A DNA stretch of 64,000 nucleotides from Paracoccus sp. R12_2 (GTDB taxonomy: Bacteria; Pseudomonadota; Alphaproteobacteria; Rhodobacterales; Rhodobacteraceae), in the NCBI RefSeq assembly GCF_017744015.1, contig NZ_JAGHRA010000005.1, positions 124,001-188,000 of the forward strand, given 5' to 3'. The notes under the pieces were generated by a model that did no database searches, had not been told where the DNA came from, and saw only the letters and a list, made by a program, of their open reading frames with translations. Within the stretch, counting starts at the first letter, position 1, and each line of letters opens with the position of its first letter. This document shows, one piece after another, positions 1 to 64,000 of this stretch. A program made the position numbers and the translations under genes.

Positions 1-83
1 GTCTTTCCGGCATCGGGATGCGAGATGATCGCAAAGGTCCGGCGGCGGGCGATTTCGGGCGGAAGGTCGGGGCGGTTGCTCAT
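1..83 (-). CDS. prfC: Peptide chain release factor 3, N-terminal fragment
   Basis: Reading the minus strand from the ATG at 83 gives 27 residues before the window edge, including RRRTFAIISHPDAGKT. This is the N-terminus of the RF3 GTPase, with a SHPDAGKT P-loop. RF3 is the ribosomal GTPase that recycles RF1/RF2 after termination. Only the start is present, so the call rests on this motif, which is close to the E. coli RF3 start. The gene is divergent from the unknown gene at 346. Confidence 0.85.
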   Translation of the reverse strand, partial: MSNRPDLPPEIARRRTFAIISHPDAGK

Positions 84-166
84 GCCCGCGCATCTATCGC
101 GCCGGCGCGCCGGACGCAATTGGCGTCGCGCAGCGAGCGTGGTGAAAGACGATGGCAGAATCTGGC

Positions 167-211
167 GAATTAAATTGCACTAAATGAAAATCCATATTAA
201 TTGAATTGCAC
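167..211. promoter_or_regulatory. Two 14-bp direct repeats, 31 bp apart, in an AT-rich spacer
   Basis: GAATTAAATTGCAC (167-180) and TAATTGAATTGCAC (198-211) match at 12 of 14 positions. Their centres are 31 bp apart, about three helical turns. They lie in an unusually AT-rich spacer between prfC and the unknown gene that starts at 346. The arrangement looks like a tandem operator on one face of the helix. No binding protein can be named from sequence. Confidence 0.4.
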
Positions 212-345
212 ACTCATAAAAATGGAATATAGTTATCGGCATATCGCCGTTGAGTTTTCCCTGCGTTGATCCGAAACTTGTCGTCGATATTCGCTGCGAC
301 TGATCGTGCCGCCACCGATTTTGAAACTTGTGCGGTGATCAGGCC

Positions 346-1830
346 ATGAACAAACGGGTTTGTATGCCACTTGATGCAACCTATCAGCAATTGATGCGCA
401 TGCTTGCCGCGCGTGGTCTGGATTGGACACGGCAGCGCGTCATGGACCTTCCCGATCCGCTGTCGCCGAATCATCCGGCGGCCGCACAGGTGGCGCAATT
501 GGCGCGGCTTGCACCCGTTCTTTCAGGGCTGCGCGGGCACATGTCCCCGCTGGAAGACATCGCGGCCCGGCGGCTGTGTCCGGTCATGGTGCGCGAAGCA
601 TCCGAAAGGGGGCTGACCGGCAAGATGACTGCCACACTGCGCGAACTGATCGCGGCAGGCGAACTGGTTTCGGGCGATGATCCGGCCTGGCAGATGGCGC
701 GGCTTGCGGTGGTGGATGATCCCGAGACCGACCTTGCCGACCGGCTGGCGCTGGCGGTTGAACCCATGCCCGAACTGATGGCCGAGGCCGAAGCCGCGAT
801 CTGCGCGCAGATCCCCCAAGAGGTGATCTGCGACGCGCGGATCTCGCGGTTTGCGCGGCTGCTGATGCAGGTCTATCGCTTTGGCGCGGCGCGTCCGCCC
901 TTTGCGGATGCGCGCAGCTTTGGGCACGCCCATGAAAAGGCGCGGCGCTTTGCGGAATGGGCACGGCGGAAGGGGCGCGTTGTGGCCTTGGCCCAGTCGC
1001 TGGTCTGCCTGAGGTTGCTGGACCCCGATCATGACATGGCCGAGGATCTGTCCGAGATCATCTCAAGCCAGCGTCCGGACGGTTCGTTCCCCGAAAAGGT
1101 GGGTTTTTCAACCGCGGATCAGGATCTGCGGACCGGTCTTGAGGCGACGATGATCGTTCTGATCACGTTGCATCTGTGCGCCTATGGCGGGTGGCGACGT
1201 TCCCGCAGGAATGATCCGATACTGCGCCCGCTGACCCGGTCTCGCGACCGTCTTGCAGCCGCGATCGCACCACGCGTTGACGAATGGGTGCGGCGACAGA
1301 GACCGGCCGAGATGCTGGACCTTGCCGCTGCGCTGACGCGCGCGACGGGTGAGAACTGGTTCAATCGATGTGGTCTGACAGGCTATCGACCCGGACAAGC
1401 CGGGCTGACAAGGCTTGCGGGGTCCGTCTTCTGTGATGCGCATGCCGCGCGTCATGCCCGTCAGACGCTGGATCTGGAACAGGATTTTCCGACCGCGTGG
1501 CGCGACGACCCGGAACTGCGATGGCTGAACGGTGCCGCGGTCATGATGCGCCGGGACGATCCTGGTCGGATATGGTCGCGATGGAACGTCGATGATCTGG
1601 CCGTGCAGGGTGGCGTCTTCGACCGTTGCTGCCGTGATGCGTTGATATTTCCGCCGGCCACGCCCGACGCCGCGCTGCGCGGGGTGATCCGGGCGCATGG
1701 CCTGCAGATCTTGCGGATCGCTGAACGCCCCGACTCGGTGAACTTGCAGCAGGCTTCGACTTATCTGCGCCGGGCATGCATGATCGCTCAATTGTTCGAG
1801 CCGGCCCAACGACTGGCGGCTGCCGCCTGA
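346..1830 (+). CDS. Unrecognised 494-residue protein, probably all-helical
   Basis: I do not recognise this protein. It is soluble, with no signal peptide or membrane segment, and rich in Ala, Arg and Leu helices. A stretch around residues 235-270 (SSQRPDGSFPEK, then a hydrophobic helix) resembles a single repeat of alpha/alpha-toroid proteins such as terpene-cyclase or prenyltransferase-like folds, but no catalytic DxDD or metal site is visible. The ATG at 346 (MNKRV) is preferred; an in-frame TTG at 328 and an ATG at 364 are alternatives, and none has a strong ribosome binding site. The gene ends 10 bp from the convergent fhs stop. It is preceded by AT-rich direct repeats. Confidence 0.6.
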   Translation: MNKRVCMPLDATYQQLMRMLAARGLDWTRQRVMDLPDPLSPNHPAAAQVAQLARLAPVLSGLRGHMSPLEDIAARRLCPVMVREASERGLTGKMTATLRELIAAGELVSGDDPAWQMARLAVVDDPETDLADRLALAVEPMPELMAEAEAAICAQIPQEVICDARISRFARLLMQVYRFGAARPPFADARSFGHAHEKARRFAEWARRKGRVVALAQSLVCLRLLDPDHDMAEDLSEIISSQRPDGSFPEKVGFSTADQDLRTGLEATMIVLITLHLCAYGGWRRSRRNDPILRPLTRSRDRLAAAIAPRVDEWVRRQRPAEMLDLAAALTRATGENWFNRCGLTGYRPGQAGLTRLAGSVFCDAHAARHARQTLDLEQDFPTAWRDDPELRWLNGAAVMMRRDDPGRIWSRWNVDDLAVQGGVFDRCCRDALIFPPATPDAALRGVIRAHGLQILRIAERPDSVNLQQASTYLRRACMIAQLFEPAQRLAAAA

Positions 1831-1840
1831 GGCCCAGCCT

Positions 1841-3511
1841 TCAGAACAGGCCTTCCACCTGCCCGTCGCGGTCCAGCATGATCGTTTCCGCTGCCGGGTG
1901 ACGGGGCAGGCCGGGCATGGTCATGATCTCGCCGCAGATTGCGACCACGAAGCCCGCACCGGCGTTCAGGCGCACCTCTCGGACCGGAATGACGTGCCCT
2001 TCCGGCGCGCCACGCAGCGAAGGATCGGTGCTGAACGAATATTGCGTCTTGGCGATGCAGACCGGCATGTCCCCATATCCGGCCATTTCCCACGCCTCAA
2101 GTTGCTGGCGGACACCTGCGGCCGGTTCGGCATGCCCGGCGCGGTAGATGCGGGTGCAGATGGTCTCGATCTTTTGCCACAGCGGCATCGCATCGGGATA
2201 GAGGGTGTGAAAATCGGCCTTTCCGCTTTCGGCCAGCCTGGTCACAGCATGCGCCAGATCCTCGGCCCCGGCACCGCCTTCGGCCCAGTGGCGGGCAATG
2301 ACGGCTTCAACCCCGTGGTCGGTGCAGAAGCTGCGCAAGGCATCGGTCTCCGCGTCGGTATCGCCCGCGAAATGGTTCAGGGCGACGACGACAGGCAGGC
2401 CGAAGCCGTGCAGGTTCTCGATATGGCGGCCCAGATTGGCGCAGCCACGGACGACAGCCGCCGCATCCTCTTTCCCAAGATCGCTTTTGGACACGCCGCC
2501 ATTCATCTTCAGTGCCCGGATCGTTGCGACCAGCACCACGGCAGACGGCGCAAGCCCGGCCAGTCGGCATTTGATGTCCAGGAACTTCTCTGCCCCCAGA
2601 TCGGCGCCGAACCCCGCTTCGGTCACGACGTAATCCGACATGGCAAGTGCGGCGCGCGTGGCGATCACGCTGTTGCAGCCATGTGCGATATTCGCAAAGG
2701 GTCCACCATGCACCAGGGCCGGGTTGTTTTCCAGGGTCTGGACCAGATTGGGCTGCATCGCGTCCTTCAGCAGGACCGTCATCGCGCCGTCCGCGCCAAG
2801 ATCGTGCGCCGTCACGGGGCGGCGGTCGAAGGTTTCTCCGATCACGATGCGTCCCAGCCGTTCCTGCAGATCGGCAAGATCACTGGCGAGACACAGGATC
2901 GCCATGACTTCCGAGGCGACGGTGATGTCGAACCCGGATTGGCGGGGAAAGCCGTTCGCGGGCCCGCCCAGACCCACGACACCGTCCCGCAGGGCGCGGT
3001 CGTTCATGTCCATCACCCGCCGCCATGTGATCCGGCGGGTGTCGATGTTCAGGTCGTTCCCCCAATAGACATGGTTGTCGATCATCGCGGCCAGCAGGTT
3101 GTGGGCCGAGGTGATGGCGTGAAAATCCCCCGTGAAATGCAGGTTCATGTCTTCCATCGGAACGATCTGTGCCCGGCCTCCGCCCGCCGCGCCGCCCTTC
3201 ATGCCGAAATTGGGCCCAAGGCTGGCCTCGCGGATGCAGATTGTCGTGCGCTTGCCGATCCGGTTCAGCGCGTCCCCAAGTCCGACGGTCGTCGTGGTCT
3301 TGCCCTCGCCTGCGGGCGTCGGGTTGATGGCCGTGACCAGCACCAGCCGGCCTGAGGGGCGGCCGTTCAGTGAGGCGATGGCCGCATGGGTGATCTTCGC
3401 CTTGTCATGCCCATAGGGCAGGATGTCGGCTGGGGTAAGCCCCAGCCGTTCGGCGATCTCGGCGATCGGCAGCTTGGACGCCTGCCGGGCGATCTGGATA
3501 TCTGTCATCAT
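1841..3511 (-). CDS. fhs: Formate-tetrahydrofolate ligase
   Basis: This enzyme makes 10-formyl-THF from formate, THF and ATP in the cytosol. The 556-residue length is normal for the family. The P-loop-like [12 protein letters not shown] lies at about residues 64-75, and the FTGDFHAI and [16 protein letters not shown] regions are clear family signatures. It is the last gene of the minus-strand group TAXI binding protein, TRAP permease, usp, fhs, 57 bp after usp. No folD or fchA lies nearby. The start could be the ATG at 3511 or 3508. Confidence 0.95.
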
Positions 3512-3568
3512 GCCGGGATCATTGCTGCGGCAGGCTGCTTGCGCAAGTATCGTTCGCAGAAGGCCAGA

Positions 3569-3994
3569 CTAACGCACTATCATTACCGTCACCGGCGAAT
3601 GCCGGACGACCGAGTTTGCGTGGCTGCTGATCAGGATGCTGCGCAGTTCGTCGGGCCTGTGGCTGGCCATGACGATCATGTCGGCTTTCACGTCGGCCGC
3701 GACCTTCAGGATCGTTTCCGATACATGGCCGTGGCCGACATGGACCGCCACCTTGCTGCCCGGCGGAAACTCGGCGTCGGCAAAGTTGTCCAGCGCCGCC
3801 TTCATTTCCTCAAGGGCCTTCACCTCGAACCCTTTGGGCAGGAATGTGGCGACCATGGAGCTGCCGATATCGGGCACGATCCCCAGCAGGTGAACCGTGC
3901 CGCTGTCGCCCGCCAGGCGCCGGGCCTGGGGCAGGGCCTTGGACCAGCTTGCCTCGTGCTGCAGGTCGATGGGAAGCAGGACATTCTCATGCAT
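3569..3994 (-). CDS. UspA-family protein linked to the TRAP permease
   Basis: A 141-residue universal stress protein fold: an N-terminal NVLLPIDL strand with the conserved Asp, and a C-terminal SPVTVMIV strand. The usual ATP-binding segment (GxxG-x9-GS) is replaced near residues 110-132 by ASHRPDELRSILISSHANS, which has no glycines, so ATP binding is doubtful. The start codon lies 8 bp inside the end of the TRAP permease gene, so the two are translationally coupled. By analogy with TeaD of the Halomonas ectoine TRAP transporter, it may tune transporter activity. That role is inference. Confidence 0.85.
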   Translation of the reverse strand: MHENVLLPIDLQHEASWSKALPQARRLAGDSGTVHLLGIVPDIGSSMVATFLPKGFEVKALEEMKAALDNFADAEFPPGSKVAVHVGHGHVSETILKVAADVKADMIVMASHRPDELRSILISSHANSVVRHSPVTVMIVR

Positions 3995-6815
3995 GGCTCA
4001 GCCCTTCCTCTTTGCGGCGCAGCTGTCCCTCGCCGGGACCGGCGCGGCGCCGCTGCAACCAGATGACAAGCGCAAGGATCAGCGCAGTCGGGATGTAGAT
4101 CCAGTATTTCGACGGTGCCGCGGCCGGGGCACGGACCAGAAGAATCCGCTGATCCCAGTCAAGGCCCGCTGCCTGCGCGGGGCTGTCGAAGGCGACGTTG
4201 TCGATCATCACCTCGTCGCCGTTCTGGATCGTCTCGATCCCCAGCGCAGTCAACCGCTCCGCCCCGTCGGCACCCTCGGGCACCTCCAGCAGCGACGTGA
4301 ACTCGATCGGTTCTCCGACATCGTTCAACCCTGCGACGCGCAGGCGCAAGGGATCGCCCGGGGCAGAGTCCGCTAATGCCTGTTCGAACTGCGTCGGCGG
4401 CAGGTCGTCATAAGGCGGATAGATATAATCCATGAAGAAGCCGGGGCGGAAGATCGCGAAGGCGATCAGCAGCAGCAAGGCGGATTCCCAGATCTTGTTG
4501 CGGGTGATGAACCATCCCTGCGTCGCGGCGGCGAACAACAGCATGGCGATCGTCGCCGTGACGAAGACGAAGATGCCGTGTATCCAGTCCACGTTGATCA
4601 GCAAAAGATCCGTGTTGAAGATGAACAGGAAGGGCAGGGCCGCTGTGCGCAGGCTGTAGAAGAACGCAACGACGCCCGTCCGGATCGGATCACCGCCCGA
4701 CACGGCTGCGGCCGCGAAGCTGGCAAGTCCCACAGGTGGTGTCACATCGGCCATGATCCCGAAATAGAACACGAACAGATGCACGGCGATCAGCGGCACG
4801 ATCAGCCCGTTCTGCTGACCCAGAGTGACGATCACCGGGGCCAGCAGGGCCGAGACGACGATATAGTTCGCCGTGGTTGGCAGTCCCATGCCCAGGATCA
4901 GCGACAGGATCGCGGTCAGGAACAGGATGGCCAGCAGGTTGCCGCCCGACAGCACCTCGACCACATCTGCAAGGGCCGAACCGACGCCCGTCTGGCTGAC
5001 GGCACCGACGATGATGCCTGCGGTGGCGGTGGCGATGCCGATGCCGATCATGTTGCGCGCACCCGAGATCAGGCCGTCCGCCAGATCATTGATGCCCGAA
5101 CGGAAGGCTGATGCGGTGGTTGCGTTGCCGGTCCGGTCCATGCCGCGCATCATCACCATCAGCGGACGCTGCGTCAGCAGGATGAAGATCATGAAGGCCG
5201 TGGCCCAGAAGGCCGACAGACCCGGCGACAGGCGATCAACCATCAGCGCCCAGACCAGCACGACGATCGGCAGCAGGAAATGCAGGCCCGAGCGGACCGT
5301 CGGTCCGGGCATCGGCAACTGCGTGACCGGTTCATTCGGGTCGTCCAGTTCCAGCGGCTCTTCCCGCGACGCGACGTAGAGCAGGCCGACATAGGCTGCG
5401 GTCAGCAGGGCGAACACGACCCAGATCGCGCTGGCGCCAAAGGTCGGGCGGATCCAGCCCATCGTGAATTTCAGCAAGAACGCCAGGATGCCGATGGCGA
5501 CGATGCCGAACAGGAAGCCGATCAGGCGGCGCATCAGCGGCCCGGGCTCGTAGGCGCGGGGCAGGCCCTTCATGCCGGCCTTCATCGCCTCGAGATGGAC
5601 GATATAGACCAGCGCGATATAGCTGATCGTGGCAGGCACGAAGGCGTGCTTGACCACGTCGAAATAGGGAATGCCGACATATTCGACCATCAGGAACGCG
5701 GCTGCGCCCATCACAGGCGGCATGATCTGACCGTTGACCGATGATGCGACCTCGACCGCGCCGGCCTTTTCAGACGAAAAACCCACCTTCTTCATCAGTG
5801 GAATGGTGAAGGTGCCGGTCGTCACGACGTTGGCGATGGACGACCCAGAGATCAGGCCGGTCATGGCCGAACTGACCACGGCGGCCTTCGCGGGTCCGCC
5901 GCGCATGTGACCCATCAGCGAGAAGGCGACCTGAATGAAGTAGTTGCCGGCCCCCGCCTTGTCCAGCAGCGCGCCGAACAGCACGAACAGGAAGACGAAG
6001 CTGGTCGAAACGCCAAGCGCGATGCCGAACACGCCTTCCGTGGTGATCCACTGGTGGTTCACGACTTCGGCCAGCGAGTTGCCCTTGTGGGCGATGATCC
6101 CCGGCATGTAGGGGCCGAGGAAGGTGTAGATCAGAAAGACCGAAGCCACGATCATCAGCGCCGGGCCAAGGCTGCGGCGCGTCGCCTCCAACAGCAGCAT
6201 GATGCCGATCACGGCGACGACGTAATCCTGCATGATCGGCGCGCCGACCCGTGTGCCGATGGCGTCATAGAAGAAGTAGATGTAAAGCGATGAAAGCGCG
6301 GCCACGACCGCCAGCGCCCATTCCCAGGGCGGAACCCAGCTTTTGGGACTGCCCAGAAGAATTGCCGCGACCACCGCGGCGCCGATCACGGGCACCCACC
6401 AGACCGGCACGCCCGCCTTGGATCCGACCATGAACAGGATCGTCATCAGGACTGGAATGCCGACGCCCAGCACCATCTGGAACGGGGTTCGTTCGGCGGG
6501 ATAGGCCATGTAGGCCAGGAACAATGCGAAGGCGAGGTGGATCGACCGTGTTTCGGTGTCGTTCAACACCCCGAAGCCGACCATGAAGGGGATGGGCGAT
6601 GCGATCCAAAGCTGGAACAGCGACCAGCACAGCGCGGTGATCAGGATAAGCTTGCCGACACCTCCGGGCGGCGTCCGCGCGCCGGTGTCCGAAGACGCGA
6701 CCAGTGCATCAAGCTCGGATTGTGACAATCCGCCATGGCCCGATGCCTCCATTTCGACGGCGCTCGCCTCGAACTGATCGTTCTCTTGGCGATTGTGCTT
6801 GTCATTATCGCTCAT
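3987..6815 (-). CDS. Fused TRAP transporter permease (DctQM fusion, TAXI-associated)
   Basis: A 942-residue inner-membrane permease combining the small (DctQ) and large (DctM) TRAP subunits, which drives uptake of an unknown organic acid with a sodium or proton gradient. After an acidic soluble N-terminus of about 50 residues come many membrane helices, with DctM-like signatures such as GLISGSSIANVVTTG and LILGMGLPTTANY. The soluble C-terminus fits DUF3394 and contains a PDZ-like stretch (DSPAQAAGLDWDQRI), then a last membrane helix (KYWIYIPTALILALVIWL) and a basic tail. Ribosome binding site AGGGGGAA precedes the ATG at 6815. Its binding protein is encoded just upstream. Confidence 0.93.
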   Translation of the reverse strand: MSDNDKHNRQENDQFEASAVEMEASGHGGLSQSELDALVASSDTGARTPPGGVGKLILITALCWSLFQLWIASPIPFMVGFGVLNDTETRSIHLAFALFLAYMAYPAERTPFQMVLGVGIPVLMTILFMVGSKAGVPVWWVPVIGAAVVAAILLGSPKSWVPPWEWALAVVAALSSLYIYFFYDAIGTRVGAPIMQDYVVAVIGIMLLLEATRRSLGPALMIVASVFLIYTFLGPYMPGIIAHKGNSLAEVVNHQWITTEGVFGIALGVSTSFVFLFVLFGALLDKAGAGNYFIQVAFSLMGHMRGGPAKAAVVSSAMTGLISGSSIANVVTTGTFTIPLMKKVGFSSEKAGAVEVASSVNGQIMPPVMGAAAFLMVEYVGIPYFDVVKHAFVPATISYIALVYIVHLEAMKAGMKGLPRAYEPGPLMRRLIGFLFGIVAIGILAFLLKFTMGWIRPTFGASAIWVVFALLTAAYVGLLYVASREEPLELDDPNEPVTQLPMPGPTVRSGLHFLLPIVVLVWALMVDRLSPGLSAFWATAFMIFILLTQRPLMVMMRGMDRTGNATTASAFRSGINDLADGLISGARNMIGIGIATATAGIIVGAVSQTGVGSALADVVEVLSGGNLLAILFLTAILSLILGMGLPTTANYIVVSALLAPVIVTLGQQNGLIVPLIAVHLFVFYFGIMADVTPPVGLASFAAAAVSGGDPIRTGVVAFFYSLRTAALPFLFIFNTDLLLINVDWIHGIFVFVTATIAMLLFAAATQGWFITRNKIWESALLLLIAFAIFRPGFFMDYIYPPYDDLPPTQFEQALADSAPGDPLRLRVAGLNDVGEPIEFTSLLEVPEGADGAERLTALGIETIQNGDEVMIDNVAFDSPAQAAGLDWDQRILLVRAPAAAPSKYWIYIPTALILALVIWLQRRRAGPGEGQLRRKEEGLSHA

Positions 6816-6870
6816 CGCGTTTCCCCCTGTTCATGGGATTGTTCTAGTTTTTTAGTTATCTTTACGCGCG

Positions 6871-6896
6871 AAGGGCGGCCGCGATGGGCCGCCCTT
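6871..6896 (-). terminator. Intercistronic stem-loop between TAXI binding protein and permease
   Basis: A perfect 10-bp inverted repeat, AAGGGCGGCC and GGCCGCCCTT, flanks a 6-nt loop. No T-run follows on either strand. It therefore looks like an RNA-stabilising or partly terminating hairpin that favours expression of the upstream binding-protein gene over the permease. Confidence 0.55.
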
Positions 6897-6911
6897 TGTC
6901 AGTCGACCGGA

Positions 6912-7883
6912 TTATTCGATCCAGCCCTGTTCCTTGTAGTACTTCTCGGCGCCCGGATGCAGCGGTGCGCTGTTTCCTTCGGTCACCATCGCCTCGGGCT
7001 CGAGGTTGGCGAAGGCCGGGTGAAGGCCCTTGAAGCGGTCGAAATTGTCGAACACCGCCTTGACGACCTCGTACACCATGTCGTCGGGCACGTCGGCCGA
7101 GGTCACGAAGGTCGCCTTGACGCCGAACGTCTCGATGTCGTCGGCGTTGCCGGCATACATGCCGCCCGGGATCGTCGCCTTGGCGTAGTAGGGGTTGTCC
7201 GAGACCAGCTTGTCGATCGCCTCGCCGGTGACCGGGATCAGCTTGGCGTCCACGGTCGAGGTCGCTTCCTGGATCGAACCGTTCGGGTGGCCGACGGTGT
7301 AGATGATCGCATCGACCTTGTTGTCACCCAGCGCGGCAGACTGTTCTGCCGGCTTCAGTTCGGAGGCCAGCGAGAAATCGGACATCGACCAGCCAAGCGC
7401 GTCCAGCACCACTTCCATCGTGCCGCGCTGCCCGGAACCGGGGTTGCCCACGTTCACGCGCTTGCCCTTGAGATCTTCGAAGGTCTCGATGCCGGAATCG
7501 GCGCGGGCGACCACGGTGAAGGGTTCGGGATGGACCGAGAAGATCGCCCGTTCCTTTTCGAACTTCTTGTCGCCGCTGAATTCTTCGGTGTCACCCATAT
7601 AGGCGTGATACTGCCAGTCGGACTGGGCGACGCCCATGGTCATGTCGCCGGCCTGAATCGCGTTGATGTTTGCAATCGAACCGCCGGTGGACGGTGCGGT
7701 GCACTTGATCCCGGTCGTTGCGGTATCGCGGTTGACGAGCCGGCAGATCGACTGGCCGACCACATAATAGACGCCTGTCTGGCCGCCCGTGCCGATGGTG
7801 ATGAAACGCTCTTCCTGCGCCGCGGCGCCGGTCGCGCCCATGGCGAAGGCAGCGCCAATTAGGATCGGTTTGAACTTGCTCAT
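6912..7883 (-). CDS. TAXI-family TRAP transporter solute-binding protein
   Basis: A 323-residue periplasmic receptor that delivers substrate to the fused permease. A signal peptide (KPILIGAAFAMGATGAAAQ) is cleaved near residue 22. The mature start FITIGTGGQTGVYYVVGQSI is the TAXI hallmark. A longer reading frame extends to 7931, but the ATG at 7883 has a good AAGGGAG site about 9 nt upstream and starts directly at the signal peptide. The substrate cannot be told from sequence; TAXI proteins often bind glutamate or dicarboxylates. Confidence 0.95.
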   Translation of the reverse strand: MSKFKPILIGAAFAMGATGAAAQEERFITIGTGGQTGVYYVVGQSICRLVNRDTATTGIKCTAPSTGGSIANINAIQAGDMTMGVAQSDWQYHAYMGDTEEFSGDKKFEKERAIFSVHPEPFTVVARADSGIETFEDLKGKRVNVGNPGSGQRGTMEVVLDALGWSMSDFSLASELKPAEQSAALGDNKVDAIIYTVGHPNGSIQEATSTVDAKLIPVTGEAIDKLVSDNPYYAKATIPGGMYAGNADDIETFGVKATFVTSADVPDDMVYEVVKAVFDNFDRFKGLHPAFANLEPEAMVTEGNSAPLHPGAEKYYKEQGWIE

Positions 7884-8095
7884 GCAGCTAACTCCCTTGT
7901 CATGCGTTTTTCGCATAGATTCCCGCGCCAAAAAGCGCAGGTTAGGGCTACGGTAGCGCAGTGAACCGGTTTGGCAATCCCTAAAGCCGGGGCTTGGTAG
8001 AATTGCCTATTCGTCCTGTTATTTACGGCATGCTTATGACGGGCTGCCGTATTTCAGGGCGGCGGCGATGCGGCTGCCAGAGGATGCGGACGGCG

Positions 8096-9427
8096 TCAGC
8101 CGTCGCTGCCCAGAACGTCTTCCAGCGCAGCGGCAAGGCGATCCGTCAGCATCCCGATCTCGGCGTCCGAGATGATGAACGGCGGCGCCAGAAGCACATG
8201 GTCGCCGTGTTTCCCATCGATGGTGCCCGACATCGGATAGCAGATCAATCCGCGTGTGAAGGCGGCCTTCTTCAGCCTGGCCGCGACCTTCCGGGACGGA
8301 TCGAACGGGGCCTTCGTCGCCCGATCCTCGACCAGTTCTATCCCGCGAAACAGCCCCCTGCCGCGGATGTCGCCGACATGAGGGTGCTGGCCAAAGCGTG
8401 CCTCAAGCGCCTGTTGCAGTGACGCGCCTTTCTTGCGCACCTGCGGCAGAAGGTCCCGATCCAGAATCGCTCGGACGACCGCAAGCCCCGCGGCCGTGGC
8501 GACCGGATGGCCGATATAGGTATGTCCGTGCTGGAAGAAGCCGCTGCCAGCGGCGATCGTGTCATAGATGGCCTTGCTGCACAGCATCGCACCGATCGGC
8601 TGATATCCTGCGCCCAAGCCCTTGGCGATACAAAGAATATCGGGTTCGACCCCGTCCTGTTCACAGGCGAACAGAGACCCGGTCCTGCCCATGCCGCACA
8701 TCACCTCGTCAAGGATCAGAAGGATGCCGTATTCGTCGCAGATCTCGCGCACGCGCCGGAAATAACCCGGCGCGGGCGGCACAGCCCCCGCCGTCGCGCC
8801 GACCACCGGTTCGGCCATGAAGGCCATCACGCTGTCCGGGCCCAGGCGCAGGATCTCTTCGCGCAGGGCTTCGGCCGCGCGGACGCCGTATTCCTCGGCC
8901 GTTTCGCCATCGCCACGCTCGCGGTATTCGTAGCAGGGCGCGATATGGCTGACGTCCAGAAGCAGCGGCCCGAATTGCTGGCGCCGCCATTCATTACCGC
9001 CCGCCGACAGCGCGCCGATGGTGTTTCCGTGGTAGCTTTGGCGCCGCGCGATCAGGCGCGACCGCTGCGGCTGGCCTTTCTCGACCCAGTATTGCCGTGC
9101 CAGCTTGATCGCGGCCTCGGTCGCCTCGGACCCGCCGCTGACGAAATAGACCCGGTCCAGATCGCCCGGCGCGTGTTCGATCAGCAGATCTGCCAGTGCC
9201 TCGGCCGGTTCGCTGGTCAGAAAGCCGGTATGCGCAAAGGCCAGTCGGTCCAGCTGCGCCTTGATCGCGTCGGTCACTTCGCGGTCGCCGTGACCAAGGC
9301 AGCTGACCGCCGCGCCGCCCGATCCGTCCAGATAGCGGTTGCCTTGGGAATCGATCAGAAAGACACCTTCTCCGCCCACGGCAGTGGGCATTTCGGCGTG
9401 GCAATGGCGGGGAAAGACATGCGACAT
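8096..9427 (-). CDS. Class III (omega) aminotransferase
   Basis: A PLP-dependent transaminase of 443 residues, the usual length for subgroup II (ornithine/GABA/omega-amine) enzymes. Recognisable parts are VYFVSGGSEATEAAIKLARQ (PLP phosphate region), LLILDEVMCGMGRTG (PLP ring Asp), the Schiff-base lysine in ILCIAKGLGAGYQPIGAM, and FFQHGHTYIGHPVA. The amine substrate is unknown. The gene is divergent from the CMD-family gene at 9468. The 212-bp spacer between this gene and the TAXI receptor start holds no other gene that I can support. Confidence 0.92.
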   Translation of the reverse strand: MSHVFPRHCHAEMPTAVGGEGVFLIDSQGNRYLDGSGGAAVSCLGHGDREVTDAIKAQLDRLAFAHTGFLTSEPAEALADLLIEHAPGDLDRVYFVSGGSEATEAAIKLARQYWVEKGQPQRSRLIARRQSYHGNTIGALSAGGNEWRRQQFGPLLLDVSHIAPCYEYRERGDGETAEEYGVRAAEALREEILRLGPDSVMAFMAEPVVGATAGAVPPAPGYFRRVREICDEYGILLILDEVMCGMGRTGSLFACEQDGVEPDILCIAKGLGAGYQPIGAMLCSKAIYDTIAAGSGFFQHGHTYIGHPVATAAGLAVVRAILDRDLLPQVRKKGASLQQALEARFGQHPHVGDIRGRGLFRGIELVEDRATKAPFDPSRKVAARLKKAAFTRGLICYPMSGTIDGKHGDHVLLAPPFIISDAEIGMLTDRLAAALEDVLGSDG

Positions 9428-9467
9428 GGCGATATTCCTGAGTCTCTGGTCAAGAAAGGATGTCCCG

Positions 9468-10013
9468 ATGGCCGAACAGTTTAAACCCCTGAACGACAGC
9501 GAGTGGCCCGAATCCGTTGCCGCGCTGCGCGATGGGTTCGCGGGTCGGCTGAACGTCTATCGGACGATGGCGCATCATCCCGCGTTGCTGGCCGCCTGGG
9601 CGCCCCTGCGTCAGCATGTCGTGCGCGACCGCGCGATGACGGATCAGCAAAGCGAGGTGGTCATCCTGCGCACCGGCCATCAGCTGCGATCCGATTACGA
9701 GTGGGCGCATCATGTCAGCCGGGGGCGCGCTGTCGGCATGACCGACGCGCGCATCGCCACACTGGCAGGCCCGCTGGACGGGATGGCCGACGAGGACCAG
9801 GTTCTTGCCGGCGCGGTGGATGAACTGATCGCGGATTCGCGCCTGTCCGAGACGGCGCGACGCGGCGTGATCGATCTGGTCGGTGCCGGCGGCATGTTCG
9901 ATCTGATGGCCACGGTGGGCTTCTATTCGGTGCTGGGCTTCATCGCCAACAGTCTGGACGTGCCGGTGGACGCCGACATCGTCGCCGAGCTTCAGGCCCG
10001 TCCCGCCCCCTGA
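9468..10013 (+). CDS. Carboxymuconolactone-decarboxylase-family protein, no CxxC
   Basis: A 181-residue all-helical protein with the CMD core (RTGHQLRSDYEWAHHVSRGRAVG). It lacks the redox CxxC of AhpD, so it is closer to gamma-carboxymuconolactone decarboxylase than to alkylhydroperoxidases. The ATG at 9468 follows an AGAAAGGA site. The last 22 bp overlap the convergent uracil-DNA glycosylase gene. The reaction cannot be assigned; no beta-ketoadipate genes are nearby. Confidence 0.8.
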   Translation: MAEQFKPLNDSEWPESVAALRDGFAGRLNVYRTMAHHPALLAAWAPLRQHVVRDRAMTDQQSEVVILRTGHQLRSDYEWAHHVSRGRAVGMTDARIATLAGPLDGMADEDQVLAGAVDELIADSRLSETARRGVIDLVGAGGMFDLMATVGFYSVLGFIANSLDVPVDADIVAELQARPAP

Positions 10014-10597
10014 TCCAGTTCGGCAGCCACCGCATCGCGCAGGGCGGGCAGCAGCTCGTCTTGAAACCACGGGTTGCGCCGCAGCCATGCGGTATTGCGC
10101 CAGGACGGATGGGGCAGCGGAAAGATGTCGGGCGCATGATCGCGCCAGTCCGACACCGTCCGCGTGACGTTTCGTGATCCCAGATGCCAACGCATCGCAT
10201 GGCCGCCGACCAGCAATGTCAGTCTTGGCCGCAGCAGCCGCATGACGTGCGTCCGCCAAGTGCGCGCGCAGATCGCCGGAGGAGGCAGATCCGCACCATT
10301 GCCGTCATATCCCGGAAAGCAGAAGGCCATGGGAACGATCGCAACACGGTCGCGGTCATAGAATGTCGCCTCGTCCACGCCCATCCAATCGCGCAGCCTG
10401 TCGCCCGAACGATCCGTGAAGGGACGCCCGCTTTCGTGGACCCGTGCGCCCGGCGCCTGGCCAACGATCAGCAGTCGCGCGCCGGGCCGGAACCACACCA
10501 CCGGCCGCGGATGATGCGCGGTGGCCGTGGCGGCAAAGCGGTCCGCGCACAGGCTGCAGCCGGAAATCTGGTCGGCGATCGTGGACATCCCTTTCAT
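9992..10597 (-). CDS. Uracil-DNA glycosylase family protein, Fe-S (family 4-like)
   Basis: A 201-residue base-excision repair protein. The active-site loop is GQAPG (about residues 46-50), followed by ESGRPFTDRSGDRL, and the C-terminal PHPSWRN is the HPS motif. Four cysteines at residues 14, 17, 93 and 110 have family 4 [4Fe-4S] spacing (C-x2-C, about 75, C, 16, C). The UdgX KRRIH loop is absent. The start may be the ATG at 10597 or at 10588; neither has a clear ribosome binding site. Confidence 0.85.
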   Translation of the reverse strand: MKGMSTIADQISGCSLCADRFAATATAHHPRPVVWFRPGARLLIVGQAPGARVHESGRPFTDRSGDRLRDWMGVDEATFYDRDRVAIVPMAFCFPGYDGNGADLPPPAICARTWRTHVMRLLRPRLTLLVGGHAMRWHLGSRNVTRTVSDWRDHAPDIFPLPHPSWRNTAWLRRNPWFQDELLPALRDAVAAELDQGAGRA

Positions 10598-10760
10598 CTA
10601 GTGAAAATGCGGAATGAAAGAAGGGTGCCTTTCGCTGGATTTTCAGGCATCAGGGATGACAACTGGACAGATAGCCGACGCAGGCCTATGTTCCGGCGAA
10701 TTCTGCCGGACCATCGGCATGGCAGGCCGGACCGAGTGTTTTGAATGGTAACGAACAGCC

Positions 10761-11414
10761 ATGCTGGAATTCGATAACGTCTCGAAATCCTTCTGGACCG
10801 GGACGCAGCGAAAGGTGATCCTGGACCAGGCTTCGTTCCGCGTGGAACTGGGCCAATCGCTTGGGATTCTTGCGCCGAATGGCACCGGCAAGACGACTTT
10901 GGTCAACATGATGTGCGGACTGGAAAAGCCGGATGAGGGCAAGATCCGCCGCAGTTGCCGTATCTCTTTTCCGTTGGGTTTCATGGGCGGTGTGGTCGGC
11001 AGGATATCCGCCAACGAGAACGCCCGATATATCGCCCGGATCTACGGGCTGGACCCGGACTATGTTTCCGCTTTCACCCGCTGGTTGACGGACATCAAAG
11101 AATATTTCGATATGCCCGTTGGCACCTATTCCGCCGGGATGCGGCAGCGGTTCACCTTTTCTTTGTTGCTGGCGCTGGAATTCGACATCTACCTGATCGA
11201 CGAGGGGATGCCCCAGACCACGGATGTCGAGTTCAATCGGAAGGCGGGCGAGGTGCTGTTCGAACGACTGAGGAATTCGACCGTCGTAATCGTGTCCCAC
11301 CAGCCCAAGACGATCGAGAAGTTCTGCCGGCACGCCGCCATCCTGCGCGACGGCAGGTTGTACATGTTCGAGTCCCTTGAAGAGGCGAAGCAGTATTATG
11401 ACTACACCGCCTAA
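10761..11414 (+). CDS. kpsT: Polysaccharide (capsule) export ABC transporter ATP-binding protein
   Basis: A 217-residue ATPase of the KpsT/CtrD/BexA type that powers export of lipid-linked capsular polysaccharide. Walker A is GILAPNGTGKTT (35-46), the signature YSAGMRQR (123-130) and Walker B DIYLIDEG (about 142-149). The short length and degenerate signature are typical of capsule exporters. The end overlaps the next gene, a KpsE-like co-polymerase, by 17 bp. The partner membrane permease (KpsM) is not in the window, so it must be encoded elsewhere. Confidence 0.9.
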   Translation: MLEFDNVSKSFWTGTQRKVILDQASFRVELGQSLGILAPNGTGKTTLVNMMCGLEKPDEGKIRRSCRISFPLGFMGGVVGRISANENARYIARIYGLDPDYVSAFTRWLTDIKEYFDMPVGTYSAGMRQRFTFSLLLALEFDIYLIDEGMPQTTDVEFNRKAGEVLFERLRNSTVVIVSHQPKTIEKFCRHAAILRDGRLYMFESLEEAKQYYDYTA

Positions 11415-13157
11415 GGCCCGCCGCTTTCACCTCTCCGCCTCGGAATCCGTTAGGCCGGGCGCGCCCGCGCCCCATGCTGCCGATACGCGCAAGGCCGCCC
11501 CGTCGGTTCGCGTCGAGGTGCGAAAGAAAGCGGATCTTCCGCCGCGCTTCGGCAAGGGCCCTGTGGCGGACGAAGCCGGAAAGCCCGATACCTCTGACGC
11601 GGCACTTGATCGGCTGACGCTGACCCAGCTCACCGATGACGGCTTCCCCGATCGCAAGGTAGGAGAGGCGCCCGCCACTGCCGCCGCGCCCGCGCAATCG
11701 GACAGCGCGGGGCTGGAGGCCAGGCTGCGGGCGATCCGTTCCGAGAAGCTGACCGACCGCCAGCTTCGTATCGCGCGGCGTATCGCCGCGCTGCACCAGA
11801 TCGAGGTCGCGTCCGACGAAGAGGCGGTGCTGCGGCTTCGCGAACGCGGCATCGACCCGTCCCACCGCGCCGCGCTGAGCCAGATCCTGTCCAGCGAGGG
11901 CAACCGCGTGCAGTCGGCCCCGGCCCGCAACGCCCCGGCTGTGCTGCCGCGTGCCAAGGGCACCGAGGTCGGGCCCGCCGCCCCGCCGCTGCCGTCGCGC
12001 GAGGCGCTGGCCGAAGATCAGCGCGCCGCCGACATCTATCGCATCCAGCGCGATATCGCCCGTCGCCGTCGTCGCCGGATGATGATGCTGGCGTTGCGGT
12101 TGCTGTTTTTCGTGGTTCTGCCCACGGCGCTGGCAGGATGGTATTATTTCAGGGTCGCGACCCCGCTTTATGCGACGTTCTCGCAGTTCCAGATCCAGTT
12201 CGCGGACACCTCTGGTCTTAGTCAGGGGGGCAACGCGATCGCCGGGCTGCAGGCGAACAGCGACGCGGTCGGTGTTCAAAGCTATCTGTCGTCGCGCGAT
12301 GCCATGCTGCGCCTTGACGCCGACAAGGGGTTCAAGCGGGCCTTTCAGGATCCGTCGATCGACCCGGTCAAACGTCTGGCCTCCGACGCCACCAACGAGG
12401 CAGCCTACAAGGTCTATCAGGATTCGGTGAGGATCGGATATGATCCCACCGAAGGCATGATCGACATGGAGGTGATCGCGCCCGATCCCGCGCTGAGCCA
12501 GGAATTTTCGCTGGCGCTGATCGCCTATGCGGAAGATCAGGTCGATCAGATGACCGAACGAATGCGGGCCGATCAGATGGAAGGCGCCGTTCAGAATTAT
12601 CGCGACGCCGAAGAACGGGTGGTCGAGGCACAGCGGCGGGTTCAGGAATTGCAGCAGAATCTGGGTGTGCTGGATCCCGTGGCCGAAGGGTCGGTGGTGA
12701 TGAACCAGATCGCCGAGTTGGAGGGACAGCTTGCCCAGAGACAGCTGGAACTGGGGCAGTTGCTGGCCAACCAGCGTCCGCAACAAAGCCGCGTGGCCAC
12801 ACTGCGCGGCGATATCTCGCGGCTTCAGGACATGATCGCGCAGACCCGCGGACAATTGACCAATGGCAACGAAACGCGTACCTCTTTGGCCGCGATCTCG
12901 GGTGAATTGCGTATTGCCGAAAGCGATCTTGCAACCCGGCAGGAACTGATGGCGAACGCCGCCGCGCAGATGGAGACGGCGCGGATCACGGCGAACAAGC
13001 AGGTTCGCTATCTGTCGCTATCGGTGAAACCTGTCGCGCCCGACGAGGCCACCTATCCCAAGGCGTTCCAGAACACGCTGGTCGCCCTTTTGATCTTTTC
13101 GGGGATTTACCTCATGTTATCCCTGACCGCTTCCATCTTGCGCGAACAGGTATCTTC

Positions 13158-13161
<4 letters not shown>
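11398..13161 (+). CDS. kpsE: Capsule export inner-membrane co-polymerase, KpsE/CtrB-like
   Basis: A 587-residue polysaccharide co-polymerase (PCP-3/Wzz-like) linking the inner-membrane ABC exporter to the outer-membrane channel. Membrane helix 1 lies at about residues 230-252 (LFFVVLPTALAGWYYF), then a periplasmic domain with a long coiled coil (about 385-470), and a second helix at about 560-580 (LVALLIFSGIYLML). The roughly 220-residue N-terminus is Ala/Pro/charge-rich, looks disordered and is cytoplasmic; classical KpsE is only about 380 residues long. The ATG at 11398 is chosen over the upstream in-frame TTG. The stop overlaps kdsA by ATGA. Confidence 0.88.
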
Positions 13162-13996
<835 letters not shown>

Positions 13997-14000
<4 letters not shown>

Positions 14001-15331
14001 TCCGTGCGCTGCTGCTGATCCTGCTGCTGGTGCTGCCGGCCGCGATTCCCGGCCCGGCAGCGGCGCAGGCCGGTCGCGACAGCGTCGCGTCACCCAGCGG
14101 CACCATATCGGTCCGCAACGATGCGGCCACCGATCTGGCCATCCGCAACCGGATCTACAGCATTCTGGATCAGGTGGCGTCCTTCGATTCCGTGCGTGCG
14201 CGCGTCGATGCGGGCATCGTCACCCTGACCGGCGAAGCGACCGAGCAGGCGACGATCGACCGTCTGAACGCGCTGATCGCGCGGGTCGATGGCGTTGTCG
14301 CCATCGAGGATCAGGTCCTGCTGTCGACCGATATCGGGCTGCGCCTTGAATCCGTGCGCGGTCGTTTCCTGCAGCGGCTGAACCAGGTCGCGGCGGGGCT
14401 GCCGTTCGTCGTGCTGGGCCTGCTGGTCGGCGCGGTTATCGTACTGCTTGGTGGCTGGTTGTCGCGGCGCGACAAGACGTTGGCACGGATCGCGCCCAAC
14501 CCGTTCATCGCCGACTTCATGGCCCAGACCATCCGCCTCAGCACATGGATCGTCGCGCTGGTCGTCGCGCTGGGGCTGATGGAGGCGACGGCCCTGCTGG
14601 GAACCCTGCTGGGTGCCGCCGGGATTTTCGGCCTGTCCCTCAGCTTTGCGGCGCGTGACACCATCGAGGGTTTCGTCGCGACGATCCTTCTGTCCCTGCG
14701 CCAGCCCTTCCGACCCAACGACCTGATCGAGATCGGCGGTCAGCGCGGTCGCGTGATCCGTCTGACCAGTCGCGGAACGACGCTGCTGACGCTTGACGGC
14801 AACCATATCCGCTTTCCCAATCAGATCGTCTACAAGGCGGTGCTGACCAACTATACCCGCAATCCCGAGCGCCGTTTTCTTGTCGATCTGACGGTCGATC
14901 CCTTCGCCGATCTGGGCCGCGCCCGCGATCTGGTGCTGCGGACCCTGGCCGGGATGGATTTCGTGCTGGCCCGACCCGAGCCGGTGGCCTGGATCGAGGC
15001 GTCGGGAAATGAATTCGTGGTGATCCGGGCAGGCGCCTGGGTGTCACAGGACGGCACTGATTTCGACCTGGCCCGAGGCGAGGCGTTCCGCCTGCTGCGG
15101 CAGGCGTTGGACGGCGCGGGCTATGCGATCCCCGAGCCGATTCACCGGCTGCATCTTGAGGGGCAGGAGGCCAGCCAGCTTCAGAAGCCGGACCCTGCGC
15201 AGGCCCCCGCTGACGCGCCCGAGGCGCCGCTGGATCTCAGCCCGGATGCGGGTTTCGAACAGTTGGTCGATCGCGGCCGGGTGGATGACGGGCGCAACCT
15301 GCTGCGCAGCGACATGCGTCGGCCCGGCTGA
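13997..15331 (+). CDS. MscS-family mechanosensitive channel with periplasmic BON domain
   Basis: A 444-residue inner-membrane protein. Signal peptide at 1-25; a BON domain at about 40-110 (DAGIVTLTGEATEQATIDRL, then VDGVVAIEDQV); membrane helices at about 133-155, 178-200 and 200-220; then the MscS core with FAARDTIEGFVATILL and PFRPNDLIEIGGQRGRV. The C-terminus is acidic and low in complexity. ATGA overlap with kdsA suggests co-expression with envelope polysaccharide genes. BON domains usually bind membranes or cell-envelope material; the role here is inferred to be envelope-tension sensing. Confidence 0.9.
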
Positions 15332-15335
15332 TGCC

Positions 15336-16520
15336 TCAGCCGTCGCGGGCGGCAATCCCCGCGGCGTGACCCGAGGCCCATGCCCATTGAAAATTATAGC
15401 CACCAAGCCAACCCGTCACGTCAACGCATTCGCCGATGAAGTGCAGGCCCGGCACCTTTCGCGCCTGAAGTGTTCGGGCGTCAAGGTCGCGGGTGTCCAC
15501 ACCGCCCAAAGTGACCTCGGCCGTGCGGTATCCTTCAGTGCCCACGGGGCGCAGCCGCCAGCGATTGATCCGGTCTTCCAGCGCCTCGAGCATCGAATTG
15601 GGCTGGTCGGCCAGCCGCCGTTCCGCCAGACCGGCTTCGGTCGCGATCGCATCTGCCAGGCGCTGCGGAAGCCATTCGCCCAAAGCTGCCGCGATCCTGA
15701 TCCGGCCCGCCTGCGCGCGCCGCCTTTTCAGTTCCTTGCCAATCGCGATGCCGGGCAGCAAGTCGATCTCCAGCACTTCGCCGGGCTGCCAGAAGCTGGA
15801 GATCTGCAGGATGACGGGGCCACTGAGACCGCGATGGGTGAACAGCAGAGCGTCCCGGAAATCGCCGCCACGGTGCCGTATCCGCGCCTCAAGCGAGACC
15901 CCCGCCAGCGGCCGGCACAGCGCAAGATCCTGTTCCGCAAATGTCATCGGAACCAGACCGGGCCGGGTCTCGACGCAGCGCAGACCGAAATCCTGGGCTA
16001 TTTCATAGGCCAGACCCGTCGCACCCATCTTGGGTATCGATTTTCCGCCGGTTGCGATGACCACCCGCGCGGCCGTCATTGCGCCGTTGGTGGTCTGCAT
16101 GGAAAACCGATCTCCGGCATGACGCAGACCCGACGCTGACGTGCCCAGACGCAGTTCGGCGCCCTGCATCCTGCGGATCAGCATGTCGGTGATCTGCGTC
16201 GCCCGCCCATCGCAGAATAGCTGCCCTTGGGTCTTTTCGTGCCAGGCGATCCCGGCCTGATCGACCAACCCGACGAAGTCCTCGGGCCGGTATCCTGAGA
16301 GGGCGCTGGCCGCGAATCTGGGATTGCCTGACAGGAACCTTTCCCTGGTCGTGGCAAGGTTGGTGAAATTGCAGCGCCCCCCGCCCGAGATGCGGATCTT
16401 TTCGGCGGGCTTTGATGCGTGATCCAGCACGACCACGCGCCGACCGTGCGCCATCGCCGATCCTGCGCAGAACAGCCCCGCCGCCCCGGCGCCCAGTACA
16501 AGTAGATCCGCGTGCTCCAT
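15336..16520 (-). CDS. NAD(P)/FAD-dependent oxidoreductase, BaiN/HI0933 (YhiN) family
   Basis: A 394-residue flavoprotein of the HI0933 family, whose physiological reaction is generally unknown. The N-terminal FAD motif is DLLVLGAGAAGLFCAGSAM, followed by KIRISGGGRCNFTN, both diagnostic. Near the C-terminus are AEVTLGGVDTRDLDARTLQ and GLHFIGECVDVTGWLGGYN. The reading frame continues upstream into the tRNA, but the ATG at 16520 starts right at the FAD motif (16541 is an alternative). It ends 4 bp from the convergent MscS stop and is divergent from tRNA-Gln. Confidence 0.92.
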   Translation of the reverse strand: MEHADLLVLGAGAAGLFCAGSAMAHGRRVVVLDHASKPAEKIRISGGGRCNFTNLATTRERFLSGNPRFAASALSGYRPEDFVGLVDQAGIAWHEKTQGQLFCDGRATQITDMLIRRMQGAELRLGTSASGLRHAGDRFSMQTTNGAMTAARVVIATGGKSIPKMGATGLAYEIAQDFGLRCVETRPGLVPMTFAEQDLALCRPLAGVSLEARIRHRGGDFRDALLFTHRGLSGPVILQISSFWQPGEVLEIDLLPGIAIGKELKRRRAQAGRIRIAAALGEWLPQRLADAIATEAGLAERRLADQPNSMLEALEDRINRWRLRPVGTEGYRTAEVTLGGVDTRDLDARTLQARKVPGLHFIGECVDVTGWLGGYNFQWAWASGHAAGIAARDG

Positions 16521-16614
16521 CCGGCGCGCATATCCGGGCATCGGCGGCAGGGCAAGGTTTTGCGATTTTTCGACTTGAACCCCCCCGGTGTCTTGGCTAT
16601 TCAGCCTCGCACGT

Positions 16615-16689
16615 TGGGGCGTAGCCAAGTGGTAAGGCAGCGGTTTTTGGTACCGTGTACCGTAGGTTCGAATCCTACCGCCCCAGCCA
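16615..16689 (+). tRNA. tRNA-Gln (anticodon TTG)
   Basis: A 75-nt cloverleaf with acceptor TGGGGCG/CGCCCCA, D-arm GCC...GGC, anticodon stem GCGGT/ACCGT with loop TTTTGGT (anticodon TTG), T-arm GTAGG/CCTAC with GTTCGAATC loop, discriminator G, and an encoded CCA at 16687-16689. It stands alone. No integrase or duplicated 3' end is seen nearby. Confidence 0.97.
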
Positions 16690-16929
16690 GGTCTTCGGGA
16701 ATCGTCAGGAAAATCTGCGAAAGCAAGATCGGCAGATCCCGGTCGCAGACAGCCCTGTAACAATCTGCCGAGACTGTGCCATGCGCAGTGACGCAATGCG
16801 TTGCTCGGACTACGCCAAGGCCATGCTCTGGGGTGCACAGCGCGAATGATGATCCCGGCGTTCGGCGCCTGACGGCGGCCCGGATTTTCTGCTGGAAAAC
16901 TGCGCCCTGCGCGCTTAGCTTCCGCTTTC

Positions 16930-17487
16930 ATGGACAAACCCGACGCTATCCTCTCGCTTCTTCCTGCGCGCTTGAAACAGGCCCGGCAGTCGCAAGGTCT
17001 GTCGCTGGACGCCGTTGCCAAGCTGTCGGGGGTGTCGCGCAGCATGGTCAGTCAGATCGAGCGTGGCGAGTCCTCGCCCACCGTCTCGACGCTGTGGAAC
17101 CTGACCCGCGCGCTGCAGGTGGATTTCGCCGGGCTATTGGAAGACCAGCATGTCAGCCAGCTGGAGGTGCTGCGGGCGCAGCAAGTGCCGACCATCGAGA
17201 ATCGCGGCACCGGCTGCACGATACGGATCCTGTCGCCGCCCGAAGACGCGGGCCATCACGAGGTTTACGAACTGCGCTTTGCCGAGGGCGGCGTCCTGGA
17301 TTCCGCACCGCATGCCCGTGGCACTCAGGAAAACCTGACCGTGATCGAAGGCGCGCTGACCGTGACGAGCGGCGAGGCCGTGGACCGGCTCGATACCGGT
17401 GAAACCGCGCGATACGCCGCCGATGTTCCGCATCGCCTGCAGGCCGAGGGAAAGGCGCGGGCGTTCCTTGTCGTGAAGGGAGGGTGA
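16930..17487 (+). CDS. XRE-family regulator with C-terminal cupin domain
   Basis: A 185-residue transcription factor: an N-terminal helix-turn-helix (about 12-67; RQSQGLSLDAVAKLSGVSRS, SQIERGESSPTVSTLW) and a C-terminal cupin (about 105-180) that would bind a small effector. It lies directly upstream of kbl-tdh on the same strand, 122 bp apart, and two palindromes sit in that gap. It is therefore a good candidate local regulator of threonine or glycine metabolism. The 240 bp between tRNA-Gln and this gene contain nothing I can support. Confidence 0.9.
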   Translation: MDKPDAILSLLPARLKQARQSQGLSLDAVAKLSGVSRSMVSQIERGESSPTVSTLWNLTRALQVDFAGLLEDQHVSQLEVLRAQQVPTIENRGTGCTIRILSPPEDAGHHEVYELRFAEGGVLDSAPHARGTQENLTVIEGALTVTSGEAVDRLDTGETARYAADVPHRLQAEGKARAFLVVKGG

Positions 17488-17516
17488 TGGCGGCGCGTCA
17501 AGGGGCGGAGTGACAG

Positions 17517-17571
17517 TTTAGCGGACGGATGTGCGCTAAAGCATAATCCGTCATTGCGGAATAATTTCCGC
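17517..17571. promoter_or_regulatory. Two inverted repeats upstream of kbl
   Basis: TTTAGCG (17517-17523) and CGCTAAA (17534-17540) form a 7-bp inverted repeat with a 10-nt spacer. GCGGAA-TAAT-TTCCGC (17556-17571) is a perfect palindrome. Both lie 40-95 bp before the kbl start, where an operator would be expected. The XRE-cupin regulator upstream is the obvious candidate to bind, but this is inference. Confidence 0.45.
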
Positions 17572-17609
17572 CGTGATAGATGCTTCATCGCAACCTAAAG
17601 GAGTCGTCC

Positions 17610-18797
17610 ATGTCCGCCCGCTTCTTCGCCGATCTGCAAACCACGCTTGCCGGGATCGAGGCCGACGGCCTGATGAAGCGCGAGCGCATGATTACGTCGG
17701 CCCAACGCGCGGAAATCGCTGTGGGCGGGCGGGATGTCATCAATCTTTGCGCCAATAATTATCTGGGTCTGGCGGATCATCCGGACCTGATCCGCGCCGC
17801 CCGCGAAGTGATGGACGACAAGGGTTTCGGCATGGCCTCGGTCCGCTTCATCTGCGGCACGCAGGACTTGCACCGCACGCTTGAGCAAAAGCTGGCGGCA
17901 TTCCTGCAAAAGGATGACTCGATCCTCTTCGCGGCCTGTTTCGATGCGAATGGCGGGTTGTTCGAACCGCTTCTTGGACCCGAGGATGCGATTGTGTCCG
18001 ACAGTCTGAACCATGCCTCGATCATCGATGGCATAAGGCTCTGCAAGGCACGGCGCTATCGCTATGCCAACAACGACATGAACGATCTTGAGGCGAAGCT
18101 GAAAGAGGCGCGTGACGGCGGGGCGCGACATGTGATGATCGCGACCGACGGCGTGTTCTCGATGGATGGCTATCTGGCGAACCTTCCTGAAATCACGCGG
18201 CTGGCCCGGACATACGATGCGGTCGTGATGGTGGACGATTGCCATGCCACCGGCTTCATGGGGCCGCGGGGTGCGGGGACGCCGGACCATTTTGGGGTAG
18301 AGGTGGATATTCTCAGCGGAACGCTGGGAAAGGCGCTTGGTGGGGCGATGGGGGGCTATATCGCCGGACCGCAGCCGGTCATCGACCTGTTGCGCCAACG
18401 CGCGCGACCGTATCTGTTTTCCAATGCGCTACCGCCCGCGATCGTTGCCGCCGGACTAGAGGCGCTGCGCCTGGTAGAGCAGGGCGGTGCATTGCGCCAA
18501 CAGCTGTTCGAGAATGCCGCGTATTGGCGCAAGGGGCTTGCCGATCTGGGCTTTGACCTGCTGCAGGGCGATCATCCGATCATTCCGGTGATGCTGGGCG
18601 AAGCGCCCTTGGCTCAAAAAATGGCCTCGGGCCTGTTCGACAAGGGCGTCTATGTCTCGGGCTTCTTCTATCCGGTGGTTCCGCATGGCCAGGCACGCAT
18701 TCGCACCCAGATGAACGCAGCCCTGACCCGCGCGCAGCTTGATCGCGCCCTGGCCGCCTTCGCCGAAGTGGGCCGAGATCTGGGGGTGATCCGATGA
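17610..18797 (+). CDS. kbl: Glycine C-acetyltransferase (2-amino-3-ketobutyrate CoA ligase)
   Basis: Cleaves 2-amino-3-ketobutyrate with CoA to glycine and acetyl-CoA, the second step of threonine degradation. It has 395 residues and belongs to the alpha-oxoamine synthase family. Signatures: [30 protein letters not shown], and the PLP lysine K241 in [15 protein letters not shown]. The ATG at 17610 has AAGGAG at 17598-17603. The stop overlaps tdh by ATGA, so the pair is translationally coupled and can channel the unstable intermediate. Confidence 0.96.
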
Positions 18798-19840
18798 GCT
18801 TGCCGAACACCATGAAGGCGCTGCAGAAATCCCGCCCCGAAGAGGGGCTGTGGATGGTGCAGGCGCCAGTGCCCGAGCTGGGCCCGGACGATGTGCTGAT
18901 CCGGATCAACGCGACCGGCATCTGCGGCACGGACATCCATATCTGGAACTGGGACGACTGGGCCGCGGCCACGGTGCCGGTGCCGATGATCACGGGTCAT
19001 GAATTTGCCGGCGAGATCGTCGAGATCGGTCGCAACGTGACCGGTCTGCAGATCGGCCAGCGCTGCTCCGGCGAGGGGCATGTGGTCGGAACCGAAAGCC
19101 GGCAGAGCCGATCGGGCAAGTTCCATCTGGATCCCGGCACGCGCGGCATCGGGGTGAACGTGCAGGGGGCCTTTGCCGAATATCTGAAGCTGCCTGCCTT
19201 CAACGTGGTGCCGCTGCCGGACGACATTCCCGACGAGATCGGCGCGATCCTCGACCCCTTGGGAAACGCGGTTCACACGGCGCTCAGCTTTGACCTTCTG
19301 GGCGAGGATGTGCTGATCACCGGGGCGGGGCCGATCGGCATCATGGCGGCCGCGGTGGCGCGCCACGCCGGTGCGCGGCATGTGGTGATCACCGACATCA
19401 ACGCCGACCGGCTGAATCTGGCAGAGCATGTCTGCAGGAACGTGCGCACGGTCGACGTGTCGCAGGAGGATCTGCGCGACGTGATCCGCGAGTTGGACAT
19501 GAAGCAGGGCTTCGACGTGGGGCTGGAAATGTCCGGCAGTCAGCAGGCGCTGGACCAGATGGTCGAAAGCCTGATCATGGGCGGCAAGATTGCGCTTCTG
19601 GGGATACCGCCGGGAAAGTCCCCGGTGGACTGGTCGCGCATCGTGTTCAAGGCGATCACCATCAAGGGCGTCTACGGGCGCGAGATGTTCGAGACCTGGT
19701 ACAAGATGATCGCCATGTTGCAGAACGGGCTGGATGTCAGCCGGGTGATCACGCACCGCATGTCGGTGGACGATTTCCGCGACGGCTTTGCGGCGATGAA
19801 ATCCGGCCAGTCCGGCAAGGTGGTCCTGAACTGGCGCTAG
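18794..19840 (+). CDS. tdh: L-threonine 3-dehydrogenase lacking the structural-zinc cysteines
   Basis: A 348-residue zinc-type medium-chain dehydrogenase that oxidises threonine to 2-amino-3-ketobutyrate. The catalytic zinc elements are present ([32 protein letters not shown]), as is the NAD motif [19 protein letters not shown]. The lobe that binds structural zinc in E. coli Tdh (CGHCRNCRGGRTHLC) reads [15 protein letters not shown] here, so all four cysteines are gone. The rest aligns well, including [13 protein letters not shown]. It is the second gene of kbl-tdh. Confidence 0.94.
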
Positions 19841-19858
19841 GCGGCACGACCGCCTTAT
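19840..19858 (+). terminator. Short hairpin after tdh
   Basis: GGCGG-CACGA-CCGCC followed by TTAT, starting on the last base of the tdh stop codon. The 5-bp stem and weak T-run make it a modest terminator for kbl-tdh. Confidence 0.45.
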
Positions 19859-19916
19859 CCGAACGCGTTGCGGTGCGGGCTAAATGTCCCGCGCTACCGC
19901 CGGTTGCGGCACGTCC

Positions 19917-20381
19917 TTATCGCAACGGGATCGGGCGCTGTTCCTCGATCGCCTCCATCGCGAAATACGAGGTCACCGTTTCCAGCTCTATATCCGCGAT
20001 CAGCCGTTTATACACGTCGTCATAGCCTGCCATGTCCCTGACGACGATCTTCAGCAGATAATCGTATTCGCCTCCGATGCGGAAAAAGTCTATCACCTCG
20101 GGTATCGCCGAGACATGGACGCGGAACTTTCTCAGCCAGTCTGCCGAGTGATGTCGCGTCTTGATCAGCGAGAATACGACAAAACCGCCGCCCAGGCTGT
20201 TTCGATCGATCACCACGGTGCGGTTGCGGATCGCGCCCGAGGCTTCCAACGTCTTCAGCCTGCGCCAGCAGGCGTTCTGCGACAAACCTACCTTCTCGGC
20301 AAGCGCGCGCTGGGGCAGGCCAGCGTCACGCTGAAGTTCCTCGAGGATGCGAAAATCAAAATGATCCAGTTTATGTGCCAT
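19917..20381 (-). CDS. Lrp/AsnC-family transcriptional regulator
   Basis: A 154-residue feast/famine regulator: an N-terminal helix-turn-helix (about 8-60; LDHFDFRILEELQRDAGLPQ, SQNACWRRLKTLEASG) and a C-terminal RAM effector-binding domain (about 70-145). It is divergent from the class V PLP enzyme across a 102-bp AT-rich spacer, so it probably controls both itself and the amine/opine-like cluster. The effector is likely an amino acid or relative, by family habit. Confidence 0.92.
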   Translation of the reverse strand: MAHKLDHFDFRILEELQRDAGLPQRALAEKVGLSQNACWRRLKTLEASGAIRNRTVVIDRNSLGGGFVVFSLIKTRHHSADWLRKFRVHVSAIPEVIDFFRIGGEYDYLLKIVVRDMAGYDDVYKRLIADIELETVTSYFAMEAIEEQRPIPLR

Positions 20382-20483
20382 GTGTCGATCATATGACCCA
20401 AAAAATCTAAATCAATAGCAATGAACTGTGAAGTTTTTTCCGAATATTGCGTCATACTTGAACCATCAGTACCAGGGGATGAC

Positions 20484-21944
20484 ATGACTGCGCTCGACGA
20501 TTTCAAGGCTGCGCTGAAAGGCGCTGACGTTCACGACCGGATCCGCGAAGGGTTGATCGGCGAGGATGTGCAGATCGACGGGCCGTTCGGGTCTAAGCCG
20601 TTGATCTATGCCGATTACGTCGCTTCGGGCCGCGCGCTGACGCAGGTAGAGGATTTCATCCGCGAACGGGTGCTGCCCTATTATGCCAACACGCATACGC
20701 AGGCGTCGTTCTGCGGCGAGTACATGACCAAGCTGCGCGAGGCCGCGCGCGCCGAAATCGCCCGCCTGACCGGCGCGGGCGCGGGAATGAGCGTGGTGTT
20801 CACCGGCTCGGGTTCTACCGCCGGAATCAACCGCATCGTCGGGCTGCTGGACTTGGCGCGGCTGGTTCGGGAAGGGCAGCGTGTCGTGGTTCTGACCGGC
20901 CCCTACGAGCACCATTCCAACATCCTTCCCTGGCGAGAAACCGGTGCAGAGGTGATCGAGATCGACGAGGCGCCCGGCGGCGGTGTGGATATGGGCGCGC
21001 TAGAGCGCAGCTTGCAGGCGGCGCAGGGTGCGGCGCGGATCGTCGGCACGTTCTCGGCCGCATCGAACGTGACCGGCATCCTGACCGATGCCGACGCGGT
21101 GACGCGCGTTCTGCGCGCGTATGGCGCGCTGGCGGTCTGGGACTACGGCTGTGCCGGCCCCTATTGCGAAATGGACATGAGGGCCGGAACCGATGAGCAG
21201 AAGGATGCCATCGTGTTTTCGGTTCACAAGTTTCCCGGCGGCCCCGGTTCCAGTGGCGTTGCCGTGATCCGCGACGATATCGCGCATCGCGCGACCCCGA
21301 CCCTTCCCGGCGGCGGCACGGTCAGTTTCGTATCGCCCTGGGGGCATGTGTATTCCGGCAGCCTGTCGGCGCGGGAAGAAGGCGGCACCCCGAACGTGAC
21401 CGGCGATATCCGCGCCGCGCTGGCGATGCTGGTCAAGGAAGCCTTGGGCCAGGACTGGCTGGATGCCCGGCAGGCGGAACTGCGGGCGCGGGCACTGAAG
21501 GTCTGGGAACGGAACGACCGGATCGAGTTGCTGGGCGTGCCGGATGCCGAGGCTTTGCCGATCTTCTCGTTTCGGGTGCGGGATGGGCAGGGCGGGTTGA
21601 TGCATCACCAGTTCTTCACCCGACTTCTCAGCGATCTGACCGGCGTGCAGGCCCGCGGCGGCTGTGCCTGTGCAGGCCCATACGGCCATCGGTTGCTGGG
21701 GTTGGGGCGCGCCGAATCCGACGCGACCATCGCCGCGCTGGAACAGGGCAGGGAAACCGCCAAACCCGGCTGGGTGCGGTTGAATCTTTCCGCACTGATG
21801 AGCGACAAGAAGGCGGATTTGATCATCGGGGCGGTGGACAATCTGGCGCGGATCGCCCCAGACTATGCAGTTCAGTATCGCGTCGATACCAGTACCGCCC
21901 GGTTCAACGCGGAAGGGTTTTCCAAGGATACGCTTGCTTCATGA
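20484..21944 (+). CDS. Class V PLP-dependent enzyme, cysteine-desulfurase-like
   Basis: A 486-residue aminotransferase class V fold. The N-terminal IYADYVASGRAL and YYANTHTQAS are typical of the family. The PLP lysine lies in VFSVHKFPGGPGSSGVAV. A Cys-rich loop, RGGCACAGPYGHR, sits where cysteine desulfurases carry their catalytic Cys. The protein is about 80 residues longer than IscS/SufS, with an added C-terminal part. No sulfur-carrier genes are nearby, so a lyase or transaminase role on an unusual amino acid is more likely. The ATG at 20484 has AGGGGA upstream. First gene of the cluster; ATGA overlap with the MFS gene. Confidence 0.82.
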   Translation: MTALDDFKAALKGADVHDRIREGLIGEDVQIDGPFGSKPLIYADYVASGRALTQVEDFIRERVLPYYANTHTQASFCGEYMTKLREAARAEIARLTGAGAGMSVVFTGSGSTAGINRIVGLLDLARLVREGQRVVVLTGPYEHHSNILPWRETGAEVIEIDEAPGGGVDMGALERSLQAAQGAARIVGTFSAASNVTGILTDADAVTRVLRAYGALAVWDYGCAGPYCEMDMRAGTDEQKDAIVFSVHKFPGGPGSSGVAVIRDDIAHRATPTLPGGGTVSFVSPWGHVYSGSLSAREEGGTPNVTGDIRAALAMLVKEALGQDWLDARQAELRARALKVWERNDRIELLGVPDAEALPIFSFRVRDGQGGLMHHQFFTRLLSDLTGVQARGGCACAGPYGHRLLGLGRAESDATIAALEQGRETAKPGWVRLNLSALMSDKKADLIIGAVDNLARIAPDYAVQYRVDTSTARFNAEGFSKDTLAS

Positions 21945-23287
21945 CCGACGCCCGGATCAGCCCTTTTGCCAATCCCGCCTTCCGCACGCTGTTTGCCGGG
22001 CAGGTCTTTTCGCTGCTGGCGATCGGCCTGATGACCGTGGCGATGTCGCTGGCGGCATACCGGATCGGCGGAACGGCGGCCGCCGGACAGATCCTGGGCT
22101 TTCTTCTGGCGGTGAAGATGGTTGCGTATGTCGGCGTCGCGCCGCTGGCCGCCGCGCTGTTTGCCGGGCGCAGTCGCAAGCGGGTGATGGTGGGGCTGGA
22201 CGTTGCACGGATGCTGCTGCTGCTGCCGATGGCGTTTGCCACTCAGACCTGGCAGATCGCCGCGCTGGCGCTGGTCTTCTTTGCCGTGTCGTCGGGTTTC
22301 ACGCCGATCTTCCAGTCGGTGATCCCCGATGTGCTGCCCGATGAACGTGCTTACAGCCGGGCGCTGGTCTGGTCGCGCATCGCATATACGCTGGAATCGG
22401 TACTGTCGCCAGTGCTTGCCGCCATGGTGCTGCAGGTCGTGGCAGGCAAGTATCTGTTCTGGGTAGCCGCGCTGGCTTTCATAGGTTCGATCGCCGCGCT
22501 TGTTATCACGCGCTTTCCGCCCGAGGGAAGCGACGGTCGCAAGGGATCATTCGTGTCACGGGCGTTTCGTGGGCTGTCGATTTATCGACGCACACCGCGC
22601 CTGCGCGGGCTTTTCCTGCTCAATTTCGCGCTGTCGCTCAGCATGGCGTGGGTGCTGGTCAATTCGGTGGTGCTGGCAGGGGCGCGTCTGGGCGATGCGG
22701 AAACGCATTTTCCCACCCTGATGGCTTTCTATGGCCTGGGCGCCGCGATTGGCGCGGTGCTGGTGCCGCGTCTGGTCGAGGCGCAGGGCGATCGCTGCGT
22801 GATGGCGTCGGGGGCCGTGCTGCACGCCGTGCTGGGATTGGGTATCGTGCTGCCGTTGGGCTATGCGGGATACATGGCGCTTTGGCTTGGCTTCGGGTTG
22901 GCCGCGTCGTTGGTGCTGACGCCGGGCGGGTTGGTGATCGCACGATCTGCCACGGCGAAGGACCGTCCGGCGGTGTTCGCGGCGCAGTTCTCGCTGTCGC
23001 ATGCGGGCTGGCTTCTGGCCTATCCCCTGGCCGGAGAGTTGGGGGCGCGTGCCGGTCTGGAGCCGGCGTTGCTGATCCTGTCGGGGATGACCGTCGGCGT
23101 AGCGGCCCTGGCGCTGCGGATCTGGCCCGCGACCGATCCGCTGACCCGCGAACATGATCACCCGGAACTGGCCCGCGATCATCCGCATCTGCGTCACACC
23201 CCAGCGCAGGGGCCGCGCCACCGGCATTCCCATGCCTTTTACATCGACGACCTCCACCCGGACTGGTCGGCCAGCAAGCCGGCCTGA
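21941..23287 (+). CDS. MFS transporter with histidine-rich C-terminal tail
   Basis: A 448-residue major facilitator with about 12 membrane helices, of the EntS/NreB-like type (N-terminal NPAFRTLFAGQVFSLLAIGL; QSVIPDVLPDERAYSRALVW). The C-terminal soluble tail of about 45 residues carries nine histidines within about 39 residues (EHDHPELARDHPHLRH, then RHRHSHAFYIDDLH). A His-rich tail on an MFS recalls the nickel exporter NreB and suggests metal binding or sensing. Coupled by ATGA to the class V enzyme upstream. Probably an exporter; the substrate is unknown. Confidence 0.85.
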   Translation: MTDARISPFANPAFRTLFAGQVFSLLAIGLMTVAMSLAAYRIGGTAAAGQILGFLLAVKMVAYVGVAPLAAALFAGRSRKRVMVGLDVARMLLLLPMAFATQTWQIAALALVFFAVSSGFTPIFQSVIPDVLPDERAYSRALVWSRIAYTLESVLSPVLAAMVLQVVAGKYLFWVAALAFIGSIAALVITRFPPEGSDGRKGSFVSRAFRGLSIYRRTPRLRGLFLLNFALSLSMAWVLVNSVVLAGARLGDAETHFPTLMAFYGLGAAIGAVLVPRLVEAQGDRCVMASGAVLHAVLGLGIVLPLGYAGYMALWLGFGLAASLVLTPGGLVIARSATAKDRPAVFAAQFSLSHAGWLLAYPLAGELGARAGLEPALLILSGMTVGVAALALRIWPATDPLTREHDHPELARDHPHLRHTPAQGPRHRHSHAFYIDDLHPDWSASKPA

Positions 23288-23327
23288 GCGTGCCGTGACC
23301 GCACCCCAAAGTTACAGGAATGACGAC

Positions 23328-24794
23328 ATGATACAGGAAACCGCTTCTCCGATCGACGGCCAGGGACTGCCCGTTCTGGAGGCGCGGCTGCGCGAGGATC
23401 TGAAATTCCTTTGCTGGCCGGGCAAGGACTGGGTGCCCGCCCGCGAAGGCGTTCACGACGTGGTCATCATCGGTGGTGGCATGTGCGGCATGGTGGCCTG
23501 GCTGGCGCTGAAGACCGGCGGCATCCACAATATGCGTGTGCTGGATCGCAGTCCCGAAGGGCTGGAAGGTCCCTGGCTGACCTATGCACGGATGGAGACT
23601 CTGCGTTCTCCGAAAGAGCTGACCGGCCCGGCCTACGGCCACGGCGCCCTAAGCTTTCAGGCATGGTATCGCGCACAGTTCGGCACCGAGAAATGGGGGC
23701 AACTGGACAAGATCCCGCGTCCGATGTGGATGCAGTACCTGAAATGGTACCGCAAGGTCCTTGAGATACCCACCGAGAACGGGGTGTCCGTCGATCTGGT
23801 CAGGCCCGAGGGCGATCTGCTGCGGCTGCATCTGTCGGGCGGGCCAGAGGCGTCGATCCTGACCCGCAAGCTGGTCTTCGCCACCGGGCGCGATGGGACC
23901 GGCCAGCCGAACATCCCGGGTTTCGTGCGGGATCTTGACCAGAAATACTGGGCGCACAGCGCGGATGATATCGACTTCGCCACGCTCAGGGGGAAGCGCG
24001 TGGCGGTGGTGGGGGTCGGGGCCTCGGCCGTGGACAATGCCGCCGAGGCGCTGGAGCATGGTGCCGCCGAGGTCCGCCACCTGATCCGCCGCAACGAAAT
24101 GCCCACCGTCAACAAGATGATGGGGATCGGTTCCTTCGGCTTCACTGCCGGTTATGCCAGCCTGCCGGATGAATGGCGCTGGCGCTTCATGCAGTATTCC
24201 TTTGCCACCCAGACGCCGCCGCCGCACGGTTCTACCAACAGGGTCAGCCGTCATCGAAACGCCTATTTCCACTTTGGCAAGGCGGTCGAGACGACGGTCG
24301 AGAGGAATGGCGCGGTCACCGTGGGCTTCGCGGACGGGACGTCCTACGAGGCCGATTTCGTGATCCTTGGGACAGGGTTTACCATCGACCCGCTGTCGCG
24401 GACCGAGTTCGGCGAGGCGGCGGGCGACATCCTGCTTTGGCAGGACGTCTATACGCCGCCGAAAGACGAACAATCCCGAGATCTGGGCCGGTTCCCCTAC
24501 CTGAACGACGATTTCACATTCCGCGAGAAAGAGCCGGGGCAGGCGCCCTGGCTGTCCAATGCTTACTGCTTCAACTATGGCGCTTCGGCCAGCCTTGGGA
24601 AAGTCAGCGGTGACATCCCGGGGATCTCGGAGGGGGCAGGCTGGATGGCGCGCGCGCTGGCGGCAAAGCTGTATGCCGAGGACGTTCAGCAGCATTGGCA
24701 GGCGATGATGGCCTATGACAAGCCCGAGCTGGACGGCAGCGAGTGGGTGCCGTCCCAGCTGTCCGGTGCAGAACAGAAGGGGGAAGTGGCGTGA
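23328..24794 (+). CDS. FAD/NAD(P)-binding oxidoreductase, class B monooxygenase-like
   Basis: A 488-residue flavoprotein with two Rossmann motifs: VVIIGGGMCGMVAW (FAD, about 46-59) and RVAVVGVGASAVDNAAEA (NADPH, about 225-242). The segment before the second motif (QKYWAHSADDIDFATLRGK) resembles the BVMO/FMO region but lacks a full FxGxxxH fingerprint. Likely an NADPH-dependent N- or C-hydroxylase, or a related oxidase. The ATG at 23328 follows a CAGGAA site. The stop overlaps the next gene's start (TGATG), placing it in the operon. Confidence 0.8.
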   Translation: MIQETASPIDGQGLPVLEARLREDLKFLCWPGKDWVPAREGVHDVVIIGGGMCGMVAWLALKTGGIHNMRVLDRSPEGLEGPWLTYARMETLRSPKELTGPAYGHGALSFQAWYRAQFGTEKWGQLDKIPRPMWMQYLKWYRKVLEIPTENGVSVDLVRPEGDLLRLHLSGGPEASILTRKLVFATGRDGTGQPNIPGFVRDLDQKYWAHSADDIDFATLRGKRVAVVGVGASAVDNAAEALEHGAAEVRHLIRRNEMPTVNKMMGIGSFGFTAGYASLPDEWRWRFMQYSFATQTPPPHGSTNRVSRHRNAYFHFGKAVETTVERNGAVTVGFADGTSYEADFVILGTGFTIDPLSRTEFGEAAGDILLWQDVYTPPKDEQSRDLGRFPYLNDDFTFREKEPGQAPWLSNAYCFNYGASASLGKVSGDIPGISEGAGWMARALAAKLYAEDVQQHWQAMMAYDKPELDGSEWVPSQLSGAEQKGEVA

Positions 24795-25267
24795 TGACGA
24801 TGGAAACAACCGCATTGACGGGCGCGGGGCTGACCGGCGTGCCCGGTGCAGCCGTCGAGGGACGCGCGAATATCTTCGAGATGACCCAGGCTGCCGAAGA
24901 AGCTGTCCTGCGGCCGAAAGATTGCGGGGCATGGTCGCACGAATTGCGCGCGGCGCTGGCGGCACGGATCGCGGTGCAGAACGACGAACACGCGCTGGCC
25001 GAGAGATATGCCGCCGGCGCGGGTGGTTTCGCGCCGCTGGCCGGACCGTCGCAGGACGGGGCCGCCGAGGGGCTTGCAGCCGTGCTGGCCTTCATGGACA
25101 AGGTCGCGGCCGACACGCGCAACGTCGCATCGACTGACATCGCGGGTTTGCAGGCGGCAGGGATCTTGGACGCGGATATCGTGCGGCTCTGCGAACTTAA
25201 CGCATTCCTTGCCTACCAGTTGCGGGTGGTTGCCGGTCTGCGCCTGATGAAAGGGGTCTTCGCATGA
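24794..25267 (+). CDS. CMD-domain protein without CxxC (first of a pair)
   Basis: A 157-residue helical protein. It resembles the family I remember as TIGR04029 (CMD domain protein, Avi_7170 family), which always sits next to a second CMD protein. It has only two scattered cysteines and no CxxC, so it is unlikely to be a peroxidase on its own and may pair with the next gene product. The start could be the ATG at 24794 or a GTG at 24791. It overlaps both neighbours by a few bases, showing tight coupling. Confidence 0.72.
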   Translation: MTMETTALTGAGLTGVPGAAVEGRANIFEMTQAAEEAVLRPKDCGAWSHELRAALAARIAVQNDEHALAERYAAGAGGFAPLAGPSQDGAAEGLAAVLAFMDKVAADTRNVASTDIAGLQAAGILDADIVRLCELNAFLAYQLRVVAGLRLMKGVFA

Positions 25268-25854
25268 CCAAGGTGATCACGAAGTTCACCCGCAACGTGC
25301 CGCATTGGCAACCGCGCGTGAAGCCCGTCGACCTGAAGGAGGCCAGCGACGAGCAGCTTGACGCACTGAAGGTCACGCCGTCGAACACCAAGGTGTCGGA
25401 ATATGTCCTGACGCTGGCGCACGACGTTGAAAGCCTGAAGGTCCGATCGCCTCTGTTCAACGCGATCATGTATGACAAGGGCGGGATGAGCCGGGCCGAG
25501 CGTGAACTGGGTGCGCTTGCGGCCTCGATGGTCAATCACTGCATCTATTGCGCCGCGGTGCACGCTGCGCGGCATGCGCAGCTGGAAAAATCCACGGAAG
25601 TGACCGACAGGCTGTTCCGGGACGGTGCCGATGCCGATTTGGGGCCGCGTGATCGCGCGATCTTCGATTTTGCCGTGGCGTTGTCCAGGACGCCGTCGCA
25701 GGCCGGGCCGGAAGAGATGGCTGCCCTGAAAGATGCGGGTCTGGATGAGACCGAAGTTCTGGACCTTATCCTGTCGGCATCGCTGTTTGGCTGGGCCAAC
25801 CGGTTGATGCATGTTCTGGGCGATCCGGTGCGGTTGCCGGAAACCGCCGCATAA
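25264..25854 (+). CDS. AhpD-like peroxidase-related CMD protein (second of a pair)
   Basis: A 196-residue CMD/AhpD-fold protein with the redox motif HCIYCAAVH (C93, C96, H100) preceded by conserved glutamates in SRAEREL (E79, E81). This is the AhpD catalytic arrangement. It resembles, from memory, the TIGR04030 family (Avi_7169), the standard partner of the previous gene. It may detoxify peroxide or organic hydroperoxide made by the flavoprotein of the same operon; that role is inferred. ATGA overlap with the upstream gene. Confidence 0.82.
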   Translation: MTKVITKFTRNVPHWQPRVKPVDLKEASDEQLDALKVTPSNTKVSEYVLTLAHDVESLKVRSPLFNAIMYDKGGMSRAERELGALAASMVNHCIYCAAVHAARHAQLEKSTEVTDRLFRDGADADLGPRDRAIFDFAVALSRTPSQAGPEEMAALKDAGLDETEVLDLILSASLFGWANRLMHVLGDPVRLPETAA

Positions 25855-25862
25855 AAATCTAC

Positions 25863-25886
25863 TATAACGGAAATTTTTCTGTCATA
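25863..25886. promoter_or_regulatory. Operator-like inverted repeat before the opine-dehydrogenase gene
   Basis: TATAACGGAAA (25863-25873) and TTTCTGTCATA (25876-25886) form an imperfect inverted repeat, 9 of 11 positions, with a 2-nt spacer, in an AT-rich 80-bp gap. A GTCATA also occurs in the lrp/class V intergenic spacer at about 20450-20456. It may be the binding site of the Lrp-type regulator at an internal promoter. This is tentative. Confidence 0.35.
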
Positions 25887-25934
25887 ATATCATACGAACG
25901 ATGAAACAGTGACAGGGCGAATCAGGGAGACGAC

Positions 25935-27047
25935 GTGGGAAAGACGGTAGGATTGGCGGGCGCGGGCTCGATTGCGTTCGGAACCGCGGCGGTGCTGCAC
26001 AAGGCGGGTCATGACCCGATGCTGTGGTCGCCTTCGGGTGATGGCACCTCAGGTCTGAGCGGTGGCGCGTCTCTGCGCGCGGTGGGTGCCTTGGAAACGA
26101 CGTTCTCCCCTCGCATCGCCAGCGACGCGGCGACGCTGGCGCGCGAGAATGACGTTCTGATCATCACCTTGCCCGGCTATGGCCACAAGACCGTGCTGGA
26201 TGCCCTGGCGCCGCATATCGAGAACCGTCACCATGTGATCGTGTCATCCCATGCCTCGTTGGGGGCGGTGTACCTGATGCAGCTTCTGGCCGAACGCGGC
26301 GTCGTCGCGCCGATCACCGCATGGGGCACGACGATCTGCACCGGGCGGCGGCAATCGGGCACCGAGGTCAAGGTGAACACCGTGCGCAGCCGCGTCGATC
26401 TTTGTACCGTGCCCGAAGACCGCTCTGCCGAGGCGCTGGCGCTGTGTCGGGAACTGTTCGGCGACCGGTTCCAGCCGCGTGACGGGCTGCTGGCGATATC
26501 ATTGTCGAACCTCAATCCCCAGAACCACATGGGCATCGCGCTGGGAAACATCACCCGGATGGAGCGCGGCGAAACATGGTCGCAGGGTCAGAACGTCACC
26601 CCGAAGGTGGGACGCCTTCTGGAGGAACTGGACCGCGAACGGCTGCAGATCGCGCAGGCGCTGGGGCTGGAAGTCAGGACGATCTTCGAACATTTCCACC
26701 TGTCCTTTCACGTTCCGGTCGCCTCGATCTCTGAGATGAACCAGCAGATGCACGCCCAAGGCAACGGAGGCACCGGACCCGATACCGCCGACAGCCGCTA
26801 TGTCACCGAGGACGTGCCCTACGGGCTGGTCGTGACTGCCGCGCTGGGTCGGCTGGCTGGCCATCCCGCGCCGTTGCACGAGGCGGGTATTAGCATCTTT
26901 TCGGCCATGTATGGTCGGGATTTCGAGGCCGAGAACCAGATCCTGGCGGCGCTGGAGCTGGATCGGTTCAGCCTTGAAGACTTGAAGGGGGCGGCCAGAA
27001 CGGGCCTTTTGCGCCAGCCTGTCAGCGCATCAAGCGCGTCGGACTAG
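25935..27047 (+). CDS. NAD/NADP octopine/nopaline-dehydrogenase-family enzyme
   Basis: A 370-residue enzyme with an N-terminal Rossmann motif (VGLAGAGSIAFGTAAVL) and the C-terminal helical domain of opine dehydrogenases (SNLNPQNHMGIALG with the expected catalytic His; TEDVPYGLVVTAALGRLAG). Opine dehydrogenases reversibly join an amino acid and a 2-keto acid into a secondary-amine dicarboxylate. GTG start at 25935 after AGGGAGA. It sits between the CMD pair and a PotD-type importer, the transporter class that also carries mannopine in Agrobacterium. The substrate is unknown. Confidence 0.85.
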   Translation: MGKTVGLAGAGSIAFGTAAVLHKAGHDPMLWSPSGDGTSGLSGGASLRAVGALETTFSPRIASDAATLARENDVLIITLPGYGHKTVLDALAPHIENRHHVIVSSHASLGAVYLMQLLAERGVVAPITAWGTTICTGRRQSGTEVKVNTVRSRVDLCTVPEDRSAEALALCRELFGDRFQPRDGLLAISLSNLNPQNHMGIALGNITRMERGETWSQGQNVTPKVGRLLEELDRERLQIAQALGLEVRTIFEHFHLSFHVPVASISEMNQQMHAQGNGGTGPDTADSRYVTEDVPYGLVVTAALGRLAGHPAPLHEAGISIFSAMYGRDFEAENQILAALELDRFSLEDLKGAARTGLLRQPVSASSASD

Positions 27048-27089
27048 AATCAAGAATAACCACCACGGGACCAACAAGGAGAACAAGCC

Positions 27090-28199
27090 ATGTCGAAACT
27101 GATCTTCAATCGTCGCCGGTTTCTGGGAACGACCGTCGCGACCGGCGCGGCGCTGGCATCGCCCGCCTATTTGCGCCGTGCCTCTGCCCAGACCGGGGGC
27201 GAGGTGAACATCTGGACCTACAATGATTTCGTGCCCACGGCCTTCCGCGAGCAGTTCGAGGCCGAGACCGGCATCAAGGTCAACATCCGCTTGGTGGATG
27301 ACCAGGGAAAGCAGTTCAACCTGCTGGCGGCCGAACAGCCGAACCCGACCGTCGATATCATGACCGTTGCCGGGCACCGATTCCTGCAATTCATCGAAAG
27401 CGACCTGCTGGCGCCGCTGGACACCGGACGCCTAAAGAACTGGGACAAGATCAACCCGACCTTCTCGGAAAGCGACTGGTCGACGATCAACGGCAACAAA
27501 TGGGGCGCGCCGATCCTGTCCGGGATGGAGGTTTTGTCCTACAACACCGAAATCGTCAGCGAGGAGGAGGCCCAGACCTGGGACACGCTCTTCAGCGAAC
27601 AATACAAGGGCCAGACCGCCTATATCATCCAGGACATGATGTCGATCATCATGCTGAAGATGGGCTATGACGGCAACATGGTCGAGTATCTCGACGACCC
27701 CGACAAGGCCGCGCGGATCGTCGAGGAAGCCAAGGCCTTCCTGATCGAGAAGAAGCCGTTGGTGCGCAAATATTACGACGGCGGTGCCGAGTTCCAGCAG
27801 ATGATGGTCAACCAGGACATCGTGCTGGGCCACAGCTGGAACGGACCTGCCGCGGCGCTGATCAATGACGGCTTCCCGCTGGCGATGAGCATTCCGCGCG
27901 AAGGTTCCTACGGTTTTGTCTACACGTTCAACATCGCGAACAATGCGCCGAACGGCGACAATGCCTATCTCTTCCTTGACGCGCTGCTGTCCTCGCCCGA
28001 AATCGGCGCGGCGATGACGAAGGCTTCGGGCTTCATCTCGACCTACAAGGATGTGTCCCAGCATCTGAGCGAGCTGGAGCGGAAATCCACCTCTTTCCCG
28101 GACGAGCAGCTGGCCAACATGCAGTTCTTCCGTGCCGAGGCGAACGAGCTGAAATACAGCCTCGTCGATCCGGCCGTCGAGGCGATCAAGGCCGCCTGA
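27090..28199 (+). CDS. PotD/MotA-type ABC transporter solute-binding protein
   Basis: A 369-residue periplasmic binding protein with a Tat-like signal (NRRRFLGTTVATGAALASP) cleaved after ASAQ at about residue 34. The mature start GEVNIWTYNDFVPTAFREQF is typical of spermidine/putrescine-type receptors. A strong AAGGAG lies upstream. It is followed by a stem-loop, then two permease genes and an ATPase gene. Polyamines, opines of the mannopine type or other amines are the likely ligands. Confidence 0.92.
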   Translation: MSKLIFNRRRFLGTTVATGAALASPAYLRRASAQTGGEVNIWTYNDFVPTAFREQFEAETGIKVNIRLVDDQGKQFNLLAAEQPNPTVDIMTVAGHRFLQFIESDLLAPLDTGRLKNWDKINPTFSESDWSTINGNKWGAPILSGMEVLSYNTEIVSEEEAQTWDTLFSEQYKGQTAYIIQDMMSIIMLKMGYDGNMVEYLDDPDKAARIVEEAKAFLIEKKPLVRKYYDGGAEFQQMMVNQDIVLGHSWNGPAAALINDGFPLAMSIPREGSYGFVYTFNIANNAPNGDNAYLFLDALLSSPEIGAAMTKASGFISTYKDVSQHLSELERKSTSFPDEQLANMQFFRAEANELKYSLVDPAVEAIKAA

Positions 28200-28222
28200 T
28201 CCCCTTGCCAGCCCAGCATGTT

Positions 28223-28247
28223 CCTGTCCCGCCACGCGCGGGGCAGG
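28223..28247 (+). terminator. Intercistronic stem-loop between PotD-like receptor and permease
   Basis: CCTGTCCCGC and GCGGGGCAGG form a 10-bp stem (one G-T pair) around CACGC, 24 bp after the receptor stop codon. No T-run follows. This is consistent with 3'-end protection or partial termination rather than full stop. Confidence 0.55.
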
Positions 28248-28275
28248 GGCCCAGGCATACTTGAAAGACGACTGT

Positions 28276-29262
28276 ATGACGTATGACGCATCCGCACAGC
28301 AGGACGGGCCAGCCATGACAGAAGACAAATCGGGACGCACATTCTGGGCCCGGTTGGCCTCGTGGGGACCGTATCACGCGTTGATGCGGCTGACGACGGC
28401 TTCACCCCGGCGCCAGTTCCTGATCCTTGCGGTGTTTCCCATCCTCTGGGTACTGAGCCAGCATCTTGGCCCGATGCTGCAGATGCTGCGGGTGTCGCTG
28501 ACGGATGCCTATCCGGTCGCGCCCGGCGTCGAGCAGCATTTCACGCTGGACAACTATGGCCGCTTCTTTGGGGACAGCATCTTCTGGATGCCGTTCTTCC
28601 GCACCCTGATCTTTGCCGGTGTGTTCACCTTCTGCACGCTGATCATCACCTATCCGGTCGCGTATTTTCTGGCGCGGCATGTCAGCCGCAAGAACCAGAT
28701 GCTGCTGCTTCTGCTGCTGCTGATCCCGTTCTGGGTCGGCGAGATCGTGCGCACCTACGCGATCATGATCTTGCTGGGCAATACCGGGGCGGTGAACCTG
28801 GCGCTGAAGACGCTGGGTCTGATCGATCGGCCGATCCCCTTCATGTATACCAGCTTTTCGATGGGCGTCGGCATCGTGTACCTGACCGCGCTTTACATGC
28901 TGCTGCCGCTGTATTCATCGCTGGAGAAGCTGCCCAAAAGCATGAACGAGGCCGCCGCCGATCTGGGCGCGGGCGCCTGGACCCGGTTCCGTCGCGTGTC
29001 GCTGCCGCTGACCATCGAGGGGATTTCGTCGGGCTGCACGCTGGTGTTTCTGATCTCGACAGGGTTCTACGCGACGCCGGTCCTTCTGGGCGGGCCGTCC
29101 ACCACGGTCTTTGCCGAAACCATCGCAGGCTTCTTCCATGTGGCGGGCGATGAATGGCCCACCGGTGCGGCGTTTGCCACGATCATGTTCGCGGCCGCGC
29201 TGGCAATCACGGCGACGTTCCAGAAGCTGATGAACGCGCTGCGCAAGGGAGACAAGAAATGA
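28276..29262 (+). CDS. ABC transporter permease, PotB/PotH-like
   Basis: A 328-residue inner-membrane subunit with about six helices; the ATPase-contacting EAA loop is NEAAADLGAGAWTRFRRVSLP. The ATG at 28276 is chosen; a TTG at 28261 and an ATG at 28315 are in frame and possible, because no site is strong. It pairs with the next permease (4-bp overlap) and the ATPase at 30066 to form the importer. Confidence 0.9.
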   Translation: MTYDASAQQDGPAMTEDKSGRTFWARLASWGPYHALMRLTTASPRRQFLILAVFPILWVLSQHLGPMLQMLRVSLTDAYPVAPGVEQHFTLDNYGRFFGDSIFWMPFFRTLIFAGVFTFCTLIITYPVAYFLARHVSRKNQMLLLLLLLIPFWVGEIVRTYAIMILLGNTGAVNLALKTLGLIDRPIPFMYTSFSMGVGIVYLTALYMLLPLYSSLEKLPKSMNEAAADLGAGAWTRFRRVSLPLTIEGISSGCTLVFLISTGFYATPVLLGGPSTTVFAETIAGFFHVAGDEWPTGAAFATIMFAAALAITATFQKLMNALRKGDKK

Positions 29263-30062
29263 ACGACCGCCCCGAAGTTTTCCGCGGCAACCGGATCTTC
29301 CTTGCCTGCATCTACTGGGCTTTCGTCCTTTATGTCTTCGTGCCGCTGATCCTGATGGTGCTGATGGGCTTCAAGGACAGCAATTTCATCGGTTTCCCAA
29401 TCAAGTCCTGGACGTTGGACTGGTACACCGGTGTCTTTGCCGATGCCGAAGTGCTGTCGACCTTCGGCTATTCGGTAGCCATCGCGGTGCTGTCGACGCT
29501 GATTTCGATCTTCGTCGGCGCGTGGATCGCAGTGCTTCTGGAAGGGCGCAAGTTCTGGGGCCGCACATTGCTGTTCGGCTTGGCGGTCCTGCCGGCGCTG
29601 GTGCCGGGCATCATCTCGGCGATCGCCTTTCGCATCTACGCCCGCTGGCTGGGAATCGAGCCCGGCATGGGCGCGATCGTCTGGGCGCATGCGGTGCATA
29701 ATGTTCCCTTCGTGGTGCTGGTGGTGATGGCGCGGCTGTCGACACTGCCCAGAAGTCAGATCGAGGCAGCGCGCGACTTGGGCGCCGACCCGCTGATCTC
29801 TTTCATCCGCGTCACGCTGCCCTATCTGGTGCCCGCGATCCTTGGCGCCTCTATCTTCTGCCTGCTTCTGTCTTTCGACGATTTCGTGCGCTCTTTCTTC
29901 CTGGGCGGCTACGAACCCACGCTGCCGGTGCTGATCTTTGCCAAGCTTCGTTCCGGGATGAGCCCCGAGATCAACGCCATCGCGACCGTCGCGCTGTTCC
30001 TGACCGCCGCCATCGGCATCTGGGCAGAGCGCTTCACCCGCCGCATGAACAAGGAAAACTGA
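29259..30062 (+). CDS. ABC transporter permease, PotC/PotI-like
   Basis: A 267-residue second permease of the importer, with EAA loop IEAARDLGADPLISFIRVTLP and about six helices. The ATG at 29259 follows AAGGGAG and overlaps the upstream stop codon. A longer frame upstream is only the shadow of the preceding gene. Confidence 0.92.
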   Translation: MNDRPEVFRGNRIFLACIYWAFVLYVFVPLILMVLMGFKDSNFIGFPIKSWTLDWYTGVFADAEVLSTFGYSVAIAVLSTLISIFVGAWIAVLLEGRKFWGRTLLFGLAVLPALVPGIISAIAFRIYARWLGIEPGMGAIVWAHAVHNVPFVVLVVMARLSTLPRSQIEAARDLGADPLISFIRVTLPYLVPAILGASIFCLLLSFDDFVRSFFLGGYEPTLPVLIFAKLRSGMSPEINAIATVALFLTAAIGIWAERFTRRMNKEN

Positions 30063-30065
30063 GCC

Positions 30066-31151
30066 ATGACCGACCAGACGACACCGCTTGTCCGCATCGA
30101 GGGGCTGTCCAAGCATTTCGGCGAAACCGTTGCGCTAAACGATCTGACGCTGGACATCGCGCGGGGCGAGTTCGTCACTTTCCTTGGCCCCTCGGGGTGC
30201 GGCAAGTCCACCACGCTGCGCATTCTGGGCGGGTTCGAGCGTCCGACGACCGGGCGGGTGATCCTTGATGGCGTGGACGTGACCAAACAACCGCCCGAAA
30301 AGCGCCATGTGAACATGGTGTTTCAGGACTATGCACTTTTCCCGCACATGACCGTCGCGCAGAATGTCGCCTTCGGGTTGGAACTGAAGGGCATGCGGAA
30401 ATCAGAGATCCAGCGTCGCTCGGCAGAGATCATGTCCTTCCTGGAACTGGAATCCTATGCGACGCGCTATCCGGCGCAGCTTTCGGGTGGGCAGCGGCAG
30501 CGTGTGGCGCTGGCGCGCGCGCTGGCACCTGACCCGGCGCTGCTGTTGCTGGACGAACCTTTGGGCGCGCTGGACGCCAAGCTGCGCGGCCAGGTTCAGC
30601 AAGAGCTGAAATCGATCCAGCGCCGCACCCACAAGACGTTCTTCTTCGTGACGCATGACCAGGAAGAGGCGTTGACCATGTCCGACCGGATCGTGGTGAT
30701 GAACAAGGGCAAGGTCGAGCAGGACGGCACCCCGGAAGAGCTGTATTTTCGCCCTGCCAGCCGTTTCGTGGCCGAATTCATTGGCGAAACCAATCTTCTG
30801 TCTGGCCGGATGCGCGGCAGCGAGGGCGACAAGATCGTCATGGACTGGGAAGGCGCGACCCTGCTTGGCAAGGCGCCCGCAGGTGTGCCTGGCGAGGGCC
30901 AGCCGATCACCGCTTCGGTCAGGCTGGAAAAGCTGGGGTTCAGCGCCGAGCGTCCGCAGACCGCGAATGCGGTGCAAGGGCGCGTGGTGGCCAAAACCTT
31001 CCTGGGCAGCCGTATGGCCATGCAGATCGCTGTCGGCGAGAACGGCGCGCTGCTGAAGGCCTATGTGGACGCCGATACCGGCCAGTCGTTGGGTAGCGAC
31101 CCCGTCTGGATCGGCTGGGAGCCGGACAATATGGCCGTCCTGAACGACTGA
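30066..31151 (+). CDS. ABC transporter ATP-binding protein, PotA-like
   Basis: A 361-residue ATPase of the importer. Walker A is LGPSGCGKSTTL, the signature [15 protein letters not shown], Walker B LLLLDEPLGALD, and the H-loop FFVTHDQEEA. A C-terminal TOBE domain (about 285-355) is present, as in PotA/UgpC. Starts 3 bp after the permease stop. Last gene of the cluster, followed by a strong terminator. Confidence 0.95.
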   Translation: MTDQTTPLVRIEGLSKHFGETVALNDLTLDIARGEFVTFLGPSGCGKSTTLRILGGFERPTTGRVILDGVDVTKQPPEKRHVNMVFQDYALFPHMTVAQNVAFGLELKGMRKSEIQRRSAEIMSFLELESYATRYPAQLSGGQRQRVALARALAPDPALLLLDEPLGALDAKLRGQVQQELKSIQRRTHKTFFFVTHDQEEALTMSDRIVVMNKGKVEQDGTPEELYFRPASRFVAEFIGETNLLSGRMRGSEGDKIVMDWEGATLLGKAPAGVPGEGQPITASVRLEKLGFSAERPQTANAVQGRVVAKTFLGSRMAMQIAVGENGALLKAYVDADTGQSLGSDPVWIGWEPDNMAVLND

Positions 31152-31162
31152 CCCGGACCTGC

Positions 31163-31187
31163 CGCCCGCGTCGTCCAGACGCGGGCG
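31163..31187 (+). terminator. GC-rich terminator hairpin after the PotA-like gene
   Basis: A perfect 10-bp stem, CGCCCGCGTC/GACGCGGGCG, with loop GTCCA, 11 bp after the stop codon; the flanking GC and GC bases can extend it imperfectly. No long T-run follows, but the position at the end of a long operon supports termination. Confidence 0.6.
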
Positions 31188-31200
31188 TGCGGCCTTCTGG

Positions 31201-31447
31201 CATATCGTCAAGAATTTCAGAACGTGGCCGCGAACCTGATCGCGCCGACCTTTTCCTCGCAGGTTGATGTCCCGATCGCAACGCGGGTCAGATCGTTAGT
31301 CCACGATGCCGTGCGCGTGCAGATAGCCCGTTGTTTCGCGGTGGTGATGACCTCGCGTTGCAGGATCACGGCGGCTTTGCGCTTGTGACGCGGGCGCGCG
31401 GGGCATTGCAGAAGTCGATGCGCATCTGCTGCCCTCCGCTTTACTTG
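31201..31447. other. Intergenic stretch with possible decayed minus-strand reading frame
   Basis: No intact gene is seen. On the minus strand a GGAGGGCAGCAG-ATG (ATG near 31423) opens MRIDFCNAPRARV, which soon stops. A second frame continues RHKRKAAVILQREVI, and a third ends in HHRETTGYLHAHGIVD-stop. The change of frame twice in about 130 bp could mean a small gene broken by two frameshifts. I do not recognise the protein, and chance open frames in GC-rich DNA remain possible. Confidence 0.25.
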
Positions 31448-31487
31448 TATGGAAGTATGGCGTAGCTTCTGCGCAAGGGAGAATACC

Positions 31488-32168
31488 GTGGATCAGCCGT
31501 CATTCATCGTTCCGTCCAGTTCGACTGCGCAACAGGTCTATGACTGGTTGCATGATCGCATCCTGCGCGGCGATCTGGCGCCGGGTGCGCGGCTGAGCGA
31601 GACCGAGATTGCCGGTCAGGTCGGCGTCAGCCGCCAGCCCGTGCGCGAGGCCTTCATCCGCCTGACAGCGGCCGGACTGGCCGAGGTTCGACCTCAGCGC
31701 GGCACCTTTATCGGGCGGATTTCCGTGGGCGCCGTGCTGTCGGCGCGATTGATCCGCGAAGCTGTCGAAAGCGATCTGATCAGGATGGTGTCGGCCACCA
31801 CCTCGCCCGCGCTTCTGGCGCAGCTTGATCAGCAGCTTGAAGCGCAGCGAGAGGCCAGCGCGCGCCAGCATGTCGAGGATTTCATTGCGCTGGACGATCA
31901 GTTCCATCGCAGCCTTGCCAAGGCGGCAGGCCACGCGGATGTGTGGGACGTGCTTGAGGGGCTGAAGTCCCAGATGAACCGTCTGCGCTATATCACCGCG
32001 CGGGTCTTCGATCATCAGAAACTGCTGGATCAGCACACCGCCATCGTCGAAGCGCTGCGCGAGGGCCATGCAGATCGCGCGGAACAGGCGATGCGACTGC
32101 ACCTGCGCGAATTGTTGACCGATCTTCCCGAGATCGCGCGCAACAAGCCGGAATTCTTCACGAAATAG
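31488..32168 (+). CDS. GntR-family regulator with FCD domain (UxuR-like role)
   Basis: A 226-residue FadR-subfamily repressor. The winged helix (about 12-75) includes ETEIAGQVGVSRQPVREAF; the FCD ligand domain (about 90-215) has the metal-binding pattern DDQFHR ... HTAIVEALREGHADRAEQAM. GTG start at 31488 after GGGAGA; ATGs at 31449 and 31457 have no good site. It is the first gene before the sugar-acid TRAP and uxu genes, and by analogy with UxuR/ExuR it should respond to a hexuronate intermediate. Confidence 0.9.
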   Translation: MDQPSFIVPSSSTAQQVYDWLHDRILRGDLAPGARLSETEIAGQVGVSRQPVREAFIRLTAAGLAEVRPQRGTFIGRISVGAVLSARLIREAVESDLIRMVSATTSPALLAQLDQQLEAQREASARQHVEDFIALDDQFHRSLAKAAGHADVWDVLEGLKSQMNRLRYITARVFDHQKLLDQHTAIVEALREGHADRAEQAMRLHLRELLTDLPEIARNKPEFFTK

Positions 32169-32191
32169 ACGCTATCACCAGGAGGAGGATG

Positions 32192-33178
32192 ATGATGAAA
32201 CTGAACCGTCGCCATTTCACCGCGCTTGCCGGGGCCAGCCTGCTGGCCGCACCGGCAATCAAGGCCCATGCCGCAGATGTAACGCTGAAACTGGGTCATC
32301 TCGCCAATGAGCAGAACAGCTGGCACAAGGCGTCGATCAGGTTCGGCGAAGAGGTCGCTAAGCTGACCGAAGGTCGGGTCGAGGTGCAGGTCTTTCCGAA
32401 CGAATCCCTGGGCAAAGAGATCGATCTGATCAACGGCATGCAGCTTGGCACCGCCGACATGACGATCACCGGCGAAAGCCTGCAGAACTGGGCGCCGATG
32501 GCGGCGCTGCTGGCCGTGCCCTATGCCTATCTGACGCTGGAACAGATGGATCAGGTCGCGTCGGGCGAGATCGGCGAGCAGATCAAGGCTCAGGTGATGT
32601 CCAATGCGCAGATCCGTCCGCTTGCCTATTTCGCGCGCGGTCCGCGCAATCTGACCTCGAACCGCGAGATCATGACGCCGGACGATCTGAACGGGCTGAA
32701 GCTGCGGGTTCCGAACGTCCCGCTGTTCGTCAAGACGTGGGAAGCCTTGGGTGCCGCACCAACACCGATGGCCTTCAGCGAAGTCTTTACCTCGCTGCAG
32801 AACGGCACCATCGATGCACAGGAAAATCCGCTGGCCCTGATCGATTCCGCGAATTTCAACGAGGTCCAGAAATTCGTGAACAAGACCGAACATGTCCGGT
32901 CCTGGATCTACCTGACCATTTCCGAACTCAGCTGGGGCCGTCTGTCCGAGGCGGATCAGGATGCGGTGATGCAGGCGGCTGCGACCGCACAGCGGTATGA
33001 ACGCGAACTGTTCCTGGCCGACGAAGAGCGGCTGACCCAGGTCCTGCAGGACAAGGGCATGACCTTCGTGGAAAGCGACAAGGCATCCTTCGCCGCATCG
33101 GCCAAGGATGCGGTGCTGGCCAACGTCGCGCCTGAAATCAAGCCGGTGGTCGAACAGCTTTTCGCGTCTCAGGGATGA
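32192..33178 (+). CDS. DctP-family TRAP solute-binding protein for a sugar acid
   Basis: A 328-residue periplasmic receptor. A twin-arginine-like signal (NRRHFTALAGASLLAAPAIK) precedes the mature domain starting AADVTLKLGHLANEQ. A receptor-family Arg lies in GLKLRVPNVPLF, and the typical ENPL follows in GTIDAQENPLALI. Three consecutive ATGs (32189, 32192, 32195) follow AGGAGG; 32192 has the best spacing. The neighbouring uxuA, uxuB and kdgK indicate a hexuronate or hexonate ligand. Confidence 0.92.
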   Translation: MMKLNRRHFTALAGASLLAAPAIKAHAADVTLKLGHLANEQNSWHKASIRFGEEVAKLTEGRVEVQVFPNESLGKEIDLINGMQLGTADMTITGESLQNWAPMAALLAVPYAYLTLEQMDQVASGEIGEQIKAQVMSNAQIRPLAYFARGPRNLTSNREIMTPDDLNGLKLRVPNVPLFVKTWEALGAAPTPMAFSEVFTSLQNGTIDAQENPLALIDSANFNEVQKFVNKTEHVRSWIYLTISELSWGRLSEADQDAVMQAAATAQRYERELFLADEERLTQVLQDKGMTFVESDKASFAASAKDAVLANVAPEIKPVVEQLFASQG

Positions 33179-33179
33179 T

Positions 33180-33215
33180 CTGAACTGCGGTGGCCGACGG
33201 GCCACCGCAGTTCAG
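33180..33215 (+). terminator. Perfect 16-bp stem-loop directly after dctP
   Basis: CTGAACTGCGGTGGCC (33180-33195) and GGCCACCGCAGTTCAG (33200-33215) are exact complements with a 4-nt loop, beginning 2 nt after the stop codon. No T-run follows. The position between receptor and permease suggests mRNA stabilisation or partial termination that keeps receptor in excess. Confidence 0.7.
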
Positions 33216-33250
33216 CCGCCGACAAGAGGGTATCCGGCGAAGGAGATGAC

Positions 33251-33751
33251 ATGACCGCTTTGATCCGTGGAATGCGGGCGCTGTTGCGGGTTGGCACCGG
33301 GCTGTCCTTCATGGTGCTGATCCTTGCCGTCACCGTTCAGGTGGTGGGGCGCAGCTTTGCGACCTCGCCTGTCTGGACCGAGGAACTGACCCGGTTCGCA
33401 CTGCTGTATCTTGCGGGGTTCGGCACCGGGCTGGCCCTGCTGTCGGGCGATCTTGTGAATGTCGACCTGGTCAGCGAAAGCCTGCCGCGTCGCGGGCCGT
33501 GGATCAGCCGGCTGGTTTCGGCGCTGCTGGTGCTGGTCTTCGCCGCGACGCTGGTCGAGCCTGCGCTGCGCTTTACCCGGATCGGCGCGATGCAGACGTC
33601 GCCAGCGATGGGTCTGCCCATGAATTATGCACATGGCAGCATCCTTCTGCTGCTGACGATGCTTGCGCTGGCGGCGGCACTGCGGCTGATCGCGATGCTG
33701 ACGGGTGCGGCTGACGGCCGCCCCGACAACCTGACGGGAGAGATCGAATGA
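33251..33751 (+). CDS. TRAP transporter small permease (DctQ)
   Basis: A 166-residue protein with four membrane helices and the DctQ signature RSFATSPVWTEELTRFALLY. Coupled by ATGA overlap to the large permease gene. Works with the DctP receptor at 32192. Confidence 0.93.
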   Translation: MTALIRGMRALLRVGTGLSFMVLILAVTVQVVGRSFATSPVWTEELTRFALLYLAGFGTGLALLSGDLVNVDLVSESLPRRGPWISRLVSALLVLVFAATLVEPALRFTRIGAMQTSPAMGLPMNYAHGSILLLLTMLALAAALRLIAMLTGAADGRPDNLTGEIE

Positions 33752-35025
33752 GCCTTGCCATCCTTGGCCTGACCTTCGTTTTCGGGCTGGTGATCGGCAT
33801 GCCGGTCGCGGTGACGCTGGGGCTGTCCTCGATGGCCTATCTGCTGTGGCAGGGGATGCCGTTGGTGGTGATCCCGCAGAAGATGTATGCCGGCATGGAC
33901 AGCTTCGTGCTGTTGTGCATTCCCGGCTTCATCCTGGCCGGCAACCTGATGAACGGCGGCGGGATCACCGGGCGCATCATCCGGTTCGCGCAGGCGATGG
34001 TCGGCTGGATCCGGGGCGGGCTGGCGCAGACCAATGTGGCGTCCTCGATGCTGTTCGGCGGCATCTCGGGGACGGCGGTCGCGGATGCGGCGTCGATCGG
34101 CGGAATGATGATACCGGGCATGAAGAAGGCCGGCTATCCTGCTGATTTTTCTGCCGCAGTCACCGCCGCGTCGTCCACGGTGGGACCGATCATTCCACCC
34201 TCCGTGCCGATGATCATTGTCGGGTCGCTTGCGGGAATTTCGGTCGGCAAGATGTTCATTGCGGGCGCGTTGCCGGGATTGCTGCTGGGACTGGCGATGA
34301 TGGTCACCACCTATGTCATCGCAGTGAGGCGCGATTTTCCGCGTCAGGCCTGGCAAGGCTGGGGCGAACTGGGAGCGGCGTTTCTTGGCGCGTTCTGGGC
34401 CTTGGCGATGACCGGGTTGATCGTGGGCGGAATGCTGTCGGGCTATGTCACGCCGACCGAAACGGCGGTAGTCGCCTCGATCTATGCGGTGATCGTGGGC
34501 GCCTTTGTCTATCGCGAATTGCCGTTGGCGCGCGTCCCGACGATCCTGATCGACAGTGCGGTTTCATCCGCCGGCATCCTTGCGCTGGTCGGCACGGCCA
34601 ATGTATTCGGCTGGATTCTGGTCAGTGAACAAATCCCGCAGATGATTGCCGATGCCGTGCTGTCGGTGACCGACAACAAGTTCCTGGTGATCCTGCTGAT
34701 CAACATCGTGCTGCTGATCGTCGGCATGTTCATGGAAACGATCGCGGCGCTGATCATTCTGTTCGTGCCGCTGATGACACTGGCCGAGGGCGTGGGGATC
34801 GAGCCGCTGCATTTTGCCGTCTTCGCGGTCCTGAACCTGATGATCGGACTGACCACGCCGCCGGTCGGTGTCTGCATGTTCGTCTGCGCCAACATCGCGC
34901 GGATCCCTCTGGCACCGGTGATCCGTGCGCTGGTGCCCTATCTTGCAACCAACATCTTCGTGCTGCTGCTGGTCTCCTACATCCCGTGGATCAGCACGTT
35001 CCTGCCTTCTCTGATGGATAAGTGA
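33748..35025 (+). CDS. TRAP transporter large permease (DctM)
   Basis: A 425-residue protein with about 12 helices. Family signatures: FILAGNLMNGGGITGRIIRF, LFGGISGTAVADAASIG, VGPIIPPSVPMIIVGS, and GLTTPPVGVCMFVCANI. It is the transport channel of the sugar-acid TRAP system and lies 1 bp upstream of the Zn-dehydrogenase gene. Confidence 0.95.
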   Translation: MSLAILGLTFVFGLVIGMPVAVTLGLSSMAYLLWQGMPLVVIPQKMYAGMDSFVLLCIPGFILAGNLMNGGGITGRIIRFAQAMVGWIRGGLAQTNVASSMLFGGISGTAVADAASIGGMMIPGMKKAGYPADFSAAVTAASSTVGPIIPPSVPMIIVGSLAGISVGKMFIAGALPGLLLGLAMMVTTYVIAVRRDFPRQAWQGWGELGAAFLGAFWALAMTGLIVGGMLSGYVTPTETAVVASIYAVIVGAFVYRELPLARVPTILIDSAVSSAGILALVGTANVFGWILVSEQIPQMIADAVLSVTDNKFLVILLINIVLLIVGMFMETIAALIILFVPLMTLAEGVGIEPLHFAVFAVLNLMIGLTTPPVGVCMFVCANIARIPLAPVIRALVPYLATNIFVLLLVSYIPWISTFLPSLMDK

Positions 35026-35026
35026 T

Positions 35027-36067
35027 ATGACTGACTTCGCCTGCCGGCTGCATGCCGCCCACGATCTTCGGATCGAGGATCAGCCCGAACCACAGCCCGC
35101 GCCGGGCGATGCCCTGATCCGCGTCCTGCGGGGCGGGATCTGCGGATCTGACCTGCACTATTATCACGACGGTGGCTTTGGGCCGGTCCGCGTTCGCGAA
35201 CCGATGATCCTGGGGCACGAGGCCGCCGGGGTCGTCGAGGCCGCGCCTGCGGGATCGGGACTGCGGACAGGGCAGCTTGTCGCGCTGTGCCCGTCGCGCC
35301 CCTGCGGCGAATGCGAGTTCTGCGCCGCAGGCCAGGACCGGCACTGCCTGAACATGCGGTTCAACGGGTCTGCCATGCGGTTGCCGCATGAGCAGGGCTT
35401 CTTCCGCACCCATATCTCGCACCCGGCGGGGCAATGCATTCCGTTGCGGGACGGCGTGGCGGCCGAGGCCGCGGCGGGCGCCGAGCCGCTGTCGGTCTGC
35501 CTGCACGCGCTGAACATGGCCCCGCCTCTGGAAGGCCAGCGCGTTCTGGTCACCGGCGCGGGCCCGATTGGCGCGATCTGCGTGGCCTTGGCCCGTCTGC
35601 GCGGCGCGGCCGAAATCGTGGTCACGGATGTGCAGGATTTCACGCTGGCGATTGCGCGTCGCATGGGCGCGGACAGGGTGGTGAATGTGGCCGCCGATCC
35701 CGATGTGCTGAACGACTATGCGACCGGAAAGGGGCGTGTCGATGTGGTGCTGGAATGTTCCGCCAATCCGCACGCGATCGCGCAGGCCATCGATGTCACC
35801 CGGCCGCAGGGCACGGTGGTCCAGATCGGCGTGGGTGGCACCATGCCACTGCCCCTGAACCTGATCGTCGGCAAGGAACTGCGCCTGGTCGGCACGCATC
35901 GCTTTGACGCCGAATTCAGTGAGGCGGTGCAAATGATCGGCGAAGGCAGGATCGACCTGTCGCCGATGGTGACGCAGGTGCTGCCGGCCACAGATGCGGT
36001 GCGCGCGTTCGATATGGCCGGAGACCGCAGCAAGGCGGTCAAGGTTCAACTTGATTTCACGGCATAA
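35027..36067 (+). CDS. Zinc-dependent hexonate 5-dehydrogenase (idonate/gulonate type)
   Basis: A 346-residue medium-chain dehydrogenase. Catalytic zinc: GGICGSDLHYYHDGGFG and LGHEAAGVV. Structural zinc cysteines are all present in CPSRPCGECEFCAAGQDRHC. NAD motif: VTGAGPIGAICVALARL. Closest in pattern to L-idonate 5-dehydrogenase and RspB-like L-gulonate dehydrogenases. Position between the TRAP genes and uxuA/uxuB suggests it feeds D-fructuronate or 5-ketogluconate into the pathway. Confidence 0.88.
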   Translation: MTDFACRLHAAHDLRIEDQPEPQPAPGDALIRVLRGGICGSDLHYYHDGGFGPVRVREPMILGHEAAGVVEAAPAGSGLRTGQLVALCPSRPCGECEFCAAGQDRHCLNMRFNGSAMRLPHEQGFFRTHISHPAGQCIPLRDGVAAEAAAGAEPLSVCLHALNMAPPLEGQRVLVTGAGPIGAICVALARLRGAAEIVVTDVQDFTLAIARRMGADRVVNVAADPDVLNDYATGKGRVDVVLECSANPHAIAQAIDVTRPQGTVVQIGVGGTMPLPLNLIVGKELRLVGTHRFDAEFSEAVQMIGEGRIDLSPMVTQVLPATDAVRAFDMAGDRSKAVKVQLDFTA

Positions 36068-36079
36068 CAGGAGGGGCGG

Positions 36080-37288
36080 ATGCGACACACTTGGCGCTGG
36101 TTCGGGCCGCAAGACAGGGTTTCCATCGATGACATGCGCCAGGCCGGCGTGCGGGGGGTGGTGACGGCGCTGCACCAGTTGCCGACCGGCGCTGTCTGGA
36201 CCATGGAACAGATTGCCCGCAGGCAGGACGAGCTGGCAATGATGAAGGACGGCACGCCATCGGGGCTGGCGTGGGAGGTGGTCGAAAGCCTGCCGGTCAG
36301 CGAGGCGATCAAGACCCAGACCGGCGAATGGCGGACCCATGTGGAAAGCTGGATCACCTCGATGCGCAACCTCAAGGCATCCGGCATCGACGTGATCTGC
36401 TACAATTTCATGCCCGTTCTGGACTGGACGCGGACCGATCTGGCGTGGAAGCGCCCGTCCGGGGCGACCTGCATGCGCTTTGACTTCATCGATTTCGCGG
36501 CGTTTGACATCCACATCCTGCAGCGCAGCGGCGCGGCCGAGGACTTTCCCGACGAGATCCGCGACGAGGCCGCACGCCGTTACGCCGAAATGGATGACCC
36601 TCGCCGTGAACAGCTTGCCGGGAACGTGGTTTTCGGCCTGCCCGGCGCTGCCGAACGATTCAGCCTTCAGGATGTCCGCGACCTGCTGAACAGCTATGCG
36701 CCGGTGACGGATGCGGTCCTGCGCAGGAACTTCCACGATTTTCTTGAACTGGTCGTCCCGGTCGCGCAGGAAATCGGCGTGCGGCTGTGCTGTCACCCCG
36801 ACGATCCGCCCTTCGGCCTTCTGGGTCTGCCGCGCGTCATGTCGACCGAGACCGACTATGCGGAACGCATGGCGGCGGTCGATCTGCCGGCCAACGGCAT
36901 TACGCTGTGTTCGGGGTCGCTGGGGGCGCGTCCCGACAACGACCTGCCGGGCATGATGGACCGGCTGGGGGACCGAGTGCATTTCCTGCATCTGCGCAAT
37001 GTCCGGCGCGACGGCGATGATATTCGCGGCAGCTTCTTCGAGGACGAACATCTGGGCGGACAGACCGACATGGTCGCGCTCGTGGCGTCCGTGCTGCGAG
37101 AAGAGGCGCGCAGGCGCCGCGCCGGACGCGCGGATGCGTCGATCCCCATGCGCCCCGACCATGGGCAGGACATTCTTGACGATATCGGCCGCGGCGGACA
37201 GCCGGGTTATCCTGCCATCGGCCGGCTGAAGGGTCTTGCCGAACTGCGCGGGATCGAGGCCGCGCTAAGCCACAAGGGGGCCGCATGA
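36080..37288 (+). CDS. uxuA: D-mannonate dehydratase
   Basis: Converts D-mannonate to 2-keto-3-deoxygluconate. The 402-residue length fits the UxuA family (xylose-isomerase-like TIM barrel). The start RHTWRWFGPQDRVSIDDMRQ and GVVTALHQLPTGAVW are typical. Metal-site regions include VRLCCHPDDPPFGLLGLPR, LCSGSLGARPDND and HFLHLRNVRR. The GGAGGGG site precedes the ATG at 36080; the stop overlaps uxuB by ATGA. Confidence 0.95.
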   Translation: MRHTWRWFGPQDRVSIDDMRQAGVRGVVTALHQLPTGAVWTMEQIARRQDELAMMKDGTPSGLAWEVVESLPVSEAIKTQTGEWRTHVESWITSMRNLKASGIDVICYNFMPVLDWTRTDLAWKRPSGATCMRFDFIDFAAFDIHILQRSGAAEDFPDEIRDEAARRYAEMDDPRREQLAGNVVFGLPGAAERFSLQDVRDLLNSYAPVTDAVLRRNFHDFLELVVPVAQEIGVRLCCHPDDPPFGLLGLPRVMSTETDYAERMAAVDLPANGITLCSGSLGARPDNDLPGMMDRLGDRVHFLHLRNVRRDGDDIRGSFFEDEHLGGQTDMVALVASVLREEARRRRAGRADASIPMRPDHGQDILDDIGRGGQPGYPAIGRLKGLAELRGIEAALSHKGAA

Positions 37289-38742
37289 CGACGCGCCTGA
37301 CCGATCTTGACGACCTGCCTGCCGGCGTTCTGACCCCGCGCTATGACCGTGCCGCGCACGGAACCGGGATTCTGCATCTTGGGCTTGGCGCCTTTCATCG
37401 CGCGCATCAGGCGGTGGCAACCGATGATGCTCTGGCCGAGGCGGGTGGAGACTGGCGCATCCTGGGCGCAAATCTGCGCAGCCGCGATGTCTCGCATGCC
37501 ATGGCGGAACAGGATGGGCTTTACACGCTGCTGATCCGTGACCGGCAGGACCGCGCCCGCATCATCGGCGCGCACAGCGCGGCGCTTGGCGGCGATCCTG
37601 CCGCGATCCTGCACGCGGCCTGCGATCCGGCGATCCGCATCCTGTCACTGACGGTATCGGAAAAGGCCTATGGCATCGACCGGGCCGCGATGGATGCCGA
37701 CGACGACCACCCCGCCGTGGCGGCCGACCTGCAGCGGCCGGATGCGCCGCAGGGGGTTCTGGGGATCATCACGGCGGCGCTATCGATGCGCCGATCGAAC
37801 GGGATCAGCCCATTCACGGTCCTGTCCTGCGACAATCTGCCGGATAACGGTCCCCTGCTGCGGGCAGGCGTTCTTGGCTTTGCGCGGCGCACCGACAAGG
37901 CACTGGCGGGCTGGATCGAAGACGAGGTTGCCTTTCCGGCGACGATGGTGGACCGCATCACCCCCGCCACGACCGACAAGACGCTGCAGGATGTGCGGGA
38001 TCTGACCGGGCGCGACGATCTGGCTGCCGTCGAGACCGAACCGTTCAGCCAATGGGTGATCGAGGATCATTTCCCCCAAGGCCGCCCGACATGGGAGGCG
38101 GGCGGCGCCGAATTTGTCCGCGACGTTCGCCCGCACGAGGCGATGAAGCTGCGAATGCTGAACGGCGCGCATTCGCTGATCGCCTATGCAGGGCAACTGC
38201 TGGACCTGCCGCATGTCCGCGACGCGGTCGCCGATCCTCAGCTGGCGCCGCTGATCTTGCGGCACATGCAGGCCGCCGGTGCGACATTGCCAAGTGGCGC
38301 AGGGCTTGATCCTGACAGCTATGCACGGGCACTGATGGACCGCTTCGCCAACCCTGCGATTGCCCATCAGACGCGACAGATCGCCATGGACGGAACCGAG
38401 AAGCTGCCGCAGCGCTGGTTCGCGCCGACCGCCGATGCCCTGAAGACGGGCGGCGATACGCGCCCCTTCGCGTTCGCCGTGGCAACCTGGCTGGCTTGGC
38501 TGGCCGCGCTTGCCGACCGGGACGAGAGTCCGAACGACCCGCGTGGGTCGGCACTGCTGAAACTGGCGCGCGAGGCAGGGGGCGATTCCGGGACGCTTGC
38601 CGGATCGGTCCTGGCATTGCCCGGCCTGGTGCCGGCAGGCGTGACAGGCAGCACCGACTTCATGCAGGCTGTCGTCAGAAAGCTGACCGAAATCCGCAGT
38701 GTCGGCCTGCGCGAGGTCATGAAGAAGGAGGCGGTCGCGTGA
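37285..38742 (+). CDS. uxuB: Mannitol-dehydrogenase-family oxidoreductase, probable fructuronate reductase
   Basis: A 485-residue NAD-dependent long-chain dehydrogenase. N-terminal GILHLGLGAFHRAHQA, substrate/NAD region SPFTVLSCDNLPDNG, and the family core FPATMVDRITPATTD and MKLRMLNGAHSLIAYAG. Sequence alone does not separate fructuronate reductase from mannitol 2-dehydrogenase; coupling to uxuA favours UxuB (fructuronate to mannonate). Confidence 0.9.
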   Translation: MTTRLTDLDDLPAGVLTPRYDRAAHGTGILHLGLGAFHRAHQAVATDDALAEAGGDWRILGANLRSRDVSHAMAEQDGLYTLLIRDRQDRARIIGAHSAALGGDPAAILHAACDPAIRILSLTVSEKAYGIDRAAMDADDDHPAVAADLQRPDAPQGVLGIITAALSMRRSNGISPFTVLSCDNLPDNGPLLRAGVLGFARRTDKALAGWIEDEVAFPATMVDRITPATTDKTLQDVRDLTGRDDLAAVETEPFSQWVIEDHFPQGRPTWEAGGAEFVRDVRPHEAMKLRMLNGAHSLIAYAGQLLDLPHVRDAVADPQLAPLILRHMQAAGATLPSGAGLDPDSYARALMDRFANPAIAHQTRQIAMDGTEKLPQRWFAPTADALKTGGDTRPFAFAVATWLAWLAALADRDESPNDPRGSALLKLAREAGGDSGTLAGSVLALPGLVPAGVTGSTDFMQAVVRKLTEIRSVGLREVMKKEAVA

Positions 38743-39647
38743 TGCAGAAATCCGTCCTTTCGATCGGTGAATGCATGGTCGAGCTGTCGCAATCCCCGCA
38801 AGCCGGGCTGTGGCAACTGGGTATCGCCGGCGACACGCTGAACACCGCCTGGTATCTGCGCCGCCTGCTGCCCGCAGATTGGCAGATCGGCTATTTCACC
38901 CGCGTCGGGACCGGAGAATTCTCGCGCAAGGCGCTCGATTTTCTGGCCGCCGAAGGCATCCTGACGCGTCATGTCGGACAGGATCCCCGGCACGAGATCG
39001 GTCTCTATGCGATATCGCTGGCTGATGGCGAACGCAGCTTCAGCTATTGGCGCGACAACTCGGCGGCGCGTCGGCTTGCCGACGATCCGCAGATGCTGGC
39101 CGACGCTTTGCTGGGCTGCGGCATCGCCTATCTGTCGGGAATTACCGTGGCGATCCTGTCACCCGGTGGACGCGCGGCGCTGTTCGAAGCGCTGCGGCAG
39201 GCGCGCGCTCAGGGCACGCAGATCGTGTTCGACCCGAATTTGCGTCCACGCCTGTGGTCGGACGCCCACACGATGTGCGACCAGACCCAGACCGCTGCCG
39301 CGCTGGCCGATCTTATCCTGCCCAGCCATGACGATGAGCGCGATCATTTCGGCGACGCCGATCCGCAGGCCACGGTCGCGCGCTATCTGTCCTGCGGGTC
39401 GCGCCAGGTGATCGTCAAGGCGGGTGGCGCGGCGATCCATTTCGGCGGTGCCGATGGCGCAGGTGTGGTGGACGGGCTGGAACGCGCGGTGCCCGTGGAC
39501 ACGACATCGGCGGGTGACAGCTTCAATGCGGGCTACCTGGCCGCGCGATTGCAGGGTGCCGGGATCGAGGCATCCATACGCAGCGCCCATGATCTGAGCC
39601 GCAAGGTGATCAGTCACCGGGGCGCACTGGTGGTCGAGGCCGTCTGA
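38742..39647 (+). CDS. kdgK: 2-keto-3-deoxygluconate kinase
   Basis: A 301-residue PfkB-family sugar kinase that makes KDPG for the Entner-Doudoroff aldolase. N-terminal SIGECMVELSQ; C-terminal catalytic motif DTTSAGDSFNAGYLAARL with the base Asp. The ATG at 38742 overlaps the uxuB stop (GTGATG). A KDPG aldolase is not in the window. Confidence 0.92.
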   Translation: MQKSVLSIGECMVELSQSPQAGLWQLGIAGDTLNTAWYLRRLLPADWQIGYFTRVGTGEFSRKALDFLAAEGILTRHVGQDPRHEIGLYAISLADGERSFSYWRDNSAARRLADDPQMLADALLGCGIAYLSGITVAILSPGGRAALFEALRQARAQGTQIVFDPNLRPRLWSDAHTMCDQTQTAAALADLILPSHDDERDHFGDADPQATVARYLSCGSRQVIVKAGGAAIHFGGADGAGVVDGLERAVPVDTTSAGDSFNAGYLAARLQGAGIEASIRSAHDLSRKVISHRGALVVEAV

Positions 39648-39689
39648 TGGTTCAGGCGCATGAAACCGTGATGCGTGCATGCGAACAAA

Positions 39690-39719
39690 CGCAGGTGACA
39701 GGCTAGCCCGTCACCTGCG
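39690..39719. terminator. Convergent terminator shared by kdgK and the M20 gene
   Basis: CGCAGGTGAC (39690-39699) and GTCACCTGCG (39710-39719) form a perfect 10-bp stem with a 10-nt loop. The right arm and loop contain the last codons and stop of the minus-strand M20 gene, so coding and terminator function overlap. Works symmetrically between convergent operons. Confidence 0.55.
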
Positions 39720-40875
39720 CGACGCAGCGGATGAAGACACGAGCGGCGGGTGCGATCAGCGCGTCGGGGAAATCGTAGTCCGGGTTGTGCAGGCTGGCGA
39801 CGTCCTGTCCCGCCCCAAGCAGGAACATCGCCGCGCGCGCGCAGCCGCCAAAACGGCCGAAATCCTCGGATGCGCGCATGGGAAGGCCGTCGGCCCGAAT
39901 CGCGATGTCCCCGGCGATCAGTGCGTTGCGCAGAATCTTTGTCGCCTCGGGGTTGTTCTCGCAATGCTGAAACACGTCGTGCCAGCTGATCGAGAACTCC
40001 AGCGTGCTTTCTCGCGCGGCTTCGGCAACGGCCCGGCTTGCCTCGGTGACCAGCCTTTCCATGCCGCTGTCCTGCCGGGTCCGCAGTGTGGCCCAGATCT
40101 GCGCCTCGCCGGGCGCGATGCCGAATGCCTGTTCGCCCATCGACGCATGGGTAATCGTGACCAACGAGAAATCCGGGTCAAAGACGTCCCCACCGGTGCC
40201 AAGCGCGGTCAGGCGCGGGATCAGTTCGGCCAGCGCAGTCGCGGGCGAGATACCGTGTTCGGGTTGCGATGCGTGTGCCGTCCGACCGGTCAGGACGATC
40301 TTCATGCCGCGCGAGGCGCAGTTCATCGGTCCTTCCGCCAGCATGGCCGTGCCGCGCGCAAGGCCCGGATAATTGTGCAGCGCCAGCGCCACATCCGGCC
40401 TTATCGTCGCAAAGCGAGGATCGGCGATCACCTTTGCCGCGCCCGAGCCGTCTTCTTCGGCAGGCTGAAACATCAGGATCACACGCCCCTGCCGGGGTCG
40501 GTTGCGCCCCAGCCAGCGCGCGACCGCAGCCAGGATCGCCATATGTCCGTCATGGCCGCACAGATGTGCCTTGCCCGGCACCGTCGATCGATAGGGCCGC
40601 GACGATATTTCCTGGATCGGCAGAGCGTCCAGTTCGCAGCGCAGCATCAGCGTCGTGCCCGCATTCGCGCTGTCATAGACCGCCGCGACACCGTGCCCGC
40701 CCAATCCGGTCAGGATTTCGTTCGGCTGCGTCGGCGACAGCATCGCAATCACGCGGTCTGCGGTTTCGACCTCTTGTCCCGACAGTTCAGGGTGGCGATG
40801 CAGCTGCCTGCGCCATTCGGTCAGTTCGGCAACGTCGCGGTCCGGCACCATCTGCATGTCGTCGGTCAGGTCCAT
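39703..40875 (-). CDS. M20-family amidohydrolase (aminoacylase/hippurate-hydrolase type)
   Basis: A 390-residue cytosolic di-zinc hydrolase that removes the acyl group from N-acyl amino acids. Metal-site motifs: LRCELDALPIQ, HLCGHDGHMAILAAVA, FQPAEEDGSGAAKVI and MRASEDFGRFGG. The ATG at 40875 has GAGGA at good spacing; a TTG further upstream is less likely. It follows the LysR gene on the same strand with an 88-bp gap, so the two may be cotranscribed. Confidence 0.9.
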   Translation of the reverse strand: MDLTDDMQMVPDRDVAELTEWRRQLHRHPELSGQEVETADRVIAMLSPTQPNEILTGLGGHGVAAVYDSANAGTTLMLRCELDALPIQEISSRPYRSTVPGKAHLCGHDGHMAILAAVARWLGRNRPRQGRVILMFQPAEEDGSGAAKVIADPRFATIRPDVALALHNYPGLARGTAMLAEGPMNCASRGMKIVLTGRTAHASQPEHGISPATALAELIPRLTALGTGGDVFDPDFSLVTITHASMGEQAFGIAPGEAQIWATLRTRQDSGMERLVTEASRAVAEAARESTLEFSISWHDVFQHCENNPEATKILRNALIAGDIAIRADGLPMRASEDFGRFGGCARAAMFLLGAGQDVASLHNPDYDFPDALIAPAARVFIRCVAQVTG

Positions 40876-40963
40876 CGCAATCCTCGGCAACAGGGTCTTC
40901 CGTCAGTTTCTGGATTGCGCGGCGTCGGCGGCGCGTCAAGACGCTGCCCGAGGTCAGAGCGTC

Positions 40964-41872
40964 TCAGGAAGCATGCTCGACCTGTGACAAGGTCGCGGTC
41001 AGCCACGCACGAAATGCCTTCAGGGCGGCAAGATCGTCCTTGGCCTTGGGCCAGACCAGCCAATACGCCCCTGGTCCCGGCACGGCGGGTCGCAGGATCG
41101 GTTGAAGCCTGTTTTCGGCAATCTCGATCCGCGCAAGATAGTCGGGCAGCAGTGCGATCCCCAGGCCCGAGATCGCCGCCTGAATCATCATCGAGAACTG
41201 GTCCATCAACATCCCGTCGGGACGGGCAGGGGCCGCGGCACCCTGGCCGGCGAACCATGCCGGCCATGCGCCGGGACGCGTCTCAAGTTGCAACAGTACC
41301 CTGTCATGCAGATCGGTGGGACCGGTGATGGGTCGGGTTTTCAGGTAGTCGGGCGCGGCGCATGCCGTCATCCGTTCGTCGAAAAGCTTCAGGTGGCGTG
41401 CATCGGGCCAGTCGTCATGCCCGAAACAGATCATCGCGTCGAACGGCTCGGCATCGAAATTGAACCGCGCGAAGCGAGTCGCAAGATTGACCGAGACACC
41501 GGGATTGGCCGACAGGAAATCGGGTAGCCGGGGCGCCAGCCAGCGCGTCCCGAAGGTCGGCAGAACCGCCAACGTCAGGGTGCCGCCATCCGGATTGGCG
41601 ATCAGCGACATGCTGGCGCGCTGCACGATGTCCAGCGCGGACGAAATCTGCCCGAAATATCGTCGCGCCGCGTCGGTCGGAACAAGACGTTTGCGCTGAC
41701 GCAAGAACAGTTGCTGTCCCAGCTGCGTCTCAAGCGTCTGGATCAGGCGACTGACGGTGCTTTGGGTCAACGACAGATCATGTGCTGCCGCCGTCACGGA
41801 ACCTGTGCGCATTACGGCATCGAAGGCCAGCAGAAGACTGAGATTGGGCAGGAACCGTCTGGCACGCATCAT
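40964..41872 (-). CDS. LysR-family regulator, GcdR/GcvA-like
   Basis: A 302-residue LysR regulator. HTH at about 12-60 (AFDAVMRTGSVTAAAHDLSL, TQSTVSRLIQTLETQLG), then a periplasmic-binding-like effector domain (about 92-295). It is divergent from gcdH across 102 bp, the arrangement of GcdR with glutarate genes in Pseudomonas, so glutarate is a likely effector. Two adjacent ATGs (41872, 41869) are possible starts. Confidence 0.9.
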   Translation of the reverse strand: MMRARRFLPNLSLLLAFDAVMRTGSVTAAAHDLSLTQSTVSRLIQTLETQLGQQLFLRQRKRLVPTDAARRYFGQISSALDIVQRASMSLIANPDGGTLTLAVLPTFGTRWLAPRLPDFLSANPGVSVNLATRFARFNFDAEPFDAMICFGHDDWPDARHLKLFDERMTACAAPDYLKTRPITGPTDLHDRVLLQLETRPGAWPAWFAGQGAAAPARPDGMLMDQFSMMIQAAISGLGIALLPDYLARIEIAENRLQPILRPAVPGPGAYWLVWPKAKDDLAALKAFRAWLTATLSQVEHAS

Positions 41873-41888
41873 TCATCCCATACATGAA
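41872..41888. promoter_or_regulatory. Inverted repeat at the LysR start, between divergent genes
   Basis: TTCAT (41872-41876) and ATGAA (41884-41888) with a 7-nt spacer lie at the LysR start codon, in the divergent LysR/gcdH promoter region. It is short but placed where a LysR autoregulatory site would be. Weak evidence. Confidence 0.3.
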
Positions 41889-41974
41889 CTGATGCGGATT
41901 ATCCGTTTTCCGCCCCGGTTGCCAAGCGTTACAAGTTGCCCCCAGAATGACGTGACCCGTCAAGGAGGATCCAG

Positions 41975-43174
41975 ATGTCCACGAAATCGCACAAGGGCGC
42001 AGCTTTTGCTTGGGACGATCCGTTTCTGCTGTCGGACCAGCTTGGCGAAGAAGAACGCATGATCCGCGACAGTGCGGCCGCCTTTGCCGCCGAAAGCCTG
42101 GCCCCGCGCGTGCAGGACGCCTATCTGAACGAACATACCGACCCCGAGATTTTCCGTGAAATGGGCGCCGCCGGAATGCTGGGTGTCACCGTGGCCGAGG
42201 AATATGGCGGCGTAGGCGCGTCCTATGTGTCTTATGGCCTTGTCGCGCGGGAAATCGAACGCATCGACAGCGGCTATCGCAGCATGGCCTCGGTCCAGTC
42301 GTCGCTGGTGATGTTCCCGATCGAGGCCTATGGTAGCGAGGAACAGAAGCAGAAGTTTCTGCCCAAGCTGGCCTCGGGCGAATTCATTGGCTGTTTCGGC
42401 CTGACCGAACCCGATGCCGGAACCGACCCCGGCGGCATGAAGACCCGCGCCAGGAAGACCGAGGGCGGCTATGTCCTGAACGGGTCCAAGATGTGGATCA
42501 GCAATGCCCCCATCGCCGATGTCTTCGTCGTCTGGGCCAAATCCGAGGCGCATGGCGGCAAGGTGCGCGGCTTTGTCCTGGAAAAGGGGATGAAGGGCCT
42601 GTCCGCCCCCAAGATCGGCGGCAAGCTGTCCCTGCGCGCATCCATCACCGGCGAGATCGTCATGGAGGATGTCGAAGTGGGCGAAGATGCGCTGCTGCCC
42701 AATATCGAGGGGATGGGCGGTCCCTTCGGCTGTCTGAACCGTGCGCGTTACGGGATCAGTTGGGGCGTGATGGGCGCGGCCGAGGATTGCTGGTTCCGCG
42801 CCCGCCAATATGGTCTGGACCGCCATCAGTTCAACAGGCCGCTGGCCGCCACCCAACTGTACCAGAAGAAGCTGGCCGACATGCAGACCGAAATCGCGCT
42901 TGGCCTGCAGGCCAGCCTGCGCGTGGGCCGGCTGTTCGACGAAGGCAAGTTCGCGCCCGAGATGATCTCGATCGTCAAGCGCAACAACTGCGGCAAGGCG
43001 TTGGACATCGCGCGTATGGCCCGCGACATGCATGGCGGCAACGGGATCCAGATCGAATATCACGTGATGCGCCATGCGCAGAACCTTGAGACGGTGAACA
43101 CCTACGAGGGCACGCATGACGTTCACGCGCTGATCCTTGGCCGTGCGCAGACCGGGTTGCAGGCGTTTGGCTGA
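41975..43174 (+). CDS. gcdH: Glutaryl-CoA dehydrogenase
   Basis: Oxidises and decarboxylates glutaryl-CoA to crotonyl-CoA, passing electrons to ETF; used for lysine, tryptophan and glutarate breakdown. The 399-residue length is typical. [40 protein letters not shown], and [20 protein letters not shown] with catalytic Glu378 are glutaryl-CoA dehydrogenase signatures. AAGGAGG precedes the ATG. The end overlaps the CoA-transferase gene. Confidence 0.97.
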
Positions 43175-44315
43175 CGCGCCGCTTAAGGGGCTGAAAGTCG
43201 TCGAACTGGCCCGCATCCTTGCGGGCCCGTGGCTGGGCCAGACCCTGGCCGATCTGGGCGCCGAGGTCATAAAGGTCGAGGCGCCCGAGGGCGATGACAC
43301 ACGACGCTGGGGCCCGCCCTTCATCGACCGTCCCCGCGCCGATGGCACCAGCGAACGTGTCGCGGCCTATTTTCACGCCGCCAACCGGGGCAAAAGCTCT
43401 GTCATTTGTGATTTCGGCGATCCGCAGGATCTGGAGCGCCTGAAAAGGCTGATCGACAGCGCTGATGTGGTGATCGAAAACTTCAAACTGGGCGGGCTGC
43501 GCAAATTCGGGCTGGACTACAAAACCCTTTCGGCCCGCAATCCGGGCCTTGTCTATGCGTCGATCACCGGGTTCGGTCAGGACGGGCCGCGCGCAAGCCA
43601 GCCGGGCTACGACTTTCTGATCCAGGGCATGTCGGGGATCATGGATCTGACCGGCGCACCGGACGCCGAGCCGCAAAAGGTCGGCGTCGCGTGGATCGAC
43701 ATCTTTACCGGGCTTTACGGCGTGATCGCGGTGCAGGCTGCGTTGGCCGAACGCGCGCGCGGGGGGCTGGGGCAGCGACTGGATCTGTCGCTGCTGGATT
43801 GCGGTGTGGCGGTGCTGGCGAACCAGGCCACGAATTACCTGCTTGGTGGTACGGTGCCGCATCGACTGGGCAACGCGCATCCCAATATCGTGCCCTATCA
43901 GCTTTTTCCCGCCGCCGATGGGCATCTGATCATCGCCTGCGGAAACGACCGTCAATTCGCTGCGCTGTGTGACATACTGGATCTGCCGGATCTGGCGACA
44001 AATCCTGATTTCGCCACGAATCCGGCGCGGGTGGCGCATCGCGACCGGCTGGTGCAGCGTCTTGCCGCGGCCACCCGAAGGCGCAGTCGCGCCGATCTGA
44101 TCGCCGCGTTCGAGGGCCGGGGCGTGCCGGCCGGACCGGTCAACGACGTGGCCGAGGCGCTGGCCGACCCTCAGGTTGTCGCCCGGGGCCTGCAGATCGC
44201 GCCCGAAGGCATCACGGGCCTTCGCAGCCCCATCGCCATGTCGCGCAGTCGGATCGGCAGCGAACGTGCCGCGCCCGCCCTGGGCGACGGCGAATGGGGG
44301 TTCGCGGAAGGTTGA
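43167..44315 (+). CDS. gcdG: CaiB/BaiF family III CoA-transferase, probable glutarate CoA-transferase
   Basis: A 382-residue family III enzyme that would load CoA onto glutarate from succinyl-CoA, supplying GcdH. N-terminal [32 protein letters not shown], and VAWIDIFTG with the catalytic Asp near 178. The most consistent start is a TTG at 43167, overlapping the gcdH stop by 8 bp, because no ATG or GTG fits the family N-terminus. It is placed as in Pseudomonas gcdH-gcdG and human SUGCT biology. Confidence 0.88.
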
Positions 44316-44400
44316 GGTCTTATTGGCGCCGATCCAGGCGCTGCCCACGGTCAGGCCCCTTGCCAGCCGCGCGGCCATGCGCCAACCTGCACAAAATGAA

Positions 44401-44417
44401 GCCCCGCCGAACGGGGC
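44401..44417 (+). terminator. Small hairpin between gcdG and the dipeptide-type ABC genes
   Basis: GCCCCG-CCGAA-CGGGGC forms a perfect 6-bp stem in the 130-bp gap, with no T-run. It may attenuate read-through from gcdHG into the transporter genes; full termination is uncertain. Confidence 0.35.
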
Positions 44418-44445
44418 CGGACCCAATATGACAGGGAACAACATC

Positions 44446-46044
44446 ATGAAACATTTGCTGACACCGCGCGCGCTGCTTCTTGCCTCTGCATTGGCAATTG
44501 CTCCCGCTGCCTATGCGGAAACCCCGACCGACACCTTGGTCGTCGCCACCGACATCAGCGACATCATCAGTCTTGATCCGGCGCAGACCTTCGAATTCTC
44601 GGGCAATGACGTCAATCGCAACACCTATGACCGGCTGGTCGATTTCGATCCGCTGGACATGGAGGCCGGGTTCAAGCCGGCGCTTGCCGAAAGCTGGGAA
44701 GTGGCCGAAGACGGCATGTCGATCACCTTCACCATGCGCGAGGGCGTGACGTTCCATTCCGGCAATCCGGTGCGCGCCGAGGATGCGGCCTGGTCGCTGC
44801 AGCGGGCCGTCAAGCTGAACAAGACGCCTGCCTTTATCCTGACCCAGTTCGGGTTCAGCCCCGAGAATGTCGAGGAAAAGATCACCTTCGACGGAAATAC
44901 GCTGACCCTGAACCTTGATCAGCCCTACGCGCCGTCCTTCGTCCTGAACTGCCTGACCGCGATGATCGCCAGCGTGGTGGACAAGGAAACCGTGATGGCG
45001 AATGTGCAGGGCGAAGATCTGGGCAACACCTGGCTGAACACGAACGAGGCCGGTTCCGGCGCGTTCCAGCTGGCCGCCTGGCGACCGAACGAGGCCGTGC
45101 AGCTGACCGCCTACAAGGATTATTATCAGGGCGCGTCCGAAATGAAGCGCGTCATCGTGCGCAACGTGGCCGAATCCAGCGCACAGCGCCTGCTGCTGGA
45201 ACAGGGCGACATCGATGCCGCGCGAAACCTGACGCCCACCGATGTCGACTCGCTGGCCAGTACCGAGGGCGTCAAGATCCAGGATGAACCGCGCGGACGC
45301 ATCCTTTACATGGGGCTCAGCCAGAAGGATGAACTTCTGTCCAACCCCGCCGTTGTCCAGGCGATCAAGCATCTGGTGGATTACGAGGGGATCACCGGCA
45401 GTTTCCTGAAGGGCATGTTCAAGACGCATCAGGCGTTCCTGCCCGAAGGGTATCTGGGCGCGCTTGAGGACAATCCCTGGAGCTATGACGTCGAAAAGGC
45501 CAAGCAGATCCTGGCGGATGCGGGGATCGAGGGCGGAACGATCACCACGAAGATCCGCGATCTGCGCGAATATGTGGATACCGCTCAGGCCCTGCAGGCC
45601 AGCATGGCCGAGGCCGGCCTGACCCTGAACATCGAACAGATGACCGGGGCGCAGGTGCTGGACGCCTATCGCGCACGCGAAGTGCCGATCTTCCTTGGCG
45701 AATGGGGTCCGGACTATTCCGATCCGAACACCAATGCGGCGACCTTCGCCTATAATCCTGACAACAGCGACGAGGCGAAGGCCACCGGGCTGCTGGCATG
45801 GCGCAATTCCTACGCGGTGCCGGACGAGATGAACAAGGCAACGGTCGCAGCCACGCTGGAGCAGGACGGCGAAAAGCGCGCCCAGATGTATCGCGACATC
45901 CAGACGCAATACCAGCAAGAGGCACCGATCATCCCGCTGTTCCAGCGGATCGAGAACACCGGCCTGCAGGAGAACGTCCAGAACTGGAACGCCGGCGGCT
46001 CGGTCACCTCTGTCATGTATCATCAGGTCACCAAGGGCGAATAG
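44446..46044 (+). CDS. Dipeptide/oligopeptide-type ABC transporter substrate-binding protein
   Basis: A 532-residue family 5 binding protein (DppA/OppA/NikA type). Signal peptide MKHLLTPRALLLASALAIAP cleaved after AYA at about residue 24. Mature features: NVNRNTYDRLVDFDP-like opening (GNDVNRNTYDRLVDFD), AEDGMSITFTMREGVTFHSG, GNPVRAEDAAWSL. The ATG at 44446 has AGGGA 9 nt upstream; a second ATG at 44428 is in frame. First of five transporter genes. Substrate unknown: peptide or N-acyl amino acid. Confidence 0.93.
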   Translation: MKHLLTPRALLLASALAIAPAAYAETPTDTLVVATDISDIISLDPAQTFEFSGNDVNRNTYDRLVDFDPLDMEAGFKPALAESWEVAEDGMSITFTMREGVTFHSGNPVRAEDAAWSLQRAVKLNKTPAFILTQFGFSPENVEEKITFDGNTLTLNLDQPYAPSFVLNCLTAMIASVVDKETVMANVQGEDLGNTWLNTNEAGSGAFQLAAWRPNEAVQLTAYKDYYQGASEMKRVIVRNVAESSAQRLLLEQGDIDAARNLTPTDVDSLASTEGVKIQDEPRGRILYMGLSQKDELLSNPAVVQAIKHLVDYEGITGSFLKGMFKTHQAFLPEGYLGALEDNPWSYDVEKAKQILADAGIEGGTITTKIRDLREYVDTAQALQASMAEAGLTLNIEQMTGAQVLDAYRAREVPIFLGEWGPDYSDPNTNAATFAYNPDNSDEAKATGLLAWRNSYAVPDEMNKATVAATLEQDGEKRAQMYRDIQTQYQQEAPIIPLFQRIENTGLQENVQNWNAGGSVTSVMYHQVTKGE

Positions 46045-46053
46045 GGCTTGGCC

Positions 46054-47136
46054 GTGACCGACACCGATCCGGGAGGGCGGGGACAGACCCCGCCCCCCTC
46101 GCGCGCGGACCGAAACGCGGCCCGGCGCAGGCGATTGCGCAGCGTCGCGGGCACCCTGCTGTCACTGGCGCTGACCCTTCTGGGATTGCTGCTGGTGACC
46201 TTCATCATCGGGCGCGTCATGCCGATCGACCCGGTGCTGAAGGTCGTCGGCGACCGCGCCAGCCAGGCGCAATACGACGCCGCCTATCAGGCGATGGGAC
46301 TGGATCGGCCATTGGTGATCCAGTTCATCGACTATATCGGCGACGTGCTGACCGGCGACCTTGGCCGGTCGATCTCGACCGGGCAACTGGTCATTGACGA
46401 CATCAAGCATGTCTTTCCCGCGACGCTGGAACTGGCGACGCTGGGAACGCTGATCGGTGTCAGCATCGGCGTGCCGTTGGGCGTGATCGCGGCCGCCAAG
46501 CGCGGCGGGATCATCGATCAGGTCGCGCGGGTGGTGGCGCTGGTGGGCTATTCCATGCCGATCTTCTGGCTGGGCCTGATGGGGCTGCTGCTGTTCTACG
46601 GCATTCTCGGCTGGGTCGGCGGGCCGGGTCGGCAAGGCATCATCTATGACGGCATGGTGCCGGACGTGACCGGGCTGATCCTTGTGGATTCCCTGCTGGC
46701 AGGGGACTGGGCCGCATTCAAGGACGCGTTTTCGCACATCATCCTGCCCGCATCGCTTCTGGGCTATTTCAGTCTTGCCTATATCAGCCGCATGACCCGC
46801 AGCTTCATGCTGGAACAGCTGGGTTCGGAATACATCACGACCGCTCGCGTCAAGGGCCTGTCCGAGACGGCGGTGATCTGGCGGCACGCCTTTCGCAATA
46901 TCTCGATCCCGCTGGTCACGGTGATCGCGCTGTCCTTCGGGTCGCTTCTTGAAGGCTCGGTGCTGACCGAGATCATCTTTTCATGGCCGGGTCTTGGCCA
47001 ATACGTCACCAAGGCGCTGCTGGCCGGCGACATGAGCGCGGTTCTGGGCGGCACCATCGTCATCGGGACCTGCTTCATCGCGCTGAACCTGCTCAGCGAC
47101 ATCCTGTACCGCGTGCTTGATCCGAGGTCGAAATGA
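46054..47136 (+). CDS. ABC transporter permease, DppB-like
   Basis: A 360-residue inner-membrane subunit with a basic, Pro-rich N-terminus, six helices, and the EAA loop EYITTARVKGLSETAVIWRH. Starts at a GTG (46054) or a TTG (46048); both are non-ATG and in frame. No stem-loop separates it from the receptor gene, unlike the other transporter operons in the window. ATGA overlap with the next gene. Confidence 0.92.
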   Translation: MTDTDPGGRGQTPPPSRADRNAARRRRLRSVAGTLLSLALTLLGLLLVTFIIGRVMPIDPVLKVVGDRASQAQYDAAYQAMGLDRPLVIQFIDYIGDVLTGDLGRSISTGQLVIDDIKHVFPATLELATLGTLIGVSIGVPLGVIAAAKRGGIIDQVARVVALVGYSMPIFWLGLMGLLLFYGILGWVGGPGRQGIIYDGMVPDVTGLILVDSLLAGDWAAFKDAFSHIILPASLLGYFSLAYISRMTRSFMLEQLGSEYITTARVKGLSETAVIWRHAFRNISIPLVTVIALSFGSLLEGSVLTEIIFSWPGLGQYVTKALLAGDMSAVLGGTIVIGTCFIALNLLSDILYRVLDPRSK

Positions 47137-48038
47137 GCCAGACGAGACGCGACTGGCTGCTTTCGGATGCGCCGCAGACCCGCCGGCAGGCGCGACTGGG
47201 GGCGATCTATCAGGGGTGGCTGACCTTTCGTGCCAACAAGCTGGCGATGTTCGGGCTGATCATCCTTGTCATCCTGATCTTCACGGCGATCTTCGCGCCC
47301 TGGATCGCGCCGCAAAACCCGTTCTCGCAAAATCTGGGCGGTCGGCTGGCGCCACCTTCGGCGGAACACTTGCTGGGCACCGACGCGCTGGGGCGGGATA
47401 TCCTGTCGCGGTTGATCCATGGCGCGCGCATCACCCTGTTCATCGTCGGAACCGTCGCGCTGATCGCGCCGATCATCGGGTTGTTCATCGGCACGGTGGC
47501 GGGCTTCGCGGGCGGCTGGCTGGATCAGGTGCTGATGCGGATCACCGACATCTTCCTGGCTTTTCCCAAGCTGATCCTTGCGCTGGCTTTCGTGGCAGCA
47601 CTTGGCGCCAGCATCGGAAACGCCGTGCTGGCGCTGGCGCTGACCGCGTGGCCGCCCTATGCCCGGCTGGCGCGGGCCGAGACGCTGACCATCCGCAATG
47701 CCGACTACATCGCCGCTGCCCGGCTGCAGGGTGCGGGGCCGATGCGCCTGCTGATCCGGCATATCTGGCCGCTGTGCATCAGCTCGCTGATCGTGCGGGT
47801 GGCGCTGGACATGGCGGGGATCATCCTGTCGGCGGCGGGACTTGGCTTTCTGGGTCTGGGCGCGCAGCCGCCGATGCCGGAATGGGGGGCGATGATCTCG
47901 GACGGCCGGACCTATATTCTGGATTTCTGGTGGGTTGCCGCCATGCCGGGGCTGGCCATCTTCATCGTGTCGCTGTCCTTCAACCTGCTGGGTGACGGGC
48001 TGCGTGACGTGCTGGACCCGAAGGGAGGCAAGGAATGA
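47133..48038 (+). CDS. ABC transporter permease, DppC-like
   Basis: A 301-residue second permease. It opens with the OppC-type N-terminal domain and HLLGTDALGRDILSRLIHGA, and has the EAA loop ADYIAAARLQGAGPMRLLIR. ATGA overlaps at both ends show tight operon organisation. Confidence 0.94.
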   Translation: MSQTRRDWLLSDAPQTRRQARLGAIYQGWLTFRANKLAMFGLIILVILIFTAIFAPWIAPQNPFSQNLGGRLAPPSAEHLLGTDALGRDILSRLIHGARITLFIVGTVALIAPIIGLFIGTVAGFAGGWLDQVLMRITDIFLAFPKLILALAFVAALGASIGNAVLALALTAWPPYARLARAETLTIRNADYIAAARLQGAGPMRLLIRHIWPLCISSLIVRVALDMAGIILSAAGLGFLGLGAQPPMPEWGAMISDGRTYILDFWWVAAMPGLAIFIVSLSFNLLGDGLRDVLDPKGGKE

Positions 48039-48919
48039 CCGATCCCCTGCTTTCGGTGCGCGATCTGCGCGTGGCCTTTCCGACGCGGCAGGGCGTCTTC
48101 GAGGCCGTGCGCGGCGTCAGTTTCGATCTGGGGCGCGAACGTCTGGGCGTCGTGGGTGAATCCGGCAGCGGCAAGTCGATGACCGGCCGTGCGATCCTGG
48201 GCCTTGTCCGTCCGCCCGGCCGGGTCACCGCCGACCGCATGGATCTGGACGGTCAGCCGATCCTGAACCTGCCCGAACGCAAGATGCGCAAGATCCGCGG
48301 CAGCCGCATCAGCATGGTGATGCAGGATCCGAAATTCAGCCTGAACCCGGTGATGACCATCGGCGACCAGATCATCGAGGCCTATCGGCTGCATGCCGGC
48401 GGCGGCAAGAATGTCGGACGCCAGAAGGCGCTGGACATGCTGCACGCGGTCCAGATCCGCGATCCCGAACGGGTGATGCAGGCCTATCCCCACGAAGTGT
48501 CGGGCGGGATGGGGCAACGCATCATGATCGCCATGATGCTGGCCCCCGACCCCGAGATCCTGATCGCGGACGAACCCACATCGGCGCTGGACGTGTCGGT
48601 GCGGACCGAGGTTCTGAATATCATGGACCGTCTGGTCACCGATCGCGGCATGGGGCTGATCTTCATCAGCCACGACCTGAATCTTGTCGCCCAGTTCTGC
48701 GATCGGGTGCTGATCATGTATGCCGGCCGTGTCGTCGAGACATTGACCGCGAAGAATCTGCATGACGCGCGGCACCCCTATACGCAGGGCCTGCTGAACA
48801 GCCTGCCGCGCCTTGATGCCCCGACCGGCCGCCTGCCGGTGCTGCAGCGCCAGGAAAGCTGGCGCGACGGTGACACGATCACCGAAAGCCTGGAAACCGA
48901 ATTTCCGGGGGGACTCTGA
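48035..48919 (+). CDS. ABC transporter ATP-binding protein, DppD-like
   Basis: A 294-residue ATPase. Walker A is [15 protein letters not shown], the signature VSGGMGQRIMIAMML, and Walker [15 protein letters not shown]-terminal segment with TQGLLNSLPRLD is typical of DppD/OppD. It lacks the usual C-terminal Cys cluster of DppD. Partner of the DppF-like ATPase that follows after 67 bp. Confidence 0.93.
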   Translation: MTDPLLSVRDLRVAFPTRQGVFEAVRGVSFDLGRERLGVVGESGSGKSMTGRAILGLVRPPGRVTADRMDLDGQPILNLPERKMRKIRGSRISMVMQDPKFSLNPVMTIGDQIIEAYRLHAGGGKNVGRQKALDMLHAVQIRDPERVMQAYPHEVSGGMGQRIMIAMMLAPDPEILIADEPTSALDVSVRTEVLNIMDRLVTDRGMGLIFISHDLNLVAQFCDRVLIMYAGRVVETLTAKNLHDARHPYTQGLLNSLPRLDAPTGRLPVLQRQESWRDGDTITESLETEFPGGL

Positions 48920-48986
48920 TGCGACGTCTTCCGTGCAAGGATGTTCTGCGGGCAGCGGCAGATCCCCTGATGCCAGCGGTGCCGCA

Positions 48987-49739
48987 ATGCTGAAGATCGA
49001 ACATCTCGATGTGTGGTTCGGCCTGCCGCCGGATCGTGTGGACGCCGTGAAGGATGCCGGTTTCAGTGTGACCGCGGGCGAAAGCTTCGGCCTCGTGGGC
49101 GAATCCGGTTCGGGAAAGTCCACGATCCTGCGGGCCATCGCAGGGCTGGTGGGCAGCTGGTCAGGCCGGATCGAAGTCGACGGACAGCAACTTGAAGGCC
49201 ATCGCCGCAACCGCGACTTCTACAGATCCGTCCAGATGGTCTTTCAGGACCCCTATGCCAGCCTGCATCCGCGCCATTCCGTCGATGCCGTTCTCAGCGA
49301 GGCGCTGAAGCTGCAGGGAATGGACGATATCGACGGCCGCATTCCGCGGCTTCTGGACGATGTCGGGCTGGGGCGCGTGTTCCGGTTCCGCTATCCGCAC
49401 CAGCTTTCCGGCGGCCAGCGACAGCGCGTCGCCATCGCCCGTGCCCTTGCCGGCCAGCCGCGCCTGTTGCTGCTGGATGAACCGACCAGCGCGCTGGATG
49501 TCAGCGTCCAGGCCGAGATCCTGAACCTGCTGACCGACCTTCGGGCCGAGCATGGGCTGACCTATCTGATGGTCAGCCACGATCTGGTCGTCATCGGCCA
49601 CATGTGCGACCGGCTGTCGGTGATGCAGCATGGGCGGATCGTCGAGACGATGGATGTCGCGGCGCTGCGCCGCGGGGCGGGGCAGCAGGACTATACCCGG
49701 CACCTCATCGGGGCGTCTTCCGGGTATCGGCGATACTGA
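48987..49739 (+). CDS. ABC transporter ATP-binding protein, DppF-like
   Basis: A 250-residue ATPase. Walker [19 protein letters not shown], signature [15 protein letters not shown], Walker [14 protein letters not shown]-loop YLMVSHDL. The ATG at 48987 begins the domain; the frame is open further upstream and a GTG in it could add about 19 residues, but these do not look like family sequence. Completes the ABC importer. Confidence 0.92.
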
Positions 49740-49809
49740 GCCCGGTCGGGGTTGCGCAGCGCGCCGTTATCGCTAGCGTCGGGCGCGGCTCAACTTTTCG
49801 GGGACAGCG

Positions 49810-50865
49810 ATGAAGCATGTGAAACTTGGCGGCAGCGATGTCGAGGTCAGCGAAATCTGTCTTGGCACCATGACCTTCGGCAGCCAGACGGCGGAACCCG
49901 ACGCGCATGCACAGCTGGACCGGGCCGCCGATGCGGGCATGTCGTTCATCGACACAGCCGAGATGTATCCCGTCAATCCCGTGCGTCGCGAGACGATCGG
50001 CGTCACCGAACAGATTATCGGCCGCTGGATGGCGCGCGAGGGCAATCGCGACCGGGTTCAGATCGCCACCAAGATCACCGGCCCCAGCCAGATGGTGCGC
50101 GACAGCGCGCCCTATCACGGCGCCACGGTGCGGGCCTGTATCGACGCCTCGCTGCGCAGGCTGCAGACCGACCGGATCGATCTTTATCAGCTTCACTGGC
50201 CGGTTCGCGGCACATGGGCATTCCGCCAGAACTGGACCTATGCGCCGACCCCCGGCAAGCAGCAGGTTCTGGATCACATGGCGGATATCCTTGATGCGGT
50301 GGGCGAGGCCGTGTCGTCCGGCAAGCTGCGGGCTTTCGGCCTGTCGAACGAAACGGCATGGGGGCTGGCGCGTTGGTGCGACGTTGCCGACCGTGTGGGC
50401 GGACCGCGTGTCGCCGCGATCCAGAACGAATATTCCCTGCTGTACCGACTATACGATACGGATCTTGCCGAGACCGCGTTGCAGGAGGATGTGACGCTGC
50501 TGGGATTCTCGCCGCTTGCTGCCGGTCTGTTGACCGGAAAATACGCGGGCGGGGCGTTGCCCGATGGCAGTCGCGCGGCGGTGGACAAGCAGACCGGCGG
50601 GATGGGCAATCTGGGTGGGCGCAAGACCACGCGGGCAATCGCGGCGACCGAGGCCTATCGCAGGCTGGCGGCGGAACATGGGTGGGATCCGGTGCACATG
50701 GCCATCGCCTGGCAACTGACCAGGCCGTTCAAGAATATCCCGATCATCGGGGCAACAGATATCGACCAGCTTGATCATCTTATCGCCGGGCTGGATCGCC
50801 CCATGGCGCAGGATCTGGTCAAGGCCATTGACCGTCTGCACAAGGAATACCCGCTGCCTTACTAG
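49810..50865 (+). CDS. tas: Aldo/keto reductase, Tas-like
   Basis: A 351-residue NADPH-dependent aldo-keto reductase. The N-terminus GGSDVEVSEICLGTMTFGSQ and DTAEMYPVNPVRRET match E. coli Tas. Catalytic tetrad: Asp and Tyr in FIDTAEMYP, Lys in IATKITGP, His in YQLHWPVRG. The physiological substrate is unknown. Starts 70 bp after the ABC operon and looks like a separate unit. Confidence 0.9.
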   Translation: MKHVKLGGSDVEVSEICLGTMTFGSQTAEPDAHAQLDRAADAGMSFIDTAEMYPVNPVRRETIGVTEQIIGRWMAREGNRDRVQIATKITGPSQMVRDSAPYHGATVRACIDASLRRLQTDRIDLYQLHWPVRGTWAFRQNWTYAPTPGKQQVLDHMADILDAVGEAVSSGKLRAFGLSNETAWGLARWCDVADRVGGPRVAAIQNEYSLLYRLYDTDLAETALQEDVTLLGFSPLAAGLLTGKYAGGALPDGSRAAVDKQTGGMGNLGGRKTTRAIAATEAYRRLAAEHGWDPVHMAIAWQLTRPFKNIPIIGATDIDQLDHLIAGLDRPMAQDLVKAIDRLHKEYPLPY

Positions 50866-50976
50866 GCGTTTTTCGGGGTGCGGCATGGTTTCCGCGGCTT
50901 TGGTTCAGACGGGCATTGATGAAATCGGTACCGCGCCTATCTTGTTGACAAGCAAGGCAAGTGATGGGGGCCGTGA

Positions 50977-51903
50977 ATGGCTGGCGATCCATATGCGGCG
51001 CTGGGGCTGACCAGATCGGCCACCGACGCCGATATCAAGAAGGCGTATCGCAAGATCGCCAAGACAGACCATCCGGACCTGAACCCGGATGCCGCCGCGA
51101 CAGAGCGGTTCAAGGCCGCGTCGTCGGCCTATGACCTGCTGAAGGATCCCGAACAGCGCCGCCGTTTCGACGCGGGCGAAATCGACGAACAGGGGCAAGA
51201 GCGTCCGCAGCGCCGCACCTATCGCGAACACGCCGAGGCCGCGGGAAATCCCTATGCGCGCAGCTATGGCTTCGACGGCGATCCCGATCTGTCGGACGTC
51301 TTTTCGGATCTGTTCGGCGGCCGTGCGGGGGCGGGGTTCCGGCAGGGCGGTTTCCAGCAGGGGACCGGCCGCGATTTCCACATGCGCGGGCAGGATTATC
51401 GCTTCTCGCTGGAAGTCGATTTCATGACCGCCGCCAAGGGTGGCAAGACGCGCATCACGCTGCCCGACGGCGGCGGCCTTGAGGTGACGATCCCGAAGGG
51501 TGTCCGCGACGGCCAGACGATCCGGCTGAAGGGCAAGGGCGGTGCGGGCATGGGGCAGGGCGGGCCGGGCGATGCCTATCTGACCATCGCCGTGGCCGAC
51601 CATCCCGATTTCCGGCGCGAGGGCGATGACATCTTCCTGACCCTGCCCATCGGGATCGACGAGGCGGTGCTGGGCGGAAAGGTCGCCGCCCCGACCGTCG
51701 ACGGGCCGGTGAACCTGACGATTCCGAAAGGTGCCAGCAGCGGACAGAAGCTGCGCCTTCGCGGGCGCGGGATCAACGGCGGCGATCAGCAGGTCGAACT
51801 GAAGATCGTGATGCCGCCCACGGTGGATGAGGATCTGTCCCGCTTCATGGAAGAATGGCGCCGGTCTCATGGCTATGATCCGCGCCGGGGAATGGCGTCA
51901 TGA
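50977..51903 (+). CDS. cbpA: CbpA-type DnaJ co-chaperone
   Basis: A 308-residue type B J-protein that stimulates DnaK. J-domain at 1-70 with the HPD motif (KTDHPDLNPD), then a short Gly/Phe linker (QGGFQQGTGRDFHMRG), and two beta-rich DnaJ C-terminal substrate-binding domains (about 130-300). No zinc-finger. Its stop overlaps the CbpM-like gene by ATGA, as in E. coli cbpAM. Confidence 0.93.
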   Translation: MAGDPYAALGLTRSATDADIKKAYRKIAKTDHPDLNPDAAATERFKAASSAYDLLKDPEQRRRFDAGEIDEQGQERPQRRTYREHAEAAGNPYARSYGFDGDPDLSDVFSDLFGGRAGAGFRQGGFQQGTGRDFHMRGQDYRFSLEVDFMTAAKGGKTRITLPDGGGLEVTIPKGVRDGQTIRLKGKGGAGMGQGGPGDAYLTIAVADHPDFRREGDDIFLTLPIGIDEAVLGGKVAAPTVDGPVNLTIPKGASSGQKLRLRGRGINGGDQQVELKIVMPPTVDEDLSRFMEEWRRSHGYDPRRGMAS

Positions 51904-52235
51904 CCCGCTATTATTCCGAAGCCGAGGTCGTCACCCTGATCGACGATCTGACCCAGCCCAGATTGCGGACATTCCTGCACGCCCGCATCGTGCAGCCCGT
52001 CGTGACGCCTGAAGGTCCGGGTTTCCGAGAGGCCGACGTGGCGCGGCTGCAACTGCTGTGCGATCTCAGCGAGGGCTATCAGTTGCCCGAGGACTCGCTG
52101 CAACTGGTGATGTCGCTGATCGATCAGTTGAACACTGCGCGCGGCGACATGCGCGCGCTGATGCGCGCGGTCGCCAGTGAACCCGACGAGGTGCGCATCC
52201 GCATCCATCGCAGCGTGCGGCAGGTCAGAGACTGA
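51900..52235 (+). CDS. cbpM: CbpM-like chaperone modulator
   Basis: A 111-residue MerR-HTH-like protein resembling CbpM, which binds and inhibits the CbpA J-domain. N-terminal YYSEAEVVTLIDDLTQPRLR and READVARLQLLCDLSEGYQL are typical. Called mainly because of coupling (ATGA) to cbpA. Confidence 0.85.
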   Translation: MTRYYSEAEVVTLIDDLTQPRLRTFLHARIVQPVVTPEGPGFREADVARLQLLCDLSEGYQLPEDSLQLVMSLIDQLNTARGDMRALMRAVASEPDEVRIRIHRSVRQVRD

Positions 52236-52261
52236 CATCCGCCGGTTGCGGGCGCAGCCAC

Positions 52262-52301
52262 AGGTCACGGAATGGTCACGTGAATGTCGCGAAAGCGTCG
52301 C
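52262..52301 (+). promoter_or_regulatory. Four 11-bp-spaced Pho-box-like units
   Basis: The 7-mers AGGTCAC (52262), TGGTCAC (52273), ATGTCGC (52284) and GCGTCGC (52295) recur every 11 bp with 4-nt linkers (GGAA, GTGA, GAAA). The E. coli Pho box is CTGTCAT repeated every 11 bp with an A/T-rich 4-nt linker, so this looks like PhoB binding sites in tandem, 50-90 bp before a phytase-like esterase gene. A further TGGTCAC at 52303 breaks the spacing. PhoB binding is inferred. Confidence 0.5.
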
Positions 52302-52351
52302 CTGGTCACGCCAGAACGCATGGGACACCCTGAAATCCGGAGGTTATTCCC

Positions 52352-54517
52352 ATGCGTCTGATGCTGACGTCCCTGATCGCGCTGACGGCCGCCGCGCCGG
52401 CCGCCCTGTCGCAAGAGGCTGGCAATTCCGTCTTCAACCGCATCGCCAGCTTCGCCACCGCGATGAACATCGCCGAGGGCGAAGACCGCGCCGCCGAAAA
52501 CAGCGCCGAGATCATGGTCGCGACCGAAGACGGCAACAGGCTGATATATTCCGACAGCCCGCTGGAATCGCTGGGGATGATCGACATCAGCGATCCCGCC
52601 GCGCCGATGCCGTTGGGCCATATCGCGATGGACGGCGAACCCACGACCGCCGTTGTCGTCGGATCGACCGCGTTCGTCGGGGTGAACACCTCGGACAGCT
52701 TTACCGATCCGTCAGGCGTTCTGCGCAGCGTGGATCTGGACAGCAAGACCATCACCGACAGCTGCGAGATCGGCGGGCAGCCCGACTCGGTTGCGGTCAA
52801 CAAGGATGGCACCCAGATCGCGATCGCGATCGAGAACGAGCGCGACGAGGATCTGAATGACGGCGCGATCCCGCAGATGCCTGCCGGTCTCGTGGTGACC
52901 ATCCCGGTCAATGCCGGCGCCGCCGACTGTGCGGGGCTGCAGAAGATCGACATGACCGGTCTTGCCGAGGTCGCGGGCGACGATCCCGAGCCGGAATACC
53001 TGTCCTATAACGAGGCCGGCGATCTGGCGGTCACGTTGCAGGAAAACAACCACATCGTCATCGTTTCGAACGGTCAGGTCGCAAGTCATTTCAGCGCCGG
53101 AAGCGTCGATCTGGACGGCATCGACACCGAAAGCGACGGTCAGATCGACCCGACCGGCAGTCTTGCGGGCATCCCGCGCGAACCCGATGCGGTGGCGTGG
53201 CTGGACAACGACCATCTGGTGACCGCGAACGAAGGCGACTGGAACGGCGGCAGCCGTGGTTTCACGATCTGGTCCAAGGATGGCAGCGTCGTCTATGACA
53301 GCGGCAATCTGCTGGAGCAGAAGCTGATCGAGCTTGGTCACTACCCCGACAAGCGCGCGGGCAAGAAGGGTGGCGAGCCCGAGGCGGTCATCACCGCCAC
53401 CTATGATGGCACGCCGATGATCTTCGTCGCGTCCGAGCGCGGCAGCATCGTCTTTGCCTTCGATGCGACGGACCCCGCCAAGCCGCAACTGATCCAGGCT
53501 CTGCCTTCGGGGATCGGGCCGGAAGGTCTGGTGGCGATTCCGCAGCGCGACCTGTTCGCCACCGCGAACGAAACCGATCTGGGCGAGGACGGCGCGGCGC
53601 GCGCACATGTCATGATCTATCAGCGCCAGCAGGGACCGGCGGCCTATCCCCAGATCACCTCGGCCGGCGCCGATGAACTGATCCCATGGGGGGCGTTGTC
53701 GGCACTGACGGTCGATCCGGCAGATCCGACGCGGCTTTATGCAGTCAGCGACAGTTTCTATTCCGCTGCACCTGCGATCTTCACCATCGACGCATCGCAG
53801 CAGCCCGCGCGGATCACCGCACGCACCATCGTTACCCGCGACGGACAACCGGCAGAGAAGCTTGATCTGGAAGGTATCGTCTCGGACGGGCAGGGCGGGT
53901 TCTGGCTGGCCTCGGAAGGAAACTCTGAAAAAGAGGTGCCGTATGCCGTTCTGCACGTCGATACATCCGGCGCGATCATTCAGGAAATCGGCTTGCCCGA
54001 TGCGCTGGCCGCGCATGAAAAGCGCTTCGGCTTCGAAGGGATCGAGATGGTCGATGGCAAGCTGTGGCTGGCCGTTCAGCGCGAATGGGGCGACGACCCG
54101 GAAGGACATGTGAAGCTGCTGCAGCTGGATCCGTCGAGCGGCGAATGGTCCGGCGTGCACTATCCGATCGAATCGGGGGAAGGCTGGGTCGGGCTGTCGG
54201 ACCTCGCCGCCCATGATGGCGCGTTGTACCTGATCGAGCGCGACAACCTGATCGGCGACAGGGCGGCGCTGAAGCAGGTCACCCGGATTTCCCTGGCAGA
54301 GATGACCCCGGCCCCGCTTGATGCTGAGCTGCCGGTCGTCACCAAGGAGGTGGTGCGCGATCTGCTGCCGGATCTGAAATCGGCCGGAGGCTATGTCGTG
54401 GACAAGGTCGAGGGCCTGGCCATCGCCCCGGACGGGACGGCATATGTCGCGACCGACAATGATGGTGTCGATGACAGTTCGGGCGAGACGATGTTCTGGT
54501 CCTTCAAGCTGGACTGA
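52352..54517 (+). CDS. Secreted phytase-like esterase, two-part beta-propeller protein
   Basis: A 721-residue exported protein with signal peptide [21 protein letters not shown]-terminal half (about 30-400) carries WD/propeller-like repeats ([40 protein letters not shown]), as in choice-of-anchor I proteins. C-terminal half (about 425-715) fits the esterase-like activity of phytase family (PF13449), e.g. [20 protein letters not shown] and [20 protein letters not shown]. Probably a periplasmic or secreted phosphoesterase for phosphate scavenging, consistent with Pho-box-like repeats upstream. Good CGGAGG site. Confidence 0.85.
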
Positions 54518-54534
54518 ACATTAACGGCAATATC

Positions 54535-54600
54535 TGCCGCGGCTGCCCAGAGGTCGCCGCGGCATCGGCGCCGGACCGGAATCGCCGGGAGCCGATTTTT
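54535..54600 (+). terminator. Tandem hairpins ending the phytase-like gene
   Basis: First hairpin: TGCCGCGGC (54535-54543) and GCCGCGGCA (54556-54564), perfect 9 bp. Second: ATCGGC (54564-54569) and GCCGAT (54591-54596) around a GC-rich inner region, followed directly by TTTT. The second has the classic shape of an intrinsic terminator. Confidence 0.65.
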
Positions 54601-54610
54601 CAGTTGCAGT

Positions 54611-54683
54611 CCAAGCCGCGACACCCTATCCCGTGCGGCGGGACACCCTTCCCCAACGAAGGGCTTTTAGCTGGAAGGCTGAG
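54611..54683 (+). ncRNA. Candidate serC leader RNA
   Basis: The leader immediately before serC folds into two hairpins: GCCGC (54615-54619) with GCGGC (54635-54639), and CCCTTC (54646-54651) with GAAGGG (54658-54663) followed by CTTTTAG. The serC ribosome site GGAAGG lies next. A conserved serC RNA motif upstream of serC-serA is known from alphaproteobacteria (described with SAM-II, speF, suhB and ybhL). Matching position and architecture, not a covariance score, support the call. Confidence 0.5.
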
Positions 54684-54687
54684 TCAC

Positions 54688-55833
54688 ATGACTGATCTGA
54701 CGATCCCGGCCGCGCGGCCGGCAAATCCGCGTTTTTCGTCTGGCCCATGCGCCAAATTCCCCGAATATGATCTGAACTTGCTGTCCGGCGCTCCTCTGGG
54801 CCGCTCGCACCGTGCCGCTGTCGGCAAGGCAAAGCTGGCCGAAGCAATCGACAAGACGCGCGAGGTTCTGGGCGTTCCCGCAGATTACCGCATCGGCATC
54901 GTTCCGGCCTCGGATACCGGCGCGGTCGAGATGGCCATGTGGACCATGCTGGGCGCCCGCCCCGTCGAGATGCTGGCTTGGGAAAGCTTCGGCGAAGGCT
55001 GGGTCACCGACGCGGTCAAGCAGCTGAAGCTGGACGCCACCATCCGCAAGGCCGATTACGGCCAGATCGTCGATTTCGCCGAAGTCGATTTCGACAAGGA
55101 TGTCGTCTTCACCTGGAACGGCACGACCAGCGGCGTGCGCGTGCCGAATGGGAATGCCATTCCGGCCGACCGCGATGGCTTGACCATCTGCGACGCCACC
55201 AGCGCCGCGTTCGCCATGGATCTGCCCTTTGACAAGCTGGATGTCGTGACCTTCAGCTGGCAGAAGGTGCTGGGCGGCGAGGCCGCGCATGGCATGCTGA
55301 TCCTGTCGCCCCGCGCGGTCGAGCGGCTGGAAAGCTTTACCCCCGACCGTCCGCTGCCCAAGATCTTTCGCTTGACCAAGGGCGGCAAGCTGATCGAAGG
55401 CATCTTCCGTGGCGAGACGATCAACACGCCCTCGATGCTGGCGGTCGAAGACTATCTGGCAGCCCTGAACTGGGCGCAGCAGATCGGCGGGTTGCAGGGA
55501 CTGATCGCGCGTGCCGATGCCAATGCAAAGGCCGTGCGCGATTTCATCGCCGACAAGGACTGGATCGCCGATCTGGCTGATGATCCGGCGACGGCATCGA
55601 CGACCAGCGTCTGCCTGAAATTCACCGATCCGGCGATCAAGGACGGGGCCAGCTTTGCCAAGGCCGTGGCAAAGCGGCTGGAAAAAGAGGGCGTGGCGCT
55701 GGATGCCGGTGCATATCGTGATGCGCCTGCCGGGCTGCGGATCTGGTGCGGATCGACTGTCGAGGCGGCAGATGTCGCGGCGCTGATGCCGTGGATCGAA
55801 CATGCCTATCGCGCGGAACTGGCCGCGCAGTAA
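54688..55833 (+). CDS. serC: Phosphoserine aminotransferase
   Basis: Transaminates 3-phosphohydroxypyruvate with glutamate, the second step of serine synthesis. At 381 residues with [20 protein letters not shown] and [20 protein letters not shown] it is the alphaproteobacterial-type SerC. PLP lysine K193 is in [15 protein letters not shown]. The ATG at 54688 has GGAAGG 9 nt upstream. SerA follows 120 bp later. Confidence 0.95.
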
Positions 55834-55850
55834 ATCGCGTCCCGCGACCG

Positions 55851-55903
55851 CCGGGGGCTGTCTGCCCCCGGACCCCCGAGGATATTTCTTCAAAGAAGAT
55901 GAT
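55851..55903 (+). repeat. Rhodobacteraceae-type intergenic repeat with terminator hairpin
   Basis: CCGGGGGC (55851-55858) and GCCCCCGG (55864-55871) form a perfect 8-bp stem with loop TGTCT, followed by ACCCCCGAGGATATTT and an A/G-rich tail. I recall the same core, a GGGGGC/GCCCCC hairpin followed by ACCCCCG-GATATTT, at many intergenic sites in Rhodobacter and Paracoccus genomes. Here it separates serC from serA, where it could act as a partial terminator. Confidence 0.5.
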
Positions 55904-55953
55904 CAGTCACCTGCGAGGCACGGGCCCGGGTGCAGTATATGAGGATGAATTAC

Positions 55954-57543
55954 ATGCCGAAGGTTCTTGTATCGGACAAGCTGTCGGAAACCGCCGTCCA
56001 GATCTTTCGCGACCGTGGGGTCGAGGTGGATTACCTGCCCGATCTGGGCAAGGACAAGGAAAAGCTGGCCGAGGTGATCGGCCAGTATGACGGTCTGGCG
56101 ATCCGTTCGGCCACGAAGGTCACGGACAAGCTGCTGGCGAACGCGACCAATCTGAAGGTCGTGGGCCGTGCGGGGATCGGGGTCGATAATGTCGATATTC
56201 CCGCCGCCTCGAAGAAGGGGGTGATCGTGATGAACACGCCCTTCGGCAACTCGATCACCACAGCGGAACATGCCATCGCGATGATGTTCGCGGTGGCGCG
56301 GCAATTGCCAGAAGCCAGCACCAGCACCCATGCCGGCAAGTGGGAAAAGAGCCGCTTCATGGGGGTCGAGCTGTTCAACAAGACACTTGGCGTGATCGGG
56401 GCGGGCAATATCGGGTCCATCGTGATCGACCGCGCGCTGGGGCTGCACATGAAGGTCCTGGCCTTCGATCCGTTCCTGTCCGAAGAACGCGCCAGGGAAA
56501 TGGGCGTGACCAAGGTCGAGCTGGACGATCTTCTGGGCAAATCGGATTTCATCACCTTCCACGTGCCGCTGACCGACAAGACGAAAAATATCCTGTCGCG
56601 CGAGAATATCGCCAAGCTGAAAAAGGGCGTCCGCGTCGTGAACTGCGCCCGTGGTGGCCTGGTCGACGAAGAAGCCCTGGCCGAGGCGCTGAAGGATGGC
56701 CGCGTCGCCGGGGCCGCGTTCGACGTGTTTGCGGTCGAGCCTGCGACCGAAAGCCCGCTGTTCAACCTGCCGAATGTCGTCGTGACGCCGCATCTGGGCG
56801 CCTCGACCACCGAAGCCCAGGAAAACGTGGCGCTGCAGGTGGCCGAGCAGATGTCGGACTATCTGCTGACCGGTGCGGTGCAGAACGCGCTGAACATGCC
56901 TTCGGTCACCGCCGAGGAAGCCGCCGTCATGGGGCCGTGGATCAAGCTGGCCAGCCATCTGGGCGCCTTCGTCGGGCAGATGACGGACGAACCGATCAAG
57001 GCGATCAACGTTCTGTATGATGGCGTCGTGTCCGAAATGAATCTGAACGCGCTGAATGCTTCGGTCATCGCGGGCGTGATGAAGGCGACCAATCCGGATG
57101 TGAACACCGTCTCGGCGCCGGTCATCGCCAAGGATCGCGGCATCCAGATCGCCACGACGCGTCAGGATCAGGCGGGGGTGTTTGAAGGCTATATCAAGCT
57201 GACCGTTGTCACGGCCGAGCGCGAACGGTCGATTGCCGGGACCGTTTTCAGCGACGGCAAGCCGCGCTTCATCCAGATCCGCGGCATCAACATCGACGCC
57301 GAAGTGGGCGAGCATATGCTGTACACGCGCAACAAGGACGTGCCGGGGGTCATCGGCGCGCTTGGCGGAACACTGGGCGATCTGGGGGTGAATATCGCGA
57401 ACTTCACGCTGGGTCGGGCCGCGAACGGCGACGATGCCATCGCAATCCTGTATCTGGATGCGGCGATCAGCGACGAGGCGCTGGCCGCGCTGCAGGCGAC
57501 GGGCAAGTTCCTGCAGGCCCGCAGGCTTCAGTTCGAGGTCTGA
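55954..57543 (+). CDS. serA: D-3-phosphoglycerate dehydrogenase
   Basis: First step of serine synthesis. At 529 residues it is the long form with NAD domain, intervening domain (about 320-450) and C-terminal ACT domain (about 455-529), which may sense serine. NAD motif LGVIGAGNIGSIVIDRA; active site NCARGGLVDEEAL and VVVTPHLGASTTEAQ. The ATG at 55954 (MPKVLVSDKLSE) has GAGGA at 55941; upstream in-frame starts are unlikely. Confidence 0.96.
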   Translation: MPKVLVSDKLSETAVQIFRDRGVEVDYLPDLGKDKEKLAEVIGQYDGLAIRSATKVTDKLLANATNLKVVGRAGIGVDNVDIPAASKKGVIVMNTPFGNSITTAEHAIAMMFAVARQLPEASTSTHAGKWEKSRFMGVELFNKTLGVIGAGNIGSIVIDRALGLHMKVLAFDPFLSEERAREMGVTKVELDDLLGKSDFITFHVPLTDKTKNILSRENIAKLKKGVRVVNCARGGLVDEEALAEALKDGRVAGAAFDVFAVEPATESPLFNLPNVVVTPHLGASTTEAQENVALQVAEQMSDYLLTGAVQNALNMPSVTAEEAAVMGPWIKLASHLGAFVGQMTDEPIKAINVLYDGVVSEMNLNALNASVIAGVMKATNPDVNTVSAPVIAKDRGIQIATTRQDQAGVFEGYIKLTVVTAERERSIAGTVFSDGKPRFIQIRGINIDAEVGEHMLYTRNKDVPGVIGALGGTLGDLGVNIANFTLGRAANGDDAIAILYLDAAISDEALAALQATGKFLQARRLQFEV

Positions 57544-57553
57544 GAACGCTTTC

Positions 57554-57579
57554 GCGCGCCGCTGGTTCTGGCGGCGCGC
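57554..57579 (+). terminator. Hairpin after serA
   Basis: GCGCGCCGC (57554-57562) and GCGGCGCGC (57571-57579) form a perfect 9-bp stem with an 8-nt loop, 11 bp after the serA stop. No T-run. Confidence 0.55.
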
Positions 57580-57628
57580 AACCCATGGGGCGGCAATTGC
57601 GTTCTGCACGCATGATGAAAGAGGCGGC

Positions 57629-58351
57629 ATGACACTTTACGCGATCGGCGATGTTCACGGTCAGCTTGACCTTCTGAAGGCGGCGCACGAGCGGGTCTTT
57701 CGCGATGGCGGACGTGACGCCCTGATCGCGCATGTGGGCGATCTGATCGACCGTGGACCCGACTCGCGCGGCGTCGTCGAATATCTTCTTCAGGGTAGTC
57801 TTTCGGGTCGTCCCTGGATCGTCACCCGTGGCAATCACGACCGTTTCCTGCCGGCGTTCCTGCGCAGCCCGGACTGGGTTGATCCGGGCCTAAGCTCGGG
57901 TCGGCACTGGGTCGATCATTCGGGGCTTGGGGCTGCGGCGACGCTGGCATCCTATGGGCTGGACCCGACGATGCCGCACGACCGTCTGCTGGCCGAGGCA
58001 CGGCGCGCCGTGCCGCATCGTCATGCGGACTTTCTGGCCGCGTTGCCGCTGTGGTTCCTGCATCGCGAGGCGCTGGTCGTTCATGCGGGTATCCGGCCGG
58101 GCAGGGATCTGCAGCAGCAGGCCGAACAGGATCTGGTCTGGATCCGCGAAGGCTTTCTGGGCAGCACGGCCGATCACGGACCCTTGGTGGTGCATGGCCA
58201 CACGGCGATCGATACCGCAAGCCATCATGGGAACCGGCTGAACATCGACGGCGGCGCCGCATATGGGCGGCCGCTTTGTGCGGTTGCGATCGAAGGCCGG
58301 ACGGTGCATCTGTTGACTGATGACGGGCGCGTGCCCGTGCTTCCGGAGTAA
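57629..58351 (+). CDS. PP1-like metallophosphoesterase (serine/threonine phosphatase type)
   Basis: A 240-residue di-metal phosphatase. Motifs in order: YAIGDVHGQLDLL, HVGDLIDRGPDSRGV, VTRGNHDRFLPAF, LVVHAGIRPG and LVVHGHTAID. This is the set for PrpA/lambda-PPase-like enzymes acting on phosphoproteins or Ap4A. The ATG at 57629 follows GAGG. Four bases separate its stop from the creA start. Confidence 0.92.
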   Translation: MTLYAIGDVHGQLDLLKAAHERVFRDGGRDALIAHVGDLIDRGPDSRGVVEYLLQGSLSGRPWIVTRGNHDRFLPAFLRSPDWVDPGLSSGRHWVDHSGLGAAATLASYGLDPTMPHDRLLAEARRAVPHRHADFLAALPLWFLHREALVVHAGIRPGRDLQQQAEQDLVWIREGFLGSTADHGPLVVHGHTAIDTASHHGNRLNIDGGAAYGRPLCAVAIEGRTVHLLTDDGRVPVLPE

Positions 58352-58355
58352 GCTG

Positions 58356-58826
58356 ATGCTGCGATCTTTCATCCTTTCGATGTGTCTTGTTCCCTTTGCC
58401 GCAAGCGGTCAGGAGGTCGGCAAGGTAGGGGTGGACTGGGTCGGAAACGACATCGTTGTCGAGGCGATCCGCGATCCCAAGGTTGGCGGGGTGACCTGTC
58501 ATCTTGCCTATTTCGAACGCTCGGTGCTGGATCGTCTCAGCCAGGGAAACTGGTTCGAGGACCCGTCGAACAGCGCGATCGAATGTGCGCAGACCGGTCC
58601 CATCGATCTGAGCCAGATCCAACGCGGCGAGGACGGCGAGGACGTGTTCAGCGAAGGTCGGTCGCTGATCTTCAAGTCGCTGCGCGTCAAGCGGATCTAT
58701 GACGAGGAAAACCGCGTTCTGATCTATCTCGCCCACGCCAACGAGGTGAGCGAGGGATCTGCGAAGATGGCGATTTCGACGGTGCCCCTGTTTGATGCGA
58801 CTGTTTCGGACGCGCCCGCGGAATAG
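58356..58826 (+). CDS. creA: CreA-family periplasmic protein
   Basis: A 156-residue exported protein with signal peptide LRSFILSMCLVPFAASGQ. Core motifs VEAIRDPKVGGVTCHL, IECAQTGPIDLSQI, and SLIFKSLRVKRIYDEENRV match E. coli CreA, a conserved protein of unknown function. The two cysteines (about 45 and 75) are conserved in the family. Lies 4 bp after the phosphatase gene. Confidence 0.88.
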   Translation: MLRSFILSMCLVPFAASGQEVGKVGVDWVGNDIVVEAIRDPKVGGVTCHLAYFERSVLDRLSQGNWFEDPSNSAIECAQTGPIDLSQIQRGEDGEDVFSEGRSLIFKSLRVKRIYDEENRVLIYLAHANEVSEGSAKMAISTVPLFDATVSDAPAE

Positions 58827-58963
58827 GCGCGCGCCGAGCGAAACATCGCAATTTGCCTGCGTTTGAAGCAAAATTCGGGCGATCCGGTGGACAGAATCGC
58901 CGCACGGGATTAGAACCGCCTCCAGTCAGGCGACATGTCATGTCTGGTTATGGAAATATCGGG

Positions 58964-59296
58964 ATGCAGACACATAATCGCATAGCGAAATTCAGTCTTG
59001 GTCAGGTCGTCCGGCATCGTGACAGGCCGTTTCGCGGCGTGATCTTCGATGTGGACCCCGAATTCGCCAATACCGAGGAATGGTACGAATCGATCCCCGA
59101 AGATGTGCGGCCTGAAAAGGATCAGCCCTTCTATCATCTTTATGCCGAGACCGAGGCGACCTATTACGTCGCTTACGTGTCCGAGCAGAACCTTGTGCCC
59201 GATGCGTCAGGCGAACCGCTGGAACATCCTGATGTGCCGGACATGTTCGGTGACTTCAGCGACGGTCGCTATCCGCTGGTCGGCCATCTGAACTGA
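58964..59296 (+). CDS. hspQ: Heat shock protein HspQ
   Basis: A 110-residue hemimethylated-DNA-binding/YccV-domain protein; in E. coli, HspQ is a heat-shock protein that enhances Lon. KFSLGQVVRHRDRPFRGVIF and FANTEEWYESIPEDVRPEKD are typical of the alphaproteobacterial form. The ATG at 58964 fits family N-termini; an ATG at 58940 would add 8 residues. Confidence 0.9.
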   Translation: MQTHNRIAKFSLGQVVRHRDRPFRGVIFDVDPEFANTEEWYESIPEDVRPEKDQPFYHLYAETEATYYVAYVSEQNLVPDASGEPLEHPDVPDMFGDFSDGRYPLVGHLN

Positions 59297-59357
59297 GGCC
59301 TTCGCGGCGATCGGCCAGCGCCTGATCGGTGTCGTACGCAAATTCGTTCCTGGCAGT

Positions 59358-59858
59358 TCAGCGCGAGGCTTCGTCGTAGGCAAAGGGCACGCTGAACGCC
59401 AGGAAGTTGCGGCTTTCTTCACGATAGTAACAAAGCGCCTGCGTCAGATCCTGGATCAGATACCAGCCGAAGCCGCCCTCGGGCAGGTCCGGGAATTCCG
59501 CTGTGGGCAGGATGCGCGGCAGGATGCAATCATCCGGCAGCGATGCGCCGTCATCGGTGATCGCGCAGGCAAGCCCGCTGTCGTGCCTTACGATGCAGAG
59601 ATGGATGGACGGTGTTCGCGACGGAACGGCGTCGCCGGTACCGGCATGCTCGGTAACATTGTTCAGAACCTCGGCCAGAACCAGTTCCAGCCGACCCAAC
59701 GTGTCCTCGCTGACGTCCTCGCGGAACCGCTGACGGATATCCCCAAGCGTGTCGCGGACCGTCTGGGGATGCGCCCTCAGCACGCGATGAAACATCGGCT
59801 GCGTGCGCGCCGTGACGCGGCCCTGGATTTCGGCGTTCTGCCGTGGGTTGGAGGTCAT
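59358..59858 (-). CDS. RsbW-like anti-sigma factor / HATPase kinase
   Basis: A 166-residue serine-kinase-like ATPase. N-box LVLAEVLNNVTEHAG, G1 box ITDDGASLPDD, and G2 box PEGGFGWYLIQDL are intact, so ATP binding is expected. It probably holds a sigma factor or another partner and phosphorylates the STAS protein encoded just upstream. The genes overlap by 4 bp. No cognate sigma factor or PP2C phosphatase lies in the window. Confidence 0.88.
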   Translation of the reverse strand: MTSNPRQNAEIQGRVTARTQPMFHRVLRAHPQTVRDTLGDIRQRFREDVSEDTLGRLELVLAEVLNNVTEHAGTGDAVPSRTPSIHLCIVRHDSGLACAITDDGASLPDDCILPRILPTAEFPDLPEGGFGWYLIQDLTQALCYYREESRNFLAFSVPFAYDEASR

Positions 59859-60187
59859 TCCCTTTGTTCCTCGTTCTCGGTTTCGGAGCGGATGTCGAAG
59901 ACCGTATCCATGCGTGTCAGCCGGAATACGCGTTCGACATTGGGGGTCAGTCCTTTCAGGATCAGCGGCATGTCCTCGGGCAGGGCCTTGCGCAGCGCGA
60001 TCATCGCGCCCAGGCCGGAACTGTCCATGAACTCCACCGCGCGCATCCGCATTTCGACCGGCTTTCGGTGCCGGACGATGGTCTCGCGCAGCTTGTCCTT
60101 GAAGCGCGTCGCGATTGCCGCGTCGATCCGCGCCTCGTTCACCGTGATGACAAGATGGGTGTCGGTGTCGGTGACCAGCAGCTGCAT
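59855..60187 (-). CDS. STAS-domain anti-anti-sigma factor
   Basis: A 110-residue SpoIIAA/RsbV-like protein with the phosphorylatable serine in AVEFMDSSGLGAMIALRKAL. It should antagonise the HATPase encoded downstream by partner switching. Tight coupling (4-bp overlap) supports a functional pair. Confidence 0.9.
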   Translation of the reverse strand: MQLLVTDTDTHLVITVNEARIDAAIATRFKDKLRETIVRHRKPVEMRMRAVEFMDSSGLGAMIALRKALPEDMPLILKGLTPNVERVFRLTRMDTVFDIRSETENEEQRE

Positions 60188-60282
60188 ATACGTCCCTCGC
60201 TTTGCGTTCCTGCTGTCACGACTAGACGCAAAAGGTTACGATCCGGTAAGCGTGTTCAGCAAAGCCGGGGGAGAAGTCGAGG

Positions 60283-61443
60283 ATGCAAGAAGTCTATATC
60301 CATGCCGCCGCGCGCACGCCGATGGGCGGATTGCAGGGGGCACTGTCGGGCCGGACAGCGCCGGAACTGGGCGGGGTCGCGATCCGCGCGGCGTTGGATC
60401 GGGGCGGGTCTGGGCCCGACAGCCCGGATGCGCTATTCATGGGCTGCGTGCTGCCTGCGGGCCTGGGCCAGGCCCCCGCGCGGCAGGCGGGGTTCGCGGC
60501 GGGGCTGCCGACCGGCCTGCCCGCGACAACCCTGAACAAGATGTGCGGCTCGGGGATGCAGGCGGTGATGATGGCAGCCGATGCGATCCGCGCAGGCAGC
60601 GCGGGCATCGTCGTCGCCGGCGGCATGGAAAGCATGTCCAACGCCCCCTACCTGCTTCCGAAAATGCGGTCTGGGGCAAGGCTTGGCCATGGACAGGTCA
60701 TCGACCACATGTTTCTGGACGGTCTGGAAGACGCCTATGACAAGGGCCGCCTGATGGGCACTTTCGCCGAAGATTGCGCGACTGAATTCGCGTTCACCCG
60801 AGAGGCTCAGGATGCCTATGCGCTGGCCAGCCTGTCGCGCGCGACCGACGCCATCAGGTCGGGGGCGTTTTCCGCCGAGATCGCGCCGGTCACGATCCCG
60901 TCGCGGGGCGGCGATGTCGTGGTGGATCAGGATGAACAGCCCGGAAATGCACGGCCCGACAAGATCCCGCATCTGAAGCCTGCGTTCCGCAAGGACGGCA
61001 CCGTGACAGCCGCGAATTCCAGTTCCATCTCGGACGGGGCGGCGGCGCTGATTGTCGGTGCGGACAGCGGTGGTGCAATCGCGCGGATCGTGGGCTACGC
61101 CAGCCACGCGCAGGAACCCGGCCATTTTCCGACCGCGCCGGTGCCGGCGGCGGAAAAGCTGTTGCACAAGATCGGCTGGGACAAGGCCAGCGTCGATCTG
61201 TGGGAGGTGAACGAGGCATTCGCCGTCGTGCCGATGGCCTTCATGGCACGGCTTGGGCTGGATCACGACAGGGTCAACGTGAATGGCGGGGCTTGCGCGC
61301 TGGGTCATCCGATCGGCGCGTCCGGGGCGCGCATCATCGTCACGCTGATCCACGCACTTCGTGCGCGTGGCGGATCTCGCGGAGTCGCGGCGATCTGCAT
61401 CGGGGGTGGCGAGGGGACCGCGCTCGCGGTCGAGATCGTCTGA
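60283..61443 (+). CDS. Thiolase (acetyl-CoA acetyltransferase)
   Basis: A 386-residue thiolase. Nucleophile Cys88 in NKMCGSGMQAVMMA, catalytic His near 343 in CALGHPIGASGARI, second Cys at 372 in CIGGGEG. Reversibly condenses or cleaves acetoacetyl-CoA. It may be PhaA/AtoB-like, but no phaB or phaC lies nearby, so the pathway cannot be fixed. Divergent from the STAS pair; monocistronic. Confidence 0.93.
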   Translation: MQEVYIHAAARTPMGGLQGALSGRTAPELGGVAIRAALDRGGSGPDSPDALFMGCVLPAGLGQAPARQAGFAAGLPTGLPATTLNKMCGSGMQAVMMAADAIRAGSAGIVVAGGMESMSNAPYLLPKMRSGARLGHGQVIDHMFLDGLEDAYDKGRLMGTFAEDCATEFAFTREAQDAYALASLSRATDAIRSGAFSAEIAPVTIPSRGGDVVVDQDEQPGNARPDKIPHLKPAFRKDGTVTAANSSSISDGAAALIVGADSGGAIARIVGYASHAQEPGHFPTAPVPAAEKLLHKIGWDKASVDLWEVNEAFAVVPMAFMARLGLDHDRVNVNGGACALGHPIGASGARIIVTLIHALRARGGSRGVAAICIGGGEGTALAVEIV

Positions 61444-61625
61444 ACCTGCCCGATTCTTCGGCAGACTGAACCCTTCATGCCCCGCTAAACGCCAGCAAAC
61501 CCCGTGTTTTGCGGAACTTTCGCGCATGCAGCCCCGTTCCCTTGTGGACTTCGATGGTCCGGTTTCCGATCATCGACGAACACCAAGCCCGCCCCAGAGC
61601 GGGTGCCGTCCTGAACGGGGGGAAG

Positions 61626-63035
61626 ATGAAATATTATAACGAGATGTTCGAAGGTGAGCGGGTCCGTGACCCCTACGCGCGCCTGAATGACTGGATTGAA
61701 ACGATGCCGGACGATTTCCGGCAAATGAAGCAGGCCGAGGCCGAAGCGCTGTTTCGCAGGATCGGCATTACCTTCGCGGTTTATGGCGAAGGTGGCGATC
61801 CCGACCGCCTGATCCCGTTCGACATGATGCCACGCGTGTTCGAACAGGCCGAATGGCGACGCCTGGAACGAGGGGTCAAACAGCGCGCGCGCGCATTGAA
61901 CGCATTCCTGCGGGACGTCTATGGCCGTGGCGAAATCATTCGCGCGGGGCGCATTCCCGCCCGGCTGGTCTATCGCAACGACGCTTATGAAAAGGCCGTG
62001 GTCGGTGTGGTTCCGCCACGTGGCGTCTATTCGCATATCATCGGCATCGATCTGGTCCGGACCGGGAAGGACGAGTTCTTCGTTCTGGAAGACAATTGCC
62101 GCACCCCTTCGGGCGTCAGTTACATGCTGGAAAACCGCGAGATCATGATGCGGATGTTCCCGCAGCTGTTCCGCAAGAACCGGATCGAGCCGGTTGATCA
62201 ATATCCCGCCCTGCTGCGGCGGACGCTGGAATCGGTCGCTCCGCCCAAATGCAACGATCGTCCGACCTGTGTCATCCTGACGCCCGGCCATTACAACAGC
62301 GCGTATTACGAACACAGTTTCCTGGCCAATCTGATGGGGGTCGAACTGGTCGAAGGCGCCGATCTGTTCGTGGATGGGGAATTCGTCTACATGCGGACCA
62401 CGCAGGGGCCGAAGCGTGTCGATGTCATTTATCGGCGCATCGACGACCCGTTCCTTGACCCGCTGTGCTTCCGACCCGATTCGATGCTGGGCGTACCCGG
62501 TCTGCTGGACGTGTATCGTTCCGGCGGCGTGTCGATATGTTCGGCGCCCGGTGCCGGCGTCGCAGACGACAAGGCGATCTATACCTTCGTCCCTGAAATG
62601 GTGCGCTTCTATCTGGGAGAAGAGCCGCTGCTGCAGAATGTCCAGACATGGACGTTGTGGAAAGAGGACGATTACAAGCACGTCATGGCCAATCTGCCGG
62701 ATCTTGTGGTCAAGGAAGTCCACGGATCGGGCGGATACGGCATGCTGGTCGGGCCCCGTGCCACGACCGAAGAGATCGAGCTGTTCCGCAAGAAGATCGA
62801 GGCAAACCCCTCGAACTACATCGCCCAGCCAACATTGTCGCTGTCCACCTGCCCGACCTTCGTCGAGGAAGGTATTGCCCCGCGACACGTCGATCTGCGG
62901 CCGTTCTGTCTTTGCGGCGACCGGATCGAACTTGTCCCGGGCGGATTGACGCGGGTGGCGCTGCGCGAGGGGTCGCTGGTCGTGAACTCGTCTCAAGGCG
63001 GCGGTGTCAAGGACACCTGGGTTCTGTCGGAATAA
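61626..63035 (+). CDS. Circularly permuted ATP-grasp protein
   Basis: A 469-residue circularly permuted type 2 ATP-grasp (DUF404/DUF407-like). Recognisable parts: KYYNEMFEGERVRDPYARL, FFVLEDNCRTPSGVSYMLEN, TPGHYNSAYYEHSFLANLMG, VVKEVHGSGGYGMLVGP and APRHVDLRPFCLCGDRI. It likely makes an amide or peptide-like bond on an unknown substrate. The ATG at 61626 follows GGGGGGAAG; upstream frame is poor. Next gene (alpha-E) lies 15 bp downstream, the usual neighbour. Confidence 0.92.
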   Translation: MKYYNEMFEGERVRDPYARLNDWIETMPDDFRQMKQAEAEALFRRIGITFAVYGEGGDPDRLIPFDMMPRVFEQAEWRRLERGVKQRARALNAFLRDVYGRGEIIRAGRIPARLVYRNDAYEKAVVGVVPPRGVYSHIIGIDLVRTGKDEFFVLEDNCRTPSGVSYMLENREIMMRMFPQLFRKNRIEPVDQYPALLRRTLESVAPPKCNDRPTCVILTPGHYNSAYYEHSFLANLMGVELVEGADLFVDGEFVYMRTTQGPKRVDVIYRRIDDPFLDPLCFRPDSMLGVPGLLDVYRSGGVSICSAPGAGVADDKAIYTFVPEMVRFYLGEEPLLQNVQTWTLWKEDDYKHVMANLPDLVVKEVHGSGGYGMLVGPRATTEEIELFRKKIEANPSNYIAQPTLSLSTCPTFVEEGIAPRHVDLRPFCLCGDRIELVPGGLTRVALREGSLVVNSSQGGGVKDTWVLSE

Positions 63036-63050
63036 GGAAGGGGAATAGCC

Positions 63051-64000
63051 ATGCTCAGCCGCACAGCCTCGAACCTCTTCTGGATGGGCCGCCATCTTGA
63101 ACGCGCCGAGACCGCCGCACGCCTGCTGGACGTGGGCCAGCGCATCACCTTGTTGCCTAATACCGAGGCAGGATATCAGAACGAATGGAATTCGCTGCTG
63201 CAGGCCTCGGGCACGTCGGGCGTCTTTGCAGAGAAATACGGCGAGGTCACACAAGAGAAAATCGAGGAATTCGTCTTCTTCGACCGTGACAATCCGTCCT
63301 CGGTCGCGTCCTGCATCGAAAAGGCGCGCGAAAGCGGCCGGATCGTCCGGACCGCATTGACCAGTGAGGTCTGGGACGCCCTGAACGTCGCCTATCAGGA
63401 ACTGCGCAAGATCGAACGAAAGTCGCGCGTCAAGCTGGACACGGCTTCGCTGACGGAATTCACCACCGGCCATACCGCCACCGTGCGGGGTGCGATCAAC
63501 TCGACCCAGCTTCGCAACGATGGCTGGCACTTCATGCATCTTGGCTATGGTCTGGAACGCGCCGACGCCACGGCAAGGCTGCTGGATGTCAAGTATTTCG
63601 TCCTGCTGCCACGGATCGAATTCGTCGGCTCGGGGCTGGACAGCTATCAGTGGCAGGTGATCCTGAGGGCGCTGTCGGCGCACCGGGCATATCACTGGGC
63701 CTATGGTGGCGACGTGTCGGCCGGCAGGGTGGCGGATTTCCTGATCCTGAATGGCGAAAGCCCACGGTCGTTGATCACCTCGCTCTACGAGGCTGTTTGG
63801 CATCTGGAAGGCATCGCCCGGCGGTACGGCGAGGCGGTGCCCGCAACCGCGCGCGACAAGGCACGCGAAGTGCTGGCCGCGTTGCAGGGCCGCGATATCG
63901 ACATGATCTTCGATGAGGGGCTGCACGAATTCCTGTCGTGGTTCATCGGCGAGATCGGCGCAATCTCGATGCTGGTCCACGAAGACTATCTGCTGGGAGG
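63051..64000 (+). CDS. Alpha-E domain protein (DUF403), 3' end outside window
   Basis: A helical alpha-E domain protein, start LSRTASNLFWMGRHLERAET, with family motifs GHTATVRGAINSTQLRNDGW and FMHLGYGLERADATARLLD. 316 codons are present without a stop; the family is usually about 315 residues, so the end is probably just beyond the window. Strong AAGGAAGGGGAA site. Often followed by a transglutaminase-like peptidase, which would lie off this window. Confidence 0.9.
   Translation, partial: MLSRTASNLFWMGRHLERAETAARLLDVGQRITLLPNTEAGYQNEWNSLLQASGTSGVFAEKYGEVTQEKIEEFVFFDRDNPSSVASCIEKARESGRIVRTALTSEVWDALNVAYQELRKIERKSRVKLDTASLTEFTTGHTATVRGAINSTQLRNDGWHFMHLGYGLERADATARLLDVKYFVLLPRIEFVGSGLDSYQWQVILRALSAHRAYHWAYGGDVSAGRVADFLILNGESPRSLITSLYEAVWHLEGIARRYGEAVPATARDKAREVLAALQGRDIDMIFDEGLHEFLSWFIGEIGAISMLVHEDYLLG

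Follow-up and report, generated by a model that had tools for sequence, protein, structure and literature searches.

An NreB-type transporter gene in a possibly catabolic opine dehydrogenase operon of Paracoccus sp. R12_2

Introduction

NreB nickel exporters are known in the literature from Achromobacter/Cupriavidus 31A and Streptomyces. Transporters of the MFS have both termini on the cytoplasmic side of the membrane. A different kind of locus joins an MFS gene to an opine dehydrogenase gene, namely the clusters for opine-type metallophores such as staphylopine and pseudopaline; according to the publication that defines the Cnt cluster (PMC7438024), the nicotianamine synthase gene (CntL) is normally located directly upstream of cntM.

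The window analysed here is the whole 64,000-nucleotide stretch of contig NZ_JAGHRA010000005.1 of Paracoccus sp. R12_2, and all coordinates refer to it. An earlier note on this DNA had pointed to an MFS transporter with a histidine-rich tail next to an opine dehydrogenase gene and had proposed a possible metallophore link.

Gene content of the operon

The MFS gene (21941-23287, + strand) and the dehydrogenase gene (25935-27047, +) were confirmed at the positions noted before, in a unit that extends to the end of an ABC ATPase gene (31151). Since the ATG of the MFS gene shares an ATGA with the stop codon of the upstream PLP gene, the start of the unit lies upstream of the 21941-27047 span. The operon, located beside an Lrp gene, consists of genes for a SufS-like PLP enzyme, the NreB-type MFS transporter, an FAD enzyme, two CMD/AhpD-type proteins, the opine dehydrogenase and a PotABCD-type importer; neither a metal repressor gene nor any other metal gene was found inside it.

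The divergent regulator gene (19917-20381, -) was assigned to the Lrp/AsnC family (NCBIfam PRK11169, 1.5e-21, below cut-off). Close to it are kbl (17580-18797, +) and tdh (18794-19840, +), with matches to PRK06939 and PRK05396 above the NCBIfam cut-offs; the products of these genes convert threonine into glycine and acetyl-CoA. The PLP class-V enzyme (20484-21944, +) matched PF00266 (4.1e-39) and TIGR01979 (6.3e-36), the latter below cut-off, and its score of 124.1 bits did not reach the curated SufS cut-off of 475.1. Residues K251 and C398 (counted from 20478, two codons upstream of the start at 20484), which we take to be the PLP lysine and the persulfide cysteine, were invariant in 15/15 sequences and aligned with a cysteine desulfurase; in the comparison with cysteine desulfurase 8d8s, the second Cys of a CAC motif matched the one in RAGHHC. 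Judged from its sequence, the enzyme is SufS-like and is not SufS.

The flavoprotein gene (FAD/NAD(P)H; 23328-24794, +) gave matches to PF07992 (1e-16) and PF13434 (3.6e-9) with a query that began one codon upstream. In a Foldseek search with its AlphaFold model (mean pLDDT 78.7), rows 1-43 were all N-hydroxylating monooxygenases (E 1.4e-17 to 3.7e-15) at 11-18% identity and a TM-score by query of 0.54-0.61, suggesting a PvdA/SidA fold. This result displaced an assignment as a sulfoxidising FMO, which had come from weak sequence matches. The next two genes encode an Avi_7170-like CMD-domain protein without CxxC (CMD1; 24788-25267, +; TIGR04029 3.1e-14, below cut-off) and a CMD/AhpD-like peroxidase-related protein with CIYC in its sequence (CMD2; 25264-25854, +; PF02627, and TIGR01926 1.9e-57, above cut-off).

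Downstream of the dehydrogenase gene, family matches identified a PotD/PotF-like substrate-binding protein (SBP_bac_8; 27090-28199, +), followed by a PotB/PotH-like permease (28276-29262, +; best match PRK09497, 7.5e-54, below cut-off), a PotC/PotI-like permease (29259-30062, +; best match PRK09500, 9.3e-44, below cut-off, with a query one codon upstream) and a PotA-like ATPase (30066-31151, +; TIGR01187 5.5e-109, above cut-off). Prediction of the importer specificity from PotD pocket residues was set aside because the alignment was too gapped. Finally, an inverted repeat, TAACGGA-N6-TCTGTCA (25865-25884), precedes the dehydrogenase gene and possibly serves as an operator; its consensus, TAACGGA-N6-TCCGTTA, was found with up to 3 mismatches in 6/24 upstream regions.

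The transporter and its histidine-rich tail

The 448-amino-acid product of the MFS gene matched MFS_1 of Pfam and carries a C-terminal tail at residues ~399-448. The nine histidines that had been described in about 39 residues of a soluble tail were indeed present: residues 405-439 contain 9 of the 12 His of the protein, the other 3 being in residues 1-398. By a binomial estimate, at least 9 His in 39 residues would have a probability of 1e-11 at the His frequency of the MFS body and 1e-7 at 2.1%. More telling than this figure is that H405, H407, H414, H416, H429, H431 and H439, together with D436, were identical in 47/47 NreB-family sequences compared.

No more than 10 hydrophobic segments emerged from a crude hydropathy scan, while an AlphaFold model built from 17 sequences, with a mean pLDDT of 88.5, has 12 helices of at least 14 residues, among which helix 12-73 could hold two spans and helix 204-217 is short; we take the protein to be a probable 12-span transporter. 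Residues 401-440 are predicted to be ordered (75-82 pLDDT in 10-residue blocks), with strands at 401-405 and 428-433, and the last 8 residues are not (pLDDT 52).

The window protein is homologous over its full length to annotated or metal-linked NreB-type exporters (~46% identity over 98%, tail included), and the tail, which the earlier note had likened to that of NreB, is a homologue of the NreB tail beyond mere likeness of composition. Relatives at ~46% identity adjoin genes for RcnR/NreA-type metal repressors, CDF proteins, P-type ATPases or Ni/Co transporters, and the second NreB of the same genome has the gene of an RcnR homologue next to it and a P1B-type ATPase gene close by.

The 23 operon-type MFS proteins formed a single clade with support of 100/100 (23 rows). 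An RcnR-type repressor gene within 1.5 kb accompanied 10/24 other relatives, among them the second NreB of this genome, and none of these 23, and only one of 101 cluster loci had such a gene (L054, R. etli); given this absence, the operon-type copies were not classed as an nre nickel-resistance determinant (nreAB-type locus). The clade also showed near-fixed differences from other NreB copies at 16 positions, including D150T, R331L, Y107A, S268A and C356G, and changes such as the first three suggest that the substrate may differ. Both observations agree with the main rival to metal export, which is that an NreB-family transporter was recruited into the operon and has since turned to the export of an organic product or inhibitor of the pathway (an amino acid, a thiol or an oxo acid), its tail only sensing metal or coupling transport to it. 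We regard this as possible, although somewhat doubtful, because all seven family His ligands were intact in 23/23 operon-type proteins and additional histidines occurred at position 427 in 16/23 and position 434 in 15/23 (the window protein has Tyr at 434). A fold search with the MFS model retrieved MFS transporters with widely differing substrates and is of little help here.

Conservation and linkage of the gene set

The 11-gene set was present in 7/7 fetched loci having a full-length MFS match of at least 51% identity, and was missing from all five chromosomal loci with 44-49% homologues and from three plasmid NreB loci. Two further MFS matches of 51-53%, in G055 and G133, were partial. Gene order was conserved in Rhodobacterales, an Ahrensia MAG and Granulosicoccus. 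Among 80 loci of the PLP family, the MFS gene was found in 17/21 with the module of FAD enzyme, CMD2, opine dehydrogenase (ODH) and substrate-binding protein (SBP), and in 1/59 without it (Fisher p 1e-12, uncorrected for kinship; 6 of these 59 end within 3 kb of the PLP gene); an Lrp homologue was present in 19 of the same 21. In 98 deduplicated loci, some of them fetched because of the MFS, the counts were 22/31 module loci and 1/67 others. Transporter and dehydrogenase genes are linked in these sets.

These figures make it extremely improbable that the two genes are neighbours by chance. That explanation would suit the patchiness of the operon, since an MFS of at least 75% identity occurred in 2/61 genomes of the genus, own genome counted, but it conflicts with the conserved gene order and with locus L177, where the MFS stays with the module after loss of lrp and the PLP gene. 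No PLP homologue was found in the L177 genome at E 1e-30, and for this reason the idea that the MFS is tied to the PLP enzyme alone, suggested by the ATGA overlap and by L081 (a PLP-MFS pair without module), was dropped. Together, L081 and L177 indicate that the MFS does not strictly follow either enzyme set.

Nine of the 31 module loci had no MFS (L059, L060, L065, L116 and L176, plus the PLP-less L047 and L049-L051), which implies that the pathway can do without it. A MATE-type exporter gene, which would suit an organic product, was found in two of these, L047 and L176; two loci are a thin basis for the organic-export reading. Given that the loci are kin and their MFS genes of one origin, the genes may have been brought together just once, and the linkage may go back to that event. 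Relatives of the FAD enzyme occurred across the class in 28/385 genomes (33 places), and near the 20 inspected of the 32 places outside the own genome (distant relatives, 36-49%) there were no CMD2, ODH, PLP or MFS homologues, except CMD2 in L141.

Both kbl and tdh were present in 13/33 ODH loci versus 2/65 others, and in L177 and L116 they were part of the same gene run as the operon genes. The rhizobial loci had linked genes for TauE and a Blh-like MBL (persulfide-dioxygenase-like protein). The regulators beside the clusters were of Lrp, LysR or XRE types, not metal repressors.

The opine dehydrogenase and the metallophore question

The gene at 25935-27047 encodes, as noted before, an opine dehydrogenase (PF02317, E 6.8e-38), whose closest solved relative is 1bg6, N-(1-D-carboxylethyl)-L-norvaline dehydrogenase (CENDH; E 3.2e-47). 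H198 and D293 aligned with His202 and Asp297 of 1bg6, presumably the catalytic dyad of CENDH, and were invariant in 14/14 homologues. An enzyme of this PF02317/CENDH type may act on an N-carboxyalkyl amino acid.

PF10100 did not match the dehydrogenase at E <= 1, and the 14 homologues all had PF02317, with PF10100 absent among the 25 families listed. A genome-wide PF10100 search gave 0 matches, but its control was also silent, so the weight rests on the family scan of the dehydrogenase itself. A genome-wide search for nicotianamine synthase (PF03059) likewise gave 0 matches, with its control positive in 1/14 genomes, leaving a staphylopine-type cluster unsupported. The exporter, importer and dehydrogenase that had been said to be present in type are all there, and import and export systems lie within six ORFs as in Cnt clusters, but both systems are of other families, the importer is PotABCD-type, the dehydrogenase belongs to PF02317 rather than PF10100, and the linked genes are of catabolic kinds. 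A staphylopine- or pseudopaline-type pathway is therefore highly improbable: family membership already contradicts it, and its revival would need a remote, unrecognised nicotianamine synthase. The caveats raised beforehand (no nicotianamine-synthase-like gene, no TonB receptor among the operon genes, a dehydrogenase outside the metallophore subfamily) all held.

The co-occurrence in one operon of an opine dehydrogenase and an N-hydroxylase-fold enzyme, conserved together with an importer and an exporter having metal-linked relatives, would also fit a metallophore of a new type, in which these two enzymes make an N-hydroxylated opine chelator of the N-hydroxyiminodicarboxylate kind that the MFS exports and the ABC system re-imports. 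We consider this quite improbable, since kbl/tdh, the SufS-like enzyme and, in other loci, the Blh-like/TauE genes belong to degradative types, the regulators are Lrp/LysR-type instead of metal regulators, a TonB receptor is absent from the operon and the related modules L049-L051 have no NreB-type MFS. The broader proposal, that the dehydrogenase and the flavoenzyme handle an N-hydroxylated or cysteine-derived opine as a made or harvested metal chelator outside the staphylopine family, with the MFS moving the metal, is unlikely. Chelators of this sort would be, for example, an N-hydroxyiminodicarboxylate, the kind that includes the amavadin ligand, or the cysteine-pyruvate thiazolidine, a nickel chelator in NikA-type proteins.

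Discussion

The explanation that we favour, though tentatively, is that the conserved operon serves to break down an opine-like compound taken up by the cell, with no metallophore being made, and that the MFS most likely exports a metal of the Ni/Co class. In support are the observed NreB-type homology, tail conservation, single clade and gene linkage of the transporter, as well as the conserved gene set, the missing repressor, the kinship with 1bg6, kbl plus tdh, and the lack of nicotianamine synthase. The linked genes (kbl/tdh and the SufS-like gene, with Blh-like MBL and TauE in rhizobia) suggest that the pathway degrades an opine-like derivative of an amino acid and has a sulfur branch, and the substrate is probably opine-like and sulfur-linked.

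The PotABCD-type importer, recognised by homology, would bring in the compound, either an N-carboxyalkyl amino acid or something closely related to one. The opine dehydrogenase, together with the FAD enzyme and the two CMD/AhpD-type proteins, may then split it into an oxo acid and an amino acid. Where present, Kbl/Tdh and the SufS-like enzyme could process the amino-acid and sulfur products, as their co-localisation suggests. The metal exported by the MFS would enter with the chelating substrate, or be freed from it or its thiol products.

If the MFS exports metal, a nickel-exporter lineage would have moved from metal-stress control into a nutrient-breakdown operon, which would imply that these bacteria import metal-chelating opines of natural origin and then have to get rid of the metal. 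Metal export, if true, would also connect opine, sulfur and metal metabolism and assign a function to the FAD-CMD-opine-dehydrogenase module of Rhodobacterales and rhizobia, for which we found no earlier description. If an organic compound is exported instead, the family would serve as a warning that a conserved His tail alone does not tell the substrate.

No published description of the gene set was found in titles and abstract openings, a scope outside which most subscription papers fall, and the operon is a new arrangement of known parts. The clusters of staphylopine, pseudopaline and yersinopine (CntLM) likewise place an opine dehydrogenase next to an MFS transporter and an ABC importer, and differ in the dehydrogenase family (PF10100), the nicotianamine synthase, the importer type and the absence of degradative partners. 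CENDH (1bg6) is matched by profile over its full length, dyad included, but the window dehydrogenase is distant from it and sits in an operon with its own importer. PvdA, SidA, KtzI and DesB (the last presumably an N-hydroxylase) share with the FAD enzyme the modelled fold and the PF13434 match, but at low identity, and the FAD enzyme is linked to degradative genes. The NreB proteins compared (S. meliloti, Klebsiella and pKAZ5 homologues, the first two at ~46% identity) have full-length MFS homology and an identical tail His/Asp pattern, whereas the window MFS belongs to a separate clade, has no RcnR/NreA repressor, carries the 16 near-fixed changes and is part of an operon of catabolic appearance next to an Lrp gene. 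Finally, the rhizobial Lrp-PLP-MBL(-TauE) loci and FAD-CMD-CMD-ODH-ABC clusters, on plasmids of R. tumorigenes, R. etli, Aminobacter, S. meliloti, Nitratireductor and A. fabrum, differ in lacking the NreB-type MFS (L047-L058), in the use by some of an amino-acid-type importer, Blh-like MBL/TauE or MATE, and in having mostly LysR beside the FAD module, but they contain homologous PLP, FAD, CMD1/2 and ODH genes, and several share the PotABCD-type importer with the window operon.

The MFS transporter and its histidine-rich tail

The NreB-type MFS ORF at 21941-23287 encodes 448 residues, and nine of its 12 His lie within residues 405-439; under a simple binomial, at least nine His per 39 residues has a probability of 1e-7 to 1e-11. 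Conservation of the tail provided a stronger test than this count. We compared 47 distinct NreB-family copies, part of all matches, of which 23 were encoded beside a module of FAD flavoenzyme, CMD2, opine dehydrogenase (ODH) and substrate-binding protein (SBP) genes or beside its PLP gene (operon-type copies) and 24 came from elsewhere. H405, H407, H414, H416, H429, H431, H439 and D436 were identical in 47/47, confirming the His-rich tail described in the earlier note. Residues 401-440 were predicted to be ordered, with two short strands, in an AlphaFold model with a mean pLDDT of 88.5. The link to metal proposed for this protein is likewise supported by its homology to NreB and by these invariant putative ligands.

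MFS homologues were found in 73/149 genomes of the order (E 1e-20) and in 676 plasmid records, 639 of which covered at least 80% of the query. Relatives in pKAZ5, K. pneumoniae and S. meliloti, with about 46% identity over 98% of the length, adjoin NreA-like or metal-sensing repressor genes together with CDF, P-type ATPase or Ni/Co transporter genes. An RcnR-type repressor lay within 1.5 kb of 10/24 non-operon copies, many of them with a flank of only about 1.5 kb, versus 0/23 operon-type copies. In a maximum-likelihood tree the 23 operon-type copies were separated from the rest by a branch supported at 100/100. The second NreB copy of the same genome (G000:C48:7881-9197) showed 66% identity to S. 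meliloti NreB; its immediate neighbour is an RcnR homologue, and a P1B-type ATPase lies close by. Taken together, the repressor counts, the tree and this second copy place the window MFS in an NreB-type subfamily of its own, whose gene surroundings lack metal repressors.

Linkage of the MFS gene to the operon

The Lrp, PLP, MFS, FAD, CMD1, CMD2, ODH, SBP, two permease and ATPase genes were all present in 7/7 fetched loci with a full-length MFS of at least 51% identity, and this 11-gene set was absent from five chromosomal loci with 44-49% MFS homologues (own paralogue included) and from three plasmid NreB loci. When genome contigs were scanned for the PLP family, the best 80 of 588 loci included 21 with the module, 17 of which carried the MFS; the MFS occurred in one (L081) of the 59 without the module, six of which stop less than 3 kb from the PLP gene. 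We then considered 98 loci, comprising these PLP loci plus plasmid and further loci, part of them chosen for MFS or ODH, with three duplicates dropped and with L057 (FAD, CMD2, ODH and an amino-acid-type importer) classed as module-less. In this set the MFS was found in 21/26 loci with module and PLP, 1/5 with the module without PLP, 1/66 with PLP without the module and 0/1 with neither.

The loci with module and PLP that lacked the MFS belonged to Aliiroseovarius (L059, L060), Salipiger thiooxidans (L065), Rhizobium albus (L116) and genome G580 (L176), the last with a MATE-type gene 3' of the ATPase gene; those with the module lacking both PLP and MFS were L047 and L049-L051. Locus L177 of genome G551 had the order kbl-tdh-MFS-FAD-CMD1-CMD2-ODH-SBP-permeases-ATPase, with lrp and PLP missing, and no PLP homologue was found in that genome at E 1e-30. 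The operon is patchy in the genus, because the MFS (at least 75% identity) occurred in 2/61 genomes and ODH (at least 66%) in 3/61.

Operon enzymes and importer

The opine dehydrogenase of the earlier note, at 25935-27047, proved to be a genuine PF02317 enzyme. Its closest solved relative was 1bg6, an opine dehydrogenase (E 3.2e-47), and octopine dehydrogenase gave a weak match (2.8e-05); H198 and D293 align with His202 and Asp297 of 1bg6 and were invariant in 14/14. The PLP protein was SufS-like by profile, far under the SufS cut-off, with the Lys and Cys columns conserved in the alignment. Sequence searches with the FAD protein returned assorted flavoproteins, and for its predicted model (pLDDT 78.7) N-hydroxylating monooxygenases filled rows 1-43 among the fold matches listed. 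CMD2 exceeded the TIGR01926 cut-off and carries CIYC; no CxxC was present in the CMD1 sequence. The importer is of the PotABCD type, its ATPase exceeding a polyamine-family cut-off and its other components falling under theirs.

An inverted repeat at 25865-25884 (consensus TAACGGA-N6-TCCGTTA), 5' of the ODH gene, is possibly the operator of a second transcription unit. Three or fewer mismatches to the consensus were found in 6/24 ODH upstream regions (the window, L035, L059, L061, L063 and L064), where the repeat begins 64-70 bp before ODH and was equalled in each case by 0/200 shuffles; at least four mismatches were counted in each of the remaining 18, among them the close L060, L062 and L177. 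Downstream of the operon, 31449-38742 appears to hold a sugar-acid cluster of its own, with genes for a GntR-type regulator, TRAP DctP and DctM, an L-idonate 5-dehydrogenase-like protein, UxuA and a member of the mannitol/fructuronate dehydrogenase family.

Linked catabolic genes and proposed function

Both kbl and tdh of the window exceeded NCBIfam cut-offs, and the pair occurred in 13/33 loci with ODH versus 2/65 without it in the 98-locus set. An MBL gene follows PLP in R. etli, R. tumorigenes and Aminobacter, accompanied in the first two by an annotated TauE/SafE gene; the R. tumorigenes MBL protein aligns with the dioxygenase half of Blh, under the full-length cut-off. The neighbouring kbl/tdh, MBL/TauE, Blh-like and hydantoinase/oxoprolinase genes indicate amino-acid and sulfur breakdown, from which we infer that the operon may serve the catabolism of an opine-like amino-acid derivative.

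Several relatives showed arrangements of their own. A minimal one, on the Agrobacterium plasmid pAt1D1609b (L048, 6547-15282), comprises LysR, ABC importer and ODH genes, with kbl and a putative tdh, a member of the NAD-dependent epimerase/dehydratase family, directly 3' of ODH. This putative tdh could encode an SDR-type threonine dehydrogenase and, together with kbl alongside ODH, suggests that the amino-acid product of ODH in L048 is threonine-like. A variant unit (about 1800-13700 in L109, L115 and L121, from Poseidonocella, Sulfitobacter and Roseovarius) runs from importer ATPase through hydantoinase/oxoprolinase A and B and permease genes to PLP, the A and B calls coming from a Pfam scan in L115 and from like gene length and position in L109 and L121. 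In L115 a binding-protein importer and the A and B genes precede PLP; 3' of PLP there is an FAD homologue in L109 and L115 versus glyoxalase-like and DAO genes in L121. On R. etli pRetMIM1d (L054, 9383-16343), the genes immediately 3' of Lrp-PLP-MBL-TauE encode a CDF protein, a metal-sensing repressor, YqaA and a Ni/Co transporter, so that this PLP locus adjoins nickel/cobalt-type genes with an exporter family other than that of the window; it gave the sole RcnR-type match among 101 cluster loci.

The operon MFS is best seen as having a role in metal disposal, in which it would remove metal arriving with a chelating substrate or bound by thiol products. The main rival is that it exports an organic product instead of metal. 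Sixteen positions, each nearly fixed per group and including D150T, R331L and Y107A, separate operon-type from other MFS copies, which leaves room for an altered substrate; the NreB homology and invariant tail speak for metal.

Comparison with known systems

In a published account (PMC7438024), the defining genes of an opine zincophore cluster are CntM and, upstream of it, NAS. The window cluster differs on both counts: its ODH matches PF02317 and not the CntM-type family PF10100, and no NAS gene was found in the genome. A whole-genome PF10100 search gave 0 matches, its control being likewise silent. A metallophore pathway in the literal, staphylopine-type form raised by the earlier note is not supported, on the dehydrogenase and NAS results alike. 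No published description of a FAD-CMD-ODH-MFS operon was found in a search whose scope left out most subscription papers. What is new here is the gene combination and the operon subfamily of the MFS, and not the His-rich tail. NreB confers nickel resistance and its C-terminus is rich in His (PMC4186839).
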